Position numbers and translations under genes: made by a program | Notes under the pieces: generated by a model | The model's database searches: none | Seen by the model: only the letters and a program-made list of their open reading frames with translations | Told to the model about the DNA's origin: nothing | NCBI RefSeq assembly: GCF_000473225.1 | Contig: NZ_KI421509.1 | Coordinates: forward strand, 1,512,045 to 1,576,044 | Reading direction: 5' to 3' | Source of the DNA: Sedimentitalea nanhaiensis DSM 24252 | Lineage (GTDB): Bacteria; Pseudomonadota; Alphaproteobacteria; Rhodobacterales; Rhodobacteraceae | DNA length: 64,000 nt | Shown here: positions 1 through 64,000 of the stretch, one piece after another | How the letters are laid out: each line of letters begins with the position of its first letter | How positions within the stretch are numbered: the stretch's first letter is position 1

Positions 1-1236
1 CGTATTCGCCCCTTCGTTCACCAGAATGGTGTCGGGCTGTTCGTTGATGACCTGTTTCAGCACACCCAGTGCGGAATGGTAATCCATCGGATTGCTGTTA
101 TTCTGCAACCGCGAAGCCATCTTCTCCATGTTGACCGTAGCCTTGGAATGGACCTGATCCAGCCAGGCCTCGGGCGGTGCGATGCCTTCGTTTTCCATCG
201 CATCGATCAATGCCCGTGCGCAGGACCCCACATCGCCCACCAAAGGGGCCGCGATTTCGACGTTGCTGTCCATTTCCTCGGCGTCGATATCGATCTGAAT
301 GAATTTCTTGCCGCCCGGCTCGCCCCACTGTTTGCCCTTGCCGTGGCTCAGCAGCCAGTTGATCCGCGCGCCCAACATGATCACCACATCGCTGTCCTTC
401 AGCGCCAGCGACCGCGCAGCGGCGGCGCATTGCGGATGGGTATCCGGCAACAGCCCTTTGGCCATCGACATCGGCAGGAACGGATAGCCCGACTTCTCCA
501 CCAACTCGCGCACCACATCGTCGGACTGGTCGTACGCCGCGCCCTTGCCGATCACGATCAGCGGGCGCCTGGCCTCTTTCATCACGCTGATTGCGCGGGC
601 AATGGCGCCTGGCGCCGGTGTCTGACGCGGAGCCGGATCGATGACCTTGACCAGCGACTGCGCGCCTTTGGCCGCATCCATCGTCTGGCCCAGCATCGCG
701 CCCGGAATGTCCAGATAGACCCCGCCGGGCCGCCCGCTGACAGCGCTGCGGATCGCCCGCGCGACGGCGATGCCGATATCCTCGGCATAGGTCAGGCGAT
801 ACGCCGCCTTGCAGAACGGCCGGGCCATGGCCAACTGGTCCATCTCTTCATAATCGCCCTGTGCCAAATCGACGATCTCGCGCTCGGACGAGCCCGAGAT
901 CAGGATCATCGGCCAGCAATTCGTCGTCGCGTTCGCCAGCGCGGTCAAACCGTTCATGAACCCCGGCGCCGAAACCGTCATGCACACGCCCGGCTTCTTG
1001 GTCAGAAAACCCGCGACCGACGCCGCATATCCGGCGTGCTGTTCATGCCGAAACGAAATTACCCGCATCCCCTGCGCCTGCGCGTACCGCCCCAGATCGG
1101 TGATCGGAATACCCGGCACGTTGTAGATCGTGTTGATATCGTTCAACTTCAGCGCATCGATCAGCAGATGAAACCCATCGGTCAATTCCAGCGGCGCATC
1201 TTCACCCGTTACCTGCGCAACAGCGGATTGTGTCAT
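1..1236 (-). CDS. oxc: Oxalyl-CoA decarboxylase, 3' end cut off by window edge
   Basis: Thiamine-diphosphate enzyme that decarboxylates oxalyl-CoA to formyl-CoA and CO2 in oxalate catabolism. The 412 visible residues cover the N-terminal Pyr domain and central domain of a protein that is usually about 560-580 residues. The C-terminal diphosphate-binding domain lies outside the window. Seen in the translation: ELTDGFHLLIDALK near residue 16, SFRHEQHAGYAAS with the conserved cofactor-activating Glu, SAPGFMNG, SGSSEREIVDLAQGDYEEMDQ and AISGRPGG-type segments, which I recognise from Oxalobacter formigenes OXC rather than from acetolactate synthase. It starts 28 bases after the stop of the FadR-type regulator on the same strand, so the two are probably co-transcribed. 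A formyl-CoA transferase may lie just outside the left edge. Confidence 0.93.
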   Translation of the reverse strand, partial: MTQSAVAQVTGEDAPLELTDGFHLLIDALKLNDINTIYNVPGIPITDLGRYAQAQGMRVISFRHEQHAGYAASVAGFLTKKPGVCMTVSAPGFMNGLTALANATTNCWPMILISGSSEREIVDLAQGDYEEMDQLAMARPFCKAAYRLTYAEDIGIAVARAIRSAVSGRPGGVYLDIPGAMLGQTMDAAKGAQSLVKVIDPAPRQTPAPGAIARAISVMKEARRPLIVIGKGAAYDQSDDVVRELVEKSGYPFLPMSMAKGLLPDTHPQCAAAARSLALKDSDVVIMLGARINWLLSHGKGKQWGEPGGKKFIQIDIDAEEMDSNVEIAAPLVGDVGSCARALIDAMENEGIAPPEAWLDQVHSKATVNMEKMASRLQNNSNPMDYHSALGVLKQVINEQPDTILVNEGANT

Positions 1237-1264
1237 GTTCGGTCTCCGATAAAGTCCATAATTT

Positions 1265-1990
1265 CTAACCGGCTTCCGTCTTGGCCGAGCCGAGATTTTC
1301 CAACCGGGTCCAGGTCTTGTGGATGTGATCATGCAGCCGCATGGTGTGCTCGCGCACCCGCCGCGACGCCAGATCTCCGTCGCGGATCTCCAGCGCCTCG
1401 ATGATTTCCATGTGATCGGCCACCGAGCGCCGCGCCCGGTCGCTTTCGCCCATCGCCCGGCGGCGGATCGCCTGCATATGCATGAACAACCCATCCGCCG
1501 TCGTCTTCAGCAAGGCACAGCCCGACAGCTCCAGAATGGTCTGATGAAACCGGATGTTGGCATCCGAGTATTCCTCCAGCTCGGCCCGCACAGCGTCGCT
1601 GCTGTGCTTCATCGCAAACAACCGCAGCGCCTTGAGGTCTGCGTCGCTGGCATGTTCCGTCGCCATCCGCGCCGCCATGCTTTCCAACGCCGCCCAGGTC
1701 ACCACCATCTCCAGAATTTCCGTGCGTGACTTGCGGATCACGAACACACCCTTGCGCGGAAGGATCTCGACCAGCCCGTCTTGCGCCAGTCGCGCCAACG
1801 CCTCGCGGATCGGGGTGCGCGATATGCCCAGACGCTCGGCCAGATGGCGTTCATCCAGCCGCAGGTTGGTTTCAGGCTGATAGATATTCATGCCCAGAAT
1901 CGCATCGCGCAGAACCTCGAACGTGTGATCCTTCAACGTGAAGTTCACCGAAATCGGATTCAATTTGTCGCCGATCGACACGAAATACAT
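1265..1990 (-). CDS. GntR-family (FadR/FCD subfamily) transcriptional regulator
   Basis: DNA-binding repressor or activator of about 241 residues. It has an N-terminal winged helix (LDERHLAERLGISRTPIREALARL, residues about 47-70) and a C-terminal FCD domain with the spaced acidic/His metal-site pattern (DANIRFHQ, VADHMEII, REHTMRLHDH). The frame stays open 40 codons further upstream, but that stretch contains a promoter-like TTGACG-16-TATGGT and a palindromic operator, so the ATG at 1990 is preferred. A GGGAGGG lies almost against this ATG. The GTG at 1981 would have a more normal Shine-Dalgarno spacing and is an alternative start. It probably controls itself and the downstream oxc, and perhaps the divergent hydrolase gene, through the two TGGTATACCA sites. 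The ligand is unknown; oxalate or an acyl-CoA are reasonable guesses from context. Confidence 0.9.
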   Translation of the reverse strand: MYFVSIGDKLNPISVNFTLKDHTFEVLRDAILGMNIYQPETNLRLDERHLAERLGISRTPIREALARLAQDGLVEILPRKGVFVIRKSRTEILEMVVTWAALESMAARMATEHASDADLKALRLFAMKHSSDAVRAELEEYSDANIRFHQTILELSGCALLKTTADGLFMHMQAIRRRAMGESDRARRSVADHMEIIEALEIRDGDLASRRVREHTMRLHDHIHKTWTRLENLGSAKTEAG

Positions 1991-2045
1991 CCCTCCCAAG
2001 ATGTCCGGATCGCTTTTCCTTTCGGTCAGATTCGATCCTTGTATC

Positions 2046-2055
2046 TGGTATACCA
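2046..2055. promoter_or_regulatory. Palindromic operator TGGTATACCA, copy 1
   Basis: Perfect 10-bp palindrome with the GT-N-AC core typical of FadR-subfamily GntR operators. It overlaps the -10 box of the regulator's own predicted promoter, which suggests autorepression. An identical copy lies 84 bases to the right. Confidence 0.6.
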
Positions 2056-2079
2056 TACACCGGCACGGCCATCCGTCAA
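2052..2079 (-). promoter_or_regulatory. Predicted promoter of the FadR-type regulator/oxc unit
   Basis: Read on the minus strand: -35 TTGACG (2074-2079), 16-base spacer, -10 TATGGT (2052-2057). Its position supports the downstream translation start at 1990 (or 1981) over the longer open frame. Pattern-based only. Confidence 0.45.
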
Positions 2080-2129
2080 CGGTGTAGTCTTGTGGCTGAT
2101 TGAGCTGCAAAACTTGACATCACACCCGC

Positions 2130-2139
2130 TGGTATACCA
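2130..2139. promoter_or_regulatory. Palindromic operator TGGTATACCA, copy 2
   Basis: Second identical copy of the 10-bp palindrome, just downstream of a TTGACA (2114-2119) pointing toward the hydrolase gene at 2173. A regulator bound here would block that promoter, so both divergent transcripts may share control. Confidence 0.55.
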
Positions 2140-2172
2140 AATACCAATATCCACAAGCAACGGAATCGCACG

Positions 2173-3192
2173 ATGCTGATCAGGGCACGGGAATCGGCGG
2201 TCATCGTCATCGACATGCAGGAACGGCTGGTTCCGGCCATGCAGGCCCCTGCCCGCACCATCGCAAATACCCGCCTTCCGTTGCACGCCTCTGCACGTAC
2301 CGATGTGCCGGCGATCCTGACCGAACAATACCCTCAAGGCCTGGGCCACACCGTGCCCGAAATCCGCAAGGCCGCAGGCAATGCGCCAATTTTACCCAAG
2401 ATGTACTTTTCCTGCATGGAAGACGACGATTTTGCTCGCGCCTTCCGCGCTCTTGACCGCAAACGAGCTGTCATCACGGGAATGGAGGCCCATATCTGCG
2501 TGGTGCAGACCGCCGAAAGCATGGTCGAAGCCGGGCATGACGTCTTTGTCGTTTCGGACGCCACCGCATCGCGCAGCCTGGACAGCGAACGCCCCTGCCT
2601 GGCGCGGCTCAGCGCGTCGGGCGTCAGCATCGTGACCACGGAAATGGTCGTTTTCGAATGGCTGGGACGGGCGGGCACCCCAGCCTTTGAAGGCGCCCAA
2701 TTTCTGATCGACCAGGCCAAGCGCCGTCGCAAGAACCCCGTGCTCGGCTTTATTACCGGGCGTACCGCCGGGGCGTACTATGGGCCATGCCGACGCGGTG
2801 ATCTCGGGCGGCAAGAGCGGCGCCGAAGACAAGATCGGGCCTGTGAATATCGCCGGTATCCGGGTCTAGCCTTCCCCCGCCGAGCTGGACGAAACGCTGG
2901 TCGACCTGTTGGGCCGACCCGGTCAGGCGGGCGCCTGTTGAGCGGGCCTGCCCCCGGCACCTCCAAAAGTCGCGATTGCGGGCGCAATAATATTGCGCTT
3001 TCTGACGCGATGTTTTCTACATCCCGCCAACACTCCCGCCAGCCGGGCCATATCAATACACCAAAGCTGCGGCGCATCAGCGACCAGCAAGCGACAAAAC
3101 AAGGAAACACGTGGCATGCCCTACAAGATTCTGATTCTCGGTGCCTCCTACGGCTCTCTTCTCGGGACCAAATTTGCCGCTGCGGGCCATGA
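2173..3192 (+). CDS. Isochorismatase-family cysteine hydrolase with a spurious C-terminal extension
   Basis: The first about 186 residues form a complete isochorismatase-like hydrolase. Asp in VIVIDMQERL (residue 14) and Cys in MEAHICVVQTAE (about residue 109) match the Asp-Lys-Cys catalytic triad, and a TEQYPQGLG segment is also present. Members hydrolyse amides, ureides or isochorismate; the substrate here cannot be told. The family usually ends at about 180-210 residues. Here the frame runs directly into the relic of another gene (succinyl-CoA ligase alpha subunit, from about 2731), then shifts out of it and continues as meaningless sequence to 3192, overlapping the next gene. The native stop appears to have been lost in a deletion that fused the two genes. 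The hydrolase domain itself looks intact. Its promoter region carries the FadR-type palindrome at 2130. Confidence 0.75.
   Translation: MLIRARESAVIVIDMQERLVPAMQAPARTIANTRLPLHASARTDVPAILTEQYPQGLGHTVPEIRKAAGNAPILPKMYFSCMEDDDFARAFRALDRKRAVITGMEAHICVVQTAESMVEAGHDVFVVSDATASRSLDSERPCLARLSASGVSIVTTEMVVFEWLGRAGTPAFEGAQFLIDQAKRRRKNPVLGFITGRTAGAYYGPCRRGDLGRQERRRRQDRACEYRRYPGLAFPRRAGRNAGRPVGPTRSGGRLLSGPAPGTSKSRDCGRNNIALSDAMFSTSRQHSRQPGHINTPKLRRISDQQATKQGNTWHALQDSDSRCLLRLSSRDQICRCGP
2731..2941 (+). pseudogene. sucD-type succinyl/malate-CoA ligase alpha subunit, C-terminal relic
   Basis: The sequence reads KNPVLGFITGRTAG in the hydrolase frame. After a shift of frame at about 2772-2780 it reads MGHADAVISGGKSGAEDKIG and then NIAGIRV, a TAG stop (2867-2869), PSPAELDETLVDLLGRP, ending at TGA 2939-2941. 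This matches the C-terminus of CoA-ligase alpha subunits, where the family has GFIAGRTAPPG, MGHAGAI (containing the phosphorylated His) and SPAELGETL. One frameshift and one in-frame stop make it non-functional. No N-terminal half is present; it is replaced by the isochorismatase-type gene. Confidence 0.75.
2982..2998. repeat. 17-bp inverted repeat GCGCAAT-AAT-ATTGCGC
   Basis: Perfect 7-bp arms around a 3-base centre in the gap before the ketopantoate reductase-like gene. It could be an operator, or a small hairpin ending the upstream message since it is followed by TTTCT. No regulator can be assigned. Confidence 0.4.
3009..3023. repeat. 15-bp inverted repeat GATGT-TTTCT-ACATC
   Basis: Perfect 5-bp arms with a 5-base spacer, ten bases downstream of another palindrome and about 90 bases before the start at 3116. 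It is a candidate regulatory site only. Confidence 0.3.
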
Positions 3193-4162
3193 CGTCACGC
3201 TGGTTTGCCGCGACCAGACCGCCGCGCTGATTAACGCCAAGGGCACCGAAGTCCGAATCAAGCTGCGCGACGAAGATGACCACCGCAGCTTCTTTTCCGC
3301 CGATCTTGCCGGCAATGTCGATGCCACGACGCCCGAGGCCGCAATCCCGCAGGATTACGACTTGGTCTGTCTGGCCATGCAGGAACCGCAGTATTCCCAC
3401 CCGACGCTCAGCGACCTGCTGACGCGCGCAGCAAAGTCGCGCGTGCCCTGCATGTCGATCATGAACATGCCGCCCCTGCCCTATCTGAAACGCATTCCCG
3501 ATCTGGACTGTTCGGAACTGGGCGCGGCCTATCTGGACCCCGCCATCTGGAAGCCGTTTGACCCCGCCTGCATGACGCTGTGCTCGCCCGACCCCCAGGC
3601 CTTCCGGCCCCCGGAAGAAGAGGCAAACGTGTTGCACGTGGGCCTGCCGACCAACTTCAAAGTCACCAAATTCCACAACGAACGGCACGACGCCATGCTG
3701 GCCGAACTGGAACAGGGCATTCTAGACTACCGCATCGACGGCAAGGATGTCCCGGTCAAGCTGCGGGTGTACGACTCGCTGTTCGTGCCCTTTGCCAAAT
3801 GGGCGATGCTGGCCACCGGCAACTATCGCTGCATCACGGCGGACGGCCCGCGCGCGATCCAGCAGGCGGTGCATGACGATCTGAACCTGTCGCGCGAAAT
3901 CTATGGCTTTGTCACCGATCTGGTGGTGCGTCTGGGCGCGGATCCGGCGGACATGGTGCCCTTTGAGAAATACGCCAAGGCCGCCGAGAACCTGCTGAAA
4001 CCCTCATCCGCCGCTCGCGCGGTCTATGCCGGGGCACCAAACATCGAGCGGGTGGACAAGCTGATGATGCTGGCGGGCCGCGCCGTGGACATGCGCCACC
4101 CCGAAATCGACGCCACTGTCGCCCTGGTGGACGCCCACCTGGCCAGGAACCGCACCGGGTGA
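3116..4162 (+). CDS. Ketopantoate reductase-like (ApbA/PanE N-domain) oxidoreductase
   Basis: Protein of 348 residues. The N-terminal Rossmann segment ILILGASYGSLLGTKFAAAGHDVTLVCR (residues about 4-31) places it in the ketopantoate reductase-like superfamily, which reduces 2-keto acids with NAD(P)H. The rest (PCMSIMNMPPLPYLKRIPDL, FHNERHDAMLAELEQG, KWAMLATGNYRC) keeps the general two-domain size but not the classic PanE C-terminal signatures that I know, so pantoate synthesis is doubtful. The frame is open upstream to 2993, but ATG 3116 has an AAGGA about 11 bases before it and starts exactly at the nucleotide-binding fold. It stands alone between the pseudogene and the formate-channel region, and no operon partner is evident. 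Confidence 0.75.
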   Translation: MPYKILILGASYGSLLGTKFAAAGHDVTLVCRDQTAALINAKGTEVRIKLRDEDDHRSFFSADLAGNVDATTPEAAIPQDYDLVCLAMQEPQYSHPTLSDLLTRAAKSRVPCMSIMNMPPLPYLKRIPDLDCSELGAAYLDPAIWKPFDPACMTLCSPDPQAFRPPEEEANVLHVGLPTNFKVTKFHNERHDAMLAELEQGILDYRIDGKDVPVKLRVYDSLFVPFAKWAMLATGNYRCITADGPRAIQQAVHDDLNLSREIYGFVTDLVVRLGADPADMVPFEKYAKAAENLLKPSSAARAVYAGAPNIERVDKLMMLAGRAVDMRHPEIDATVALVDAHLARNRTG

Positions 4163-4751
4163 CACGTGGCCCTGCTTGGGTGAACCGGCATTCGGCGATC
4201 GGTATACTCAAGGAACGTCTGACCTGCGGCAACGGTCTGGGCGTCCCCGAGAGCCGCTCGCTCGGGCTGTGAACGCGGCGCGGGCGTGGCAGGCGTTGCC
4301 GATTTCGCCGGATTTGGCACCGCAGGGGGGCAAAACAGGGATTTTGGATGCCGCTCCAGCTCTGGCCACCCAAGGCCAATCTCGCACCCGGTGCTGACCC
4401 CGCCCTGCTGGGCAACCCATGCTTTTATCTCCGGCCATTCCGGTCAGCCCGGTTCAGGCAAGCGAGGGAACGTTCGGAACCGGTATTTTCGAACGGGTCG
4501 CCGCCCTACCCGTCCGCGAAGGGGTCGGCCCGTCCACATCGATTATGGGGCGCAAATTGTGCGTCCTGACGTGCCGGATCCCGGGCAGGTGGTGCGCGAC
4601 CGTGTCGAGCCGGGATTTCCTGCGCATAAGCTGCGTGCCGCGGCGCCACGCAGGACCACGATTTGACGAGCGCGCATTTCGTGGCCGGATCGATCGCGCG
4701 ATGCGACGCGGCGACCTTTCCCTTTTCGTATGATCCGCTATCGTGCATGGC
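4163..4751. other. Gene-poor stretch, no recognisable gene
   Basis: About 590 bases between the reductase-like gene and the formate channel gene. Several short open frames occur on both strands, but none has a convincing start, ribosome site or family resemblance, and codon phase changes repeatedly. It may hold a decayed gene. I see no tRNA, hairpin array or repeat here. Confidence 0.5.
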
Positions 4752-5537
4752 ATGAAGGACGAGAACAACTTTGATGCCCACAAGCCCGCGCAGATCGCCG
4801 TTCTGGTAGAAGCCGTCGGCGTGACCAAGGCGCGGCTTCCGATTTCGCAAATGTTTGTGCTGGCGATCCTTGCCGGAGCGTTCATCGGCTTTGGAGCCGC
4901 CGCCTACACCGCCGCGATGACCGGAGTTGACACCAGCTTTGGGCCGTCGAGGGTGCTTGGTGGTGTGGTGTTTTCACTTGGGCTTGTTCTGGTCGTCATC
5001 GGCGGCGCGGAATTATTCACCGGCAACGCGCTTATGGTGATGGCGGTAGTCGATCGAAAGATCACGATGAGTCTGTTGTTGCGCAGTTGGCTGATCGTGT
5101 ATGCGGGAAATCTTGTCGGCGCGGCCGGGCTTGCAACCGCGTTCGGTCTGAGCGGCCTGCTGGATGGTCAGATGAGCGCTGCAGCGGTGGCAATCCCCGA
5201 GGCCAAGATCGCGCTGCGACCACTCGAAGCCTTCATGCGCGGAGCCTTGTGCAATGCGCTGGTGTGCCTCGCGATCTGGCTTTCGTTCGCCGCGCGGACT
5301 GCGGCGGGGAAAATTCTGGCGATTATCTGGCCTGTCGGTGCGTTCGTGTTGCTTGGGCTCGAGCACTCCGTCGCGAACATGTACTTCTTTCCCCAGGGCT
5401 GGTTCGCCGGGTCAGCGGTAACGCCGGGGGCCGCCTTGGCAAACCTGATCTGGGTCACGCTCGGGAATGTCGTCGGAGGAGCGGGCGGCGTCGCGCTGTC
5501 CTATCGCTTCGCCTATCACGGCCCTTCCCAAAGCTGA
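4752..5537 (+). CDS. Formate/nitrite transporter (FNT) family channel
   Basis: Inner-membrane pentameric channel for small monovalent anions such as formate or nitrite. The 261 residues show six hydrophobic segments (about residues 35-55, 75-95, 105-130, 155-180, 190-205, 225-250). FNT hallmarks are seen: TSFGPSRVLGGVVFSLGLVLVVIGGAELFTGN and the central His of GLEHSVANMYFFPQG. ATG 4752 is chosen over an in-frame GTG at 4743; neither has a clear Shine-Dalgarno. The nearby oxc makes formyl-CoA and hence formate, so formate export is a reasonable role, but they are 3.5 kb apart and on opposite strands. Downstream lies a field of transposon debris. Confidence 0.9.
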   Translation: MKDENNFDAHKPAQIAVLVEAVGVTKARLPISQMFVLAILAGAFIGFGAAAYTAAMTGVDTSFGPSRVLGGVVFSLGLVLVVIGGAELFTGNALMVMAVVDRKITMSLLLRSWLIVYAGNLVGAAGLATAFGLSGLLDGQMSAAAVAIPEAKIALRPLEAFMRGALCNALVCLAIWLSFAARTAAGKILAIIWPVGAFVLLGLEHSVANMYFFPQGWFAGSAVTPGAALANLIWVTLGNVVGGAGGVALSYRFAYHGPSQS

Positions 5538-5540
5538 ACA

Positions 5541-5615
5541 GACGGCGGCGATTAATGTCGTTCCCGATCCACAAAAGCGTCCACAGACCGCCTTGCCCGG
5601 ATTTGAAGGACCCAC
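5541..5615 (-). pseudogene. Possible DNA methyltransferase motif fragment
   Basis: On the minus strand about 25 residues read NPGKAVCGRFCGSGTTLIAA, resembling the SAM-binding DPFCGSGTTLIAAE motif of N-4/N-6 adenine methyltransferases. Nothing else of such a protein is recognisable and the frame runs into the end of the formate channel gene. It is either a short relic or a chance resemblance. Confidence 0.3.
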
Positions 5616-5621
5616 AGTATC

Positions 5622-5774
5622 TCATGGGTGTACAACGCATAGGTCCGCATCAGGAAGGCAACGCTGCACCGCTACGTATGGCTCTGCAACCGGCAGCTTT
5701 CTCAATCAGCCTTGGGCAACAAGACATCCTTGCAGGCCATGAAGGACCGACACAAACTCAAGCTAGAGCGGTAA
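5622..5774 (+). mobile_element. Transposase C-terminal relic (IS481/IS3-like DDE type)
   Basis: Reads SWVYNA, a TAG stop (5640-5642), VRIRKATLHRYVWLCNRQLSQ, then SALGNKTSLQAMKDRHKLK, before a TAA at 5772. This is the end of a DDE integrase-core transposase, whose families typically have LHRYVWLYN and ALGxKTPLQAMKDWHKLKPELF. The internal stop and the missing N-terminal part show it is dead. No terminal inverted repeats were found. Confidence 0.6.
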
Positions 5775-5930
5775 CGTCGGGGCTGCGTGCACTGCCAATA
5801 GAGTGATAGCGGACACTGTGAGGCACGTTATGGCGGGTCTGCGACGCGGCTTTGAGCTGCATAGGCAGAGAATTATTCAGCAGCGCCAACGCCCTAATCA
5901 TCGCTCACACCCTTGGTGTGTTTCATACAT

Positions 5931-6113
5931 AAAGCCGAATGCTTTGCTGAAACGCTGTTTGACACATTGCATGATGCGCGCGAAAGGCTGGAATAATGGC
6001 AGGAGGATTACAATTGGCGCAGGCCGCAATCAGCGTTGGGAAACCTGAACCCGCCGGACGTCTTGCAGAGAAAGGCGATGGACAAAATGGGCCGCCTAAG
6101 GGCACAGATTTAA
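5931..6113 (+). mobile_element. IS3-family transposase C-terminal relic
   Basis: Sixty codons read KAECFAETLFDTLHDARERLE, a TAA stop (5994-5996), WQEDYNWRRPQSALGNLNPP and further basic sequence, ending at TAA 6111. WxxDYNxxRPHSALGNLTP is the hallmark of IS3-group OrfB C-termini. The internal stop and loss of the catalytic DDE residues mean it is inactive. Together with the fragment at 5622 it marks this 0.6-kb gap as an old insertion hotspot. Confidence 0.65.
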
Positions 6114-6220
6114 ACCCAAGGACTCTGCGCAAGGCCGGAGGGAACTTGGCGCGCAGGTCACGTTCTATCGCTTGGGTCATGTCCACGTCTGGGCCATTGT
6201 GCCAACAGCCCCTTTTATCC

Positions 6221-7738
6221 TCATTTGGGCTGAAACATGCCCGCAAACTGCGCGCGCAGCAGGTTCTTTTGCACCTTCCCCATCGTATTGCGCGGTAACT
6301 CGGGAACAATGACCAGTTTGCGCGGATGTTTGAACCGGGCCAGCGATTGCCCGACCGCCGCGCTGATGGCTGAAACATCCGGTACAGATGCGCCATCGGG
6401 CACCAGAACGCCGACGACGGTTTCGCCAAAATCCGGGTGCGGCACACCGATGACTGCACTTTCAAGTACACCGGGCTGCTCGTCCAGCACCAGTTCGATC
6501 TCTTTGGGATAGATGTTGTAGCCTCCCGAAATGATAAGATCCTTGTTGCGTCCGACGATGTGGACATAGCCCCGATCGTCAATCTTGCCCAAATCGCCAG
6601 TAATGAAGAACCCGTCCTGACGCAGCTCTTCACGGGTCTTTTCAGGCATCTGCCAATAACCCGCGAAGACATTCGGCCCGCGTACCTCGATCTGGCCGAC
6701 TTCACCGTCAGCCAGGGTCTCTCCGGTTGCAGGATCGGTGATCTTCAGCTCGACCCCCGGCAGTGGAAAACCGACGGTCCCGGCCCGGCGTTCGCCCGCA
6801 TAGGGGTTGGAGGTGTTCATGTTGGTTTCCGTCATGCCATAGCGTTCCAGAATCCGGTGGCCGGTGCGGTTCTGAAACTGTACATGGGTTTCCGCCAGCA
6901 GGGGGGCGCTGCCCGACACGAACAGGCGCATATGTGCGGCCAGATCGCGGGTGAAACGGGGATCGTCCAGCAGGCGGGTGTAAAACGTCGGCACACCCAT
7001 CATCGAGGTGGCGCGCGGCATTTCGGCGATGATGCGATCCGGATCGAACCGGGGCAGAAAGATCATAGCGCCGCCTGCAATCAGCGTGATGTTGGTGGCC
7101 ACGAACAAGCCATGGGTGTGAAAGATCGGCAGCGCGTGCAACAGCAGATCCCGGTCGGTGAACTGCCAATAATCGGCCAGCACCTGGGCATTGGACAACA
7201 GGTTGGTCTGGGTCAGCATCGCCCCCTTTGAACGTCCGGTGGTGCCGGATGTATAGAGAAACGCAGCCAGATCGTCGGCGGTGCGCGGCGCGGTGTCGAA
7301 CCGATCCGATTGCGCCTGTGCCTTGAGCGGCAGAGACCCGCTGCCATCCCCACTCAGGGTTTCCAGAACGGCATCTGCCGCAGTCGCAACCGGAGCCAGT
7401 CGTTCGCTGTTGGCCGGGTCGCAAACAAGGATCCGCGCACCGCTGTTTTCGACGAAATAACTCACCTCATCCGCCGTATAGGCGGTGTTGAGCGGCAGGA
7501 AGACAATTCCGGCCTGAATGCATGCGGCATAGATGGCCAGCGCCTCGGGTGACTTCTCGATCTGCACCGCCAACCGGTCACCGGGCTGAGCGCCGAGATC
7601 GGCAAAAACATGTGCGAACCGGGCGGTCATTGCCAGAAACGCCGAATGGGTCAGCACCTTGTCATCTTCCAGATACAAGAATGGCGTGTCGCGCCCGGCA
7701 TGTGCGCCAAACAGGGTGTCGTAAAGTGGGTTCGCCAT
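6221..7738 (-). CDS. matB: Malonyl-CoA synthetase MatB
   Basis: Adenylate-forming enzyme of 505 residues that makes malonyl-CoA from malonate, ATP and CoA in the cytoplasm. Seen: P-loop-like A3 motif YTSGTTGRSKG (residues 162-172), ERYGMTETNM (A5), FITGDLGKID (A7), GRNKDLIISGGYNIYP (A8) and the C-terminal catalytic Lys in RNTMGKVQKN. The length is usual for MatB. It follows matA by 12 bases and is the last gene of the unit dctP-dctQ-dctM-matA-matB. Product specificity is inferred mainly from the adjacent malonyl-CoA decarboxylase and MatR-type regulator, which make malonate the clear choice over other acids. Confidence 0.95.
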   Translation of the reverse strand: MANPLYDTLFGAHAGRDTPFLYLEDDKVLTHSAFLAMTARFAHVFADLGAQPGDRLAVQIEKSPEALAIYAACIQAGIVFLPLNTAYTADEVSYFVENSGARILVCDPANSERLAPVATAADAVLETLSGDGSGSLPLKAQAQSDRFDTAPRTADDLAAFLYTSGTTGRSKGAMLTQTNLLSNAQVLADYWQFTDRDLLLHALPIFHTHGLFVATNITLIAGGAMIFLPRFDPDRIIAEMPRATSMMGVPTFYTRLLDDPRFTRDLAAHMRLFVSGSAPLLAETHVQFQNRTGHRILERYGMTETNMNTSNPYAGERRAGTVGFPLPGVELKITDPATGETLADGEVGQIEVRGPNVFAGYWQMPEKTREELRQDGFFITGDLGKIDDRGYVHIVGRNKDLIISGGYNIYPKEIELVLDEQPGVLESAVIGVPHPDFGETVVGVLVPDGASVPDVSAISAAVGQSLARFKHPRKLVIVPELPRNTMGKVQKNLLRAQFAGMFQPK

Positions 7739-7750
7739 CCAAGTGTTTCC

Positions 7751-8998
7751 TTATGCGGTTTGCGTCTGGGCCGCCTGAGCCAGAGCCATCACCTCGGGCG
7801 CGGCAACAACGTCTTGCCCGCTGGCATAGCGCTCGTGGTTCTGGGAAATCAAGGACAGGTCGTAGAGATAATTGACCATGACCCCGCTGGACCGGGCGAT
7901 GCCATTGGCCGACACATCGGCGTCCGCATGAACGGCATGGATCATGGCCCCGTTGCCCAGATGGAAACGTGCGACCGGATCATAGGGGCTGCCATCAGTG
8001 CGCCTGGCGTTAAGCAGATAGTGGGCTGCGCAGCGCTGCCTGTCTTCTGGCGTTTTCATTGGCATTCGCCCGCCGTTCTCGCCCACCCACCGGTTCAGGC
8101 CGGGAATCGGGGACAGGGTGACAAAAGTTTTCAGCTCCGGCAGTTGCCGCGACAGATCGGCCACCACCTGCTTGATCAGCGAATTGCCGAACGAAATTCC
8201 CGCCAATCCACCCTGGCAATTCGAAATCGAATAGAACACCGCCGTATCTGCCTGCCCTGCAGGCAGGGCGGCACGATCGTCCGAAAGCAACGCCTGAATA
8301 GAGCCGGGAACTCCGCGTGTCAGAGCCACTTCGACAAAGATCAGCGGCTCATTGGGCATCGCCGGATGAAAGTAGGCAAAACAGCGCCGGTCTTCGGGCT
8401 TCAAGCGGCGGCGCAGGTCCTCCCAGCTGTCGATGGCATGGACCGCCTCGTAGGCAATGATCTTCTCCAGAATGTCTGCCGGGCTTTCCCAGTTGATCGG
8501 GCGCAGCACCAGAAAACCGCGGTTGAACCAAGAGGCGAACAAGTGCCGGAAATCCAGATCGACCATCAGCAGGTCCGGTGCATCGCGAGAGAGACTTAGC
8601 AGATCCTTGCGCATCTCGACCAACTGCCCGGTTGCGCCGGGCACCTGGTTCAGCCGACGCGCCAATTCCTGGCGACGCGGCTCGGATGCGGCGAGAAAGG
8701 CGCGATACGTGGATTTGTTCGGGTCGGCCTGAAACGCGTCCAATGTGCGACGCACGGCATCCGGATCAATACCCAATCCCTGTATCGTGAATTGGAAGAA
8801 AGCCAGCTTTTCACTGTCATCCATCCCAGCATAGCGATCCAGAATATGGCGGGCCAGCGCCATGCCCGAAACCTCGCCCGAGCTGCCCAAAAGGTCGTTG
8901 GACAACTCCTTGATCGTACGCCCGGCCGGGTCTGGCTCAGACGCACCGCGATAACGACGCTCGAACACGGTGGACAGAAGATCTGCAAGAAAGCTCAT
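7751..8998 (-). CDS. matA: Malonyl-CoA decarboxylase
   Basis: Converts malonyl-CoA to acetyl-CoA and CO2, completing malonate breakdown after MatB. The protein has 415 residues: an N-terminal helical domain, then the acetyltransferase-like catalytic domain containing YFHPAMPNEPLIFVEVALTRG, FYSISNCQGGLAGISFGNSLIK, FVTLSPIPGLNRW and, near the C-terminus, DPVARFHLGNGA with the conserved catalytic His. The start ATG overlaps the dctM stop by 4 bases (ATGA), indicating translational coupling. No targeting peptide is seen, as expected for a bacterial enzyme. Confidence 0.95.
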   Translation of the reverse strand: MSFLADLLSTVFERRYRGASEPDPAGRTIKELSNDLLGSSGEVSGMALARHILDRYAGMDDSEKLAFFQFTIQGLGIDPDAVRRTLDAFQADPNKSTYRAFLAASEPRRQELARRLNQVPGATGQLVEMRKDLLSLSRDAPDLLMVDLDFRHLFASWFNRGFLVLRPINWESPADILEKIIAYEAVHAIDSWEDLRRRLKPEDRRCFAYFHPAMPNEPLIFVEVALTRGVPGSIQALLSDDRAALPAGQADTAVFYSISNCQGGLAGISFGNSLIKQVVADLSRQLPELKTFVTLSPIPGLNRWVGENGGRMPMKTPEDRQRCAAHYLLNARRTDGSPYDPVARFHLGNGAMIHAVHADADVSANGIARSSGVMVNYLYDLSLISQNHERYASGQDVVAAPEVMALAQAAQTQTA

Positions 8999-10311
8999 AT
9001 CGCAGTGCCCATCACATAGTCAGGCAGCCAGGTCGCCAGCCCGGGAAACAGGCACAACAGTACAATTGCCAGCACCATGCAGGCCACAAAAGGCAGCGAT
9101 CCGGTCAGAATTGTTTTCAACGAGATGTCCGGCGCAATACCGTTGATGACATACAGGTTCAGCCCGACAGGAGGGCTGATCAGGCCGATTTCCATGTTGA
9201 TGGTCAGCACCACCGCAAACCAGATCGGGTCGAACCCGGCGGTGGTGATGATCGGCAGCAGGATCGGTGCCGCCATCAGAATCACCGCAACCGGCGGGAG
9301 AAAGAAACCCGCGATCAGCAAAAAAACATTGACCGCCGCCATCAGAACCCAGCGGTTCACATCCAGTGTGCCGATCCATTCGGCAATGGATTGGGTGATG
9401 AACAGGCTGGACAGCATATAGGAAAACACCCCGGCGGCTGCGATGATGAACAGGATCATGACCGATTCCTTGGTGCTGTCTCGCAGCACGACCCACAAAT
9501 CGCGCGGATGCCAAAGGCGGTAGATCACCATCGCGATCACCAGACACAGCAACGCTCCCACTGCTGCGGTTTCGCTTGGTGTGGCGATGCCACCGTACAT
9601 CGCATACAACACGCCCAGAATAATCGCCAGAAACGGCAACACCCGTGGCAGGATCTCAATGCGCTGCCTCCAAGTATAGCTACCTGTGTTCAACAGGGCG
9701 ATGTTGCCTGACCGCCAGGTCGAATACAGAGACCACGCCATGAACAGCCCGACCAGAAGTGCACCCGGTAAAACGCCCGCCAGGAACAGACGCCCGATAC
9801 TGGTCTCGGTGGCAATGCCATAGACAATCATTGTGACCGACGGCGGGATCAGGATGCCAAGCGTCCCCCCGGCCGCGATGGATCCGGCGGCGACACCGTC
9901 GGGATAGCCCCGCTTGCGCATCTCGGGAATGCCCATCTTGCCGATGGCGGCACAGGTGGCGGGGCTGGACCCGGACATGGCCGCAAACAGCGCGCAAGCG
10001 CCGAGATTGGAAATCACCAGACCGCCGGGAATGCGGGTCAGCCAGCGCTCCAGCGCCTCGTACAGATCCGCCCCGGCGCGGGTCGAGGCGATGGATGCGC
10101 CCATGATAATGAACATCGGGATCGACAGCAGCGCGAAATTGTCGAGCTTGCCGAACAGGATTTCCGGCATCAGCTCGAGGCTGCGCACGCCGTCGAACAC
10201 GATCAGAAAGCCCGCCGACACGATCAGCAGGCCCAGGCCCACCGAAACCCCGGAAAACAGCACCAGTATGGTAATGACGGCGACGCAGGCCCCCAGCAGC
10301 AGTGGATCCAT
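8995..10311 (-). CDS. TRAP transporter large permease (DctM family), probably for malonate
   Basis: Integral membrane subunit of 438 residues with about 12 hydrophobic segments. Family features seen: FDGVRSLELMPEILFGKLDNFALLSIPMFIIMG, GSSPATCAAIGKMGIPEMRKRGY, and near the C-terminus MEIGLISPPVGLNLYVI. It uses the sodium gradient to move a binding-protein-delivered carboxylate. It overlaps dctQ by one base (TGATG) and matA by four. Placement between matA and the dctQ/dctP genes makes malonate (or a close analogue) the likely cargo. Confidence 0.93.
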   Translation of the reverse strand: MDPLLLGACVAVITILVLFSGVSVGLGLLIVSAGFLIVFDGVRSLELMPEILFGKLDNFALLSIPMFIIMGASIASTRAGADLYEALERWLTRIPGGLVISNLGACALFAAMSGSSPATCAAIGKMGIPEMRKRGYPDGVAAGSIAAGGTLGILIPPSVTMIVYGIATETSIGRLFLAGVLPGALLVGLFMAWSLYSTWRSGNIALLNTGSYTWRQRIEILPRVLPFLAIILGVLYAMYGGIATPSETAAVGALLCLVIAMVIYRLWHPRDLWVVLRDSTKESVMILFIIAAAGVFSYMLSSLFITQSIAEWIGTLDVNRWVLMAAVNVFLLIAGFFLPPVAVILMAAPILLPIITTAGFDPIWFAVVLTINMEIGLISPPVGLNLYVINGIAPDISLKTILTGSLPFVACMVLAIVLLCLFPGLATWLPDYVMGTAI

Positions 10312-10859
10312 CAGCTGTCCTCCAGCCCAAAGGGCGCATCGATTCCCAGGATCACCGCAACCAGATCAGCCACCAATTGCAACAGAAACAGGCCGAACCC
10401 GACCGGCAACGCCAGGTACGGAATCCAAAGCCGGACTCCCCAGACCGTGTCCGAGGTCCATCCCCGCGCCCAGGCGAAATGCCAGTAGTCGTAGCCATAC
10501 CACAGCATCAGCGCGACAATGGCGATAGACAGCGACAGGGTGAAAACCGCCAGAACCTTGCGGGCCCGTTTGGGCAGCGACAGCGGCACCAGGTCGACAT
10601 TCACATGTCCACGCAACCGCTGTACATAGGGCAACCCGATCAGGGTGGCCGAAATGACCAGATAGATGACAGCTTCGGTTTGCCAAATGGTCGAACCGTT
10701 CAGCACGAAGCGGACCACGATCATTTGGCAGGTGATCGCTACCGCCGCCACGATCATGCCCGCCGAAATCCACCCGGCAAGGGTGGACAGGCCCGCCGCG
10801 ACGCGCAGAAAGCGGTTACTTCCGACTTGCGCCGGAACGGCCGAACTGTGGCCCGCCAT
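10311..10859 (-). CDS. TRAP transporter small permease (DctQ family)
   Basis: Membrane subunit of 182 residues with four predicted transmembrane helices. It contains the DctQ-type segment WQTEAVIYLVISATLIGLPYVQRLRGHVNVDL. It pairs with the large permease encoded immediately downstream (one-base overlap). The binding-protein gene ends 57 bases upstream. Confidence 0.9.
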   Translation of the reverse strand: MAGHSSAVPAQVGSNRFLRVAAGLSTLAGWISAGMIVAAVAITCQMIVVRFVLNGSTIWQTEAVIYLVISATLIGLPYVQRLRGHVNVDLVPLSLPKRARKVLAVFTLSLSIAIVALMLWYGYDYWHFAWARGWTSDTVWGVRLWIPYLALPVGFGLFLLQLVADLVAVILGIDAPFGLEDS

Positions 10860-10916
10860 GCTATGCTCCTTATGAATTCAATTGGGGCGGCCCCGATGCG
10901 GCACCGCCCGAGCCGA

Positions 10917-11903
10917 TCACTGAACCGCCAGGGCCATGTCCAGCAGCGCCTGCCCGTCCGGGACCTGCTCGACAAAGGCCTTATAGGATGTTTCCCGCGC
11001 AACCGCGCGCCAGGCCTCGAAATCTTCTGGTGTCATCTCGGCAATCTCGACGCCTGCATTTCGGAACATCTCGACTGACGCCGCATCCTCTTTCTTGGCC
11101 TCTTGCAGATAGAATGCCTCGGCTTTTGCGGCCCCGGCCAACAAGGCGGCCTGCTGTGCATCGGTCAGCCCTTCGAACGTGGATTTGTTCATCAACAGCG
11201 GCTGATACATGAACCACAAAGCGACTTCGCCTGCGGGAGTATAGCAAGCGACCTGCTCGTAGATGCGATAGCTGACAAAGGAACTGGACGAGGTATTCGC
11301 CGCGTTCAGGACTCCGGTCTGCATCGCGTTGTAGATTTCCGAACTGGCCATCGAGGCAATCGATGCCCCGGCCCCGGCGAGCATCTGCTCAAACGCCTTG
11401 CCTGCGGCCCGTGTCTGCAAGCCGACGACATCCTCGGGTTTGGTGATGCATTTGTCCTTGCCGGCGAATCCGCCCGCCAGATAGCCATGCACCAGCACCA
11501 TGACGTCATCCTCGGCCATCTTGGCCTCGATCGCCTCCATAAAGGGCGAGTCGCTCAGACGCGCGGCGTGATCGTGGTTTTTGACCAGCCCCGGCATCAG
11601 AGTCAGATTGAACGCGGGCTGCTGCCCCCCGGCATAGGACAGCGGAAACACAGTCATGTCCAACTGGCCCCGCGATAATGGTTTGTATTGTTCACGCGGC
11701 TTGAACAGCGATTTGCTGCCAAAGATCTTGATCTCGAGATCGACGTCGGCGGCAGCCACCTCATCCGCCACAATCTGTGCCACCTGGTGACGCACATCGT
11801 TGTTGGACCATTGGTGCGACAGTCGCAATTCGGTTGCGCTCGCCACCCCTCCCAGAACCACAAGCGCCGCCGCAGCGGTCGCTGTCAGGAAATTTCTTGT
11901 CAT
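10917..11903 (-). CDS. TRAP transporter periplasmic substrate-binding protein (DctP family)
   Basis: Protein of 328 residues with an N-terminal signal peptide (MTRNFLTATAAAALVVLGG, cleavage probably after VASA, about residue 23). DctP features: LRLSHQWSNNDVRHQVAQ, a TRAAGKAFEQML segment where the family's ligand-binding Arg sits, and NAANTSSSSF. The frame is open 39 codons upstream, but ATG 11903 follows GGAGGATAAA at ideal spacing and begins the signal peptide. It is the first gene of the malonate unit, divergent from matR across a MatR-type operator. Confidence 0.93.
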   Translation of the reverse strand: MTRNFLTATAAAALVVLGGVASATELRLSHQWSNNDVRHQVAQIVADEVAAADVDLEIKIFGSKSLFKPREQYKPLSRGQLDMTVFPLSYAGGQQPAFNLTLMPGLVKNHDHAARLSDSPFMEAIEAKMAEDDVMVLVHGYLAGGFAGKDKCITKPEDVVGLQTRAAGKAFEQMLAGAGASIASMASSEIYNAMQTGVLNAANTSSSSFVSYRIYEQVACYTPAGEVALWFMYQPLLMNKSTFEGLTDAQQAALLAGAAKAEAFYLQEAKKEDAASVEMFRNAGVEIAEMTPEDFEAWRAVARETSYKAFVEQVPDGQALLDMALAVQ

Positions 11904-11955
11904 TTTATCCTCCCGTTTTCCGTCCGGTCGTTTTGAACCCCGGCGTGTGGGCGGC

Positions 11956-11984
11956 AGTGTTTGCGCTGGTGACCCCAAAGTCAA
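11956..11984 (-). promoter_or_regulatory. Candidate promoter of the TRAP-malonate operon
   Basis: Minus strand TTGACT (11979-11984), 17-base spacer, AACACT (11956-11961). The match is weak at -10. The MatR-type operator lies just upstream of this -35, a position suited to regulation of both divergent units. Confidence 0.35.
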
Positions 11985-11987
11985 GAT

Positions 11988-12001
11988 TCGTGTATACAAG
12001 A
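11988..12001 (-). promoter_or_regulatory. MatR-type operator TCTTGTATACACGA
   Basis: The 14-mer, read on the minus strand as TCTTGTATACACGA, has a palindromic TGTATACA core. It equals the MatR-binding sequence I recall from Rhizobium leguminosarum bv. trifolii. It lies between dctP and matR, which fits malonate-responsive control of both transcripts. Confidence 0.75.
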
Positions 12002-12044
12002 AGCATCGTATTGCACACAAAGCGGGCGCGCGCTAGGATTTCGC

Positions 12045-12710
12045 ATGGACAGCAGACGCGCAGACCAGATTGCCGACGCATTGGAAGAGCTGATCTTTAC
12101 CGGTCGGTTCGGCGACGGTGATCGTTTGGACGAAATTCGTCTGGCCACGGAATTCGACGTTTCCCGCACCCCGATACGCGAGGCGCTGCAGCGGCTCGTG
12201 GCCTCGGGACTGGCGGCCCAAATTCCACGGCGCGGTGTTTTTGTGCGTCAACCCGGCCCTGTCGAACTGGTCGAGATGTTCGAAACCATGGCCGAGATCG
12301 AGGCGGTCTGCGGGCGACTGGCTGCCATTCGCATCTCGGATGGAGCTCTGGAGGAACTGGACGCTGTCAACCGGCGCTCCCGGCTCTCTGTCGCCGAGAA
12401 CGATACCGATGGCTATTATCGAGAGAACGAACAGTTTCACCGCCTGATATACCAGCAATCGGGCAATGGGTTCCTGGCACGCGAAGCGCAGCGGCTGCAA
12501 CATCGCCTGAAACCCTATCGCCGGATCCAACTGCGCCTGCGCGGACGTTTGCAGCAATCCATGGCAGAACACCTGGCCATCGTGGCAGCCCTGAGATCCG
12601 GTGAGGCTGACCGCGCGGCCAGTATCCTGCGCGAGCATGTCGCCGTTCAAGGCGAAAAATTCCACCACCTCATGGCTTACCTGAAAACCCAGGCCCCATC
12701 CGGAATCTAG
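12045..12710 (+). CDS. matR: GntR/FCD-family regulator, probable MatR (malonate-responsive)
   Basis: Regulator of 221 residues. The winged-helix N-terminus contains LATEFDVSRTPIREALQRL (residues about 34-52) and the FCD ligand domain shows NEQFHRLIYQ, MAEHLAIVAALRSG and REHVAVQGEKFHH. TAGGA lies 6 bases before ATG 12045. It is transcribed away from the malonate operon across the TCTTGTATACACGA operator. By analogy to rhizobial MatR it represses in the absence of malonate. Its stop overlaps the convergent end of the 2H-phosphoesterase-like gene by four bases. Confidence 0.85.
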   Translation: MDSRRADQIADALEELIFTGRFGDGDRLDEIRLATEFDVSRTPIREALQRLVASGLAAQIPRRGVFVRQPGPVELVEMFETMAEIEAVCGRLAAIRISDGALEELDAVNRRSRLSVAENDTDGYYRENEQFHRLIYQQSGNGFLAREAQRLQHRLKPYRRIQLRLRGRLQQSMAEHLAIVAALRSGEADRAASILREHVAVQGEKFHHLMAYLKTQAPSGI

Positions 12711-13399
12711 GGCACGCTGGCGAGCGGATAGCGTTCGATTTCGTGAAAATGGCCCTGGTCGTCTTCCCCTACCAAGGACAGGCTATCCACCGGATACGGG
12801 CCAGACACCAACTCGGACAGATGCGACCGCAAGCTTGTATAAACCCGCCCTGCAGTTTCATCGTCCAGCGGCCCGGTCAAGGTGATGTGGAACCGAAAAT
12901 CCTGCATGACATGGGGATAGCCCCAACGCAGCAGGTTGCTGGCTTTGGACGGGCTCAGCCGGCCCTTGCGCCGCCGGTCCAGTTCTGCTGCACTGAGTGG
13001 TGCGCGAAACTCGTCCAGATCGACCACCACCCGCGCGGCCAAGGCGTTCAGCCCATCGACACCGCCCTTGGGAAGCAGCGCCAGAAATCGTCCCATCCGC
13101 GCAATCTCCAACCCCGACAACGTGACCGGTTCAAGCTGCGCGCAGAGCTTCTCCATCGCCTGTGAAAGCGCCGCAAACGAGGCCCTGCCCGCAAGCCGGA
13201 AAGGGGGTTTGATCGTCGCGTGCAGCCCATACCGGCGCGGGCGGGCGGTGACTTCGGCCTGTGCCGGATAAAGTTCGCCGGTCTGCGCGCTCACGTGCCC
13301 CTGCGCGATGTCCCACCCCAGCCACCGCGCACCAAATGCGCCCAGGTCGCCAGCCGGGACATGATAAATCGCGATCCTTGTGAACATGCCGCCGCCCAT
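12707..13399 (-). CDS. DUF1045 / 2H-phosphoesterase-like protein
   Basis: About 230 residues. Two H-x-T-like motifs (YGLHATIKPPF near residue 59 and FRFHITLTGPL near residue 168) mark a 2H phosphoesterase-like fold. The pattern matches DUF1045, the family annotated as a phosphonate-metabolism-associated protein, sometimes encoded in phn operons beside ribose bisphosphokinase PhnN. No other phn gene is present here. The start is set at ATG 13399, which has GGAG eight bases upstream. The ATG at 13387 has no ribosome site, and 13429 would overlap the amidase more. It overlaps the upstream amidase slightly, so the two are co-transcribed. Confidence 0.75.
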   Translation of the reverse strand: MGGGMFTRIAIYHVPAGDLGAFGARWLGWDIAQGHVSAQTGELYPAQAEVTARPRRYGLHATIKPPFRLAGRASFAALSQAMEKLCAQLEPVTLSGLEIARMGRFLALLPKGGVDGLNALAARVVVDLDEFRAPLSAAELDRRRKGRLSPSKASNLLRWGYPHVMQDFRFHITLTGPLDDETAGRVYTSLRSHLSELVSGPYPVDSLSLVGEDDQGHFHEIERYPLASVP

Positions 13400-13413
13400 A
13401 CCGGTCGCTCCGA

Positions 13414-14793
13414 TCACTCTGGATCGCAAACCGTCACCACGGGCCCTGCCGCCTCGATTGCCGCCCCGGCCGCAATCAGGATATCTTCTCGAAAGCGCCC
13501 GGCGATCAGTTGCACCCCCACCGGTTGCATTGCAACCGTCAATCCGGGCAATCCCAATGCCGGCAGCGCACGCTGAATCAACTGTGCCTCAAAGACCCGT
13601 TGGAAATCCGCCTCGGACCGTACGTCCAGCTGTTGCGGGAAAGGCAATTCTGCCGAAACCGGGCACAAGACCACCGGGTATCGGCGCAAGAACGTCTCCC
13701 ACTCGCGAATCAAGGTGGCCCGGCTTCGAGTGGCCTGCATCAGACCATCGAGATCGATGTTTCCGGCATCCAGCGCCATCTGCCGATAGACAAATTGCGA
13801 ATCCGCCTCGCCTTCGTTGCGGATCATCTGAACGGTCGAAAACTGTGTTTCCGCCATCCATAGCTGGGCATTGATTCTGGCGGCTTTGCGCAGCGGAGGC
13901 GTTGGGGTCTCTTCAACCGTCCAGCCAGCCGCGCGCAGCCGTTCTGCTGCCTCGCGCAGCGCCACCGCAACCTGGTCGGCGACCACCAAGCCCTCTGGTG
14001 CGATACACAGCGCCGCACGCCGTTCGAAATTGCCCTGCTCCAACGGCGACCGAGTGTACCACGGATCGCGCGGATCGGGGGCCGCCATCGCGAGAAGCGA
14101 CAAGCGGATATCTTCCACTGATCGGGTGATCGGGCCGGATACGGCCATCAGCTGCGCGCCGATGAACCGGTCCGCGCCGGTCGCGTTATGGGCCGGGACC
14201 CGCCCCAGGCTGGGGCGCAACCCATGCAGGCCACAGGCATAGGCAGGATAACGCACCGACCCTGCAATATCCGTGCCATGCCCCACCGCGCAGATACCAC
14301 TGGCCACAGCCGCCGCCGCCCCGCCCGAGGATCCACCCGGTGTAAGCGCCGCGTCACGCGGGTTCAGCGTCTGGCCGTGCAGATCGTTGTTGGTGAACCA
14401 GCGCAGCGAAAACGCTGGCGTGTTCGTACGCCCCACGATGATCGCCCCGGCGCGACGCAAGTTGGCCACAACAGGATTGTCTTGGTCCGCCACCAGACCC
14501 GCAAGCTGTTTCAAACCGTTTGTGGTTGCATGGCCCTTCTGATCGACGTTCACCTTGATGGTGATCGGCACACCGCACAGAGGCCCCGGCGTCTCGCCCT
14601 TGGCAATCCTCTGATCCAGATCGCGCGCCGATGCCAGCGCCTCGTCCGGAAACTCCTGTACGACGGCATTGATGCGCGGGTTGACCTGCTCCAGCCGCTG
14701 CAGGTGCGCCTGAGTGATTTCGACCACCGAAAGTTGACCACAGCGCACTTCGGCCGCGATTTCGGCGGCCGTCAGTTCCCACAGCTCTGCCAT
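13414..14793 (-). CDS. Amidase signature family protein (copy 1)
   Basis: Amide hydrolase of 459 residues with a complete Ser-cisSer-Lys triad: Lys80 in VPITIKVNVD, cis-Ser155 in TPGGSSGGAAAA and nucleophile Ser179 in GTDIAGSVR. The substrate is unknown. The family includes amidases for aryl amides, indoleacetamide and Glu-tRNA(Gln). The lack of gatB/gatC neighbours and the divergent specificity region argue against GatA. A close paralogue with identical numbering of these residues lies at 56430-57854. The gene stands at the head of a two-gene unit with the DUF1045 gene. Confidence 0.9.
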   Translation of the reverse strand: MAELWELTAAEIAAEVRCGQLSVVEITQAHLQRLEQVNPRINAVVQEFPDEALASARDLDQRIAKGETPGPLCGVPITIKVNVDQKGHATTNGLKQLAGLVADQDNPVVANLRRAGAIIVGRTNTPAFSLRWFTNNDLHGQTLNPRDAALTPGGSSGGAAAAVASGICAVGHGTDIAGSVRYPAYACGLHGLRPSLGRVPAHNATGADRFIGAQLMAVSGPITRSVEDIRLSLLAMAAPDPRDPWYTRSPLEQGNFERRAALCIAPEGLVVADQVAVALREAAERLRAAGWTVEETPTPPLRKAARINAQLWMAETQFSTVQMIRNEGEADSQFVYRQMALDAGNIDLDGLMQATRSRATLIREWETFLRRYPVVLCPVSAELPFPQQLDVRSEADFQRVFEAQLIQRALPALGLPGLTVAMQPVGVQLIAGRFREDILIAAGAAIEAAGPVVTVCDPE

Positions 14794-14939
14794 GCCATGT
14801 CCCCTCTTGTTCAGCGCAAGTTGACGCCAAGCCCCGGGCAGATCAATTGAAATAACGTCAGAATGCCATGCGGACCGCTGTTTTCCCGGCAGGGGGCCTG
14901 CGTTGCTCTTGTCATTCTGCTCCGTGCTTGCCGCCGGTC

Positions 14940-15290
14940 TTAGTTGGCGTAGCCTTCTTCAAGCATCTGGGCCGCAACGAACCGTGCATCCAACAGGAGA
15001 CGATTCAGATCGCCAAGATTCCGGCTCTCTGCATATTGCGCCAAATCCTGCAGAACATCCAAAACCCATTCATGCTCAGTCTGCGCCTCTGGAAGAGATC
15101 CGGGTCCGGCCATATCCAACAACTCGGCCAGACGCTCCGTTGCAAGGTGTTTTTCGTCTTCGCGCCCGCTCAGGTTGTCCCCGGAAGGGGACTTGATAAT
15201 CTCGGCCAGACGATACAATTCTTCCACCACCTCTTCAGCAGCCTCTTGTGCTGAAACGCTTCGCGGTGGTTTCTTTGGCATATCTGGCAT
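14940..15290 (-). CDS. Small acidic hypothetical protein
   Basis: About 116 residues, rich in Glu, Ala and Leu and predicted mostly helical (EAAEEVVEELYRLAEIIK, DEKHLATERLAELLDMAG, VLDVLQDLAQYAE). No known domain is recognised and no signal peptide or membrane segment is seen. ATG 15290 is preferred because AGGA lies eight bases upstream; the frame stays open to 15350 without a better site. It is divergent from the TPR regulator at 15415 across an AT-rich gap, so the two may be functionally linked, but nothing proves this. Confidence 0.6.
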   Translation of the reverse strand: MPDMPKKPPRSVSAQEAAEEVVEELYRLAEIIKSPSGDNLSGREDEKHLATERLAELLDMAGPGSLPEAQTEHEWVLDVLQDLAQYAESRNLGDLNRLLLDARFVAAQMLEEGYAN

Positions 15291-15414
15291 GATCTCTTTC
15301 CTGGAGTTTATCGTGGCACACTGCACCCAATCCACAGCCATTGATAGCACGTGCCCCGCATAAACGTAATTAAAGCACTGTTTTTAAAACAAATAAAGAT
15401 GAGCCAGTCAATCC

Positions 15415-17100
15415 ATGACGAACGATTCGGAAAATGAACAACAGATCTGCGACCCGACTCATCTAGCGCGGATCGAAAAGACCATGGCCGCAATAAAGGC
15501 CTCTGGCAAACTGGGTCGGGGCAAACGCCGCACCCATCTTCTGGACTATCTCGTCGGGCAGGAGTGCGCGGGCAAGGGTGCAGAGATCAAGGCCTTTGCA
15601 ATCGCCCTGGACGTGTTTGGCCGCGACGACTCGTTTGATCCGGCCAGCGACAGTATCGTGCGCTCTGAGGTCGGGCGGCTACGCGATGCGCTGAACCTTT
15701 TCTTTGCCGGAAATACAGATCCGGAACTGGTGTTGATCGACATTCCAAAGGGGACATACCGGCCCAGGATCACCCGGCCAGCGCGGCCCTGCAAACCGAC
15801 CCGCAGGCCGAGATGGGTTTGGGCCGCGGCGACCGCCGGGGTTACGGCAGCACTGGTGGCGGTCTGGACATTGGCCAGCCCACGGGCCTGGCTGTCGCAA
15901 AACGCCGAAGAACGCATGCCTTACGACGTGCTGCGCATCGCTGTCCTGCCATTTGAAAAGGCCGGCGATCACGCGAGTCTCGAAGAGATCGCATTCGGGT
16001 TGTACTCGGAGCTTTCCATGGATCTGTCGGCCTATCCCTGGATCGCGGTGGTCTCGCCGCTGAACCCCGAGGAACTCGGGGCCGACTATGTCCTCAAAAG
16101 CAGCATATTGTGGCAGGGAAGCCAACTCTTGTCGAACGCGCAGCTGGTGGCCCTGCCGGATCAGAATCTGGTCTGGAGCTGGTCGGATTCCGTCGCCATC
16201 ACGGTGTCGGATATCCAGTCAGCCCAGAATCGCATCACCAGTGGGATTGCCCAGAGCATTGGCTCCGAAAACGGCATTTCACCGGATCTGATCATTGCCC
16301 GGAACGCCCGCCATTCCGAAACGAGCCTCGAGGCCTTTATCTGTTTCATTAGCATCTACAAATATATTGACGCGCCCACCAATACCGAACACCTGAAACT
16401 GCGGGAGTGTCTGGAACGCGTTGTTTCGCAATACCCCAAATACGGCGAAGCCTGGGCCGGTCTGGGCATACTCTACATGGACGAAGTCAGGTTTGGCCGG
16501 AACCCGCGGCCCGGGCGCGATAGCTGGGCCGATGCGCGCGCCGCGATCGACAAGGGGCTGCAACTGGCCCCCCTGCGCAACCCGACACTCACAGCCGCCA
16601 TCGTGCTGGATGTGCAGGGACCGAGCCAAAACCTGTCAGAGGCCGCGAAACATGGGCGAAAACTGCTAGAATTGTTCCCGCGCCATCCAATGGCCCTTGC
16701 CTTAATCGGATCGATGCGGGCAGAATTTGTGGGTCAGTGGAACCAAGGCTTGGCCCAGATTGATCAAGCCATCGCACTGGAGCAAACGCCCCCTAGCGCG
16801 TTCTTTGTGACCCGTGCCTTTCATGCCGCCATGGGATCGGACGATGCTGCGGCTGTTGCGGCCACCCTGCCGCTGACAACGCCGACATCCAAGCCTGAAT
16901 TGCTGTTGCGCTACCTTGCCGCCTCGCGGGTCGGCCAGTTAAATGAGATGCAACGCTTGCGAACCCTTCTCGCGCGCCAGGGTCTTCCCACTCAGGATAG
17001 CCTCGTCGAATTCGTTAAAAACCGCCGATATCATCGCGATCTGGAACAGGCCCTGCTATCGCAATTGCAACGCGCCTTTCAGCGGGAATCCAAAGGATAA
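15415..17100 (+). CDS. Membrane-anchored TPR signalling protein with N-terminal regulator-like domain
   Basis: 561 residues. The N-terminus (about 15-118) resembles the soluble domain found before adenylate cyclase/TolB-like modules: LGRGKRRTHLLDYLVGQECAGKG, ALDVFGRDDSFDPASDSIVRSEVGRLRDAL, IDIPKGTYRPRI. One transmembrane helix follows (about 133-153). Then comes a TolB-like part (VLRIAVLPFEKAGDHAS) with ADYVLKSSILWQG, and C-terminal TPR-like repeats (residues about 300-520). No cyclase or kinase catalytic domain is present, so it probably senses or scaffolds rather than catalyses. It stands alone, divergent from a small hypothetical gene. The region before it is AT-rich. Confidence 0.75.
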   Translation: MTNDSENEQQICDPTHLARIEKTMAAIKASGKLGRGKRRTHLLDYLVGQECAGKGAEIKAFAIALDVFGRDDSFDPASDSIVRSEVGRLRDALNLFFAGNTDPELVLIDIPKGTYRPRITRPARPCKPTRRPRWVWAAATAGVTAALVAVWTLASPRAWLSQNAEERMPYDVLRIAVLPFEKAGDHASLEEIAFGLYSELSMDLSAYPWIAVVSPLNPEELGADYVLKSSILWQGSQLLSNAQLVALPDQNLVWSWSDSVAITVSDIQSAQNRITSGIAQSIGSENGISPDLIIARNARHSETSLEAFICFISIYKYIDAPTNTEHLKLRECLERVVSQYPKYGEAWAGLGILYMDEVRFGRNPRPGRDSWADARAAIDKGLQLAPLRNPTLTAAIVLDVQGPSQNLSEAAKHGRKLLELFPRHPMALALIGSMRAEFVGQWNQGLAQIDQAIALEQTPPSAFFVTRAFHAAMGSDDAAAVAATLPLTTPTSKPELLLRYLAASRVGQLNEMQRLRTLLARQGLPTQDSLVEFVKNRRYHRDLEQALLSQLQRAFQRESKG

Positions 17101-17131
17101 GCCTGGCGAGGCATACCCGGCCTGCCGCAGA

Positions 17132-18355
17132 TCAGATCACCGCTTTCTCCACAACGGGCTCGCCGCGCTCGATCCGCCCGTATCCCAAGGGTGACAGATC
17201 GAGGCTGCGAAATTCGCCATAGGTCAGGTATTCTGCCGTGCCGCGCCCCATCGCCGGCGCTTGCTGCAGCCCATGCCCTGAAAAGCCGTTGAGAAAAACA
17301 AAGTTCTCGATCTGCGAATGCGGACCGACAATCGCATTCTGATCCAACGTGTTATAGGCATAGTGCCCGACCCATTCGGTCACCACCCTGATCGCCTCGA
17401 ATTGCGGGATACGAGTGGCGATTGTGGGCCAGACCTGATCCTGCCACAGCCCGTGATCCATGGTAAAATCGTCGAAATCCACAGCCGGATCAGGATCGGC
17501 ATGCCCTCCGGCCATATAGGTGGTCGGCCCATCCTGACGCATGTGGACACCCGATGGGTCAATGGTCAACGGCAATTCCCGGTCCAGCGGGCGTTCCGCC
17601 GAAAAGATCCATGTGAACCGCTTGCGCGGCTCGACCGGTATCTCGATCCCGGCCATCGCCGCTGTCCGCGTCGCGCGTGGCCCCGAGGCGTTGACAACCT
17701 GACCGCAGGCAATTTTTTCGCCCGATTTCAGCGTCACCGTTTCAACCCGGTCGCCAGCGGCATTGCGGCTCATCTCCACGACTTCGTTGCTGATGTATTC
17801 GACGCCCCGCTCGCGTGCGCTGCGCCGCAACCAGTCAAACACCGTGCCGCCATCCCAATACCCTTCGTCAATGCGGTTGATACTGCCCAGAACAATGTCG
17901 TCCAGCCGGTAGAATGGATAGTCGCGCGCGATCTCGTCCGGCGTCAGAAGCTGTGTCGCGACACCCTCGGCCAATTGCACCTTTTGGTTCTGGCGCAGAA
18001 CTTCGGCAAAGGCAGGAGAATCAGCCAGATAGAGATAGCCGTAGCTCTGGATCGACAGTTCGGGCACCCGCGTGTCGCCCCCCATATACGCGCGGAAGTT
18101 CTTGATGAAATCGGCGGCAAACTGGGAAATCCGCACGTTCAAGGCGCTGCTGAACTGCTGCCGAATGCACGAGTTGGTATGCGCCGTCGAACACATCCCA
18201 TAAGAGGGATCACGCTCGATGACGAGGACCGAGCCGTCAAAATCCGGGTTTTCGGTCAGAAACCACGCTGTCGAAGACCCCAGCATCGCACCGCCAACGA
18301 TGACAACATCATAGGTGGCGCGGGCGGGGGTCTGGTGCATGCTCGCTCGGCTCAT
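17132..18355 (-). CDS. FAD-dependent oxidoreductase, DAO/sarcosine oxidase-like
   Basis: 407 residues. The dinucleotide-binding motif is VVIVGGAMLGSSTAWFL (residues about 17-33), followed by VLVIERDPSYG. Near the C-terminus NFVFLNGFSGHGLQQAPAMG is typical of sarcosine/dimethylglycine oxidase-type flavoproteins that oxidise N-methyl or secondary amines. The start ATG overlaps the stop of the hydantoinase B gene (TGATG), so it is translationally coupled. It is the last gene of the ABC-hydantoinase operon and ends 31 bases from the convergent TPR gene. The likely role is to oxidise the N-substituted amino acid released by ring opening. No second sarcosine oxidase subunit is present. Confidence 0.85.
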   Translation of the reverse strand: MSRASMHQTPARATYDVVIVGGAMLGSSTAWFLTENPDFDGSVLVIERDPSYGMCSTAHTNSCIRQQFSSALNVRISQFAADFIKNFRAYMGGDTRVPELSIQSYGYLYLADSPAFAEVLRQNQKVQLAEGVATQLLTPDEIARDYPFYRLDDIVLGSINRIDEGYWDGGTVFDWLRRSARERGVEYISNEVVEMSRNAAGDRVETVTLKSGEKIACGQVVNASGPRATRTAAMAGIEIPVEPRKRFTWIFSAERPLDRELPLTIDPSGVHMRQDGPTTYMAGGHADPDPAVDFDDFTMDHGLWQDQVWPTIATRIPQFEAIRVVTEWVGHYAYNTLDQNAIVGPHSQIENFVFLNGFSGHGLQQAPAMGRGTAEYLTYGEFRSLDLSPLGYGRIERGEPVVEKAVI

Positions 18356-20061
18356 CAGAAAATATCTCCCAGTTTGGCTCGTTGCATCACGTCCTGAATT
18401 TCGGCCTCGTCCAGCCCGTAATCCGCTCGCGCCGAGGCGATGCCGATATACCCCAGGGCCAGATCCCGTTTGATCTGTTCGGGCCTGCGGTCCATGGGAG
18501 CGCCATACCCGGCACCGCCCGGAAAGCCCATCATGACGCGCCGCCCATGGGGCACAAACTGCTTGCCCTTGCCTTTCATCGCGGTGCCATCGTCCTGGGC
18601 AATGGTGGTGGGCGCACCTGACCGGCCCCCGCGCCGACCGCGTGCAGGATGATCGACACGGTCGAACATGGCCTGCAGGTCGAATTCGTGGCCCTCGCGG
18701 GCTCCAACTTCCATGTATTGCCCCAACCCGCCTCGGCATGCCCCCGCGCCACCACTGTCCGGGCGCAACTCCTTGCGCCAGACGATCACCGGGCCGACCT
18801 GCTCTGTGGCTTCGACCGGCATGGTCATGACACCGGATGGAAAGGCGGTGGCATTCATCCCGTCCAACTTGGGCCGTGCGCCCGAACCGCCCGAATTGAA
18901 GGTCAAGACTTCGGCGCGCACCGCGTCCTCTGGTGCGGGGGCATCGGTGCGGGGCCGCAAAGACAGTTGGAAATTGCACAGACAACCAGCCCCTTCGGCG
19001 GGCACCGTGTCGGGCAACAGCTTGTCCAGCGCATCATAGATCGTGTCGGGGATCATGTGACCGATCACGTGACGCAGCGCCACCGGCGCGGGATGCACCG
19101 CGTTGACGATACTGCTTTCCGGTGCGACCACACGGAAAGGATCGAGGGACGCAGCGTTGTTGGGAATTTCCGGAGCAATCGCGCATTTCAGCGCATAACA
19201 GGCATAGGCCTTGGTGTAGACCAGCGGCACGTTGATGCCCTTTTTATCCACCCCCGAAGTGCCGGCAAAATCGCACAGGACATGGTCGCCGGCAAAACTC
19301 AGATGCACCTTCAGATCCACCGGGTGGCTATAGCCATCGATCTGCATCGCGCCCGATGCGCCAGCACGGGGCAGCGCCCGAATACGCTCCAGTGTCGCCT
19401 CGCGCGAATTGGTCAGGATAAAGTCGGCGATACCATCCAGATCGGCCAGATCGAATTCGGTCATCATGTCGATCAGGCGGCGGTGGCCGATGTCATTGCA
19501 AGTGACCAGCGCATAGATGTCACCGACCAACTGGTCCGGTTCTCGCACATTGCCCCGGATGATCCGGATCAGCGTCTGATCGACCTCGCCACGCGCTGCC
19601 AGTTTCATGATCGGGATGTACAGCCCCTCTTCGTAGACCGAGTTCGCATCCGCCCCGAACCCGCGGCCGCCAATGTCGACGATATGCGCGGTGCAGGCAA
19701 AGAAACCGACAAGCCGCCCTTGATGAAACGAGGGGGTGACAACCGTGATGTCATGCAGGTGGCCTGTGCCCTCCCACGGATCATTGGTGATATAGACATC
19801 GCCCTCGTGGATATTGTCGCACCCAATGCGACGAATGAAATGAGGGACCGCGTCGGCCATGGCATTCACATGCCCCGGCGTGCCGGTGACCGCCTGCGCC
19901 AGCATCCGACCTTGCCCGTCATACACACCGGCCGACAGATCGCCCGCCTCGCGCACGCTGGTGGAAAAGGCGGTGCGCACCAAGGCCTGCGCCTGTTCCT
20001 CGACCACTGAAATCAGGCGATTCCACATGACCTGATAGGCGACACGGGAAAGCTCAGCCAT
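18355..20061 (-). CDS. Hydantoinase B / N-methylhydantoinase-type beta subunit
   Basis: 568 residues matching the HyuB family throughout: VEEQAQALVRTAFSTSVREAGDLSAGVYD, GTPGHVNAMADAV, NDPWEGTGHLHDITVVTP, ADANSVYEEGLYIP, and the C-terminal GGAGYGAPMDRRPEQI. HyuB pairs with the ATP-binding HyuA subunit to open cyclic amides (hydantoins, N-methylhydantoin, 5-oxoproline) or to carboxylate ketones in related enzymes. It overlaps hyuA by eight bases upstream and the FAD oxidoreductase by one base downstream. The substrate cannot be read from sequence; the oxidase neighbour suggests an N-methylated product. Confidence 0.92.
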   Translation of the reverse strand: MAELSRVAYQVMWNRLISVVEEQAQALVRTAFSTSVREAGDLSAGVYDGQGRMLAQAVTGTPGHVNAMADAVPHFIRRIGCDNIHEGDVYITNDPWEGTGHLHDITVVTPSFHQGRLVGFFACTAHIVDIGGRGFGADANSVYEEGLYIPIMKLAARGEVDQTLIRIIRGNVREPDQLVGDIYALVTCNDIGHRRLIDMMTEFDLADLDGIADFILTNSREATLERIRALPRAGASGAMQIDGYSHPVDLKVHLSFAGDHVLCDFAGTSGVDKKGINVPLVYTKAYACYALKCAIAPEIPNNAASLDPFRVVAPESSIVNAVHPAPVALRHVIGHMIPDTIYDALDKLLPDTVPAEGAGCLCNFQLSLRPRTDAPAPEDAVRAEVLTFNSGGSGARPKLDGMNATAFPSGVMTMPVEATEQVGPVIVWRKELRPDSGGAGACRGGLGQYMEVGAREGHEFDLQAMFDRVDHPARGRRGGRSGAPTTIAQDDGTAMKGKGKQFVPHGRRVMMGFPGGAGYGAPMDRRPEQIKRDLALGYIGIASARADYGLDEAEIQDVMQRAKLGDIF

Positions 20062-22144
20062 GTCGGGGCTCCTTGCTATGGATGTCGATGCAGCCGTCGC
20101 CCAGCGCCTGTGCGCTGCGGCTGGCAGGGAGCACGATGGTGGTTTCCGACTCGGTGATCAGGGCGGGGCCGGCGATCTGCATACCGGGGCAGATCCCGGC
20201 GCGCTCGTAAATTCGGGCCTGCGCAATTCTGCCCTCAGCCGGATCAAACAGCGCCCTTTCTCCGTCTGCCTCCGGGGGGGGAGCGGCAACCACCGGATCC
20301 GCGGGCGGAACCGGATCCGGGCGGGTAAAGGCATTGACCGACCAGACGGTGATCTCAACCTCCATGCCCTGAACAGAGCGGCCAAACAGTTTGATGTAAT
20401 CCGCCTGAAACAGCGCCAGAAACGTCGCGGCATCCGGTGCACTGGCTTGTTGGGCGCTCAGCGCCACCGGAATTTCCCAGCCCTGCCCGGAATAGCGCAT
20501 GTAAACCTTGTGGTCGCTCAGGATTTCGGCGCTGGCGTCACAGCTGCGCACAAATCTCGTGGCCTCTTGTTCCATCTCGGAAAACAACGCCGCGACGGCG
20601 ACAGCATCAAAGGCCGACAGTTTCATGAACACACTCCGGTTGGCCTCAAAACTGAAGGGCGCACGCAAAAATCCGATGGCCGATCCGACGCCTGCCCCTT
20701 GCGGCACCAGACAGCGATCCACGCCCAGTTTTGCGCACAGCCGCGCGGCGTGCAACGGGGCGGCACCGCCAAAGGCGATCATCGTATATTCGGAAAGATC
20801 CTCGCCGTTTTCCACCGCGTGGACCCGCGCGGCATTGGCCATGTTCTCGTCCACCACCTCGGCCAAGCCCCAGGCGGATTCGGTCGCGTCCATCTCCAGC
20901 CGGTCGCCCAGAACCGAACGCAATGCGGCCTCTGCCGCGTCTAAATACAGAGGGATCGAGCCCCCGGCAAAGTTCTCTGGGTCCAGCTTACCAAGGACCA
21001 GATCTGCATCGGTGACCGCCGGACGGTCCCCGCCGCGCCCGTAGCAGGCCGGGCCGGGTTCGGACCCGGCGCTTTCGGGGCCGACGCGGATCTGGTTCAT
21101 CACATCCACATGCGCCAGAGATCCCCCCCCGGCCCCGATTTCGACCATATCGATCACCGGAATCGAGATCGGCATACCTGACCCCTTTTTGAAACGATAG
21201 CTGCGGGCAACCTCGAACACGCGGCTGGTTTTGGGGGTCTGGTTCTTGATCAGGCAGATTTTTGCGGTGGTGCCACCCATGTCAAAGGACAGTACCTTGT
21301 CCAGCCCATGCCGCGCCGCGATATCGGCGGCAAACACCGCGCCCCCGGCGGGGCCCGATTCCACCAACCGCACGGGAAATTCCGCCGCACTGTCCAGCGA
21401 GATGATGCCGCCGCCGGAATGCATCAGAAAGATCGAACAATCGACGCCCTCCGACTGCAGACGTCCCTGCAGACGCCCCAGATAGCTTTTCATCAAAGGC
21501 TTGATATAGGCGTTGGCGATCGTCGTGTTGAACCGTTCGTATTCGCGCATCTGCGGACTGACCTCAGAGGACAACGAGATCATCACCCCCGGCAGTTGCG
21601 CGGCAAATACCTCGCGGATCATCCGTTCGTGTGCCGGATTGACATAGGAATGCAGCAACCCGATGGCGATACTTTCATAGGCGGCGGCGCGCAGATCCTG
21701 TGCCAATGCGATTATATCGTCCCGCTCAAGCGGGATCAGCACCTGCCCCTGCGCATCCATGCGTTCGCGCAGCACATAGCGCCGGTTGCGCGGCAGCAGG
21801 GGGTCAGGCAGCGTCAGGTTCAGATCGTATTGTTCGAACCGGGACTCTGTGCGCATCTCGATCACATCGCGAAACCCCTGCGTCGTGACCAGCGCCGTCT
21901 TGGCCCCGCGCCGTTCGATCAGCGCATTGGTTGCCAGGGTGGTGCCGTGAATGATCTGCCCGATCTGATGCGGCGCGATACTGGCCTGGGCACAGACCTG
22001 ATGCAGCCCCTGCACGATTGCGTCTTCGGGGGCTGAATAGGTGGTGAGAACCTTGGTCGAAAACCGAGCCGATCCGATTTCGATAACCACGTCGGTAAAA
22101 GTACCGCCGATATCCACGCCCAACCGCGCCTCTTGCCCTGACAT
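20054..22144 (-). CDS. Hydantoinase A / N-methylhydantoinase-type ATP-binding subunit
   Basis: 696 residues. LGVDIGGTFTDVVIE at residues 8-22 is the phosphate loop of the acetate kinase/Hsp70-like fold. Further family segments are IIHGTTLATNALIERRGAKTALVTTQGFRD, LHSYVNPAHERMI, FDMGGTTAKICLI and GGAAPLHAARLCAKLG. The subunit hydrolyses ATP to activate the cyclic substrate for HyuB. Acetone/acetophenone carboxylases share this subunit but have extra subunits not seen here. The ATG lies 42 bases after the DUF2478 gene in the same operon. Confidence 0.92.
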   Translation of the reverse strand: MSGQEARLGVDIGGTFTDVVIEIGSARFSTKVLTTYSAPEDAIVQGLHQVCAQASIAPHQIGQIIHGTTLATNALIERRGAKTALVTTQGFRDVIEMRTESRFEQYDLNLTLPDPLLPRNRRYVLRERMDAQGQVLIPLERDDIIALAQDLRAAAYESIAIGLLHSYVNPAHERMIREVFAAQLPGVMISLSSEVSPQMREYERFNTTIANAYIKPLMKSYLGRLQGRLQSEGVDCSIFLMHSGGGIISLDSAAEFPVRLVESGPAGGAVFAADIAARHGLDKVLSFDMGGTTAKICLIKNQTPKTSRVFEVARSYRFKKGSGMPISIPVIDMVEIGAGGGSLAHVDVMNQIRVGPESAGSEPGPACYGRGGDRPAVTDADLVLGKLDPENFAGGSIPLYLDAAEAALRSVLGDRLEMDATESAWGLAEVVDENMANAARVHAVENGEDLSEYTMIAFGGAAPLHAARLCAKLGVDRCLVPQGAGVGSAIGFLRAPFSFEANRSVFMKLSAFDAVAVAALFSEMEQEATRFVRSCDASAEILSDHKVYMRYSGQGWEIPVALSAQQASAPDAATFLALFQADYIKLFGRSVQGMEVEITVWSVNAFTRPDPVPPADPVVAAPPPEADGERALFDPAEGRIAQARIYERAGICPGMQIAGPALITESETTIVLPASRSAQALGDGCIDIHSKEPRHG

Positions 22145-22186
22145 TCTGCCCTCACTCCCGATTTCAGATTGCCCGCCACTGGCCCA

Positions 22187-22720
22187 TCATACGCGTGCCG
22201 TTGCCGATGCCAGAATGGCGGAAACCCAATCCCGCACCGACGTAAGCTGCGTGGGAAGGCATTCGGCCATGCCTTCGGCAAAAGCCAGAAAATCCGCTTC
22301 GTTGGTTGGATTCACCGCCGTCAGGACGGGGATATCCAGCATCAACGCCTCGGCGATCAGGGGACGGAATCCGCGACCGGCTGCTTCATGCTTGCCGAAT
22401 TTATTGATGATCAGCAGGTCCGGCCGGTTCCCGACCGTGCCATCAAGCGCCGACAGAACATGCGCCACCGCCTGTTCCAGTGCCGCCGGGTTCAGCCGAC
22501 AACCGCGCGATCCTGCTCCCAGCGATTGCGATATCCGAAACACCGGCCCATCGGGCAGCACCCGAACATCCATGTCGCACAGTTCGGAATCCGAGCATTG
22601 GGTGTTGGACTGAACCACCCCGCCAAGCGGAACACCGGCCCGGGTCAGATGCACGGCCAGTTCGGACAACAGCAAATCGGTCTGCCCACGTGCCTGGGTT
22701 CTGATATAGGCCAACGCCAT
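22187..22720 (-). CDS. DUF2478 family protein (P-loop-like, molybdenum-associated family)
   Basis: 177 residues beginning MALAYIRTQARGQTDLLL. Family features are GVVQSNTQ, CDMDVRVLPDGPVFRISQSLG, GSRGCRLNP, LLIINKFGKHEAAGRGFRPLIAEAL and a C-terminal VNPTNEADFLAFAEG. DUF2478 proteins resemble NTPases with a degenerate nucleotide site and are often found near molybdate transport or molybdenum-cofactor genes. No such gene is here. The start at 22720 is fixed by GGGAG eight bases upstream, rather than ATG 22741. It sits 100 bases after the permease and 42 before hyuA, so it belongs to the operon. Its role there is unexplained. Confidence 0.8.
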   Translation of the reverse strand: MALAYIRTQARGQTDLLLSELAVHLTRAGVPLGGVVQSNTQCSDSELCDMDVRVLPDGPVFRISQSLGAGSRGCRLNPAALEQAVAHVLSALDGTVGNRPDLLIINKFGKHEAAGRGFRPLIAEALMLDIPVLTAVNPTNEADFLAFAEGMAECLPTQLTSVRDWVSAILASATARV

Positions 22721-22820
22721 TGCGCCCGCTCCCTGTTTCATGCTGCCCGGAGACGCCGATCCTTTTGCCCCCCGCAGGATTGGTGCCGGATTTCGCTTGG
22801 CTGGGCAAGAGGTTGTCGCA

Positions 22821-24887
22821 TCACAGTCCAAGCGCGCGCCGGCGTTCCTCGGCAAAGCCCTGCACCAGCCGGTCTGCAATCAATGCAAGAACGGCCATGG
22901 AAGCCCCGGCGGAAAGGCCCAGCCCCACATCGGCCTGCCCCAGCGCCAGATAGATCGACTGGCCCAGCCCGGTGGTGCCGATCAACGCCGCGATCACCAG
23001 CATCGCGAACGCATACAGGATCGTCTGGTTCAGCCCGAGCAGAATGGTTGGCGCCGCATAGGGCGCGCGAACGTCGCGCATCGTCTGCCAGGTGGTTGCC
23101 CCCGATGCGGTGGCGGCCTCGATCATTTCGCCAGGCGTCGAGATCAACCCGTGGCGGGTATAGCGGATCATCGGCACCACCGCATAGAGGCAGATCGCCA
23201 GAAAGGCACTGAACTCACCGATCTGAAAAAACATAAGGACCGGGATCAGGAACACAAAAAGAGGTATGGTCTGCAACATGTCGCAAATCGGGCGCATGAT
23301 CCGCCACGCCAGCGGGCTGACCGCACAAAGCAGACCGATGCAGCCACCGACAAGCGCACATGCAAACACCGCCGCGCCGGACAGATACAGGGACAGCAGC
23401 GCCCGCTCGAACAGGCCCGACAGCAGGATAGTCAACAGCAACCCGGTTGCGATCGCTGCAAACCCACGCCCCTGCGCGACCCATGCCAGCGCCGCTGTCG
23501 CAGTCAGTACAAAAGGCCAGGGCAGATTTGCGATGCCGGTCTCCAGCATCCCGACCGCGATCACCAACAACAGCCCGCCTGTCAGGCGCTCGCGCAAGGC
23601 CAGCAGCAAACCGGCGACAAGGGCCAGCGCGTACAGCGCCAGGCTCATGGCGGCGGTCCACTGAAATCCCCAGGTAAAGTCCAGCACCGCATCGTCCAAC
23701 CCGATCTTCAGCGGCAGCAATCCGTAAAACATCGCGCCGTTCTTGATCGCATCCAGCCTTGCGCCATTGTCAGCGGTAAACGCGCCCAGACCGTGGTCGA
23801 CGGCTGCGGCCAGCGGATCCAGAAGCGTAAAAGTGGCGGGGTCCGGCAGGTGGCTCCAGAACACGACCGTAAAGACCACGGCCAGCCCGATCAGAGAATA
23901 GGCCACGCGCGGGTCATACCGGCGGCGCTCCAGCGCCAGTGCCGCGCTCATCCGGTCGATGATCACGGCAAAGGCAACGATGACCAGACCCGCCAGCAGG
24001 CTTTGACCGAACTGGGCCTTGCGCATGGTCAACAGCACTTCCCAGCCAATATCGTCAAACCCGCCGATCACCGCCGCGATGATCACCATTGACAGTGCCG
24101 CCATAAGGCATTGATTGACCCCGACCATGATCTGCGAGGCCGCCGATGGAATTTCGACTTGAAACAGCTGTTGCAGCCGTGTGCCACCGCTCATGACTGC
24201 GGCTTCCTTGATCTCGGCGTCTACCCGCTCCAGACCCAGCATCACGTTGCGCGCCATCGGCGGGGCGGCATAAATGGCACTGGCAATCAGCCCGACCACA
24301 GGACCAAAGCCGAACAACAGCAGAAGCGGGGTCAGATAGGCGAAGGTCGGCACCGTCTGCATCACGTCCAGCATCGCCTGCACCGCCCCACGGATGCGGG
24401 TGAATTCGTTGGCCAGGATCCCAATTGCGCCGCCCAATAGCAACGCCAGAGGCACGGACACGGCCACCAAGGCCAGCGTGTTCATGCTCTGCGCCCAATA
24501 GCCCGACGCCAGAACAAAACTCAGCCCGGCAAATCCAAGCATCGCCATCCGCACCCCGCCGATGGCCCAGCCCAAAGCCGTGGCCCCACCGACAAGCAGC
24601 GGCCATGGCGTCGCGCCCAGGACAAAATTCGCCCAGTCCATCGGAAAGCGCAGCACCTCGGAGAAACCGCGCGCCGCCGGCTTTATCGCGTTCAGGAACC
24701 ACTCGGCCCCAACCCCGACCCATTGCGTGGCCGGTGCCGTCCAGGCGGCTGGCCACGCGGTCAGCCACGGCAAATTGGGGCCCAGCAGCAGACAGACGCA
24801 CCCGACCAGAACCGTCACCAGCGCCGCCTGCGCGCCGGGGGTCAGCCTTGCGCGCGCCGCCGAAACCGGATCTGCGGCGGTCGTCAT
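22821..24887 (-). CDS. Betaine-type ABC transporter permease, double-length (two permease domains)
   Basis: 688 residues, about twice the length of ProW/OpuAB. Two BPD-type permease domains are present. The first (about 140-340) has MLDVMQTVPTFAYLTPLLLLFG and EAAVMSGGTRLQQLFQVEIPSA. The second (about 480-680) has ICDMLQTIPLFVFLIPVLMFF and EAATASGATTWQTMRDVRAP. Each carries the EAA-loop that docks on the ATPase. Many helices lie between them. The start ATG 24887 overlaps the ATPase stop by four bases. A fused double permease suggests it forms the whole membrane channel alone instead of as a homodimer. Confidence 0.9.
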   Translation of the reverse strand: MTTAADPVSAARARLTPGAQAALVTVLVGCVCLLLGPNLPWLTAWPAAWTAPATQWVGVGAEWFLNAIKPAARGFSEVLRFPMDWANFVLGATPWPLLVGGATALGWAIGGVRMAMLGFAGLSFVLASGYWAQSMNTLALVAVSVPLALLLGGAIGILANEFTRIRGAVQAMLDVMQTVPTFAYLTPLLLLFGFGPVVGLIASAIYAAPPMARNVMLGLERVDAEIKEAAVMSGGTRLQQLFQVEIPSAASQIMVGVNQCLMAALSMVIIAAVIGGFDDIGWEVLLTMRKAQFGQSLLAGLVIVAFAVIIDRMSAALALERRRYDPRVAYSLIGLAVVFTVVFWSHLPDPATFTLLDPLAAAVDHGLGAFTADNGARLDAIKNGAMFYGLLPLKIGLDDAVLDFTWGFQWTAAMSLALYALALVAGLLLALRERLTGGLLLVIAVGMLETGIANLPWPFVLTATAALAWVAQGRGFAAIATGLLLTILLSGLFERALLSLYLSGAAVFACALVGGCIGLLCAVSPLAWRIMRPICDMLQTIPLFVFLIPVLMFFQIGEFSAFLAICLYAVVPMIRYTRHGLISTPGEMIEAATASGATTWQTMRDVRAPYAAPTILLGLNQTILYAFAMLVIAALIGTTGLGQSIYLALGQADVGLGLSAGASMAVLALIADRLVQGFAEERRRALGL

Positions 24888-25945
24888 GCCTCGTCCACCT
24901 GCAGGGCAGCGGCCAGTTCGGCGGGATGCACGGTGCCCACACACATGCCTGAGTCGTCCCAGACCGGAACCGGCTCGTACAGATCCATGCATTTGGCCAG
25001 CGCCGCATCCAGTGTCATATTGCGGCGCAGTCCAGGATCGTCCGGCCCCCGAACATGGCCGCCGCCATCGCCACTGTGCATGACCGAGGCGACCCGCGCA
25101 TGGCGCCCCCTGGCGACGTCCTTGGCAAATTCGCGGACATAGTCATCCACCGGATTCAGCACGATTTCGGTCGGTGTGCCGATCTGCACGATCCTGCCAT
25201 CGCGCATGATCGCGATCCGGTCGGCCAGTTTCAGGGCTTCGTTGATGTCATGGGTTATGAACACGATGGTGGTGTTCAGATTGGCACGGATCTGCAGGAA
25301 CTCGTCCTGCAACTGGCGGCGGATCAGCGGGTCCAGAGCCGAGAACGGCTCGTCCAGAAACCAAACCTCGCAATCGGCCACCAGCGAGCGCGCGATGCCG
25401 ACACGCTGGCGCTGTCCGCCTGACAGCTCGCGCGGATAGGTGTCTTCGCGCCCCGACAGGCCGACCAGATCTATCACGGTCTGTGCCTTGGCCCGCCGCG
25501 CGGCCTGTTTCACGCCCTGAACCCGCAGCGGATAGGCCACGTTCTGCGCCACGGTCATATGCGGAAACAGGCCAAAATGCTGGAACACCATGCCCAGTTT
25601 GTTGCGCCGCAACTCGATCAGCCGCTGCTTGCTGGCGGTAACAATATCCTCGCCGTGGATGCGGATTTCGCCGCCGGTCGGATCCAGAAGATGCGAAATA
25701 CAGCGCACCAGAGTGGATTTGCCCGAGCCTGACAGGCCCATGATAACAAACAACTCGCCCTCGGCGACTTCGAATGTCGCGTCCTGTACCGCCGGGATCA
25801 GCCCCTTGTCGCGCAAGGCCACCGCCGCCGCAGCGGCATCGCCGCCCGATTGCGCCAGTGCCTGGGCCAGCGCAGGTTCTGAGTCCGGCCCAAACACCTG
25901 CCACACGTGGCGGCAGGTGATGGCAGGTGCTGTGTCGCTGCTCAC
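24884..25945 (-). CDS. Betaine/proline-type ABC transporter ATP-binding protein (ProV/OpuAA-like)
   Basis: 353 residues with a GTG start. Walker A GLSGSGKST (70-78), Q-loop in FQHFGLFPHMTVAQN, signature LSGGQRQRVGIARSL, Walker B and switch VWFLDEPFSALD, and the H-loop in FITHDINEA. A C-terminal part (about 285-353) is a shortened CBS-like region (TLDAALAKCMDLYEPVPVWDDSGMCVG), as in osmoprotectant-type ATPases. It follows the binding protein gene by ten bases and overlaps the permease by four. Together the three form one importer for a quaternary amine or similar solute. Confidence 0.92.
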   Translation of the reverse strand: MSSDTAPAITCRHVWQVFGPDSEPALAQALAQSGGDAAAAAVALRDKGLIPAVQDATFEVAEGELFVIMGLSGSGKSTLVRCISHLLDPTGGEIRIHGEDIVTASKQRLIELRRNKLGMVFQHFGLFPHMTVAQNVAYPLRVQGVKQAARRAKAQTVIDLVGLSGREDTYPRELSGGQRQRVGIARSLVADCEVWFLDEPFSALDPLIRRQLQDEFLQIRANLNTTIVFITHDINEALKLADRIAIMRDGRIVQIGTPTEIVLNPVDDYVREFAKDVARGRHARVASVMHSGDGGGHVRGPDDPGLRRNMTLDAALAKCMDLYEPVPVWDDSGMCVGTVHPAELAAALQVDEA

Positions 25946-25955
25946 GCGGTGCGTC

Positions 25956-26906
25956 TCAGTTCAGCGCGGCATCGACGACGGGGCGCCAACTGTCCTGGTT
26001 CGCGGCCATCCATTCGGCCACCACCGTTTCGACCGAGCCGCCATCGACATCAATCGCACCCATCATCGGTTGCTGGTCCTCGACGCTCAGTTGATAGTTG
26101 GACAGGATTTCAAAGGCTGCGGGCCACTTTTCCTCGGTTCCCGACCAGGCCGCCTTAAAGATCCGCGACGGTGCAAAATCGCAGTCATTAACCGCATCCG
26201 GGTTCGGCCCCCAGGCCGGATCGGTAAAGCAATCCTCGTTGCCGACAGGAAGATCGACAAATTTCACATCATAGGCGGACATCGCCCAATGCGGCTGCCA
26301 GAAGGTAATCAGCAGTGGCGATTTCTTTTCGGTGGCGGCGCGCAACTCAGTGATCAACGCCCCTTCGGACCCCGCCGGAACAGCCTTGAACGGCAGTGCA
26401 AGACCGATCATGCGGTCCGCCCCCGGCGTACCCCAATCCGCCGGATAGTCCACCAGACGCCCCAGGGGAATGGTGTCGGCAGTCGCGAATTGCGGCGCGC
26501 AGTCCATCAATGCCTCCCAGGCAGGCAGGCCTGGGCAAATCTCGGCCACATGTGCGGGGTAGGCGATGCCTTCCTTCGCATCCAGCCCCAGATCTCCGAT
26601 CTCGACCACACCGCCAGCCTCGACCTGCTTGGCATATTCATCCGACACGTTGGAAGACCAGATTTCCAGCGTCGCATGTACGTCACCATCCCCGATGGCC
26701 TGAAACTGGTTCATCATGCCGGCAGTGACATATTCGACTTGATATCCGGCGGCTTTCAGCATTTCGCCCGCGATATGGGTGGTGACATGCTGGCCCGTCC
26801 ATTCATTGATCGCCAGCTTGATCGGTTCATCCACCGCACCCAGTTCTGCGGCGGTCATCGGGCCTGCCAGCGCGGACAGCACCAGCCCAAAGCCAAGTGA
26901 TTTCAT
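25956..26906 (-). CDS. Glycine betaine-type (OpuAC) ABC substrate-binding protein
   Basis: 316 residues with an N-terminal signal peptide (MKSLGFGLVLSALAGPMTAA). OpuAC-type features: IKLAINEWTGQHVTTHIAGEML, QVEYVTAGMMNQFQAIGDGDVHATLEIWSSN, and LLITFWQPHWAMSAYDVKFVDLP with aromatic residues suited to binding trimethylammonium-like cations. GGGAG sits seven bases before ATG 26906. It is the first gene of the operon ending at the FAD oxidoreductase. There is a 103-base gap to the upstream SDR gene, so a separate promoter is likely though none is obvious. Confidence 0.92.
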   Translation of the reverse strand: MKSLGFGLVLSALAGPMTAAELGAVDEPIKLAINEWTGQHVTTHIAGEMLKAAGYQVEYVTAGMMNQFQAIGDGDVHATLEIWSSNVSDEYAKQVEAGGVVEIGDLGLDAKEGIAYPAHVAEICPGLPAWEALMDCAPQFATADTIPLGRLVDYPADWGTPGADRMIGLALPFKAVPAGSEGALITELRAATEKKSPLLITFWQPHWAMSAYDVKFVDLPVGNEDCFTDPAWGPNPDAVNDCDFAPSRIFKAAWSGTEEKWPAAFEILSNYQLSVEDQQPMMGAIDVDGGSVETVVAEWMAANQDSWRPVVDAALN

Positions 26907-27009
26907 CGTGTCTCTCCCTGTTCCGTTGTTTTGCGGCAGTATTCTGAAAATCAGCCTGCATGTCACGTCACGATTAGCAGAGACGCAGATCGGGGTCGAC
27001 AGGATCGGT

Positions 27010-27768
27010 TCACGCCTTGCGGATATTGCGCTCCATCAGATGCCGATACAGGCGGGGCGACAGTCGGTTGATCCACCAGGCCATCCATGCGACCCGACCC
27101 ACGGGAATCATCGTCGCCCCACGGTCCAGACCGCGAAGGATGTGGGCCGCCGCCTCGCCGGGTTTCATGGAGCCTATGGCGTCACCGGCCGAACCGGGGC
27201 GGGCAAGCCCACCCTTGGCGGATCGATCGGCACCGATATTGGTCGCAACAAAGGACGGCGCGGCAATCACGCATCGCACCCCGTGAGGCGCTTCTTCCGA
27301 GCGCAGGGACGTAAAAAAACCCTGCAACGCATGTTTTGACGCCGCATAGGCCGTGCGGTGATAAAGCGGCGCAAAGCCGGCCACGGAAGAGATGGCCAGA
27401 TGCGTGCCCCGCGCTGCGCGCACCGGATGCAGCAGGGCACGGGTCAGGGCAGTCGCCGAGAAATAGTTGACTTCGAACAGTTTGCGCATGGTGGCATAAA
27501 ATGTGTCCTGGAACGCCGCAACGCTGGTGACACCGGCGTTGTAGATTACCAGATCGATACTGGGACGGGACCGGACAATCTGCTCGACCGCCGCATCCAG
27601 CTGGCCGCCGTCGGTCAGATCGCAATCAATCGGTAGCTGGTTATTTGTCTCCGCCAACCCGGTTACATCCAGATCCAGCAAGACTGTGCACCACCCACGC
27701 TCCTGCAAGGCCTGCGCCAGCGCACGCCCCAGACCGCCCGCGCCCCCCGTGATCACCGCAGTTTTCAC
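27010..27768 (-). CDS. Short-chain dehydrogenase/reductase
   Basis: 252 residues from a GTG at 27768, which overlaps the stop of the upstream epimerase gene by two bases within GTGA; a GAGG lies seven bases before. Another GTG at 27789 is possible. The nucleotide fold is TAVITGGAGGLGRAL, with VIYNAGV, catalytic Ser in LAISSVAGF and Tyr/Lys in RTAYAASKHAL. The C-terminus is hydrophobic and basic (VAWMAWWINRLSPRLYRHLM), like SDRs acting on lipids or steroids. It is the last gene of the TetR-controlled monooxygenase operon. Confidence 0.88.
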   Translation of the reverse strand: MKTAVITGGAGGLGRALAQALQERGWCTVLLDLDVTGLAETNNQLPIDCDLTDGGQLDAAVEQIVRSRPSIDLVIYNAGVTSVAAFQDTFYATMRKLFEVNYFSATALTRALLHPVRAARGTHLAISSVAGFAPLYHRTAYAASKHALQGFFTSLRSEEAPHGVRCVIAAPSFVATNIGADRSAKGGLARPGSAGDAIGSMKPGEAAAHILRGLDRGATMIPVGRVAWMAWWINRLSPRLYRHLMERNIRKA

Positions 27769-28697
27769 AGCCCCGCCTCGCGTTGCCACAATTCGAAAAC
27801 CTGGGCGCTGGTTTTCATCGGGACATAGCCGAACCGCTCCTTCAGGGCCTGGTTGTCCAACACCGGTCGGAATTGCAGAAATCGCACCTGTTCCGGCCCA
27901 TAGCGGCTGACCCGCAGCGGGCGGGCCACCGCCAATACGGCGCGCAGCAGCCAGGCCGGCACCCGCAGCACCGGTTTGCCTAGCGCAGCCCCCAGATCGC
28001 TGACTCCCAACGCACCGTCAGCCGCGACGTTGTAGATGCCCGCTGGTCCATCGGTGGCGGCGCGGCGCAGGATATGGGCCAGATCCTCGGTCCAGATAAA
28101 GACAAACGGGCTCTCACAGCCCGTGATGCCCAACAGACGCGGCTTATGAAACAGGGCCGTAATCTGGTTCTCGGTGCCCTTGCCCAGGACGGTGCCCACG
28201 CGCAGCACCACCTGTTCCAGTTGAGGCGCATCGATACGGGCCTGTTCAAGCATCTCTTCGACCAGGCGCTTGTGATGGGCATAGGGAAAGACCGCATTCC
28301 CACGCAACGGATCGCTTTCGCGCAGCGGCATGGGGTTATCGGCATGATAGCCATAGGCCGCACCGGATGACGTTACCACGAGCCGCCGCACCCCGTTTGC
28401 AATGGCCGCGTTCAGGACGTTCTGCGTTCCGGTCACATCCACGGCATAGGCGGTTTCGGGACGCATCCCCTTTGGCGGGGTGACGATCGAGGCCAGATGC
28501 ACGATCACATCGGGGCGGATCCGTCCGATCAGCCGCACCGGATCCTGTCCGGTTACATCCATGCGCTCGAATCGCATGCTTGTCGGCAAGTTCGGCGGCG
28601 CGGCCAGGTCGGTGGCAATCACCTCGTGCCCATCAAGGCGGCGCAGCATGGCGCGCCCAATCATGCCCGCCGCCCCGGTGATCAGGATCCTGCTCAT
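27765..28697 (-). CDS. NAD-dependent epimerase/dehydratase family protein
   Basis: 310 residues, extended SDR. The N-terminal ILITGAAGMIGRAMLRRL binds NAD. VIHLASIVTPPKG follows, and the catalytic region has VVTSSGAAYGYHADNP and YAHHKRLVEEML, where the usual YxxxK appears as Tyr-Ala-His-His-Lys. The start ATG overlaps the BASS transporter stop by four bases. In this context (monooxygenase, organic anion transporter, second SDR) it more likely oxidises or reduces a terpenoid or steroid-like alcohol than a nucleotide sugar; this is inference. Confidence 0.85.
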   Translation of the reverse strand: MSRILITGAAGMIGRAMLRRLDGHEVIATDLAAPPNLPTSMRFERMDVTGQDPVRLIGRIRPDVIVHLASIVTPPKGMRPETAYAVDVTGTQNVLNAAIANGVRRLVVTSSGAAYGYHADNPMPLRESDPLRGNAVFPYAHHKRLVEEMLEQARIDAPQLEQVVLRVGTVLGKGTENQITALFHKPRLLGITGCESPFVFIWTEDLAHILRRAATDGPAGIYNVAADGALGVSDLGAALGKPVLRVPAWLLRAVLAVARPLRVSRYGPEQVRFLQFRPVLDNQALKERFGYVPMKTSAQVFELWQREAGL

Positions 28698-29593
28698 CGG
28701 GAGGCCACGGTCCGGTTCATCACTGCGGCCAGTGCCAGCCCGGAAATCGCATGCCATATCCCCCAGGTGGCGGCGACCACAGCCATACCGCCCAAGCCCC
28801 CGAAGAAGCCGAAGATCAGCACCAAGCCCAGACCCGAATTCTGGATACCTGTTTCGATGGTGATGGCGCGCCGGTTGAACGGGGACAGCCCGGTCAACGT
28901 GGCCAGACCGAATCCGCCCGCAAACGCCAGTGCGTTATGCGCGATAACCAGCGCCGCGACAGCGCCCGCGTACAGGAGGAAATAGGTCCAGTTTGCCGCC
29001 AGCGCCAGGATCACGAAAGATATAAAAATCGCAACCGACAACAGCTGCAGAGGTTTGCGGATACGCCCGGCCAGGTCCGGACGCCGGGCGTTCAGCAAGA
29101 CACCCGATATCAGCGGCAGGATCAGCATGCCGCCAACGGTGATCGCCACCGACACCGGGTCAATCGCGGTATCGTGCAGGATCGCATGGGTCGGATCGTA
29201 CAGGCTGCCCCAAAAGGCGATGTTCAGCGGCGTAATCAGAATGGCCCCCACCGTGGAAAATGCCGTCATGGATACCGACAGCGCCGCATTGCCCCCGGCG
29301 CGATGGGTCATATAGTTCGACAGGTTGCCGCCCGGACAGGCGGCCACCAGGATCAGACCCAAAGCGATAGACGGGCGCGGCGCGGTCGACAGCACCAGCA
29401 GAAACGTCAGCGCAGGCAGAATGACGAATTGCGAGATCAATCCCACGATCAGCGGTTTGGGAGCCACAAGAACACGTCGGAAATCTGCTGGCGTCAGATC
29501 AATCGCCACCGAGAACATCATCACCGCAAGAACCCCGTTCAACAGCGCCAGGGTCTGGGGGCTGAAATTCAGGGTGATGTCATCGATTCCCAT
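28694..29593 (-). CDS. Bile acid:sodium symporter (BASS) family transporter
   Basis: 299 residues with about ten hydrophobic helices. Conserved parts include MMFSVAIDLTPADFRRV, AACPGGNLSNYMTHRAGGNAALSVSMTAFST and ITIETGIQNSGLGLVLIFGF, the two crossover regions that bind sodium in the family. The start ATG (29593) shares one base with the monooxygenase stop (TGATG). It probably takes up the substrate for the linked monooxygenase and dehydrogenases. Confidence 0.9.
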   Translation of the reverse strand: MGIDDITLNFSPQTLALLNGVLAVMMFSVAIDLTPADFRRVLVAPKPLIVGLISQFVILPALTFLLVLSTAPRPSIALGLILVAACPGGNLSNYMTHRAGGNAALSVSMTAFSTVGAILITPLNIAFWGSLYDPTHAILHDTAIDPVSVAITVGGMLILPLISGVLLNARRPDLAGRIRKPLQLLSVAIFISFVILALAANWTYFLLYAGAVAALVIAHNALAFAGGFGLATLTGLSPFNRRAITIETGIQNSGLGLVLIFGFFGGLGGMAVVAATWGIWHAISGLALAAVMNRTVASR

Positions 29594-30909
29594 CACGCAC
29601 CTTGACCGCCCAGCACCTTGATCCAGGCATTGACGGTGCCGCGATAGGCGGTCTTGTCTACGTAATAGGCCATGCGTTCCAGATCGAGATATTTCATACC
29701 CCCGGTCACCCGGTTGAACCCGTCGGCTTTTTCCGCCTGCAGCAGACGCGCTTCGTTGCGCCCCTGCCGCAAACCGGCGATATAGCGCGCCACCATCTCG
29801 GCCTGCTCGTGCCGCCCCTGCCACCCCAGCCCGCTGGCCTCGATCATGCCCATCACGAACAGGTCGTCACGCGTGGGGTGCAGGGCATTCAGGAACAAGT
29901 GCGGCGCGCTACCCTGCCTGTTCAATTGCGCATCGTCGATGAACGGATAATGCAGCCGATAACCCGTCGCCGCCAGGATCATGTCATAGTCGGCTTGGGT
30001 TCCGTCTTTGAAATGCACTGTATTTCCATCCAGCCGATCAATGTCAGGGCGCACCCGCAAATCGCCATGCCCGGCGTGGTACAGCACCAGCGAGTTGACC
30101 ACCGGGTGGCTTTCGTAAAGTTGATAGTCCGGTTTCGGAAAGCCGTATCTCTGCGGATTGCCCACGAACCACCCCAGGATCAGCTTGTCGATCCGCCGCT
30201 TGAGCCACATTGGCAACCTGATCGCACCGCCAATTGAATCGGCGGGTTTGCCAAAGACGTATTTGGGCACAAAATAGTAGCCCCGGCGCATTGACAGATC
30301 GCAACTGACCCCATGATGGATGGCATCGACCGCAATGTCGCATCCGGAATTGCCCGCGCCCACAACCAGCACACGTTTGCCGTCGAACTGGCGCGCGCGG
30401 CGATAGTCGCAGGCATGGATCAGCTCGCCCGAGAAGTCTCCGGAAAAGCGCGGAATGTTGGGTTCGGACAGCGTCCCATTGGCAATCATCACCCCGGCAA
30501 ACACCGCCTCGTGCTCACCCCGCGCATCGCGCCAGGTAACGCGCCAGCCCTCGCCATCCGCCCCCAGCGGTTCGGTTCGCAACACTTCGGCGTCGAACAG
30601 AAAATGTCGCCGCAGATCGAAATGGTCGGCAAAATCACTGAAATATTGCCGCATCTCGCGGTGTGACGGATATTCCGCCACCGCGTCGCGCATCGGGAAA
30701 TCGGCGAACTCGGTCATTCGTTTGGACGAAATCAGATGCGCGCTTTCGTACATGGTCGATTTCGGGTTCTCGATGTCCCACAACCCGCCCACGTCCGAAT
30801 GCGCTTCGAACCCCTGAAAGGCAATCCCCTGTTCAGTCAGGGTTTTGGCCGCAGCCAGACCCATAGGCCCGGCCCCGATCAGGGCGAACTGTTCGCGTGT
30901 TTCGGCCAT
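29593..30909 (-). CDS. Flavin-containing monooxygenase
   Basis: 438 residues from ATG 30909, which has GGAG six bases upstream; ATG 30921 is also possible. FAD site FALIGAGPMGLAAAKTL near the N-terminus, the FMO fingerprint-like FSGELIHACDYRRA (F-x-G-x3-H-x3-Y) and the NADPH site VLVVGAGNSGCDIAVDA all appear, followed by LAATGYRLHYPF. It could be an N/S-oxygenase or a Baeyer-Villiger-like enzyme. It is the first gene of a four-gene operon divergent from a TetR regulator with a shared palindrome. Confidence 0.9.
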   Translation of the reverse strand: MAETREQFALIGAGPMGLAAAKTLTEQGIAFQGFEAHSDVGGLWDIENPKSTMYESAHLISSKRMTEFADFPMRDAVAEYPSHREMRQYFSDFADHFDLRRHFLFDAEVLRTEPLGADGEGWRVTWRDARGEHEAVFAGVMIANGTLSEPNIPRFSGDFSGELIHACDYRRARQFDGKRVLVVGAGNSGCDIAVDAIHHGVSCDLSMRRGYYFVPKYVFGKPADSIGGAIRLPMWLKRRIDKLILGWFVGNPQRYGFPKPDYQLYESHPVVNSLVLYHAGHGDLRVRPDIDRLDGNTVHFKDGTQADYDMILAATGYRLHYPFIDDAQLNRQGSAPHLFLNALHPTRDDLFVMGMIEASGLGWQGRHEQAEMVARYIAGLRQGRNEARLLQAEKADGFNRVTGGMKYLDLERMAYYVDKTAYRGTVNAWIKVLGGQGA

Positions 30910-30935
30910 GCGGGTCTCCATGATTCCCCGCTAAC

Positions 30936-30951
30936 TTGAACAAACGTTCAA
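30936..30951. promoter_or_regulatory. TetR-type operator TTGAACAAACGTTCAA
   Basis: Inverted repeat with perfect 6-bp arms (TTGAAC/GTTCAA) and a 4-base centre, placed in the 61-base gap between the monooxygenase and the TetR gene. The size and position fit a TetR-family operator controlling both directions. Confidence 0.65.
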
Positions 30952-30970
30952 AATAAGACAAGCTGATTTA

Positions 30971-31633
30971 ATGAGTGAAGAAGTTAACATTGAAAAACAA
31001 CGCCAAAGGGCCCCGTCCAAACGTGCGATCCAGTCACGAGACCGCATTCTGGACGCTGCGGAACGGGTGTTTGCACAAAAGGGATTCGACGGCGCCACCA
31101 TTCGCGACATCGCTGCGGCAGCGAATACACAGGTGGGCTTGGTGCACCATCACGGCGGCGGCAAAGCAGAGCTTTTTGCCCGCACTGTCCAGCGCCGGGC
31201 GGCGGAACTGTCCGCGCTGCGACTGGAGATGCTGAACCGGCGCAAGGCGACCGGGCCTGTGATCCTGCGCGATGTGTTGGAATGCTTCTTTGGCCCCTAT
31301 CTGGACCGCGCCGCCGCTGGCGGCCCGCAATGGCTGGCCTATGCGAGGTTGGTGGCGCTTGTCTCGTCCGACCTTCGCTGGCGTCCGATAGCGGCAGAAG
31401 TCTTTGATCCCACGGCGAACCGGTTCATCGACGAGATCGGCGCACTGTTCCCGAATGCGCCGCGTGCTGCGATCGCGGCGGGCTTTGTCTATTCTGTATC
31501 AGCGATGCTTGCACAGGTGACCTCGACCTGGCGGATCCAGGCTTTGGGCGAAACCGACATACGCCCGGACATACAGTTGGATGCGCTGGTTACCTTCTGT
31601 GCCGCTGGGCTCACCGCCAGTCTAACGTCCTAG
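30971..31633 (+). CDS. TetR-family transcriptional regulator
   Basis: 220 residues. The N-terminal helix-turn-helix region reads SRDRILDAAERVFAQKGFDGATIRDIAAAANTQVGLVHHHGGGKAELF (residues about 22-70), with the usual YYHF segment replaced by VHHHGGG. The C-terminal domain resembles those regulators with a TetR_C ligand pocket and a hydrophobic VYSVSAMLAQ helix. It is divergent from the monooxygenase operon over a 16-bp palindrome, so it is probably that operon's repressor. Its 3' end overlaps eda by 12 bases in convergent orientation. Confidence 0.9.
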   Translation: MSEEVNIEKQRQRAPSKRAIQSRDRILDAAERVFAQKGFDGATIRDIAAAANTQVGLVHHHGGGKAELFARTVQRRAAELSALRLEMLNRRKATGPVILRDVLECFFGPYLDRAAAGGPQWLAYARLVALVSSDLRWRPIAAEVFDPTANRFIDEIGALFPNAPRAAIAAGFVYSVSAMLAQVTSTWRIQALGETDIRPDIQLDALVTFCAAGLTASLTS

Positions 31634-32263
31634 CATGCTGGCGGTGCGGGCCAGGCTTTCGATGCCCGCCCAGTCTCCTGCGGCCATCAGGTCTGCGGGC
31701 GCGACCCAACTGCCCCCCGCGCACAGAACGTTGGACAAAGTGAGATAACTCAGTGCGTTGGACGGGGTGACCCCGCCGGTGGGGCAAAAGGTGATCTGTG
31801 GTAGCGGTGCCCCGATGGCTTTGAGCGCGGGAGCGCCCCCCGACGCTTCGGCGGGAAAGAACTTCAACATATCGTAACCACGTTCCAGCAACACCATCGC
31901 TTCGCTGGCAGTGGCCGCCCCCGGCAGCGTCGGCAGGCCCTCAGCCTCGCAGGCGGCCAACAATCGGTCGGTGGCACCGGGAGATACGCCAAACCGGGCA
32001 CCGGCCCTGCGCGCCGCGCGTACATCCTCCGGGGATATCAGCGTCCCGGCCCCCACGATGCCACCCGGCACCTGGGACATGATTTTTATCGCTTCGAGCG
32101 CTGCGGGCGTGCGCAATGTCACCTCAAGCGCGGGTAATCCGCCCGCAACCAGCGCCTCGGCCAAAGGGCGGGCGTGGGCGGCATCGTGGATCACCAGCAC
32201 CGGAACGATCGGGGCACGGGCACAGATGTCGCGGGTGGCCTGGCTTGCCTCTTGCGGTGTCAT
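31622..32263 (-). CDS. eda: 2-dehydro-3-deoxyphosphogluconate (KDPG) aldolase
   Basis: 213 residues. Splits KDPG into pyruvate and glyceraldehyde 3-phosphate, the last step of the Entner-Doudoroff pathway. The catalytic Glu is in PALEVTLRTPAALEAI and the Schiff-base Lys in MLKFFPAEASGG. VGAGTLISPEDVRAA and FCPTGGVTPSNA bind phosphate. ATG 32263 has AGGGA seven bases upstream and lies four bases after the edd stop, so the pair is co-transcribed. Confidence 0.96.
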   Translation of the reverse strand: MTPQEASQATRDICARAPIVPVLVIHDAAHARPLAEALVAGGLPALEVTLRTPAALEAIKIMSQVPGGIVGAGTLISPEDVRAARRAGARFGVSPGATDRLLAACEAEGLPTLPGAATASEAMVLLERGYDMLKFFPAEASGGAPALKAIGAPLPQITFCPTGGVTPSNALSYLTLSNVLCAGGSWVAPADLMAAGDWAGIESLARTASMLGR

Positions 32264-32267
32264 GAGT

Positions 32268-34076
32268 TCATCCCTGAAATATTGTCGCGCCGGCATCGGC
32301 CGAACACACAGATCGGCGGAAGGTGGCAAAAAGTTCCCGACCGATACCGGCCTCGTTTGCGGACAGGTCCGCCTTGACGGCGGGACGATCCAGCACCCCT
32401 TTGGTCAGGATATCCAGCACCCCGGCCCTGGCGTCAACCCGCAGGATATCGCCATCCTGCAGGCGTGCAATCGCGCCGTCATCCAGCGCTTCCGGACAGA
32501 CATGGATCGCGGCCGGCACTTTGCCCGATGCCCCGGACATGCGCCCGTCGGTGACCAATGCCACCTTTTGCCCACGCCCCTGCAGAATGGACAACAGCGG
32601 TGTCAGGCTATGCAACTCGGGCATGCCATTGGCCTTGGGGCCCTGAAACCGCACCACGACGATCACATCGTCGGTAAATTCGCCCGCCTTGAAGGCTGCC
32701 TTGACCGCATCCTGATCCGAAAACACCCGCACCGGTGCCTGGACGATCTGATGTTCGGGCGCCACAGCCGAAACCTTCATGACCGCCGTTCCCAGACTGC
32801 CTGTCAGACGCTTCAGACCGCCGGTGGGTTGGAACGGATCGGCAAAGGGCCGCAGGATCTTGTCATTCAGGCTGCTGCCGGATCCGGGCTGCCAGGACAA
32901 CTGACCATCGATCAGCTTGGGATCAGCCGTATAATGCGCCAGCCCCTGCCCCGCGACGGTATGGGTGTCAGGGTGCAACATACCACCGGCGAGCAGCTCG
33001 CCGATCATATAGCCCAGCCCTCCGGCGGCATGGAAATGGTTCACATCCGCCAGCCCGTTTGGATAGACCCGCGCCATTAACGGGACAACGTCGGACAGGT
33101 CGGAAAAATCCTGCCAATCCAGAACGATCCCCCCGGCCCGGGCCATGGCCACCAGGTGAATCACCAGGTTGGTTGACCCACCGGTCGCATTCAGCCCGAC
33201 GATTCCGTTCACAAACGCCTTTTCGTCCAGGATTTCGCTAACCGGTGTATAATCGTTGCCCAGGGCGCTCAGTGCCAGTGCCCGGCGCGCACCTTCTATT
33301 GTCAGCGCATCGCGTAATTCTGTGTTGGGCGTGACAAAGCTGGCACCCGGCAGGTGCAGCCCCATGAATTCCATCAGCATCTGGTTGGTGTTTGCGGTGC
33401 CGTAAAACGTGCAGGTGCCCGGGCCGTGATAAGCCGCCATTTCGGCCGCCATCAGCGTATCGCGTCCGACTTCTCCGGCAGCAAATTTCTGCCGGACCTT
33501 TGCCTTTTCGTCATTGGGCAACCCGCTGGTCATCGGTCCGGCGGGTAAAAACACGATGGGCAGATGCCCAAAGCTTTGCGCCGCGATCACCAGACCCGGA
33601 ACGATCTTGTCGCACACCCCCAGAAACACCGCCGCATCGAAAGTGTTGTGCGACATGGCCACTCCGGTCGCCAGCGCGATCACGTCGCGCGAAAACAGGC
33701 TGAGTTCCATGCCTGCCTCGCCCTGGGTCACCCCGTCGCACATCGCGGGGACCCCACCGGCGACCTGGGCTGTGCCACCGGCCCCGCGTACGGCCGCGCG
33801 GATCAGATCGGGATACCGCTCGAACGGCTGATGGGCCGACAGCATATCGTTATAGGCGGTGACGATGCCCAGATTGCCAGACGTACCCCGCGCCAGCGCA
33901 TCCTGATCGGACCCCGCCGCCGCAAAGGCATGGGCCTGCCCGCTGCATGACAAATGCGCCCGCGCCGGTCCCTTTTGCCGTGCCAAACGCATTCGCTCCA
34001 GATAAGAACCGCGCGTTGGTGCGCTGCGGGCAATGATCCGGTCCGTAACCATGTCGATTGTGGAATGCAGGCTCAT
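32268..34076 (-). CDS. edd: Phosphogluconate dehydratase
   Basis: 602 residues, usual length. Dehydrates 6-phosphogluconate to KDPG; an iron-sulfur enzyme of the IlvD/Edd family. Seen: GIVTAYNDMLSAHQPFERYPDLI, PAMCDGVTQGEAGMELSLFSRDVIA, FLGVCDKIVPG (iron-sulfur Cys), GTCTFYGTANTNQ and ALVTDGRMSGASGKVPAAIHV. With eda this gives the Entner-Doudoroff route typical of marine alphaproteobacteria. A LacI-type operator candidate lies 110 bases upstream. Confidence 0.97.
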   Translation of the reverse strand: MSLHSTIDMVTDRIIARSAPTRGSYLERMRLARQKGPARAHLSCSGQAHAFAAAGSDQDALARGTSGNLGIVTAYNDMLSAHQPFERYPDLIRAAVRGAGGTAQVAGGVPAMCDGVTQGEAGMELSLFSRDVIALATGVAMSHNTFDAAVFLGVCDKIVPGLVIAAQSFGHLPIVFLPAGPMTSGLPNDEKAKVRQKFAAGEVGRDTLMAAEMAAYHGPGTCTFYGTANTNQMLMEFMGLHLPGASFVTPNTELRDALTIEGARRALALSALGNDYTPVSEILDEKAFVNGIVGLNATGGSTNLVIHLVAMARAGGIVLDWQDFSDLSDVVPLMARVYPNGLADVNHFHAAGGLGYMIGELLAGGMLHPDTHTVAGQGLAHYTADPKLIDGQLSWQPGSGSSLNDKILRPFADPFQPTGGLKRLTGSLGTAVMKVSAVAPEHQIVQAPVRVFSDQDAVKAAFKAGEFTDDVIVVVRFQGPKANGMPELHSLTPLLSILQGRGQKVALVTDGRMSGASGKVPAAIHVCPEALDDGAIARLQDGDILRVDARAGVLDILTKGVLDRPAVKADLSANEAGIGRELFATFRRSVCSADAGATIFQG

Positions 34077-34185
34077 CTGTCCCTCGCTTCATGTCTCACA
34101 TTGTTTCGCTCTTAACACGGCAAAACGGCAACGCCGCACTCTGAATCTGATGATTGCGCATTCCACACACTGTTTTCAAACCGAA

Positions 34186-34199
34186 TGGTAACGCTAACA
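34186..34199. promoter_or_regulatory. LacI-family-like operator TGGTAACGCTAACA
   Basis: Imperfect palindrome with a central CG (arms TGGTAAC and TGTTAGC), of the TGTTANCGNTAACA type bound by LacI-family sugar regulators. It lies in the divergent region between edd and the polyamine-type transporter and may control edd-eda. The regulator gene is not in the window. Confidence 0.4.
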
Positions 34200-34330
34200 A
34201 ATTTTGCCGCCCATTCCCCGCTTACCGGTTTGAATACAGCCCCAAAACAGCATTGTTGCCGAGTCCATCCATTCTCCTGTAGGCTCAAAAAAACAACAGG
34301 CCGAATGGCTTTACCAGTGCCGCGGGAAAC

Positions 34331-35422
34331 ATGAACGTCAATTCACAACCGGACATCAGGTCCGAAGCTATCGCCGTCGATGTTGATCGGGTCTCCAAGA
34401 TCTTTGGCGGTGAACCGCCCGTAACGGCTTTGGACGATGTGTCGGTCGCGATTCGACAAAACGAGTTCTTTACGCTGCTCGGCCCCTCTGGCTGTGGAAA
34501 GACCACCCTGTTGCGGCTGATCGCGGGGTTTGAACCACCGACCAGCGGCAGTTTGCGGCTGGGCGGGCGCGACATTTCCCGTCTGCCTCCGAACAAGCGG
34601 CCGATCAACACCGTATTTCAGAACTATGCCCTGTTTCCACACATGAGTGTGGCGGCCAACATCGCATTTGGTCTGCAAATGCTGGGCAAGCCCAAGGCCG
34701 AGGTCCGCGATACCGTGGACGAGATGCTGAAACTGGTGCAAATGGAAGCGCTGAAGAACCGCCGCACCTCGGAAATTTCGGGCGGGCAACAGCAACGCGT
34801 CGCTTTGGCCCGCGCCCTGGCGCCCCATCCCGAAGTGTTGCTGCTGGATGAGCCGCTTAGCGCGCTGGACTACAAGCTGCGCAAGGAAATGCAGATCGAA
34901 CTCAAACGCCTTCAGGGCGAGACCGGCATCACCTTTATCTTTGTCACCCACGATCAGGAAGAGGCGCTGACCATGTCCGACCGGATTGCGGTCATGAACG
35001 CCGGCAAGATCCTGCAGGTTGGCCCCCCGCGCGAAATCTATAACCGTCCCGTGAACCGGTTTGTTGCGGATTTTATCGGCGAAACCAATTTCCTGACCGG
35101 AACCGCCCAGGGTGACGCGGTGCGCATTTCCTCTGGCCATATGATCGCGGTACCGTTGGACGGCAGGACAGGCGACGTCACTCTGACCGTACGCCCCGAA
35201 CAGGTGCGCCTCTGCCCGGTCGATCAGGACGGTGCCCTGCACGCCGAAATTTCCGATCTGGTCTATTTTGGCACTGACACCCATTGCCATCTGGCGCTCA
35301 AGGATGGCACCCAGATCGTCGCGCGGCTGCAAAGCCTGCCCACTGGCGAAGTGGGTTATATGCGCGGCCAGGCGGTTGGGCTGCGGTTCGAACCCGGTGC
35401 CGTTCAAGTCGTCGGGGCCTGA
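34331..35422 (+). CDS. Polyamine-type ABC transporter ATP-binding protein (PotA-like)
   Basis: 363 residues. Walker [10 protein letters not shown] (51-59), [20 protein letters not shown], signature [15 protein letters not shown], Walker B/D-loop [11 protein letters not shown] and FVTHDQEEA, followed by a C-terminal TOBE domain (about 280-360, [13 protein letters not shown]). It is the first gene of a four-gene unit with two permeases and a PotD-like binding protein. It could serve spermidine, putrescine or another cationic amine. Confidence 0.93.
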
Positions 35423-35424
35423 TC

Positions 35425-36333
35425 GTGGCGACTGTAAAACCCAAGCCTGCCGCCAAGACGGAACGCTCGACCTGGCTGTTGACCGCGCCGGCTTTGGTTC
35501 TGCTGACGGTCGCGGCCACCGGCCCGCTGTTCATCATGCTGATCTACTCGTTTCTGGAGCCCGGCCAATACGGCAACGTGGTCTGGAAGTTTTCGACCAA
35601 GGCGTGGTTCAACGTCATCCTGCAACGCGACATCTTTGACGGGACATTGACCTGGGCGGATGCCCATCTGACCATTCTGTGGCGCTCGGTCAAGCTGGCC
35701 ATGACAACGACCGTTTTTGCCGTTCTGGTGGGGTTTCCGACGGCATGGTTCATCGCCACCAGAACCCCTCGAATGCGTCTTTTCATGTTGTTTCTGATCA
35801 CCATTCCGTTCTGGACAAACCTGTTGATTCGCACCTTTGCGATCAACCAGATCATCCGCAACGAAGGCGTTCTGAACAGTTTTCTGTTGTGGATCGGTGT
35901 GATCGACGCGCCAATCCAGATCATCTATTCCGATTTTGCCGTCTTTCTGGGCATGACCTATGTCTACCTGCCCTTGATGGTTCTGCCGCTTTATGCCGCC
36001 ATTGACCGGTTTGACATGCGGCTTCTGGAAGCCGCCTATGATCTATATGCCAACCGCTGGCAGGCGCTGCGCCGGGTGGTTCTGCCGATTGTCAAACCCG
36101 GGCTGATCGCCGGATCGATTCTGGTCTTTATTCCGGCCCTGGGGGCCTATGTGACCCCACGCATTCTTGGTGGCGGGCGTAATATGATGATTGGCAATTT
36201 CATCGATCTGCAGTTTGGGCAGGGACGCAACTGGCCGTTGGGGGCGGCGCTGTCTGTGATCCTGCTGATCTTCGTGACGTCGATGCTGATCCTGTATGTA
36301 CGCTTCGTGAACCGGAGCACCGACAATGGCTGA
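35425..36333 (+). CDS. Polyamine-type ABC transporter permease (PotB-like)
   Basis: 302 residues with about six transmembrane helices. The GTG start at 35425 lies two bases after the ATPase stop; the frame is open further upstream but would overlap the ATPase. Features: ITIPFWTNLLIRTFAINQIIRNEGVLN and the EAA loop LLEAAYDLYANRWQALRRVVLP. It overlaps the second permease by eight bases. Confidence 0.92.
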   Translation: MATVKPKPAAKTERSTWLLTAPALVLLTVAATGPLFIMLIYSFLEPGQYGNVVWKFSTKAWFNVILQRDIFDGTLTWADAHLTILWRSVKLAMTTTVFAVLVGFPTAWFIATRTPRMRLFMLFLITIPFWTNLLIRTFAINQIIRNEGVLNSFLLWIGVIDAPIQIIYSDFAVFLGMTYVYLPLMVLPLYAAIDRFDMRLLEAAYDLYANRWQALRRVVLPIVKPGLIAGSILVFIPALGAYVTPRILGGGRNMMIGNFIDLQFGQGRNWPLGAALSVILLIFVTSMLILYVRFVNRSTDNG

Positions 36334-37129
36334 TCGCGCATTCCAGGTTGCCCGCCTTCCCGGCTTTAACACCATCGCGATCATGGTTTTTGTGATGCTG
36401 TACCTGCCCATCGGGTTGTTGGTGCTGTTTTCCTTTAACGCCGGTCCTTCCGTGGCGATCTGGGAAGGGTTTTCCCTGCAATGGTACCCCAAGGCCTGGG
36501 GCAACGAACAGGTCCGGGACGCCACTATCCGCTCCTTGATCATCGCGTCATCGGCCGCGCTGATCTCGACCACGCTGGCCACGATGGCCGCATTGGGAAC
36601 AACGCGGCGCAAGCGTTCACCGGGACAGACCATGATTTATGTCATGATCAACCAACCCCTCATGGTACCGGAAATCGTCACTGCTGTTGCCTTGCTGATC
36701 TTCTTTGCGTCGATCAAGGTGGCGACCGGATATCAGGGGCTGGGCTATCTGATCGCGGCGCATTCGGCCTTTTGTATCCCCTTTGCCTATTTGCCGATCC
36801 GGGCCCGGCTAGAGGGCATGGACCTGACACTGGAAACCGCCGCGGCCGATCTGTACGCCACACCCTGGCAGACGTTTCGCCATGTCACCCTGCCGCTTTT
36901 GATGCCTGGCATCATTGCCGGCATGATGCTGGCTTTCATCACCTCGCTGGACGACGTCGTGATCAGCCTGTTCGTCAAGTCGGCCGGGCAGGAAACCCTG
37001 CCCACCTATATGCTGGGTCAGATCCGCCGCAACATCACGGTCGAGGTCAACGCCATCTCGACCTTGCTGCTGGGGCTGACTGTGATCATGCTGACGGTGT
37101 TCTTCCTACTGACGCGCAAACAGGACTAG
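36326..37129 (+). CDS. Polyamine-type ABC transporter permease (PotC-like)
   Basis: 267 residues with about six helices. Contains FSFNAGPSVAIWEGFSLQWYPKAW, typical of PotC, and an EAA-type loop ETAAADLYATPWQTFRHVTLPLL. It follows the first permease with an eight-base overlap and precedes the binding-protein gene by 34 bases. Confidence 0.92.
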   Translation: MADRAFQVARLPGFNTIAIMVFVMLYLPIGLLVLFSFNAGPSVAIWEGFSLQWYPKAWGNEQVRDATIRSLIIASSAALISTTLATMAALGTTRRKRSPGQTMIYVMINQPLMVPEIVTAVALLIFFASIKVATGYQGLGYLIAAHSAFCIPFAYLPIRARLEGMDLTLETAAADLYATPWQTFRHVTLPLLMPGIIAGMMLAFITSLDDVVISLFVKSAGQETLPTYMLGQIRRNITVEVNAISTLLLGLTVIMLTVFFLLTRKQD

Positions 37130-37163
37130 AAGAAACCAAAAACGACCCAACAAGGAGACGACC

Positions 37164-38189
37164 ATGAAACGACTACTATCGACAGCGGCCCTGCTGTTGG
37201 CCAGCACGTCCTTTGCATTTGCCGAGGGCGAACTGCAATTGTTCAACTGGGGCGACTACACGAACCCGGAACTGCTAAAGAAATTCGAAGACGAAACCGG
37301 GATCAAGGTGACTCTCACCGATTACGATTCCAACGACACCGCCCTTGCCAAGGTCGAGGCCGGCGGAGGCGGTTATGATCTGGTGGTGCCATCTGCCAAC
37401 TATGTACAGATCTACGTCACCAAGGGTCTGATTCAGGAATTGGACCTGTCCCGCCTGCCCAACCACGCAAACATCGCGCCCGAATGGATGGAAGTTCCAT
37501 GGGATCCGGGCCGTCACTATACCGTGCCGTGGCAATGGGGTTCGGTCGGCATGGCGGTGAATTCCGACGCCTTTTCAGGGGACATCAACACCTCGGCGAT
37601 CTTTCTTGATCCGCCCGAAGAACTCGTGGGCAAGGTCAATGTCCATCCGGAAATGAACGATGTGTTGTCTTTGGCGCTGATGTATGTCGGAGGCGAGGCC
37701 TGCACCGAAGACACCGAAATGCTGAAAAAGGCGCGCGACAAGCTGCTCGAGGCCAAGCCGAAATGGCAGTCGATGGACTATGGCATGACCACCAAGCTGG
37801 CCACCAATGACGTGATGGCATCAAGCTATTGGAACGGGGCCGTGTTCCGGGCCCGGCTGCAAAACGACAAGGTTCAGTTCGGCTATCCAAAGGAAGGTTT
37901 TCCCCTGTGGATGGATTCCGTCGCACTGCTGTCGGACGCGACCAATGTGGACGAAGCCTATCAGTTCCTGAACTTCATCATGGAACCCGAGAATGCCGCC
38001 CTGATTTCGGCCTTTGCGCGCTATGCCAATGGCATCAGCGGATCCGATCCTTTCATGCCCGAGGACATGAGCGATGCGCCGGAAATTCTGATCCCGCAAG
38101 AGTTCAAGGCAGCGGGCAAGTTCCTGCCCACCTGCTCGGCCAAGGCGCAGGAATATTACACCGCGATCTGGACCGAATTGCTGAAATAG
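37164..38189 (+). CDS. Polyamine-type ABC transporter substrate-binding protein (PotD/PotF-like)
   Basis: 341 residues with a signal peptide (MKRLLSTAALLLASTSFAFA). The mature start ELQLFNWGDYTNPELLKKFEDETGI is the PotD/PotF signature. Acidic and aromatic residues follow in YDLVVPSANYVQIY. AAGGAG precedes ATG 37164 by seven bases. It is the last transporter gene; the next gene, a serine hydrolase, starts 72 bases later after a GC-rich hairpin. Confidence 0.93.
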   Translation: MKRLLSTAALLLASTSFAFAEGELQLFNWGDYTNPELLKKFEDETGIKVTLTDYDSNDTALAKVEAGGGGYDLVVPSANYVQIYVTKGLIQELDLSRLPNHANIAPEWMEVPWDPGRHYTVPWQWGSVGMAVNSDAFSGDINTSAIFLDPPEELVGKVNVHPEMNDVLSLALMYVGGEACTEDTEMLKKARDKLLEAKPKWQSMDYGMTTKLATNDVMASSYWNGAVFRARLQNDKVQFGYPKEGFPLWMDSVALLSDATNVDEAYQFLNFIMEPENAALISAFARYANGISGSDPFMPEDMSDAPEILIPQEFKAAGKFLPTCSAKAQEYYTAIWTELLK

Positions 38190-38216
38190 CGGCTGCGATT
38201 CGAAAACGACACGAAA

Positions 38217-38239
38217 GGGGCGGCGCGTCGCGTCGCCCC
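38217..38239 (+). terminator. GC-rich hairpin after the polyamine transporter genes
   Basis: GGGGCGGCG at 38217-38225 can pair with CGTCGCCCC at 38231-38239 with one mismatch. No T run follows, so it may act only as an attenuating or mRNA-stabilising hairpin between the transporter and the hydrolase gene. Confidence 0.35.
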
Positions 38240-38261
38240 CGCGCTATTCAAGGATGGGCAG

Positions 38262-39494
38262 ATGAACCGCAGCTATCGCAATTGTGATCCGACGCCCCCC
38301 ATCATGCAGGGCAGCCCGGTACCTCCGGAGTGGCGTATCCCGCCGCAGGACTGGGACGCGCCACCTTGGAATCGCTGGGCGTTTCAGCACATGCGCGAGC
38401 TTGTCACCACCGTCGATGTTCCCCGCGGCCCAACCGTCTGGGACTTGCCTGGCGCGGGCAGCGATGTGGACGCGGTTGCATTCAGCGACAATCAGGGGGG
38501 CGCAACCACCTGGGGGCGGATGCTGGACGATACCTATACCGATGCCACACTGATCTGGTTGGACGGGCAGGTCGTCGTCGAAACCTATTGCAACGGCATG
38601 ACACCGCGCCGCCCGCATATCGCCTTTTCGGTATCAAAAAGCATCGTTGCCGCAGCAGCAGGTGTCCTGATCGGCGACGGGCTGCTGGATCCGGCGGCAC
38701 CGATCGCCGCCTATGTTCCGGAACTTGCAGCCACCGGTTGGAACGGCGCGAGCTTGCAGCAGGTTCTGGACATGACCACAGGCGTCGTGTTCGATGAAAC
38801 CTATGGCGCGTTCAATTCCAATGTCTTGATGCTGGATATTGCCGCCAACGTGAAACCGCCCAGCCCGCATATGGACCCGGCCACCCTGCCCGGCTGTACC
38901 TGGGATCTGATCCTGTCATTGACCCAAACCGAGGCGGTGCATGGCGACCGCTTTTCCTATCGCTCGATCGAAACCGACGTTCTGGGCTATGCCATGGAAC
39001 GCGCATCGGGCAAGCGCCTGCCCGATCTTGTGTCCGACCTCCTGTGGGCACCGATGGGAGCCGAACAGGATGCTTTCTTTACCGTGGATCGCGCCGGATT
39101 TGCGCTGGCTGATGGCGGATGCAATGCCGTGCTGCGTGACCTTGCCCGGTTCGGGCGGTTGCTGCTGGAAGACGGGCAGCGCGACGGGCAACAGATCGTC
39201 CCGCTGGCCTGGATCAACGATATTCGCGGGGGCAATCACGGATTGTTCGACGACCACGGGCGCATTGCTTTTCCAAACGGGCAATATCGCAATCAGTTCT
39301 GGATCCCCAATCGTGATCGCCCCGCACATCTGAGCCTGGGGATTTTCGGGCAGCACATATTTGTCGACCCGGACCAGGGGCTGGTGGCGGTTAAACTGTC
39401 CAGCTGGCCCGATTTTTTAAGCGACAAACACTGGACGCTGGACTGGCTGGCCGGGGTGCGGGCCGTGGCCGCCGCCCATAAGGCGAGCGGCTGA
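38262..39494 (+). CDS. Beta-lactamase-fold serine hydrolase (NylB-like)
   Basis: 410 residues. The SxxK nucleophile motif is FSVSKSIV (Ser about 126, Lys about 129) and a Tyr lies in FSYRSIETDVLGYAM, which corresponds to the Tyr-x-x segment of class C/6-aminohexanoate-dimer hydrolase (NylB) type enzymes. No signal peptide is seen, so it acts in the cytoplasm. It lies downstream of the polyamine-type transporter on the same strand and may cleave an amide or ester in a compound that transporter brings in. Substrate unknown. Confidence 0.85.
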   Translation: MNRSYRNCDPTPPIMQGSPVPPEWRIPPQDWDAPPWNRWAFQHMRELVTTVDVPRGPTVWDLPGAGSDVDAVAFSDNQGGATTWGRMLDDTYTDATLIWLDGQVVVETYCNGMTPRRPHIAFSVSKSIVAAAAGVLIGDGLLDPAAPIAAYVPELAATGWNGASLQQVLDMTTGVVFDETYGAFNSNVLMLDIAANVKPPSPHMDPATLPGCTWDLILSLTQTEAVHGDRFSYRSIETDVLGYAMERASGKRLPDLVSDLLWAPMGAEQDAFFTVDRAGFALADGGCNAVLRDLARFGRLLLEDGQRDGQQIVPLAWINDIRGGNHGLFDDHGRIAFPNGQYRNQFWIPNRDRPAHLSLGIFGQHIFVDPDQGLVAVKLSSWPDFLSDKHWTLDWLAGVRAVAAAHKASG

Positions 39495-39506
39495 GTGGGG
39501 CAACGG

Positions 39507-40257
39507 TCAGCAGGTATAGTTCAGCCCCAACCGCCCGCCATCGACATAAATCGTCTCGCCGGTGATATAGCTGGCCTTGTCGCTAGCCAAAAACGCCACG
39601 GTGTCGCCGATTTCACGCGCAGTGCCAACGCGACGCAGCGGAGTACGTGACAGGGCGGTTGCCATGGCCTCGGGACTGGCATTGATCCCGGCCATCATCT
39701 CGGTATCAATCGACCCCGGGCCTACCGCGTTGACCCGAATACCATGCGGCGCCAGCGCGAGAGCCGCGGATTTGGTCAATTGCATCACCCCGCCTTTGGA
39801 CGCGCAATAGGCCGGAATCTTCGGGATCGCCACCACCGCATTGATTGAGGACATATTGATGATCGCCCCGCGTATCCCTTGGGCAACCATGGTTTTCGCC
39901 GCCCGTTGCGTGGCCTGAAACACCGACACCAGATTGACGTCGATCACCTTGCGGAAATCCTCCAGGCTATAATCGAGGAAATCACTGGAAATTGCGATGC
40001 CGGCGTTGTTGACCAGAACCGATACCGGGCCCAGGTCCCGCTCAATCGTATCGAACAGCGCATTGACCTGTTCCGGCCCCGCCATGTCGACAGGCAATCC
40101 AACTGCCCCATACCCCCAGAGAGTGCGCCGCCTCCCGTACGGCCTCGGCCTTGATGTCGGCCAGCACCACGCGATGCCCCTGTTCGGCCAGAGCCTCGCC
40201 GCAGGCCAGCCCGATGCCCTGAGCGCCGCCGGTTATCAGTGCAATGGGTTGTGCCAT
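39507..40257 (-). pseudogene. Short-chain dehydrogenase interrupted by a one-base frameshift
   Basis: From ATG 40257 the frame reads MAQPIALITGGAQGIGLACG and continues normally to AAHSLG, then is lost. From about 40100 a second frame gives LPVDMAGPEQVNALFD, VLVNNAGIAISSD, catalytic INMSSINAV and AYCASKGGVMQL, and ends YVDGGRLGLNY. Removing one G from the GGGG (40106-40109) restores a continuous reading VWAVGLPVDM, so one extra base explains the break. The product would be a normal NAD(P)-dependent SDR of about 249 residues. Either a recent mutation or a sequence error. Confidence 0.8.
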
Positions 40258-40376
40258 ACTGTCATATTCCTTTGGGGGGTTTTGGGCCATCCGCCCGGTT
40301 GATCCCAGCTTGATTTGCCTGTTCAGTGGCGTCAATGCACATCATCCCCGATGCACCCACCGATGAGGTCTGACAG

Positions 40377-40781
40377 ATGCCGGAACTGAAAACATCAGCG
40401 GCCGAGATGGTCGCGCAGGCACGTCGCCGCATTCAGGAAATCGAAACCCCGGATGCCATCGCCATGGTCAAGGACCCGAATGTCGTGATCGTGGATATCC
40501 GCGACATACGCGAACGTCAGCGGTCGGGTTACATTCCCGGCAGTGTCCATTGCCCGCGGGGCATGCTGGAATTCTGGGTCGATCCGAAAAGCCCCTACTA
40601 CAAAGATGTCTTTGGACAGGACAAAAAATTCGTGTTCCACTGCGCTTCGGGCTGGCGGTCGGCCCTTTCGGTTGCAACGCTACAGGACATGGGGTTTGAG
40701 GCCGCCCACCTGAAAGAGGGGTTTTCAACCTGGGAAAAATACGGCGGCCCGGTCGAATTTCCCGCAGCCAGAAACGACTGA
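40377..40781 (+). CDS. Rhodanese-like domain protein
   Basis: 134 residues, one rhodanese domain: NVVIVDIRDIRERQRSGYIPGSVHCPRG, and the active-site loop FHCASGWRSALS with the persulfide-forming Cys. It moves sulfane sulfur or acts in redox sensing. It has no signal peptide and lies divergent from the broken SDR and convergent with the amidohydrolase, whose stop is four bases away. Confidence 0.9.
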   Translation: MPELKTSAAEMVAQARRRIQEIETPDAIAMVKDPNVVIVDIRDIRERQRSGYIPGSVHCPRGMLEFWVDPKSPYYKDVFGQDKKFVFHCASGWRSALSVATLQDMGFEAAHLKEGFSTWEKYGGPVEFPAARND

Positions 40782-40785
40782 GCGC

Positions 40786-42075
40786 TCAGCCCGCCTTCGG
40801 GGCATAATCCGCCGGGTTCACCAAAACGGGTCGACCCGGCAGGGTCAGTTCGGCCACCTGCGGCGCGGTGCGCGAGATCACACGGCCCGCGCGGATCACC
40901 GCCAGACGGGTCGCCTGCAGGCGAATAGCCTCGATCGCATCACGCGCCTGCAACAGCACCATATTCGCGGCACAGCCCGGCGCCAGCCCATAGCCGTCCA
41001 ATCCCATGATCGCAGCCGAATTCACTGTCACTGCGTCGAAGCACCATTTCATGTCTACGCGGCTGCTCAGCTGCCCCACATGCAGCCCCATTGCCGCCAC
41101 GTTCAGCATGTCCGCCCGGCCCAGAGAATACCACGGGTCCATCACGCAATCCGACCCGAACCCAACCGTGATCCCGGAATCGCGCAATTCGCGCACACGG
41201 GTCATGCCGCGCCGCTTGGGATAGGTGTCATGCCGCCCCTGCAGCATGATGTTGATCAGAGGATTGGGAATCGCGTGCACACCGGCCTCGACCATCAGCG
41301 GAATCAATTTGGACGCATAGTAGTTGTCCATCGAGTGCATCGAGGTCAGATGCGAGCCCGCCACCCGTCCCGTCAGGCCCAGACGCTGGGTTTCACAGGC
41401 CAGCGTCTCGATATGGCGGCTATGGGGGTCGTCGCTTTCGTCGCAATGCATATCCACCATCAGCCCGCGATCCGCCGCGAGCCGGCACAATTGGCGCACC
41501 GAATCGGCCCCATCGGCCATGGTGCGTTCGAAATGCGGAATGCCGCCGACGACATCGACCCCCATGTCCAATGCACGGATCAGGTTCTCCATCGCCGTAG
41601 GGGCGCGCAACACGCCATCCTGTGGAAAGGCGACCAGTTGCAGGTCGAGATACGGCGCGACCTGTTTGCGCACCTCCAACAGCGCGGCGACTCCTTTCAG
41701 TTCGTCATCACATACATCCACGTGACTTCGGATCGCGCCCAACCCCATCGACACCGCCAGATCGCAATAGCGCAGGGCGCGGGTGACGATATCCTCGACG
41801 CTCTGGATCGGTTTCAACTCGCCCCAGAGCGCGATGCCTTCGAGCAGTGTACCGGATACGTTCATCCTGGGTGAGCCAAGTGACAGTGTCGCATCCATAT
41901 GAAAATGCGGATCGACAAAGGGCGGTGAAACCAGTTGCCCGGCGGCATCGATCACCTCGAACCCCTTGGCAGTAATGCCCGGCTCGACAGCACGGATCAG
42001 CCCATCGGCACAGGCGATGTCGATGCCCCCGCGCCCGTCCGGCAGGGTGGCGTTTTTGACGATCAGATCGAACAT
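40786..42075 (-). CDS. Cytosine deaminase-like amidohydrolase
   Basis: 429 residues of the metal-dependent amidohydrolase superfamily. The first metal motif is FVDPHFHMD, followed by IRSHVDVCDD, the HCDE motif in LMVDMHCDESDDPHS, SHLTSMHSMD and the metal Asp in VGFGSDCVMDPW. These match CodA-type cytosine deaminases, which make uracil and can also act on creatinine and related rings. It is the last gene of the nucleoside uptake/salvage cluster, 10 bases after the second permease, so cytosine or another base from imported nucleosides is the likely substrate. Confidence 0.88.
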   Translation of the reverse strand: MFDLIVKNATLPDGRGGIDIACADGLIRAVEPGITAKGFEVIDAAGQLVSPPFVDPHFHMDATLSLGSPRMNVSGTLLEGIALWGELKPIQSVEDIVTRALRYCDLAVSMGLGAIRSHVDVCDDELKGVAALLEVRKQVAPYLDLQLVAFPQDGVLRAPTAMENLIRALDMGVDVVGGIPHFERTMADGADSVRQLCRLAADRGLMVDMHCDESDDPHSRHIETLACETQRLGLTGRVAGSHLTSMHSMDNYYASKLIPLMVEAGVHAIPNPLINIMLQGRHDTYPKRRGMTRVRELRDSGITVGFGSDCVMDPWYSLGRADMLNVAAMGLHVGQLSSRVDMKWCFDAVTVNSAAIMGLDGYGLAPGCAANMVLLQARDAIEAIRLQATRLAVIRAGRVISRTAPQVAELTLPGRPVLVNPADYAPKAG

Positions 42076-42085
42076 GGCATATCCT

Positions 42086-43030
42086 TCAGCGTTGGCCCTT
42101 GAACCATGGCGTCAACAGGGCGCGGGGATAGTCCGCTTTGCGCGCGGCGATCACCAGGGCGATAATGGACAAGATATAGGGTGCCATCAGGAACACCTGC
42201 CCGGGCACCAGCGCACCAACTTCGGTCTGCAGGCGCACCTGCAAGGCGTCGAACGCGCCGAACAGCAGCGCCCCCAGCAGCGCCTTGCCCGGTCGCCAGC
42301 TGGCAAAAATCACCAGCGCGATACAGATCCAGCCGCGCCCGTTGACCATGCCGAAAAAGAACGCATCAAAGGCCGACATGGTCAGGAACGCCCCCCCCAG
42401 CGCCATTAGCGCCGACCCTGCCATCACCGCGCCGATCCGCAAACCATAGACCGACAGCCCCTGCGCATCGACGCTGTCCGGATTGTCACCCACGGCCTGT
42501 ATCGCCACCCCCAAAGCCGTACGGTTCAGCATATACCAAACCAATGCCACCAGGATCAGCGCCAGCAACGTCAGCGCGGTCTGCTGAAACAGCACCGGTC
42601 CCAGAAACGGCAAATCGGACAACACCGGTATGTCCAGCGGACGAAACGGCTCGATCCGGGGTGGCGAGGTGACATTGGGCAGCGCAGTGCGATAGATGAA
42701 ATAGCTGACCGAGGTGGCAAACAGCGTCACGCCCAATCCCGAGACATGCTGCGATAGCCCCAGCGGCACGGTCAGGATGGCGTGGATCAGACCAAAAAAC
42801 GCCCCTGCCCCGGCGGCGACCAGCACTCCGCCCCACAGCCCGGCCCCCAGCCAGACCGCCATCCAGCCTGCCATCGCACCGGCGACAAAAATGCCTTCGA
42901 TCCCCAGATTCAAAACGCCTGATTTCTCACACAACAACGCGCCGAGCACTCCAAAGATCAACGGCGTTGCAATGCGCAGGGACGCCGCCCAAAAGGACTC
43001 GCTGAGCAGGATTTGCAGAACATCCATCAT
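42086..43030 (-). CDS. Nucleoside-type ABC transporter permease 2
   Basis: 314 residues with about ten helices; BPD_transp_2 type. Family segments are LCEKSGVLNLGIEGIFVAGAMAGW and GLGVTLFATSVSYFIYR. ATG 43030 overlaps the stop of permease 1 by four bases (ATGA). Neighbours with BMP-type binding protein and double ATPase mark it as a purine/nucleoside importer. Confidence 0.9.
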   Translation of the reverse strand: MMDVLQILLSESFWAASLRIATPLIFGVLGALLCEKSGVLNLGIEGIFVAGAMAGWMAVWLGAGLWGGVLVAAGAGAFFGLIHAILTVPLGLSQHVSGLGVTLFATSVSYFIYRTALPNVTSPPRIEPFRPLDIPVLSDLPFLGPVLFQQTALTLLALILVALVWYMLNRTALGVAIQAVGDNPDSVDAQGLSVYGLRIGAVMAGSALMALGGAFLTMSAFDAFFFGMVNGRGWICIALVIFASWRPGKALLGALLFGAFDALQVRLQTEVGALVPGQVFLMAPYILSIIALVIAARKADYPRALLTPWFKGQR

Positions 43031-44094
43031 GCCGCCACCCGTCCGCTGCGCACGAGCTTGAACCGGGCGAAGAAGCCGCCTATCAACACGCAAAGCAGCG
43101 ACATCGACACCACCAGATCGGCCAGATAGCTCGACACACCGATGGCCCGGCTCATGCTGTCGGCCCCGACAAACACCGAGGCGATGAACAGCGCCGCGAT
43201 CACCACGCCCGCTGGCGACAACCCGGCCAGCATCGCCACCACGATACCGGTATAGCCGAATCCCGGCGACAGGTCTGCGGTCAAATAACCCTTGAGCCCG
43301 GCAACCTCGCTGACACCGGCCAGCCCGGCCAGCCCACCGGACACCACGGCGACACTGAACAGGGTGCGGTTGACCCGAATACCGGCGTGACGGGCGGCGG
43401 CGGCGTTCTCGCCCACGGCCCGCAACCGGAACCCCCAGACCGAGCGCGCCAGCATGAATTGCGCCACGCCAGCCGCTATCAGCGCGATGACCAACCCCGA
43501 ATGCACCCGCATCCGCTCGATCAGCGTTGGCAGCATCCCCTGATCCAGGATTGGCGCCGATTGCGGCCAGCCCAGCCCCATGGGATCTTTCAACGCGCCT
43601 TCCAGCATCATTTGTACAAAGATCAGGATGACAAAGTTCAGCAACAGTGTGGTCACCACTTCATCCGCGCCAAACCGGGTCTTCAGCAGGGTCGGCACGG
43701 CCATGCCCGCGGCCCCCGCCGCCGCGCCCAGCACCACGATCAGCGGCACCAGAACGATGCCCGGCGCATCCACCGCCCCCGCACCGATGGCAACGGCCGC
43801 CATCGCGCCCAGATACAGCTGCCCCTCGGCCCCGATATTCCAGAGGCGCGCACGAAAGGCCAAGGCTGCGGCCAGACCGGTGAAAATCAGCGGTGTGGCG
43901 CGGGTCAGCATCTCGGAAAAGGCAAAGACCGAACCAAACACACCGTTGACCATCTCGCCATAGGCGGCCGCGACATCCGCGCCCGCAAAGGCCAATGGCA
44001 CCGCCGCCAGCGCCAGCGCAACCAGAGCAGACAGGACCGGCACCCCCAGCGTCAGCAGGCGCGTTGGGGCATTGCGGGGCTCGATGCGGATCAT
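43027..44094 (-). CDS. Nucleoside-type ABC transporter permease 1
   Basis: 355 residues with about ten helices. Contains PLIFTGLAAALAFRARLWNIGAEGQLYLGAMAAV, the hallmark of the first permease of nucleoside ABC systems (YufP/NupP type), and FGYTGIVVAMLAGLSP. It overlaps the ATPase gene by four bases upstream. Confidence 0.9.
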   Translation of the reverse strand: MIRIEPRNAPTRLLTLGVPVLSALVALALAAVPLAFAGADVAAAYGEMVNGVFGSVFAFSEMLTRATPLIFTGLAAALAFRARLWNIGAEGQLYLGAMAAVAIGAGAVDAPGIVLVPLIVVLGAAAGAAGMAVPTLLKTRFGADEVVTTLLLNFVILIFVQMMLEGALKDPMGLGWPQSAPILDQGMLPTLIERMRVHSGLVIALIAAGVAQFMLARSVWGFRLRAVGENAAAARHAGIRVNRTLFSVAVVSGGLAGLAGVSEVAGLKGYLTADLSPGFGYTGIVVAMLAGLSPAGVVIAALFIASVFVGADSMSRAIGVSSYLADLVVSMSLLCVLIGGFFARFKLVRSGRVAA

Positions 44095-45605
44095 GCGGGT
44101 TCTCCTGCCATTTTCAGGCCGATCTCTTCGCGGTCGCGCGTTGCCACTTCGACCAGTTTGCCGTCGTGTATCACCACGATACGGTCGGCCAGGCCAAGGA
44201 TCTCGTCAAGATCCTCGGAAATCAGCAATACGCCAGCGCCGCGGGCACGTGCCGCAAGCAGCCGCCGGCCGACTTCGGCCGCCGCCCCCATGTCCAGACC
44301 CCGTGTCGGCTGATTGGCGAGGATCAGGCGCGGCGATTGCTCGAACACCCGCGCCAGGATCAGTTTCTGGATATTGCCCCCCGACAACAGCCGCGCCGGC
44401 GACTCGATGCCAGGACCGCGCACGTCATAGGACTGAGACAGGGCCTGCCCGTTTTGGGCAATCGCATCGCGGTTCAACAGTCCGTGGCGCTGCACCTGCG
44501 GGTCGTCCAGACGCTCGATCACCATGTTTTCGGCAACCGACATCGATCCGACGATGCCGTCGTGGTGGCGGTCTTCGGGAATACGCCCGACCCCCGCACC
44601 GATCATCGCCAGCGGGTCGGGATGCGCAATGGTCCGCCCATCGACGCTGATGCTGCCACCGGTCGGACGCAACAGGCCCGAGATCACGCCCGCCAACGCC
44701 GATTGTCCGTTGCCGGAAACCCCGGCAATACCCAGCACCTCGTGCGCGTGGACCGTCAGGTTGGCATTTTGCAGGCTGTCGCGAGCCGACCGCGCGGTCA
44801 CCGTCACATCGGCCAACGTCAAAACCGGCGCGCCGGGCCGCATCGGCTCGCGGGCGGTAACCGGCGTATCCGCGCCCACCATCATCCGGGCAATCGCCCG
44901 TTCATCGGCGTCTGCGGTCACCATTTCGCCGACCTTGACCCCGTGGCGCAGCACCGCGATGCGATGGGAAAAGGCCAACACCTCGCGCAGTTTATGGCTG
45001 ATGAAAATCACCGACAGCCCGTCACGTGTCATTGCCCCGATATTGTCAAACAGCGCGTCCGCCTCTTGCGGGGTCAACACGGCGGTGGGTTCGTCCAGCA
45101 CCAGAATACGCGCGTCGTGATAGAGCGCTTTCAATATCTCGACCCGCTGGCGCTCTCCAACCGACAGATGCCCCACCGGCACATTCAGTGGCGCGTTCAA
45201 CCCGCTGCGGTCCATGATCCCCTGTACCTTGGCCCGCACCCGATCCCGAGAGCGGCGCAATGCAAACAGCGGCTCGGACCCCAGCGAGATATTGTCCAGC
45301 GCGGTCAGGTTCTCGGCCAGGGCGAAATGTTGGTGCACCATGCCGATACCAGCCGCCAACGCCGCTTGCGGATGGCCCAGCGTCAGGGGCTGCGGCTGGC
45401 CGTTTTCATAGACATCGATACCGCCGCTGTCAGGCATGTAGTGGCCGAACAGCATATTCATCAGCGTGGTCTTGCCCGCGCCGTTTTCGCCCAACAGGGC
45501 CAGGACCTCGCCGCGATGCAGATCGAGGCTGACCGCGTCGTTGGCAACAACCGAGCCGAACCGCTTGGACAGCGCGTTCAGCGAGAGAACCCGTGGTGAT
45601 GTCAT
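44091..45605 (-). CDS. Nucleoside-type ABC transporter ATPase with two nucleotide-binding domains
   Basis: 504 residues. First domain: Walker A LGENGAGKTTLM, signature LSVGERQRVEILKAL and DEPTAVLTPQE. The second has GVSGNGQSALAG, a degenerate Walker A, and LSGGNIQKLILARVFE. This is the YufO/RbsA-like architecture used in nucleoside and sugar systems. It is 41 bases after the BMP binding-protein gene. Confidence 0.93.
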   Translation of the reverse strand: MTSPRVLSLNALSKRFGSVVANDAVSLDLHRGEVLALLGENGAGKTTLMNMLFGHYMPDSGGIDVYENGQPQPLTLGHPQAALAAGIGMVHQHFALAENLTALDNISLGSEPLFALRRSRDRVRAKVQGIMDRSGLNAPLNVPVGHLSVGERQRVEILKALYHDARILVLDEPTAVLTPQEADALFDNIGAMTRDGLSVIFISHKLREVLAFSHRIAVLRHGVKVGEMVTADADERAIARMMVGADTPVTAREPMRPGAPVLTLADVTVTARSARDSLQNANLTVHAHEVLGIAGVSGNGQSALAGVISGLLRPTGGSISVDGRTIAHPDPLAMIGAGVGRIPEDRHHDGIVGSMSVAENMVIERLDDPQVQRHGLLNRDAIAQNGQALSQSYDVRGPGIESPARLLSGGNIQKLILARVFEQSPRLILANQPTRGLDMGAAAEVGRRLLAARARGAGVLLISEDLDEILGLADRIVVIHDGKLVEVATRDREEIGLKMAGEPA

Positions 45606-45646
45606 GAAAAAATCAGGGCCGGCGTCGCCACCGGCCCCCCTTTTGC

Positions 45647-46639
45647 TCAGTTGTCCGAAACCGGGCGCGCATCGTTCACATTCACCCGGAACATGCCGTT
45701 CAGAATTTCGGTTTCGGTTTCCTGGACCTGTTGGATCACTTCGGTAGGCACGAGGGCTTCATCGACAACCAGCGATCCGCCGCCGTAAGACATGAAGCTG
45801 TACTGCCCGTAATCCGCCGCCTCGAATGTGCCTCCGGCGACCTCGGCAATCGCCTTGTCCACGGTCGGCTCCATATGCCACAGCGCCGATGTCAGGATGG
45901 TGTCCGGATAATCCGCCGAGGTATCGATCACGTTGCCGACCGCCTTGACCCCGCGTTCGACCGCCGCATCCGCCACGCCAAAGCGTTCGGCATACATGAT
46001 GTCCGCACCCGCATCCATCATCGCAAAGGCGCTTTCCTTGGCCTTGGGCGGATCGTACCAGCTGTCGATAAAGTTCACCAGAAAGGTCACATCCGGGTTT
46101 ACCGCACGCGCTCCCTCCATGAACGCATTCATCAGCCGGTTGACCTCGGGGATGGCATAACCGCCGACCATGCCGATCACATTGCTCTTGGTGGCCGCCC
46201 CGGCAACCATGCCGGTCAGATAGCTGGGTTCGTGAATCCAGTTGTCAAACACCGAGAAATTAGGCGCGACGGGTCCAAAGGACGACCCCATCAGAAAAGC
46301 GGTCTCGGGATAGTCTGCCGCGACCTTACGCGCAGCGCGTTCCAACCCGAACACCTCACCCATGATCAGGTTGACGCCCTGTTCGGCATATTCGCGCATC
46401 ACGCGTTCATAGTCGGTATTTGCGACATTTTCCGAGAACACATATTCGATATCGCCCCGATCCTGCGCCGCATTCAGCGCTTTGTGGATACGGCTGATCC
46501 ATTGCTGTTCGACCGGCAGGGTATAGATCGCCGCCACCTTGATCGCCTCGGCCCAGGCCGCGCCCGCCGACAGCCCGACCCCGGCCGCAACCGCGCCTGC
46601 CATCAGCATCCGTCTGGAAAGTGTCGCCTTGAATCTCAT
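45647..46639 (-). CDS. BMP-family (nucleoside) ABC substrate-binding protein
   Basis: 330 residues. The N-terminus (MRFKATLSRRMLMAGAVAAG) has a twin-arginine-like SRRML motif and a hydrophobic stretch ending SAGAAWA. Mature part IKVAAIYTLPVEQQWISRIHKAL and MGSSFGPVAPNFSVFDNWIHEPSYLTGMVAGAATK are typical of PnrA/Bmp proteins that bind purine nucleosides. GGGGGA precedes ATG 46639. It feeds the ATPase and two permeases encoded just downstream. Confidence 0.92.
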   Translation of the reverse strand: MRFKATLSRRMLMAGAVAAGVGLSAGAAWAEAIKVAAIYTLPVEQQWISRIHKALNAAQDRGDIEYVFSENVANTDYERVMREYAEQGVNLIMGEVFGLERAARKVAADYPETAFLMGSSFGPVAPNFSVFDNWIHEPSYLTGMVAGAATKSNVIGMVGGYAIPEVNRLMNAFMEGARAVNPDVTFLVNFIDSWYDPPKAKESAFAMMDAGADIMYAERFGVADAAVERGVKAVGNVIDTSADYPDTILTSALWHMEPTVDKAIAEVAGGTFEAADYGQYSFMSYGGGSLVVDEALVPTEVIQQVQETETEILNGMFRVNVNDARPVSDN

Positions 46640-46763
46640 TGTCGTGTCCCCCTGTGACTTATCCCGGCAGTGACGCATTTTTTTATCAAACGGTCAATAA
46701 ATCTCGGTCGCGATAACGCATCGCACGTTCCGCCAAGACAAACCGCCTGTATTTTGTGCGACT

Positions 46764-47396
46764 CTATTTGGTTCCGAACATCCGATCGCCTGCGTCACCC
46801 AGACCGGGCATGATATAGCCCTTACTGTTCAGCCCCCGATCTATAGCTGCGGTCACGATCGGCACATCGGGATGTGCGTCTTGCATGCGCGCGATGCCCT
46901 CGGGCGAGGCCAGCAGGCAGAGAAACCGGATATTGGTGGCACCGGCCTGTTTCAGAAGATCCACAGCCGCAGCCGACGAGTTGCCGGTCGCCAACATAGG
47001 ATCGACCGCGATCACCAGACGGTCTTCCAACGATTCAGGCACTTTGAAGTAGTATTGCACCGGCTCCAGGGTCTCTTCGTCGCGATAGAGGCCGACAAAC
47101 CCGACCCGCGCCAACGGGATCAGTTCAAGCACCCCGTCCAGCATACCGTTTCCGGCCCGCAGGATGGATACCAGCGCCAGTTTCTTGCCCGCCAGCGTGG
47201 GGGCGTCCATTTCTTCCAGCGGTGTTTCGATGGGCTTTTTCGTCATCGGCATTTCACGAGTGATCTCGTATGCCAGCAACTGGGTAATCTCGCGCAACAA
47301 TTGGCGGAACACGGCAGTCGAGGTGCCCTTTTCCCGCATCAGGGTCAGCTTGTGCTGCACCAGCGGATGCTCAACAACGGTGACGGAATCGGACAT
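46764..47396 (-). CDS. upp: Uracil phosphoribosyltransferase
   Basis: 210 residues, usual length. Joins uracil and PRPP to give UMP. PRPP-binding loop [20 protein letters not shown] and C-terminal [18 protein letters not shown] match Upp. It lies between deoB and the BMP binding-protein gene and links uracil from deaminated cytosine or nucleoside phosphorolysis to nucleotide salvage. Confidence 0.97.
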
Positions 47397-47474
47397 ATCG
47401 GCTCTCCCAAACTGAGTTTAACCCCTTTTGGGGCAGCCATCGCGCCCCCGCAACCCGCTTCAAGGCCCCCGAAT

Positions 47475-48686
47475 TCAGAAAAAACTGCGCCCCGGCCCTT
47501 GCGACGGCACCCCCAGATGGTGTGCGATACTGGCGGCGACATCGGTAAATCCCACATGCCCGACCGATCCTGCGCCGCGCCCCGCGATCAAGACCGGCAC
47601 CCGTTCACGGGTGTGGTCGGTGCCGGTCCAACTGGGGTCGTTGCCGTGATCCGCCGTCAGAATCATGATGTCGCCCTTGCGCAACCGGCCAAGGATCGGA
47701 CCAAGCGCCGCGTCGAACCCTTCCAGCGCGGCAGCATATCCTGCGATGTCGCGACGATGGCCAAAACGGCTGTCGAATTCCACGAAATTGGCAAATGTCA
47801 GACTGTGGTCGACAGCTTCGTCAACCAGGTCAGACAGGTGTACCATCAATTGCGAATCGTCGCCCTTGCGCAAATCGTCGACGCCCTGCATCGAAAAAAT
47901 GTCTCCGATTTTACCGATGGCGTGGACGACGCCCCCCGCTTCCTGCACCCAGTTGGTCAGAACCGGTGCCGGCGGCAGAATCGCGAAATCGCGACGGTTG
48001 GGCGTGCGGACAAAGCCGCTTTGCGCATTGCCGACAAAAGGCCGAGCAATCACCCGGCCCACCTTCATTGCATGCAGGGACGGCGCAATCCGTGTGCAAA
48101 GCTCCAACAGGCGATCCAGTCCAAAACTCTCTTCATGCGCAGCGATCTGGAACACGGAATCTGCGGAAGTATAGCAAATCGGCCATCCCGACCGCATGTG
48201 CTCGGTTCCCAGTTTTTCGATGATAGCCGTGCCTGGCGCGTGGCAGTTCCCGAGAATTCCTTCGGTTCCGGCCGCTGCGGCCACCTGTCGGCTGAGCGTT
48301 TCCGGAAAAGTGGGTATGGTGTCGGGAAAATAATGCCAGTCCCAGGGAACCGGCACCCCGGCCAGCTCCCAATGGCCCGTGGGCGTGTCCTTGCCCGATG
48401 AGATCTCGGTGGCCGCCCCCCATTGCCCGGTCGGCGTGACGCCCAGCCCTGGTGCCGGCTCTCCAGAAGCCAGGCGCACCGCCGCGCCAAGACCCAGCGC
48501 CGCCAGATTGGGCAGCTTCAGCGGGCCACTGCGCCCATCTTCGGCACGACCCGCCATGCAGGCCTGCGCGATATGGGCAATGGTGTTGGCCCCGGTGTCG
48601 GGCACCGTGCCGTTATAGAAACGCCCGGCATCCGGGGCCCCGCCAATGCCGACGGAATCCATGACCACAAGAAATGCACGCGCCAT
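47475..48686 (-). CDS. deoB: Phosphopentomutase
   Basis: 403 residues. Interconverts (deoxy)ribose 1- and 5-phosphate. Alkaline-phosphatase-fold metal residues lie in FLVVMDSVGIGGAPDAGRF, VEFDSRFGHRRD and MILTADHGNDPSWTGTDHTRE. The ATG at 48686 overlaps the deoA stop by one base. It converts the sugar phosphates released by DeoA into a form for central metabolism. Confidence 0.97.
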   Translation of the reverse strand: MARAFLVVMDSVGIGGAPDAGRFYNGTVPDTGANTIAHIAQACMAGRAEDGRSGPLKLPNLAALGLGAAVRLASGEPAPGLGVTPTGQWGAATEISSGKDTPTGHWELAGVPVPWDWHYFPDTIPTFPETLSRQVAAAAGTEGILGNCHAPGTAIIEKLGTEHMRSGWPICYTSADSVFQIAAHEESFGLDRLLELCTRIAPSLHAMKVGRVIARPFVGNAQSGFVRTPNRRDFAILPPAPVLTNWVQEAGGVVHAIGKIGDIFSMQGVDDLRKGDDSQLMVHLSDLVDEAVDHSLTFANFVEFDSRFGHRRDIAGYAAALEGFDAALGPILGRLRKGDIMILTADHGNDPSWTGTDHTRERVPVLIAGRGAGSVGHVGFTDVAASIAHHLGVPSQGPGRSFF

Positions 48687-49990
48687 CAACCGATCCTTTC
48701 GTGAATAAGGTCCGGCAGCGTTCCGGGTTTCGCTCCCAGCGTGATCGCTGCGCGGACCGTTGCCTCGGCGCGGCGGGCGACGTCTTCGCGCCCGGCATGG
48801 ATCACGGCCAGCGGCTGTCCTTGGTCGACCCGCTGGCCCAGCCGCACGAGCCCCGACAGACCCACCGACGGATCGATCGTGTCGCCTTCCACCTGCCGCC
48901 CGCCGCCCAGGCCCACCACTGCCAGACCAAGGGCCTCGCCATCCATCTCGGTGACATGGCCCTTGGTCGGCGCGGGCACTTCAAGGATCACGTTGGACTC
49001 GGGCAGAAACCGCTCCCAATCCCGCACAAAGCCAAGCGGGCCGCCCTGTGCCGCGATCATCCGACCGAAACGGTCCAGCGCCCGCCCGTCACGGATCGCC
49101 GCGATCACCCGATCTGCCCCGATCTGTGGGTCCGTGCACAGCCCGGCATCGGTCAGCACCACGCCCCCAAGGACAGCACACACCCGCATCAACGGCCCCT
49201 CGGTCGCGCCGGTCAGCACCTTCATCACCTCGGCAATCTCAAGAGCATTGCCAAGGGCGGGGACCAGGGGCTGGTTCATGTCGCTGATCACCGCGCTGGT
49301 CTTGCAACCGGCGGCATTGGCCGTCTCGCAAAGCGCGTGTGCAAGGGCGCGGGCCTCGTTCGGCGACTTCATGAACGCTCCGCTTCCCAGCTTGACGTCC
49401 AGGACCAGCGCATTCGGGCTGGCAGCCAGCTTCTTGGACAGAATGGATGCGGTGATTAGATCCAGACTTTCCACCGTCGCGGTCACATCGCGGATCGCAT
49501 ACAACCGCTTGTCGGCCGGCGCGACCTGCGCCGTTGCCCCGACGATGGCACACCCGCTGTCCGCCACGATACTGGCCAACCGGTCCCGCGATACGGCGGT
49601 CGTCACGCCTGGTATCGCTTCGAGCTTGTCCAATGTACCGCCGGTATGGCCCAGCCCCCGGCCCGAGATCATCGGCACATAGGCCCCGCATTCCGCCAGC
49701 GCCGGGGCCAGCACAAGCGATACGCAATCCCCGACTCCGCCGGTGGAATGCTTGTCGACCACCGGCCCCGGCAAGTTCCAGTTCAACACCTCACCGCTGT
49801 CGCGCATCGCCAAGGTCAGCCCCGCGCGACCAGCCGCACCCAACCCGCCCATGCACACAGCCATGGCAAAAGCACCGGCCTGCGCGTCGCTGACCGAGCC
49901 GTCTGACAGACCCTGTGCGAACCAGCGCAATTCATCCACCTGCGGCACCTGGTGCTGTCGCAACTTGGCGATGATCGCACGAGCATCCAT
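48686..49990 (-). CDS. deoA: Thymidine phosphorylase
   Basis: 434 residues. Phosphorolysis of pyrimidine deoxynucleosides to base and deoxyribose 1-phosphate. KHSTGGVGDCVSLVLAPAL and the pyrimidine phosphorylase signature SGRGLGHTGGTLDKLEAIPG are present, with KLGSGAFMK for phosphate binding. ATG 49990 lies just after the cdd stop (TAG 49995-49997). The frame is open 30 bases further upstream but would overlap cdd. Confidence 0.96.
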   Translation of the reverse strand: MDARAIIAKLRQHQVPQVDELRWFAQGLSDGSVSDAQAGAFAMAVCMGGLGAAGRAGLTLAMRDSGEVLNWNLPGPVVDKHSTGGVGDCVSLVLAPALAECGAYVPMISGRGLGHTGGTLDKLEAIPGVTTAVSRDRLASIVADSGCAIVGATAQVAPADKRLYAIRDVTATVESLDLITASILSKKLAASPNALVLDVKLGSGAFMKSPNEARALAHALCETANAAGCKTSAVISDMNQPLVPALGNALEIAEVMKVLTGATEGPLMRVCAVLGGVVLTDAGLCTDPQIGADRVIAAIRDGRALDRFGRMIAAQGGPLGFVRDWERFLPESNVILEVPAPTKGHVTEMDGEALGLAVVGLGGGRQVEGDTIDPSVGLSGLVRLGQRVDQGQPLAVIHAGREDVARRAEATVRAAITLGAKPGTLPDLIHERIG

Positions 49991-49994
49991 CGCC

Positions 49995-50387
49995 CTATCG
50001 CCCCCCCATGTGATCGGCATTAAAAGCCCCCGGCAGCAATTCGGCCAGCGTCATCACCCGCTCTGCCCCTGCGGTGGTGCCCATCGTAACCTTGACATCG
50101 CCCTTGCCAAATTCGGCAAGTTTCTGACGGCAGCCGCCACAGGGCGAAACCGGCATCGGACTGTCGGCAATCACATAGACCTCGACCAGTTCGCGCTCGC
50201 CCGCCGCCACCATCGCCGCGATGGCCCCTGCTTCGGCGCAGGTGCCTTCCGGATAGGCGACGTTTTCGACATTGCACCCGACCTCGATCGCCCCCGAAGC
50301 GGCACGCACCGCAGCCCCGACCTTGAAGTTGGAATACGGCGCGTAGGCGTTTTCGCGCGCAGCGATTGCGGCGTCCTTCAGGGTCAT
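49995..50387 (-). CDS. cdd: Cytidine deaminase
   Basis: 130 residues, the short tetrameric class. Hydrolyses (deoxy)cytidine to (deoxy)uridine. Zinc ligands Cys and catalytic Glu lie in NVAYPEGTCAEAGAI and PCGGCRQKLAEFG. SNFKVGAAVR begins the fold. The start ATG 50387 overlaps the upstream small hypothetical gene by four bases. Confidence 0.95.
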   Translation of the reverse strand: MTLKDAAIAARENAYAPYSNFKVGAAVRAASGAIEVGCNVENVAYPEGTCAEAGAIAAMVAAGERELVEVYVIADSPMPVSPCGGCRQKLAEFGKGDVKVTMGTTAGAERVMTLAELLPGAFNADHMGGR

Positions 50388-50710
50388 GCGGTCTCCAGTT
50401 CGATGTTCAGGCCCCGTGCAACTGTAACGGGTCCATTTGCGCCCCCGGTCCAACCATACACGATCCGCTGGCTTTGCAAGCCGCGACGGCGGCGCAGGTG
50501 CGCAGAGCGCAGGATCCAGAGGGGTTCCGCCGCCTCGGTCGCGCCGTTTTCGGCTCTCATCCGCAACCGATGCCCAGAAGGCATGGCACCCTGTGGATCG
50601 TCGACCGAACAGATCATGTCCACACCCATCCTTTGCGCGCGGGTAAAAAACGGTATGTCATCGCGCGATTCCTGGGTGTGGAGGCGCAATTCGGCTAGGA
50701 TGTCGCTCAT
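50384..50710 (-). CDS. Small hypothetical protein heading the nucleoside salvage cluster
   Basis: 108 residues, basic and Arg-rich, no signal peptide. I recognise no family. It reads MSDILAELRLHTQESRDDI and has a central GHRLRMRAENGATEAAEPLWILRSAHLRRRR that is probably beta-rich. The four-base overlap with cdd shows it is the first gene of the unit. It could be a regulator or an enzyme accessory for nucleosides; nothing in the sequence decides this. Confidence 0.65.
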   Translation of the reverse strand: MSDILAELRLHTQESRDDIPFFTRAQRMGVDMICSVDDPQGAMPSGHRLRMRAENGATEAAEPLWILRSAHLRRRRGLQSQRIVYGWTGGANGPVTVARGLNIELETA

Positions 50711-50857
50711 GGGTATCCCTGTTTCTTTGTCAAAACACTGGCGGGGACCAATGAGATTTGCAAGCGAAGGACTGAAACACCGTTCGCCATTTTCGATGTT
50801 GCCCCCGCGTCACGCGGTAATTTAATGTTAAACCAAATTTCAGGAGGATTCCCAAGC

Positions 50858-53131
50858 ATGTCCGACAACCAAAGCCTGCGCCAGGCCGCTCTGTTTTATC
50901 ACGAGCACCCCAAACCCGGAAAACTGGAAATCCGCCCCACCAAGCCGATGGCCAACGGTCGCGATCTGGCGCGCGCCTATTCCCCGGGTGTCGCCGAAGC
51001 CTGTCTGGAAATTCAGGCCGACCCGGCCAATGCCGCACGCTATACCACCACCGCCAATCTGGTCGGTGTGGTCAGCAATGGCACAGCCGTCCTGGGACTG
51101 GGCAATATCGGCGCGCAGGCCAGCAAACCGGTGATGGAGGGCAAGGCGGTACTGTTCAAGAAATTCGCCAACATCGACTGTTTCGACATCGAAGTGGACG
51201 AATCCGACCCGGAAAAACTGGCCGAGATCGTCTGCGCGCTGGGACCGACCTTTGGCGCGATCAATCTCGAGGACATCAAGGCGCCGGATTGCTTTATCGT
51301 GGAACAGATCTGTCGCGAGCGGATGAACATACCGGTGTTTCACGACGACCAGCACGGCACCGCCATCGTAGTCGGCGCGGCAGCAAAGAACGCCGTGCTT
51401 GTCGCCAACAAGAAATTCGAAGATATCAAGATCGTCAGCACCGGCGGCGGCGCTGCGGGAATCGCCTGCCTGAACATGCTGGTCAAGATGGGCGTGAAAC
51501 GCGAGAATATCTGGCTCTGCGATGTTCATGGCCTCGTCTATAAGGGGCGGACCGAGGACATGAACCCTCAAAAGGCGATCTTTGCGCAGGACACAGAGTT
51601 GCGCAATCTGGACGAGGTGATCGACGGTGCCGACCTGTTCCTGGGCCTAAGCGGCGCCAATGTTCTCAAGCCAGAAATGGTGCGGAAAATGGGCATCCGC
51701 CCGATTATCTTCGCCCTGGCCAACCCGAACCCCGAGATCATGCCCGACGACGCCCGGGCGGTCGCCCCCGATGCGATCATCGCAACCGGGCGCAGCGATT
51801 TTCCGAACCAGGTCAACAATGTCCTGTGCTTTCCCTTCATCTTTCGCGGTGCCCTGGACGTTGGTGCAACCGAGATCAACGACGAGATGCAACTGGCCTG
51901 TATCGAAGGGATTGCCGAACTGGCCCGCGCCACCACCAGTGCCGAGGCGGCGGCAGCCTATCGCGGCGAAGAGATGACCTTTGGGGCCGACTACCTGATT
52001 CCCAAACCGTTTGACCCACGCCTTGTGGCGGTGGTCTCGGCGGCGGTGGCCAAGGCGGCGATGGACAGCGGCGTCGCGACGCGGCCGATCGACGATTTGG
52101 AAGCCTATAAGGAGCGACTGAAACAGAGCGTGTTCAAATCCGCCCTGCTGATGCGCCCGGTGTTTGAAGCCGCGCGCGCCGCCAGCCGCCGTATCATTTT
52201 CGCCGAGGGAGAGGACGAACGCGTCCTGCGCGCAGCACAGGCGATTCTGGAAGAGACCACCGAAACACCCATTATCATCGGTCGCCCAGAGGTGATCGAG
52301 CAGCGCTGTGAGCGCATGGGCCTGGACATCCGGCCACTGCGTGATTTTGAATTGGTCAATCCAGAGAACGACCCGCGCTACTACGACTATTGGAATACTT
52401 ATCATACACTGATGCAGCGGCGCGGCGTCACTCCGGATATCGCCAAGGCGATCATGCGCACCAACACCACGGCCATTGCCGCCGTCGCCGTTCAGCGCGG
52501 CGAGGCCGACAGCATGATCTGCGGCACGTTCGGGGAATACCGCTGGCATTTGAACTATGTAAGCCAGATCCTCGGCACATCCGAGATCAACCCGCATGGA
52601 GCCTTGTCGCTCATGATCCTGGAAGACGGCCCGCTGTTCATTGCCGACACCCACGTCCACCAGCGCCCCGAAGCCCGTGAATTGGCCGAGATCGTCATCG
52701 GAGCGGCGCGTCACGTGCGCCGCTTTGGGATCGAGCCCAAGATCGCCCTGTGTGCCCAGTCGCAATTCGGCAATCAGGCCGAAGGGTCGGGCAGGCGCCT
52801 GCGCGCAGCACTTGCAATTCTGGACAGCGAGCCGCGCGACTTTGTCTATGAGGGCGAGATGAATATCGACACCGCCCTTGATCCGGACCTGCGGGCACGT
52901 ATTTTTCCCAATTCCCGTCTGGAGGGCACGGCCAATACCCTGATCTTTGCCCATGCGGACGCGGCCAGCGGCGTGCGCAACATCCTCAAGATGAAAGCCG
53001 GAGGGCTGGAGGTCGGACCGATCCTGATGGGCATGGGCAACAACGCTCATATCGTGTCGCCCTCGATTACCGCACGTGGGCTGCTGAACATGGCCGCGAT
53101 TGCCGGGACACCGGTGGCGCATTACGGCTGA
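50858..53131 (+). CDS. maeB: NADP-type malic enzyme with C-terminal phosphotransacetylase-like domain
   Basis: 757 residues. Oxidative decarboxylation of malate to pyruvate. The malic domain (about 1-420) shows [27 protein letters not shown] and [18 protein letters not shown] 50858 has GGAGG ten bases upstream. The C-terminal half (about 430-757) is phosphotransacetylase-like ([45 protein letters not shown]) and is usually an acetyl-CoA-sensing regulatory domain. This is the MaeB architecture common in alphaproteobacteria. A possible hairpin follows the stop. Confidence 0.96.
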
Positions 53132-53143
53132 ACCAAAAGAGCG

Positions 53144-53176
53144 ACGCCGGGCTTCCAGAGTTTGCAAACCCGGCGT
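53144..53176 (+). terminator. Inverted repeat ACGCCGGG/CCCGGCGT after maeB
   Basis: Perfect 8-bp arms (53144-53151 and 53169-53176) with a 17-base loop that contains a TTTGCAAA. A weak T run follows, so termination efficiency is uncertain. Confidence 0.45.
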
Positions 53177-53257
53177 TTGGCATAAAGTATCCGCATATTG
53201 GGCTTTGGTTTGCAAAATTTGCAGCGGCATATCTGCGGAAACTGCAAATTTTTTGCG
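53161..53257. promoter_or_regulatory. Cluster of TTTGCAAA-type sites before prpE
   Basis: TTTGCAAA occurs at 53161-53168 and 53209-53216. The second is followed after one base by TTTGCAG (53218-53224), giving the palindrome TGCAAA-A-TTTGCA. A further CTGCAAA at 53242-53248 is followed after three bases by TTTGCG. I recall that the propionyl-CoA metabolism regulator PccR of Rhodobacter sphaeroides binds TTTGCAAA repeats with a 4-base spacer. The exact spacing is not met here, so binding is only suggested. The sites lie 80-180 bases before the prpE start. Confidence 0.5.
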
Positions 53258-53337
53258 TCGTTGTGCCACTGATACCGGTAACTGTCTTGCCCGAGGCCGG
53301 ATGCCACTCTTAAATCGTCAGCACCCTTGGAGGAGAG

Positions 53338-55233
53338 ATGTCGATGAGCTATGCAGAGGTTTATGAGAGCTGGAAGTCGGACCCGGAAGGCTTTTGGATG
53401 GAGGCCGCTAAAAGCATTGACTGGATCGAACCGCCAAGCCGGGCACTGAACGCAGACAACGCGCCCCTTTATACCTGGTTCGACGATGGCATGGTGAACA
53501 CCTGCTGGAACGCCGTCGACCGCCATGTCGAAGCCGGACGCGGCGAACAGACCGCCATCATTTATGACAGCCCGATCACGCACAGCAAGCGCGAAATCTC
53601 GTATGTGGAGTTGCGCAACCGCGTCGCCAACCTGGCCGGTGCGTTGCGTGCCAAAGGCGTGGAAAAGGGCGACCGGGTCATCATCTATATGCCCATGGTG
53701 CCCGAAGCGCTTGAGGCGATGCTGGCCTGCGCACGTCTGGGGGCGATCCATTCCGTGGTGTTCGGTGGATTTGCCGCCAACGAGCTGGCGGTGCGCATCG
53801 ACGATTGCAAACCCAAGGCGATCATCGCCGCCTCCTGCGGATTGGAACCGGGTCGCGTGGTGCATTATAAACCACTGCTGGACGGAGCTATCGATCAAGC
53901 CAAACACAAGCCCGACTTCTGCGTGATCTTTCAACGCGAGCAGGAAGTTGCCCAATTGATCGAGGGCCGTGACGTGAACTGGCACGGTTTCCAATACGGC
54001 GTCGAACCGGCCGACTGTGTACCGGTCCAAGGCGACCACCCGGCCTATATTCTGTACACCTCGGGCACAACGGGTGCACCCAAGGGGGTGATCCGCCATA
54101 CTGCCGGGCATCTGGTCGCTCTGAACTGGACGATGAAGAACATATACAACGTCGACCCTGGCGATGTATTCTGGGCCGCCTCGGATGTGGGCTGGGTCGT
54201 GGGCCACAGCTACATCTGCTACGCCCCCCTGATTCACGGAAACACCACAGTCGTATTCGAGGGCAAGCCCGTTGGCACCCCCGACGCGGGAACGTTCTGG
54301 CGGGTGATTTCGGAACACAAGGTCAAGTCGTTCTTTACGGCACCTACAGCCTTTCGCGCCGTGAAACGCGAAGATCCAAAGGGCGAGTTCATCCGGAAAT
54401 ACGATCTGAGTGGATTGAATGCGATCTATCTGGCAGGCGAGCGTGCCGATCCGGACACGATCGAATGGACCCGCAAGATGACCGGAAAACCGGTGTATGA
54501 TCATTGGTGGCAGACCGAAACCGGCTATACCATCGCAGGCAATCCCGTGGGCATCGAACCGCTGCCGGTCAAGGTTGGGTCTCCCACCGTTGCGATGCCC
54601 GGCTATGACGTTCAGATCCTGGACGAGGCGGGTCACGAAGTTGCCCCCGGCGAATTGGGCGCCATCGCAATCAAGCTGCCGCTGCCGCCGGGCACTCTGC
54701 CAAATCTGTGGAATGCCGAAGACCGTTTCCGCAAATCCTATCTCGATCACTTCCCGGGCTATTACGAAACCGGCGATGCCGGGATGAAGGACGAGGACGG
54801 GTATCTGTGGATCATGGCGCGCACCGATGATGTGATCAACGTTGCCGGCCATCGTCTTTCCACCGGTGCGATGGAAGAGGTTCTGGCCAACCATCCCGAC
54901 GTGGCTGAATGTGCCGTGATCGGCGTGACCGATCAGCTGAAAGGACAGATGCCGGTGGGTTTTTTGTGCCTGAATACCGGAGCCGGGCGTGACAACGCCG
55001 AAGTGGTCGGCGAGGTCGTCAAGATGGTGCGCGACAGGATCGGTCCCGTAGCAGCCTTTAAACATGCAGTTGTGGTCGATCGCCTGCCCAAGACCCGGTC
55101 GGGCAAGATCCTGCGCGCCACCATGGTCAAGATCGCGGATGCAGAAGACTTTAAAATGCCCGCGACAATCGACGACCCCGCGATCCTGGATGAAATCCGC
55201 GAGGCGCTGCAAACCATCGGATACGCCAGATAA
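53338..55233 (+). CDS. prpE: Propionyl-CoA synthetase
   Basis: 631 residues, AMP-forming acyl-CoA synthetase that activates propionate. N-terminal YAEVYESWKSDPEGFWMEAAKSIDW and the motif YTSGTTGAPKGVIRHTAGHLVALNWTM are those of PrpE rather than acetyl-CoA synthetase (which usually carries YTSGSTGKPKG). Also seen are the A5 motif DHWWQTETGY, DDVINVAGHRLS and the catalytic Lys in KTRSGKILR. ATG 53338 is preceded by GGAGG; ATG 53344 is an alternative. TTTGCAAA-type sites lie upstream, consistent with propionyl-CoA control. Confidence 0.94.
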   Translation: MSMSYAEVYESWKSDPEGFWMEAAKSIDWIEPPSRALNADNAPLYTWFDDGMVNTCWNAVDRHVEAGRGEQTAIIYDSPITHSKREISYVELRNRVANLAGALRAKGVEKGDRVIIYMPMVPEALEAMLACARLGAIHSVVFGGFAANELAVRIDDCKPKAIIAASCGLEPGRVVHYKPLLDGAIDQAKHKPDFCVIFQREQEVAQLIEGRDVNWHGFQYGVEPADCVPVQGDHPAYILYTSGTTGAPKGVIRHTAGHLVALNWTMKNIYNVDPGDVFWAASDVGWVVGHSYICYAPLIHGNTTVVFEGKPVGTPDAGTFWRVISEHKVKSFFTAPTAFRAVKREDPKGEFIRKYDLSGLNAIYLAGERADPDTIEWTRKMTGKPVYDHWWQTETGYTIAGNPVGIEPLPVKVGSPTVAMPGYDVQILDEAGHEVAPGELGAIAIKLPLPPGTLPNLWNAEDRFRKSYLDHFPGYYETGDAGMKDEDGYLWIMARTDDVINVAGHRLSTGAMEEVLANHPDVAECAVIGVTDQLKGQMPVGFLCLNTGAGRDNAEVVGEVVKMVRDRIGPVAAFKHAVVVDRLPKTRSGKILRATMVKIADAEDFKMPATIDDPAILDEIREALQTIGYAR

Positions 55234-55248
55234 CAGCGCGGCGCTGGT

Positions 55249-56277
55249 CTAAAGGCCAGCGCCGTCGGCGATCCCGGTCAGATACTCATCGGAATAATCC
55301 ACCTCGATCTCGATCCAGATCGGCAGGTGGTCGGACATTTCATGGGTGCACCAGCCCGGATAGGTTCTGGACCAGTTCGAATAGGGTTTGCCCGTATCCG
55401 GCTTATCGCGAATATCCTTCGCGATCTGTTCATACGCGGCCATGTCACCGGGGCGGTACACCGATCCGCGCCAATCGAACTTGCCCCGGCGCAGCAGCCG
55501 GGTGCGCTGTCCTTGCCCGGAAAAGGCGATCTGATCGAACAGGCGGTCCCCTCCCAGGTTGGTCGCTCCAAAATCCGGAACATCGAACCCCGCTCCCTTG
55601 AGAGCGGCCATCATCGCATCCTCGCTGGTCTCGATGTTCATGTCCCCCAGCAGAATATAGACTTCGCCCTCGGATTTGGCCCTTTGCATCAACGTATTGG
55701 CCAGCACCGAAATCTCGCGTGCCCGCAACCCGTGATCGTCGCCGAACCGGATATGCGCGGTGCACAATGTGAACCTGAACCAGCCGGACTGGAACGCCGC
55801 AAAGAACGGCGAGCGGGCAATCTGCTCGCCCTCGATCAGCACCTCGCGCGGCAGTACGACTTCGCCGATCAGATTGCGAAAGAACACCCGGTTGCGATTG
55901 TACAGAAAGGCCATACGCTCGTCATTGCCCGCATCTCCCGATGTCACATCGGTCACGAAGTAGTCCCAGTTGTCGCCCAACAGCGTCATCAACCGCTTCA
56001 GCGGACCCAGATCGGGTTTGATTTCCTGAACCGCACAGATGTCGAAGTGGTCGATGATCTCGGCAATATAGTGATAGCTTTCGTCCAGCCGGCTGCGGCC
56101 TCCATCGAAGGCCCGGATGTTCCACGACCCAACGATCAGGGAATTGTCCCGACGTTGATTGCGGATCTGATCGGCCAGATCCGCCCGCAGGCGCAACAAC
56201 CCTTGCGCGATCCAGCCGCTTTGTCCTGGCACCTCGCTGCCCGGTGCATAGTCCTTGATGGATTTGTAGTAGGCCAT
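55249..56277 (-). CDS. Endonuclease/exonuclease/phosphatase family protein
   Basis: 342 residues. Metal-dependent phosphodiesterase fold: IVGSWNIRAFDGG, CAVQEIK (metal Glu), TAHIRFGD, ILLGDMNIET and the catalytic MSDHLPIWIEIEV. Members hydrolyse nucleic acids or phosphoesters. No signal peptide is seen. ATG 56277 follows GGAGG at seven bases. It is convergent with prpE (15 bases apart) and divergent from the amidase. Confidence 0.85.
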   Translation of the reverse strand: MAYYKSIKDYAPGSEVPGQSGWIAQGLLRLRADLADQIRNQRRDNSLIVGSWNIRAFDGGRSRLDESYHYIAEIIDHFDICAVQEIKPDLGPLKRLMTLLGDNWDYFVTDVTSGDAGNDERMAFLYNRNRVFFRNLIGEVVLPREVLIEGEQIARSPFFAAFQSGWFRFTLCTAHIRFGDDHGLRAREISVLANTLMQRAKSEGEVYILLGDMNIETSEDAMMAALKGAGFDVPDFGATNLGGDRLFDQIAFSGQGQRTRLLRRGKFDWRGSVYRPGDMAAYEQIAKDIRDKPDTGKPYSNWSRTYPGWCTHEMSDHLPIWIEIEVDYSDEYLTGIADGAGL

Positions 56278-56429
56278 GAAACAACCTCCGGTCCGCAATG
56301 ACAATCTGAAATCTGTGACAAGTCTAGCGCAGTTCGACCCCGCCGACAAATTTCCTTGGTGTCGGAACGGGTTGTTTTGCTTGCGCCTGTCCGTTGGCGG
56401 ACTACTCTGCCCAGCAAACTGGGAGAGAC

Positions 56430-57854
56430 ATGATGACCGATCAACCGATTTGGCAACTGACAGCCGCCGAGATTAACACCCGGATCCGCGCCCGAGAACT
56501 GACGGCGGTGCAGGCAACCGAGGCCGCGCTTGAGCGGATGCACGCGATCAACCCCAAGCTGAACGCGGTGGTCGAGGATCTGGGTGACGAAGCCCTGCGG
56601 GAAGCGGCCGCGCAGGATACGCTGATTGCCCCCACCGGGCCGCTGCACGGGGTGCCGGTGACGGTAAAGATCAATGTCGACCAAAAAGGCCATGCGACAT
56701 CAAACGGCGTGCCCGCCCTTAAGGATTTGATCGCGCCCGAGGATGCGCCCATCGTGGCCAACCTGAAAAGGGCCGGGGCCATCGTGTTCGGACGCACGAA
56801 CACCCCCGAGTACTCGTTTCGGGCCGACACCGACAATCCGCTCTACGGGCGCACCCACAACCCTTGGGGAGATCACATTTCACCGGGCGGATCGTCCGGA
56901 GGGGCCGGGGCGGCGGTGATGGCGGGGATCGGCGCATTGGCACATGGCAACGACATCGGTGGCTCGCTGCGGTTTCCTGCCGCCGCCAATGGGGCGGTGA
57001 CGGTCAAACCCGGCCTTGGACGCGTACCAGCGTGGAACCCCAGCCAGACAACCGAACGCGGCATGCTGGCGCAAATGATGTCGGTGCAGGGTCTGATCGC
57101 CCGTTCCGCCGCCGATCTGCACCTGTCGATGCCCGCTGCGGTGGCAGCCGATGCGCGCGATCCGTTCCATGTGCCCCTGCCCTATCGCGGAGCCTTGCTG
57201 GATGGCCCGATCAAGGTCGGGTTTACCAAGCAGACTTTTGGGTACGATCTTCACCCCGAGGTATCGCTGGCGCTGGATGCGGCACGGGACGCGTTGGCCG
57301 ATGCAGGTTACATTGTTGAGGAAATCGACCCGCCCCTGCTGCGCGAGGCTGGTATGGATGGGTACCGTGCCCTGATGGGCGAAGTGCGTGCCTTGATGGG
57401 CGCGGATCTGCGCCGGGATGGATCAGACACTATCAACGCCATTTTCGATACCTACTTCCAAGAATTCCCCCCCTTTGAGGGCGATGAGCTTTTGCAGGTC
57501 ATGGCCCGTCGCACCCACTACGCCCGAACGTGGTCGCTGTTTCTGGAAACCTATCCGCTGGTTGTGACGCCATTTCTGCCGCAACCCTTCTTTGCTCCTG
57601 ATCGCGACACCCAGGGTGCCGAAGGTGTGCAAGAAGTTCTGGGCTCGGCGCTCTATTCATATGCGATGAATTTCATGGGCCTGCCCGCGGGCTGCCTGCC
57701 AACCCGGCTGGCCAAGCTCCCCAAAGGTCCACAACCGATCAACGTGCAGGTCGTCGGACGACGCTGGCGCGAAGACCTGATCGTCAACGCCTGCGTTGCG
57801 ATCGAACATCGGGTTGGGCGGATGTGCGACGCATTGTGGTCGCAGATGGGCTGA
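56430..57854 (+). CDS. Amidase signature family protein (copy 2)
   Basis: 474 residues with Lys80 (VPVTVKINVD), cis-Ser155 (SPGGSSGGAGAA) and nucleophile Ser179 (GNDIGGSLR). The same residues have the same numbers in the amidase at 13414-14793, and IWQLTAAEI, KGHATSNG and GRTNTPEYS are near-identical blocks, so the two are paralogues. GGGAGAGAC precedes the ATG at 56430; ATG 56433 is equally possible. Substrate unknown. It is a single-gene unit with a hairpin after its stop. Confidence 0.9.
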   Translation: MMTDQPIWQLTAAEINTRIRARELTAVQATEAALERMHAINPKLNAVVEDLGDEALREAAAQDTLIAPTGPLHGVPVTVKINVDQKGHATSNGVPALKDLIAPEDAPIVANLKRAGAIVFGRTNTPEYSFRADTDNPLYGRTHNPWGDHISPGGSSGGAGAAVMAGIGALAHGNDIGGSLRFPAAANGAVTVKPGLGRVPAWNPSQTTERGMLAQMMSVQGLIARSAADLHLSMPAAVAADARDPFHVPLPYRGALLDGPIKVGFTKQTFGYDLHPEVSLALDAARDALADAGYIVEEIDPPLLREAGMDGYRALMGEVRALMGADLRRDGSDTINAIFDTYFQEFPPFEGDELLQVMARRTHYARTWSLFLETYPLVVTPFLPQPFFAPDRDTQGAEGVQEVLGSALYSYAMNFMGLPAGCLPTRLAKLPKGPQPINVQVVGRRWREDLIVNACVAIEHRVGRMCDALWSQMG

Positions 57855-57895
57855 GCCTGGTGCCATGCCCACTAGAGGGGCCGCCAAAGCAGATG

Positions 57896-57921
57896 CGGGC
57901 GCAGGGTTTCCCCCGCGCCCG
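57896..57921 (+). terminator. Hairpin CGGGCGC/GCGCCCG after amidase copy 2
   Basis: Perfect 7-bp GC arms (57896-57902 and 57915-57921) with a 12-base loop, 40 bases after the amidase stop. No clear T run. The rest of the gap 57855-58120 shows no gene. Confidence 0.45.
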
Positions 57922-58120
57922 ACTTCAACAGCGAACTCTTTACCAAACTACCCTCTCGGTGCGTAATATCTTTGCCAACTTGCGTTGTATCAATGACCAG
58001 ATATTGGCACGAGCGGTTCCGTCGCTCTGTAAGCTTGTTCACACAAGATGAAAAATTCGTGCAGTGGGGGCAAAAAAATGGACCTGCCCTCCGTTGCGGC
58101 CGGAATCAATCCGCGCAATA

Positions 58121-58883
58121 TCAGGTAAATTGCTCCGAAATCAGACGTTCTTCCAGCCCATGTCCGGGATCAAACATGATTCGGTGCTGAATCGACGGGT
58201 CCGAGCGGATTGAAACCCAGTCGATCTCCATGATCGAGATCGAATCTGCATCCGCCATGACCGGTCTCTTGTCCGCCTCGAGCACGTCAAAGCGAACCTC
58301 GGCGGTTTTGGGCAACAGTGCCCCGCGCCAACGGCGCGGGCGGAATGCCGCGATTGCGGTCAGCGCCAGAACATCGGACTCGATGGGAAGGATTGGCCCA
58401 TGCGCCGAGTAATTATAGGCTGTTGAACCCCGCCGGCGTCGCCAACAGCGCGCCATCACAGACCAGTTCCGCCAACCGCACCCGCCCATCCACGGTGATC
58501 TTCAACTTGGCCGCCTGCGGGCCGGCCCGTAGCAGCGACACCTCATTGATCGCCAGCGCCCGGTGCAGTTGCCCGGACTGATCCACCGCTTGCATCGATA
58601 GCGGGTTAATCACAGCTTCCTCAGCCGCCTTCAGCCGATCCATCAGGTCGGTTTCGCTGTAGTCGTTCATCAGAAAACCGATCGTTCCGCGATTCATACC
58701 ATAGACCGGCGCGGCCAATTCCTGTGTCGCGTGGAGCGTTCTCAGCATGAACCCGTCACCCCCCAGCGCCACGATCACGTCAGCGCCTGCGGGGGAAACG
58801 TCGCCATAGCGCCCGATCAAAGCGGCCCGCGCAGTCTGTGCCACCGGTGCGCTGCTAGCCATGAACGCGATTCGTAATGTCAT
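58121..58883 (-). pseudogene. nadK: NAD kinase, reading frame broken by one extra base
   Basis: From ATG 58883 the frame gives [18 protein letters not shown], the ATP-binding VALGGDGFMLRTLH, GMNRGTIGFLMN, INEVSLLRAG and CDGALLATPAG, then an early stop. In the next frame the protein continues STAYNYSAHGPILPI, FRPRRWRGALLP, DKRPVMADADS and FDPGHGLEERLISEQF to 58121. The joint lies at GGGG 58428-58431; removing one G gives the universal ATPAGSTAYN. The whole would be 253 residues, the normal size. NAD kinase makes NADP and is normally essential, so a sequence error is the likeliest cause, though real frameshifting cannot be excluded. Confidence 0.88.
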
Positions 58884-59056
58884 GGGGGCGGGTTTCCGGT
58901 GTTGCGCATTCGGTTCCGAAACAATCACACCTTTCCGCCCATGACCAGCCTTGCCGCAGCGCTTGGCCGTTTCGTCGCTTTCCCATCTTCCCGTGCGCCG
59001 GGGTTTCCGATAGGAAATCCGCCAATACATGCCCTTTCCAGAAAACGGAGCCCCCC

Positions 59057-60352
59057 ATGAACGCCCCCCACCAAGACACTGGATTTTTCACCGAGCCGCT
59101 TTCGTCGCGCGATCCCGAGATATTTGGGTCGATCCGTTCGGAGCTGGGCCGGCAGCGCGATGAGATCGAGCTGATCGCGTCCGAGAACATCGTCAGCGCG
59201 GCGGTGATGGCGGCGCAGGGCAGCGTGATGACCAACAAATACGCCGAGGGCTATCCCGGGCGGCGGTATTATGGCGGCTGCGAATTCGTCGATGTCGCCG
59301 AAAACCTGGCCATCGCGCGGGCCAGGCAGTTGTTTGGCTGCGACTTTGCCAATGTTCAGCCGAACTCGGGCAGCCAGGCCAACCAGGGCGTGATGCAGGC
59401 GCTGATCCAGCCCGGCGACACCATCCTGGGCATGAGCCTCGATGCCGGCGGCCATCTGACCCACGGCGCGGCCCCCAACCAGTCGGGCAAATGGTTCAAC
59501 GCCGTGCAATACGGCGTGCGCCAGCAGGACAACATGCTGGATTACGACCAGGTCGAGGCGCTGGCCCGCGAACATCAGCCAAAGCTGATCATCGCCGGCG
59601 GCAGTGCGATCCCGCGGCAGATCGATTTTGCCCGGATGCGGGCGATTGCGGATATGGTCGGGGCGTACCTCCATGTGGATATGGCGCATTTTGCCGGTCT
59701 GGTGGCGGCGGGCGAACATCCCAGCCCGTTCCCGCACGCGCATGTGGCCACGACGACCACACACAAGACATTGCGCGGCCCTCGTGGGGGCATGATCCTC
59801 ACCAATGATGAACAAATCGCAAAAAAGGTGAATTCGGCGATTTTTCCCGGCATCCAGGGCGGCCCGCTGATGCATGTGATCGCGGCCAAGGCGGTGGCCT
59901 TTGGAGAAGCGCTTCGGCCCGAGTTCAAGACGTATATTCAACAGGTTATCACCAATGCCCAGGCGTTGAGCGAGCAGTTGATCAAGGGCGGTCTGGACAC
60001 TGTGACCCACGGCACCGACACCCATGTGGTGCTGGTCGACCTGCGCCCCAAGGGGGTCAAGGGCAATGCCACCGAGCGGGCCCTGGGGCGGGCGCATATC
60101 ACCTGCAACAAGAACGGGGTGCCGTTTGATCCGGAGAAACCGACCGTGACCAGCGGCATCCGCCTGGGCAGCCCGGCGGGCACCACGCGCGGTTTCGGCG
60201 AGGCCGAGTTCCGCCAGATCGCGGACTGGATCATCGAGGTGGTGGACGGGCTCGCGGCCGACGGCGAGGACGGCAACGCCGCGACCGAAGCCCGCGTCAA
60301 GGCCGAGGTCACCGCACTCTGCGCCAGGTTCCCGATCTACCCCGACCTCTGA
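59057..60352 (+). CDS. glyA: Serine hydroxymethyltransferase
   Basis: 431 residues, usual length. PLP enzyme converting serine and tetrahydrofolate to glycine and methylene-THF. Seen: [82 protein letters not shown] with the PLP Lys, and [22 protein letters not shown] lies six bases before ATG 59057. It is divergent from nadK and followed 52 bases later by the convergent small membrane protein. Confidence 0.97.
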
Positions 60353-60404
60353 GCGCCACCCAGACACAACTCCAGAACGCCCGCCCAAACCGGGCGGGCC
60401 GACC

Positions 60405-60779
60405 TCAGAGATATCCGCGCCAGACCAGTACAGCGATCAGCAACGCGGCAAAGGCCAGCATGTTAAAGGCCAGGCCGCCCAGCATGCCAAGCCACCATCC
60501 CTTTCGCCGATCCGCCGCGTCGATGTCATTCAGGTGAGCTGACAGAACCCCCGCAGCCGCGGTCAGGGATGCACGGTCCAGTGTTTGCCGGAGCTTTGGA
60601 TGTTCCAGCAGCGGTTCGGCATCGGCCAGAATCTGCGCACTTTTTCTGACCTTGCGCGGCAATTGACGCCGCGCCTTGGGCATGGCCGTGCGCAGACCCG
60701 TCGCACGAATGCCCAATTTGTCACGCAGCAACACAAGGCTGTGTGCAATTTCCGCCTGTAAGTCTGGGTCATCTGCCAT
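60405..60779 (-). CDS. Small protein with C-terminal transmembrane helix, unknown function
   Basis: 124 residues. AGGAG six bases before ATG 60779 decides the start; the frame is open further upstream. The N-terminal two thirds are helical and basic (LVLLRDKLGIRATGLRTAM, RQLPRKVRKSAQILAD), then one hydrophobic helix near the end (WWLGMLGGLAFNMLAFAALLIAVLVW). It is probably a tail-anchored inner-membrane protein. No family recognised. It is divergent from the alpha/beta hydrolase gene. Confidence 0.7.
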   Translation of the reverse strand: MADDPDLQAEIAHSLVLLRDKLGIRATGLRTAMPKARRQLPRKVRKSAQILADAEPLLEHPKLRQTLDRASLTAAAGVLSAHLNDIDAADRRKGWWLGMLGGLAFNMLAFAALLIAVLVWRGYL

Positions 60780-60869
60780 TGGGGACTCCTGTGCGGCATT
60801 GGTATCGCTTGCAGCCGTCGGCCTCAATGGGGCTGGTACACCGTCGTTTCCAAAGCTATCAACCTGGGC

Positions 60870-61628
60870 ATGTTGAACCACATAATCCACGGCGCACCGA
60901 CGAACCTGCCCTCTCTGCTGATTGCCCATGGCTTATACGGCTCGGCACGCAATTGGGGCGTGATCGCCAAACGTCTGTCCGATTCCCGCCAGGTCATCGC
61001 CGTCGATCTGCGCAACCACGGTGACAGCCCCTGGATGGACAGCCACGGCTATCCGGAAATGGCAGATGATCTGGCAGATGTGATCGCACAATTCGGTGGG
61101 CAGGCCGATGTTCTGGGACATTCGATGGGAGGCAAGACCGCGATGATGCTGGCTCTGCGTCACCCGGATGCCGTGCGGCGCCTGGTGGTGGCCGATATTG
61201 CCCCAGTACCTTACAGCCATTCACAAATGCCCTATATCACCGCCATGCGCTCTGTGGATCTAGGACGCATTGTGCGCCGCTCGGATGCCGAGGCGCAGCT
61301 GGCCGGGTTGGGCGTAGAAAAGGCGCTACAGAGCTTTTTCACGCAATCGCTGGATGTTCCCAACAAGCGTTGGAGACTGAACCTTGACGTTCTGGCCAAC
61401 GAGATGCCATCGATCATGTCCTTTCCCGAAACCCAGGCGCAGTGGGATGGCCCCGCGCTATTTCTGTCCGGCGGAGACTCGGACTATGTATTGCCAGAAC
61501 ACCGGCCCGCGATCCGCGCCCGGTTTCCACATGCGCGGTTTGCCAAGCTGCCCGGTGCCGGCCACTGGCTGCACGCGGAAAAACCGCGTGAGTTCGAAGC
61601 CTCTCTGCGCGCCTTTCTGACTGCCTGA
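60870..61628 (+). CDS. Alpha/beta hydrolase (YbfF-like esterase)
   Basis: 252 residues. Oxyanion segment LLIAHGLYGSARNW, nucleophile Ser in VLGHSMGGKTAMMLAL (about residue 90), Asp in LSGGDSDYVLPEH and the catalytic His in LPGAGHWLHAEKP form a complete triad. It resembles the YbfF/MhpC-like esterases acting on short acyl esters or acyl-CoA. The ATG has only a weak ribosome site. Single-gene unit. Confidence 0.9.
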   Translation: MLNHIIHGAPTNLPSLLIAHGLYGSARNWGVIAKRLSDSRQVIAVDLRNHGDSPWMDSHGYPEMADDLADVIAQFGGQADVLGHSMGGKTAMMLALRHPDAVRRLVVADIAPVPYSHSQMPYITAMRSVDLGRIVRRSDAEAQLAGLGVEKALQSFFTQSLDVPNKRWRLNLDVLANEMPSIMSFPETQAQWDGPALFLSGGDSDYVLPEHRPAIRARFPHARFAKLPGAGHWLHAEKPREFEASLRAFLTA

Positions 61629-61784
61629 CCCTCAGGGCGGCCTGCGCCATGGGTCTTACGTGGCGGTGCGGCTTTGGTGATGAACCGCCCGAGACCAAAG
61701 TGCTTCGGTGTCCGGCATCGCCGTTAATCTCCTGTTCATCTTATGCGCGATAGGTTGGATCCAAACACTGGGAGCGAACCGCGC

Positions 61785-61991
61785 ATGCTGGCAATTCTGA
61801 TCACATCTCTGCTTGGTGGCTTCTTCTTCGCAACCACAAGCGTTTGGATGGGATTCGGGTTCTGGGCTGTCATGATGTGGTATGTTGTCGGATGCTGGGT
61901 CGGCTTTCTGCTTCCGCTTGCTATGGTCCTGCTACGGCAAAGAGACGTCATCGGGTTGCCGTCACCGCGTGAACGAGCTGTGCAGCGGTAG
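61785..61991 (+). CDS. Small membrane protein, unknown function
   Basis: 68 residues with two hydrophobic segments (MLAILITSLLGGFFFATTSVW and GFWAVMMWYVVGCWVGFLLPLAMVLL) and a short basic tail. ATG 61785 has GGAG ten bases upstream; the frame is open to 61743. No family recognised. Confidence 0.55.
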   Translation: MLAILITSLLGGFFFATTSVWMGFGFWAVMMWYVVGCWVGFLLPLAMVLLRQRDVIGLPSPRERAVQR

Positions 61992-62102
61992 CGGCGCAGC
62001 CTTTTTGGTTAGCTGTCCTTTGCCGCGCCACCGTAAACTGGGGCTTGCGCATTCAACCGAAAGCTGGTTCTTCTGCGTCGCAACCGTAGTCCGGAGGAAA
62101 CA

Positions 62103-62240
62103 ATGATCAGAGTCTTTGTTATCGGCTTTGCCCTGCTGACCCTGTCCGCTTGCGAAACCACCAAGGGTGCGGGTCGCGATATTCAGAAGGCTGGAAATGC
62201 AATTTCTAGCACCGCTCAGGACGTGCAGAACGCTCTGTAA
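62103..62240 (+). CDS. Entericidin A/B-family small lipoprotein
   Basis: 45 residues, MIRVFVIGFALLTLSACETT, with a lipobox LSAC giving Cys17 as lipidated residue. The mature part KGAGRDIQKAGNAISSTAQD is the entericidin signature. GGAGG five bases before ATG 62103 supports it. Such proteins are attached to the envelope; E. coli EcnA/EcnB form an antidote/toxin pair, but only one gene is seen here, so the role is unclear. Confidence 0.85.
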   Translation: MIRVFVIGFALLTLSACETTKGAGRDIQKAGNAISSTAQDVQNAL

Positions 62241-62325
62241 CTAGACCGCAAGACTGCATGCTGCTTCGTCGAGCTGACGTGCAAACATGGCCGGGTCCGC
62301 GTCTGAATGGAACCGCAAAAACCGA

Positions 62326-62356
62326 AACCTCCCACGGCGCATCCGCCGGGGAGGTT
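62326..62356. terminator. Strong hairpin AACCTCCC/GGGAGGTT
   Basis: 8-bp arms (62326-62333 and 62349-62356) continue into an inner CGGCG/CGCCG stem across one unpaired A, with a CATC loop. It sits between the lipoprotein gene and the convergent cytochrome gene. No long T run. Confidence 0.5.
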
Positions 62357-62367
62357 AGGCATTTGCC

Positions 62368-62393
62368 CATTCCGGTGACCCGAAACCGGAATG
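62368..62393. terminator. Hairpin CATTCCGG/CCGGAATG
   Basis: Perfect 8-bp arms (62368-62375 and 62386-62393) around a 10-base loop, 14 bases after the stop of the minus-strand cytochrome gene. It probably ends the nos operon transcript. Confidence 0.5.
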
Positions 62394-62406
62394 ATGTGTC
62401 TCTGGG

Positions 62407-62784
62407 TCAGAACGATTGCAGATAGGCGATCACATTTTCGATGTCAGATTCCTTGCGCAACCCGGCAAAGGACATCTTGGTTCCCTTCATGAAGTCTTTT
62501 GGCTTGGCCAGGAACTCGGTCAGCGAGGCTTCATCCCAGACCAGACCGCCCGCTGCGGCCTCTTTCATCGCATCGGAATATTTGAAGTCAGGATTGTGCA
62601 TCGCTGGCGACCCGACGATTCCATTCAGTTCCGGACCGACTTTGTTCTTTGCATCCGGCCCCACAGCGTGACAGGCTTTGCATTTCTTGAATACTTTCTC
62701 GCCCTTATCGGCGTCGCCGTCGGCAAAGGCCGGTGCAGACAGGGTCACAAGCAACGTGGCTGTGCTGAGAATGGCTTTGATCAT
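62407..62784 (-). CDS. Class I c-type cytochrome
   Basis: 125 residues with a signal peptide (MIKAILSTATLLVTLSAPAFA, cleavage before Asp22). Haem motif CKACH (Cys35, Cys38, His39) and probable axial Met104 in KGTKMSFAGL. It is a mitochondrial-type cytochrome c/c2-like electron carrier in the periplasm. GGAG lies eight bases before ATG 62784. It is 17 bases after apbE/nosX at the end of a nos operon, so it may carry electrons to nitrous oxide reductase. Confidence 0.93.
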   Translation of the reverse strand: MIKAILSTATLLVTLSAPAFADGDADKGEKVFKKCKACHAVGPDAKNKVGPELNGIVGSPAMHNPDFKYSDAMKEAAAGGLVWDEASLTEFLAKPKDFMKGTKMSFAGLRKESDIENVIAYLQSF

Positions 62785-62801
62785 GATAGGATCTCCTTTG
62801 T

Positions 62802-63737
62802 TTATATTACGGTTTCTAGCTTGGTCTGTGGGAAACTGCCAATAGCCTGTGCCAGTTTTACCGGCGAAAGTAGACACCCGGCTGTAGACAGGCCATCGGA
62901 AATTGCGGCCTGCTGTGCGGACACCGCGACCAGTTGATTGACGCATGCCGCTTGTGGGCTGCGCGGATTAAGGATGTGTCCAAGACCCTGTTCGGCATTC
63001 AGCACTGTCCCCGCCGGTGCCGATGTCGACAGCGCCCGGTCCTGCAGCAAAACGCGATTCACGATGGTGCCATCGGGCAGAGCAATTCCAGCGCTCCAGC
63101 CGCCGCCCTGCGGACGTTGACCCATCGCAACGATTTCGCCCATGTCGATCAGCACATCCCGCAGCCCGCGCCGTTTCAACAACGCCGCAATCCTGTCCGA
63201 GATATACCCTTGCGCGACGCCATTCAGGGTCAGCGCCATTCCCGCGCGCTCCAGTCGAACCCGGTCAGAAGTTATCCGCACCCGGTCCCAGCCAATCAAT
63301 CCCTGCGCGGACTGCATCTGGTGATCCGTTGGCGGTGTGGCGTATGCTGCGGCCTGGGCATGCAGCACCCAGATTGGTTGCAGCGTGGGATCGAACGCAC
63401 CATCCGTAGCCCGGTGCAGGCGGTCGCACAGGCTGAGCAGTTCCAGCATTTCCGGCGCCGGCGCACGCAACGTGCCTGTACGGTTTAACTGCACCAACTG
63501 CGAATCGGGACGATAGAGGCTGAAGATCCGTTCGAGCCGTGCCAGTTCATGCTCGACGGCGCGAAAGATCGGGCGGGCCTGCGCCTGGGTCACACCGGTC
63601 AGTTGCATGGAGGTCTGCGCCCCCAGCGCGCGCCCACTCCACCGTAAGGTCTGTGTGGACCAGGCCGGGGTAGCTGCGGCAAAGCTCGCGGCAGCCGAAA
63701 TCACAAGAAAGCGGCGTCGGTTCAGGTTGGGTGTCAT
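62802..63737 (-). CDS. nosX: FAD:protein FMN transferase (ApbE/NosX)
   Basis: 311 residues. N-terminal twin-arginine signal NRRRFLVISAAASFAAATPAWS exports it to the periplasm, where it flavinylates the NosR-type protein. ApbE features: LGAQTSMQL, FDPTLQPIWVLHA, LNGVAQGYISDRIAALLKRRGLRDVLIDMGE and HILNPRSPQ with the FAD/metal site. It overlaps nosL by four bases upstream and is followed by a cytochrome c gene, fixing it as the nos-cluster member. Confidence 0.92.
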   Translation of the reverse strand: MTPNLNRRRFLVISAAASFAAATPAWSTQTLRWSGRALGAQTSMQLTGVTQAQARPIFRAVEHELARLERIFSLYRPDSQLVQLNRTGTLRAPAPEMLELLSLCDRLHRATDGAFDPTLQPIWVLHAQAAAYATPPTDHQMQSAQGLIGWDRVRITSDRVRLERAGMALTLNGVAQGYISDRIAALLKRRGLRDVLIDMGEIVAMGQRPQGGGWSAGIALPDGTIVNRVLLQDRALSTSAPAGTVLNAEQGLGHILNPRSPQAACVNQLVAVSAQQAAISDGLSTAGCLLSPVKLAQAIGSFPQTKLETVI

Positions 63738-64000
63738 GCCGGGTCCTCCAACGGGGTATCAAGATCGACCGGGGCCAGGGCCGCCGCGTCCGGTATCGCC
63801 GACAGCGCCACAATGCTGCCGCCATAGCGCGCGGCAAAATCCTGTGCCGCGCCGGCATTGGCAAAGGGTACGATTTCCGGTGCCCCCATGCCGCCGGCGA
63901 CACCGGCATCTATAACAAAATGCGCAGATTCGGCAGAGATCCAGTTTTCGTGCCCCACCTCGCGCCAGTTTTGCGCGGCCCCCATGTCGCTGACATAGAT
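63734..64000 (-). CDS. nosL: Nitrous oxide reductase accessory protein NosL, 5' end cut off
   Basis: The C-terminal 88 residues are visible: IYVSDMGAAQNWREVGHENW, then AESAHFVIDAGVAGGMGAPEIVPFANAGAAQDFAARYGG, ending VDLDTPLEDPA. This matches the NosL family, a copper chaperone lipoprotein for the NosZ copper sites. The upstream part with the lipobox lies beyond the right edge. It overlaps apbE/nosX by four bases, so the rest of nosRZDFY should follow outside the window. Confidence 0.88.
   Translation of the reverse strand: MYVSDMGAAQNWREVGHENWISAESAHFVIDAGVAGGMGAPEIVPFANAGAAQDFAARYGGSIVALSAIPDAAALAPVDLDTPLEDPA

Follow-up and report, generated by a model that had tools for sequence, protein, structure and literature searches.

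An array of TTTGCAAA boxes before prpE of Sedimentitalea nanhaiensis as a probable PccR operator

The window analyzed here, a stretch of 64,000 nucleotides of Sedimentitalea nanhaiensis DSM 24252, contains a 206-base gap (53132-53337) before prpE, and in this gap lie two exact TTTGCAAA boxes and three partial boxes, which are named A to E in Table 1. The word TGCAAA-A-TTTGCA occupies 53211-53223. The two best NCBIfam models for prpE are both propionate--CoA ligase, at 720 and 690 bits, neither of which reaches its cut-off (955 and 827, respectively). ATG 53338, listed as the prpE start, stands just 2 bases from the ribosome-binding site, and ATG 53344 is a better candidate for initiation of translation.

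Table 1. Features of the maeB-prpE region, in window coordinates, and the candidate regulator gene
Feature	Position	Strand	Remarks
maeB, NADP-dependent malic enzyme, gene upstream of prpE	50825..53131	+	995 bits; cut-off of 1178 not reached
Possible maeB terminator hairpin, includes box A	53141..53181	+	fold -18.6 kcal/mol, z -2.2
Box A	53161..53168		exact TTTGCAAA; start 48 bases above box B start (48-50 in scored relatives)
Box B	53209..53216		exact TTTGCAAA
Box C	53218..53225		TTTGCAGC; start 9 bases after box B start (9 or 10 in scored relatives)
Box D	53241..53248		ACTGCAAA; start 32 bases after box B start (31-33 in scored relatives)
Box E	53252..53257		TTTGCG; start 11 bases after box D start
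Probable -35, TTGCCC, within CTTGCC word	53287..53292	+	word starts 45 bases after box D start
Probable -10, TTAAAT	53310..53315	+	17 bases after -35; predicted
Ribosome-binding site of prpE, GGAGGAG	53329..53335	+	by eye
prpE, propionate--CoA ligase, 631 aa	53338..55233	+	NCBIfam
PccR candidate	L104:2449-3867	minus	HTH, IrrE-like and ScfRs domains

Two exact copies of TTTGCAAA occur in the 64-kb window, both in the prpE gap, where 0.96 are expected for the window as a whole; since at least two were reached in 26 of 100 window shuffles, the window total is unremarkable. What is unusual is the clustering in the prpE gap: at least two exact copies appeared in 1 of 2,000 dinucleotide shuffles of 53132-53337, and the observed five sites (up to two mismatches, central GC) were reached in 13 of 2,000; box E is not one of these five, and TTGGCATA at 53177, which is one of them, is probably noise. 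The first-pass annotation had described at least four full or partial units before prpE, TGCAAA-A-TTTGCA among them, and this description holds, with clustering beyond that of shuffled sequence.

A scan of named genomes supplied prpE loci for comparison (n = 80, the best 80 of more), and 65 of Rhodobacteraceae type together with the window made up a set of 66 promoters, each represented by 330 upstream bases. These hold 65 exact copies of TTTGCAAA, against a mean of 1.3 in shuffled sets; at least one exact copy is present in 33 of the 66 and none in the other 33, and a pair of exact copies at a distance of 48 or 49 bases is found in 24 promoters and in none of 100 shuffled sets. Arrays were labeled by eye, giving 33 with the window included and one partial case (L079), and distances were scored in 31 of the 33, leaving out L012 and L049 (scores over 5). 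In the 31 scored arrays the box distances are near-constant, with A to B at 48-50, B to C at 9-10 and B to D at 31-33 bases, although these results are partly set by the ranges searched (A to B, 47-50; B to C, 9-10; B to D, 31-34; D to CTTG, 40-50). The spacer between boxes B and C is one base in the window and two bases in 27 of the 31. At the position of box E, TTTGC with at most one mismatch is present in 20 of the 31, window included, and 17 of them have an additional box (TTTGCA with no more than one mismatch) that begins 8 bases above box A; the window is without it. Compensating distances (A to B of 48 with B to D of 33; A to B of 49 with B to D of 32) were considered and found not significant (permutation, 0.41).

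Below the boxes, 28 of the 31 scored arrays have a CTTG word, shortened to TTG in three cases, whose start lies 44-46 bases beyond that of box D (45 in 21 of them), and in the alignment of the prpE arrays it is followed by a TA-type -10; these two elements probably constitute the prpE promoter. A simple sigma-70 consensus scan reported no promoter at the proposed prpE -35 and -10. In the arrays of L012, L016, L024, L029 and L049, the interval searched beyond box D (40-50 bases) yielded neither CTTG nor TTG; in the L029 array, box D is exact and CTTG stands nearer than that range.

On sequence comparison the array belongs to prpE, since it is found before this gene in eight Rhodobacteraceae-type loci (L011, L014, L019, L020, L021, L024, L052 and L059) that have no same-strand maeB ending in the 600 bases upstream. 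Control of maeB was considered as well and is disfavored: the array sits after maeB and tracks prpE elsewhere. Among relatives in which prpE has no array, a search of up to 2.9 kb upstream (34 loci) found no displaced copy except in L012, whose array lies further upstream of prpE. On a PrpE tree of 69 rows the array label needs 11 changes, 6 of them forced by well-supported branches; repeated loss of the prpE array is likely, and gain is also possible.

Whole-genome searches were run for 50 loci, 32 with the array and 18 chosen without it; leaving out L006 gave 49 relatives. The S. nanhaiensis genome has 63 copies of TTTGCAAA compared with 24 of a backward control word, and the composite TTTGCAAA-N0-4-TTTGCA occurs once, at the prpE array, with none for the control. 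In the relatives, TTTGCAAA-N1-2-TTTGCA is found at 27 places spread over 24 of the 49 genomes; 23 of these places are before prpE. The backward control gives 2. TTTGCA-N2-TTTGCA has 72 places in the 50 genomes, against 4 for the backward control and with none in S. nanhaiensis; among the places viewed (50 loci and 4 tight-pair loci), some are at prpE, pccB and pccR and others are mixed. The notion that every exact TTTGCAAA marks the regulon was rejected: among the matches listed (50 of 63), most of those fetched lie inside longest-ORF calls, made by a rough caller that wrongly placed the pccB site inside an ORF. Some exact copies, again among the matches listed, do lie between ORFs (for example, L087, L088, L092, L100 and L122). 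In one Roseobacter genome (L233, position 1501), a tight TTTGCAAA pair stands about 200 bases before a gene judged by eye to be sdhC-like. Near 1501 in L246, L254 and L260, TTTGCATTTTTGCA is found at or next to a LysR-like gene; in L246 and L260 its other side has an mmsA-like gene (by eye). It may be the site of another regulator.

Among 13 promoters of S. nanhaiensis, exact TTTGCAAA is found before prpE (2), pccB (1, 81 bases before the ATG) and pccR (2, lying 16 and 46 bases upstream of the presumed ATG). No exact copy was found in those before pccA, mcm, acuI, the epimerase gene, ccr, ecm or maeB, where the ccr and ecm stretches were measured from the profile match rather than the start codon and may be partly coding, nor before the second ScfR gene, second pccB or second prpE. 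One-mismatch sites do precede mcm (one), maeB, the second ScfR gene and the second pccB. The pccA and mcm genes lie downstream of pccB in one cluster. With respect to a PccR regulon, boxes like those of prpE are present before pccB, and no exact box stands before mcm, acuI or the epimerase gene; boxes at these three genes are not a defining feature, mcm being in the pcc cluster. The search for the same repeats before propionate genes that the first-pass annotation had suggested thus found an exact copy before pccB and none before mcm, pccA, acuI, the epimerase gene, ccr and ecm. Absence of the repeats in relatives, which that annotation took to count against its proposal, applies to about half of the prpE promoters and does not apply to pccB.

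PccB was found in all 49 relatives. Of 50 pccB promoters, counting that of S. nanhaiensis, 47 have a box 60-125 bases ahead of the gene on which they could be aligned, and three could not be placed in this way. In the resulting consensus, two further boxes stand 32 and 40 bases above the anchor box, and a CTTT word below it. Of the 47 relatives with PccR, 44 have an exact TTTGCAAA before pccB, and all 47 have at least one site there with no more than one mismatch; in L032 the pccB boxes are away from the usual place and none is exact. In the two relatives without PccR, Loktanella atrilutea (L056) and Wenxinia saemankumensis (L063), there is no exact TTTGCAAA before pccB (0 of 2), with a single-mismatch site 41 bases before pccB in L063; the co-loss of PccR and exact pccB boxes is an observation from two genomes.

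The regulator itself is one of three S. nanhaiensis proteins with ScfRs-domain matches (PF09856). Its gene adjoins an MFS transporter gene, pccB, pccA and mcm, so that in this genome a regulator with HTH, IrrE-like and ScfRs domains lies beside the pccB cluster. The name PccR is a putative one, given by neighborhood: the nearest NCBIfam model differs, being RamB at 438 bits, short of the cut-off of 700, in a library that names no PccR model. The nearest model for pccB is likewise a different one, a methylmalonyl-CoA decarboxylase subunit, below cut-off. The protein aligns with M. tuberculosis PrpR of known structure over residues 75-470, CxxCxxxxC motif included. An ortholog with 63-86% identity is present in 47 of the 49 relatives; in 40 of these 47 it shares a contig with pccB, at a distance of no more than 7 kb, and in the other 7 the two are on different contigs. 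PccR was found in all 31 array-bearing genomes searched and also in 16 of the 18 array-less genomes. PccR may thus be needed for the prpE array and yet not imply one; in the 16 genomes that keep it without an array, PccR would not be acting via an array at prpE. Preservation of the array in many relatives, the boxes before pccB and pccR, and the missing exact pccB box in both genomes without PccR all support the link to a PccR/ScfR-type propionyl-CoA regulon that the first-pass annotation had proposed.

A second propionate gene set is present in the same genome (L128, G000:C4:4164500-4184400, positions 7646-19340), with an ScfR paralog, pccB, pccA, mcm, maeB and prpE in a row, the genes being named by position and sequence, with a family check for the regulator and mcm only. 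It has no exact TTTGCAAA, and the gap between its regulator gene and pccB holds a different repeat, TTTGCATATTGCATA. In both S. nanhaiensis sets maeB directly precedes prpE (window, 50825-55233; L128, 15084-19340), and among the 80 prpE loci (the best 80 of more) maeB lies within 600 bases before prpE in 37. The adjacency suggests that malic enzyme and propionate use are functionally connected.

In Rhodobacter (Cereibacter) sphaeroides the PccR operator at pccB is, as Carter and Alber reportedly described in 2015, a direct repeat, TTTGCAAA-X4-TTTGCAAA. S. nanhaiensis resembles this system in having a PccR-like gene beside the pccB cluster and TTTGCAAA boxes before pccB, but the target here is prpE, and TTTGCAAA-X4-TTTGCAAA is absent at the prpE array. 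The four-base spacer was not found in the S. nanhaiensis genome, where, for spacers of 0-4 bases, the only one seen is of one base, at prpE, and the pccB consensus from relatives shows no X4 spacer either. PccR controls pccB in C. sphaeroides, according to the accessible part of PMC12632250. From the discrepancy in spacing it had been supposed that the spacing rule may be looser than thought. This supposition loses ground on two counts: the prpE spacing, though unlike that direct repeat, is near-constant across relatives, and the tight one-base pair equals the M. tuberculosis PrpR footprint. As described in the accessible parts of PMC3420887 and PMC6765138, the PrpR footprint at prpD/prpR covers two palindromes, TTTGCAAA and TTTGCgAA, with a single base between them, and 53209-53225 is the same kind of tight pair with a one-base gap; moreover, PrpR is a relative of PccR. 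The accessible text of PMC6765138 presents PrpR as tetrameric, with CoA and an iron-sulfur cluster as ligands. The differences are that those accessible parts describe one pair there, whereas two to three pairs stand in a near-constant array here, and that methylcitrate genes are the targets there and methylmalonyl-CoA genes here. Paracoccus denitrificans RamB, an ScfR-family activator, acts on glyoxylate-cycle genes from two near-identical upstream boxes, both of which are needed, like the paired boxes here, but with an 18-bp spacer, one pair and another pathway (PMC10370305). A literature search, conducted largely without subscription journals and in part on partial texts, turned up, among the papers listed, none reporting a TTTGCAAA operator before prpE.

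The prpE gap shows features expected of an ScfR-type operator: TTTGCAAA and near palindromes, paired boxes with fixed spacing (scored in 31 of 33 arrays, inside search ranges chosen beforehand), and a position before a short-chain acyl-CoA gene, prpE, whose models score below cut-offs. We consider it probable that the array is a prpE operator read by PccR, and the best reading would place prpE in the PccR regulon, activated by propionyl-CoA-type signals. PccR would bind the TTTGCAAA boxes as a multimer, with paired boxes meeting the several helix-turn-helix domains of a tetramer; its acyl-CoA/iron-sulfur sensor domain would report propionyl-CoA or a related thioester; and effector-bound PccR would recruit polymerase and switch on the promoter that lies 45 bases below box D, such that PrpE, the CoA ligase, would be raised together with propionyl-CoA carboxylase (PccB). 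We infer from sequence that PccR binds, that it activates and does not repress, which effector it senses and where the promoter elements lie. The distance of about 32 bases between boxes B and D is close to three helical turns, and the pccB boxes show a similar 32-base step, a periodicity that would be compatible with a tetramer occupying a single DNA face.

The reading most closely allied to this one is that PccR binds but represses prpE, or does both depending on effector. Binding is common to it and to the preferred explanation, so that the two are not exclusive, and as regards repression we consider it unlikely. The two exact boxes 16 and 46 bases before the presumed pccR ATG would suit autorepression, but all prpE boxes lie above the probable -35, which is the usual place of an activator, and the related RamB of Paracoccus activates from paired upstream boxes (PMC10370305). 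Less probable still is that another ScfR-type protein reads the array, the candidates being the short ScfR-like protein and the paralog encoded next to the second pcc-mcm-maeB-prpE operon. Three PF09856 proteins are available in the genome, the third, shorter type is widespread in relatives (among the matches listed), and the accessible part of PMC3420887 describes overlapping targets for the ScfR relatives PrpR and RamB. However, a second near-full-length ScfR (36-39% identity) is present in at least 6 of 31 array-bearing genomes, or at least 7 if the broken-up G027 match is counted; the paralog's own operon has one-mismatch sites only; and matches to the short type persist in both genomes devoid of PccR and of exact pccB boxes.

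It is very improbable, in our estimate, that the repeats are part of a maeB transcription terminator or chance sequence of an A+T-rich gap. Box A does lie within the predicted hairpin after maeB, for which an equally good fold arose in 7 of 200 shuffles, and a terminator scan, which did not report the hairpin at 53141-53181, found instead a hairpin with a T-run at 53234-53246 (0.4 expected in shuffles) that covers part of box D. Against this, the array tracks prpE where maeB is not close upstream, shuffles fail to reproduce it, and the tight pair stands mostly before prpE (23 of 27 places).

If the array is indeed a prpE operator read by PccR, prpE probably joins an existing control circuit of propionyl-CoA use and does not constitute a new kind of system. 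A ligase that admits propionate, and in roseobacters acrylate, would then join the promoters carrying PccR-type boxes. PrpE in roseobacters also makes acryloyl-CoA from DMSP-derived acrylate, according to the accessible part of PMC5651017, and PccR control of prpE would therefore cover the acrylate route too. A more far-reaching proposal, which we can put forward only tentatively, is that Rhodobacteraceae prpE would be a direct and ancestral member of the PccR regulon, with a rigid operator of up to six boxes holding two ScfR tetramers in phase with the promoter, and that entry of DMSP carbon would thereby come under feed-forward acyl-CoA sensing. The distances of the conserved, proposed prpE operator are open to box-by-box testing, and the comparison suggests a spacing of ScfR sites that varies from promoter to promoter and is near-constant within one, which should aid prediction of their regulons.
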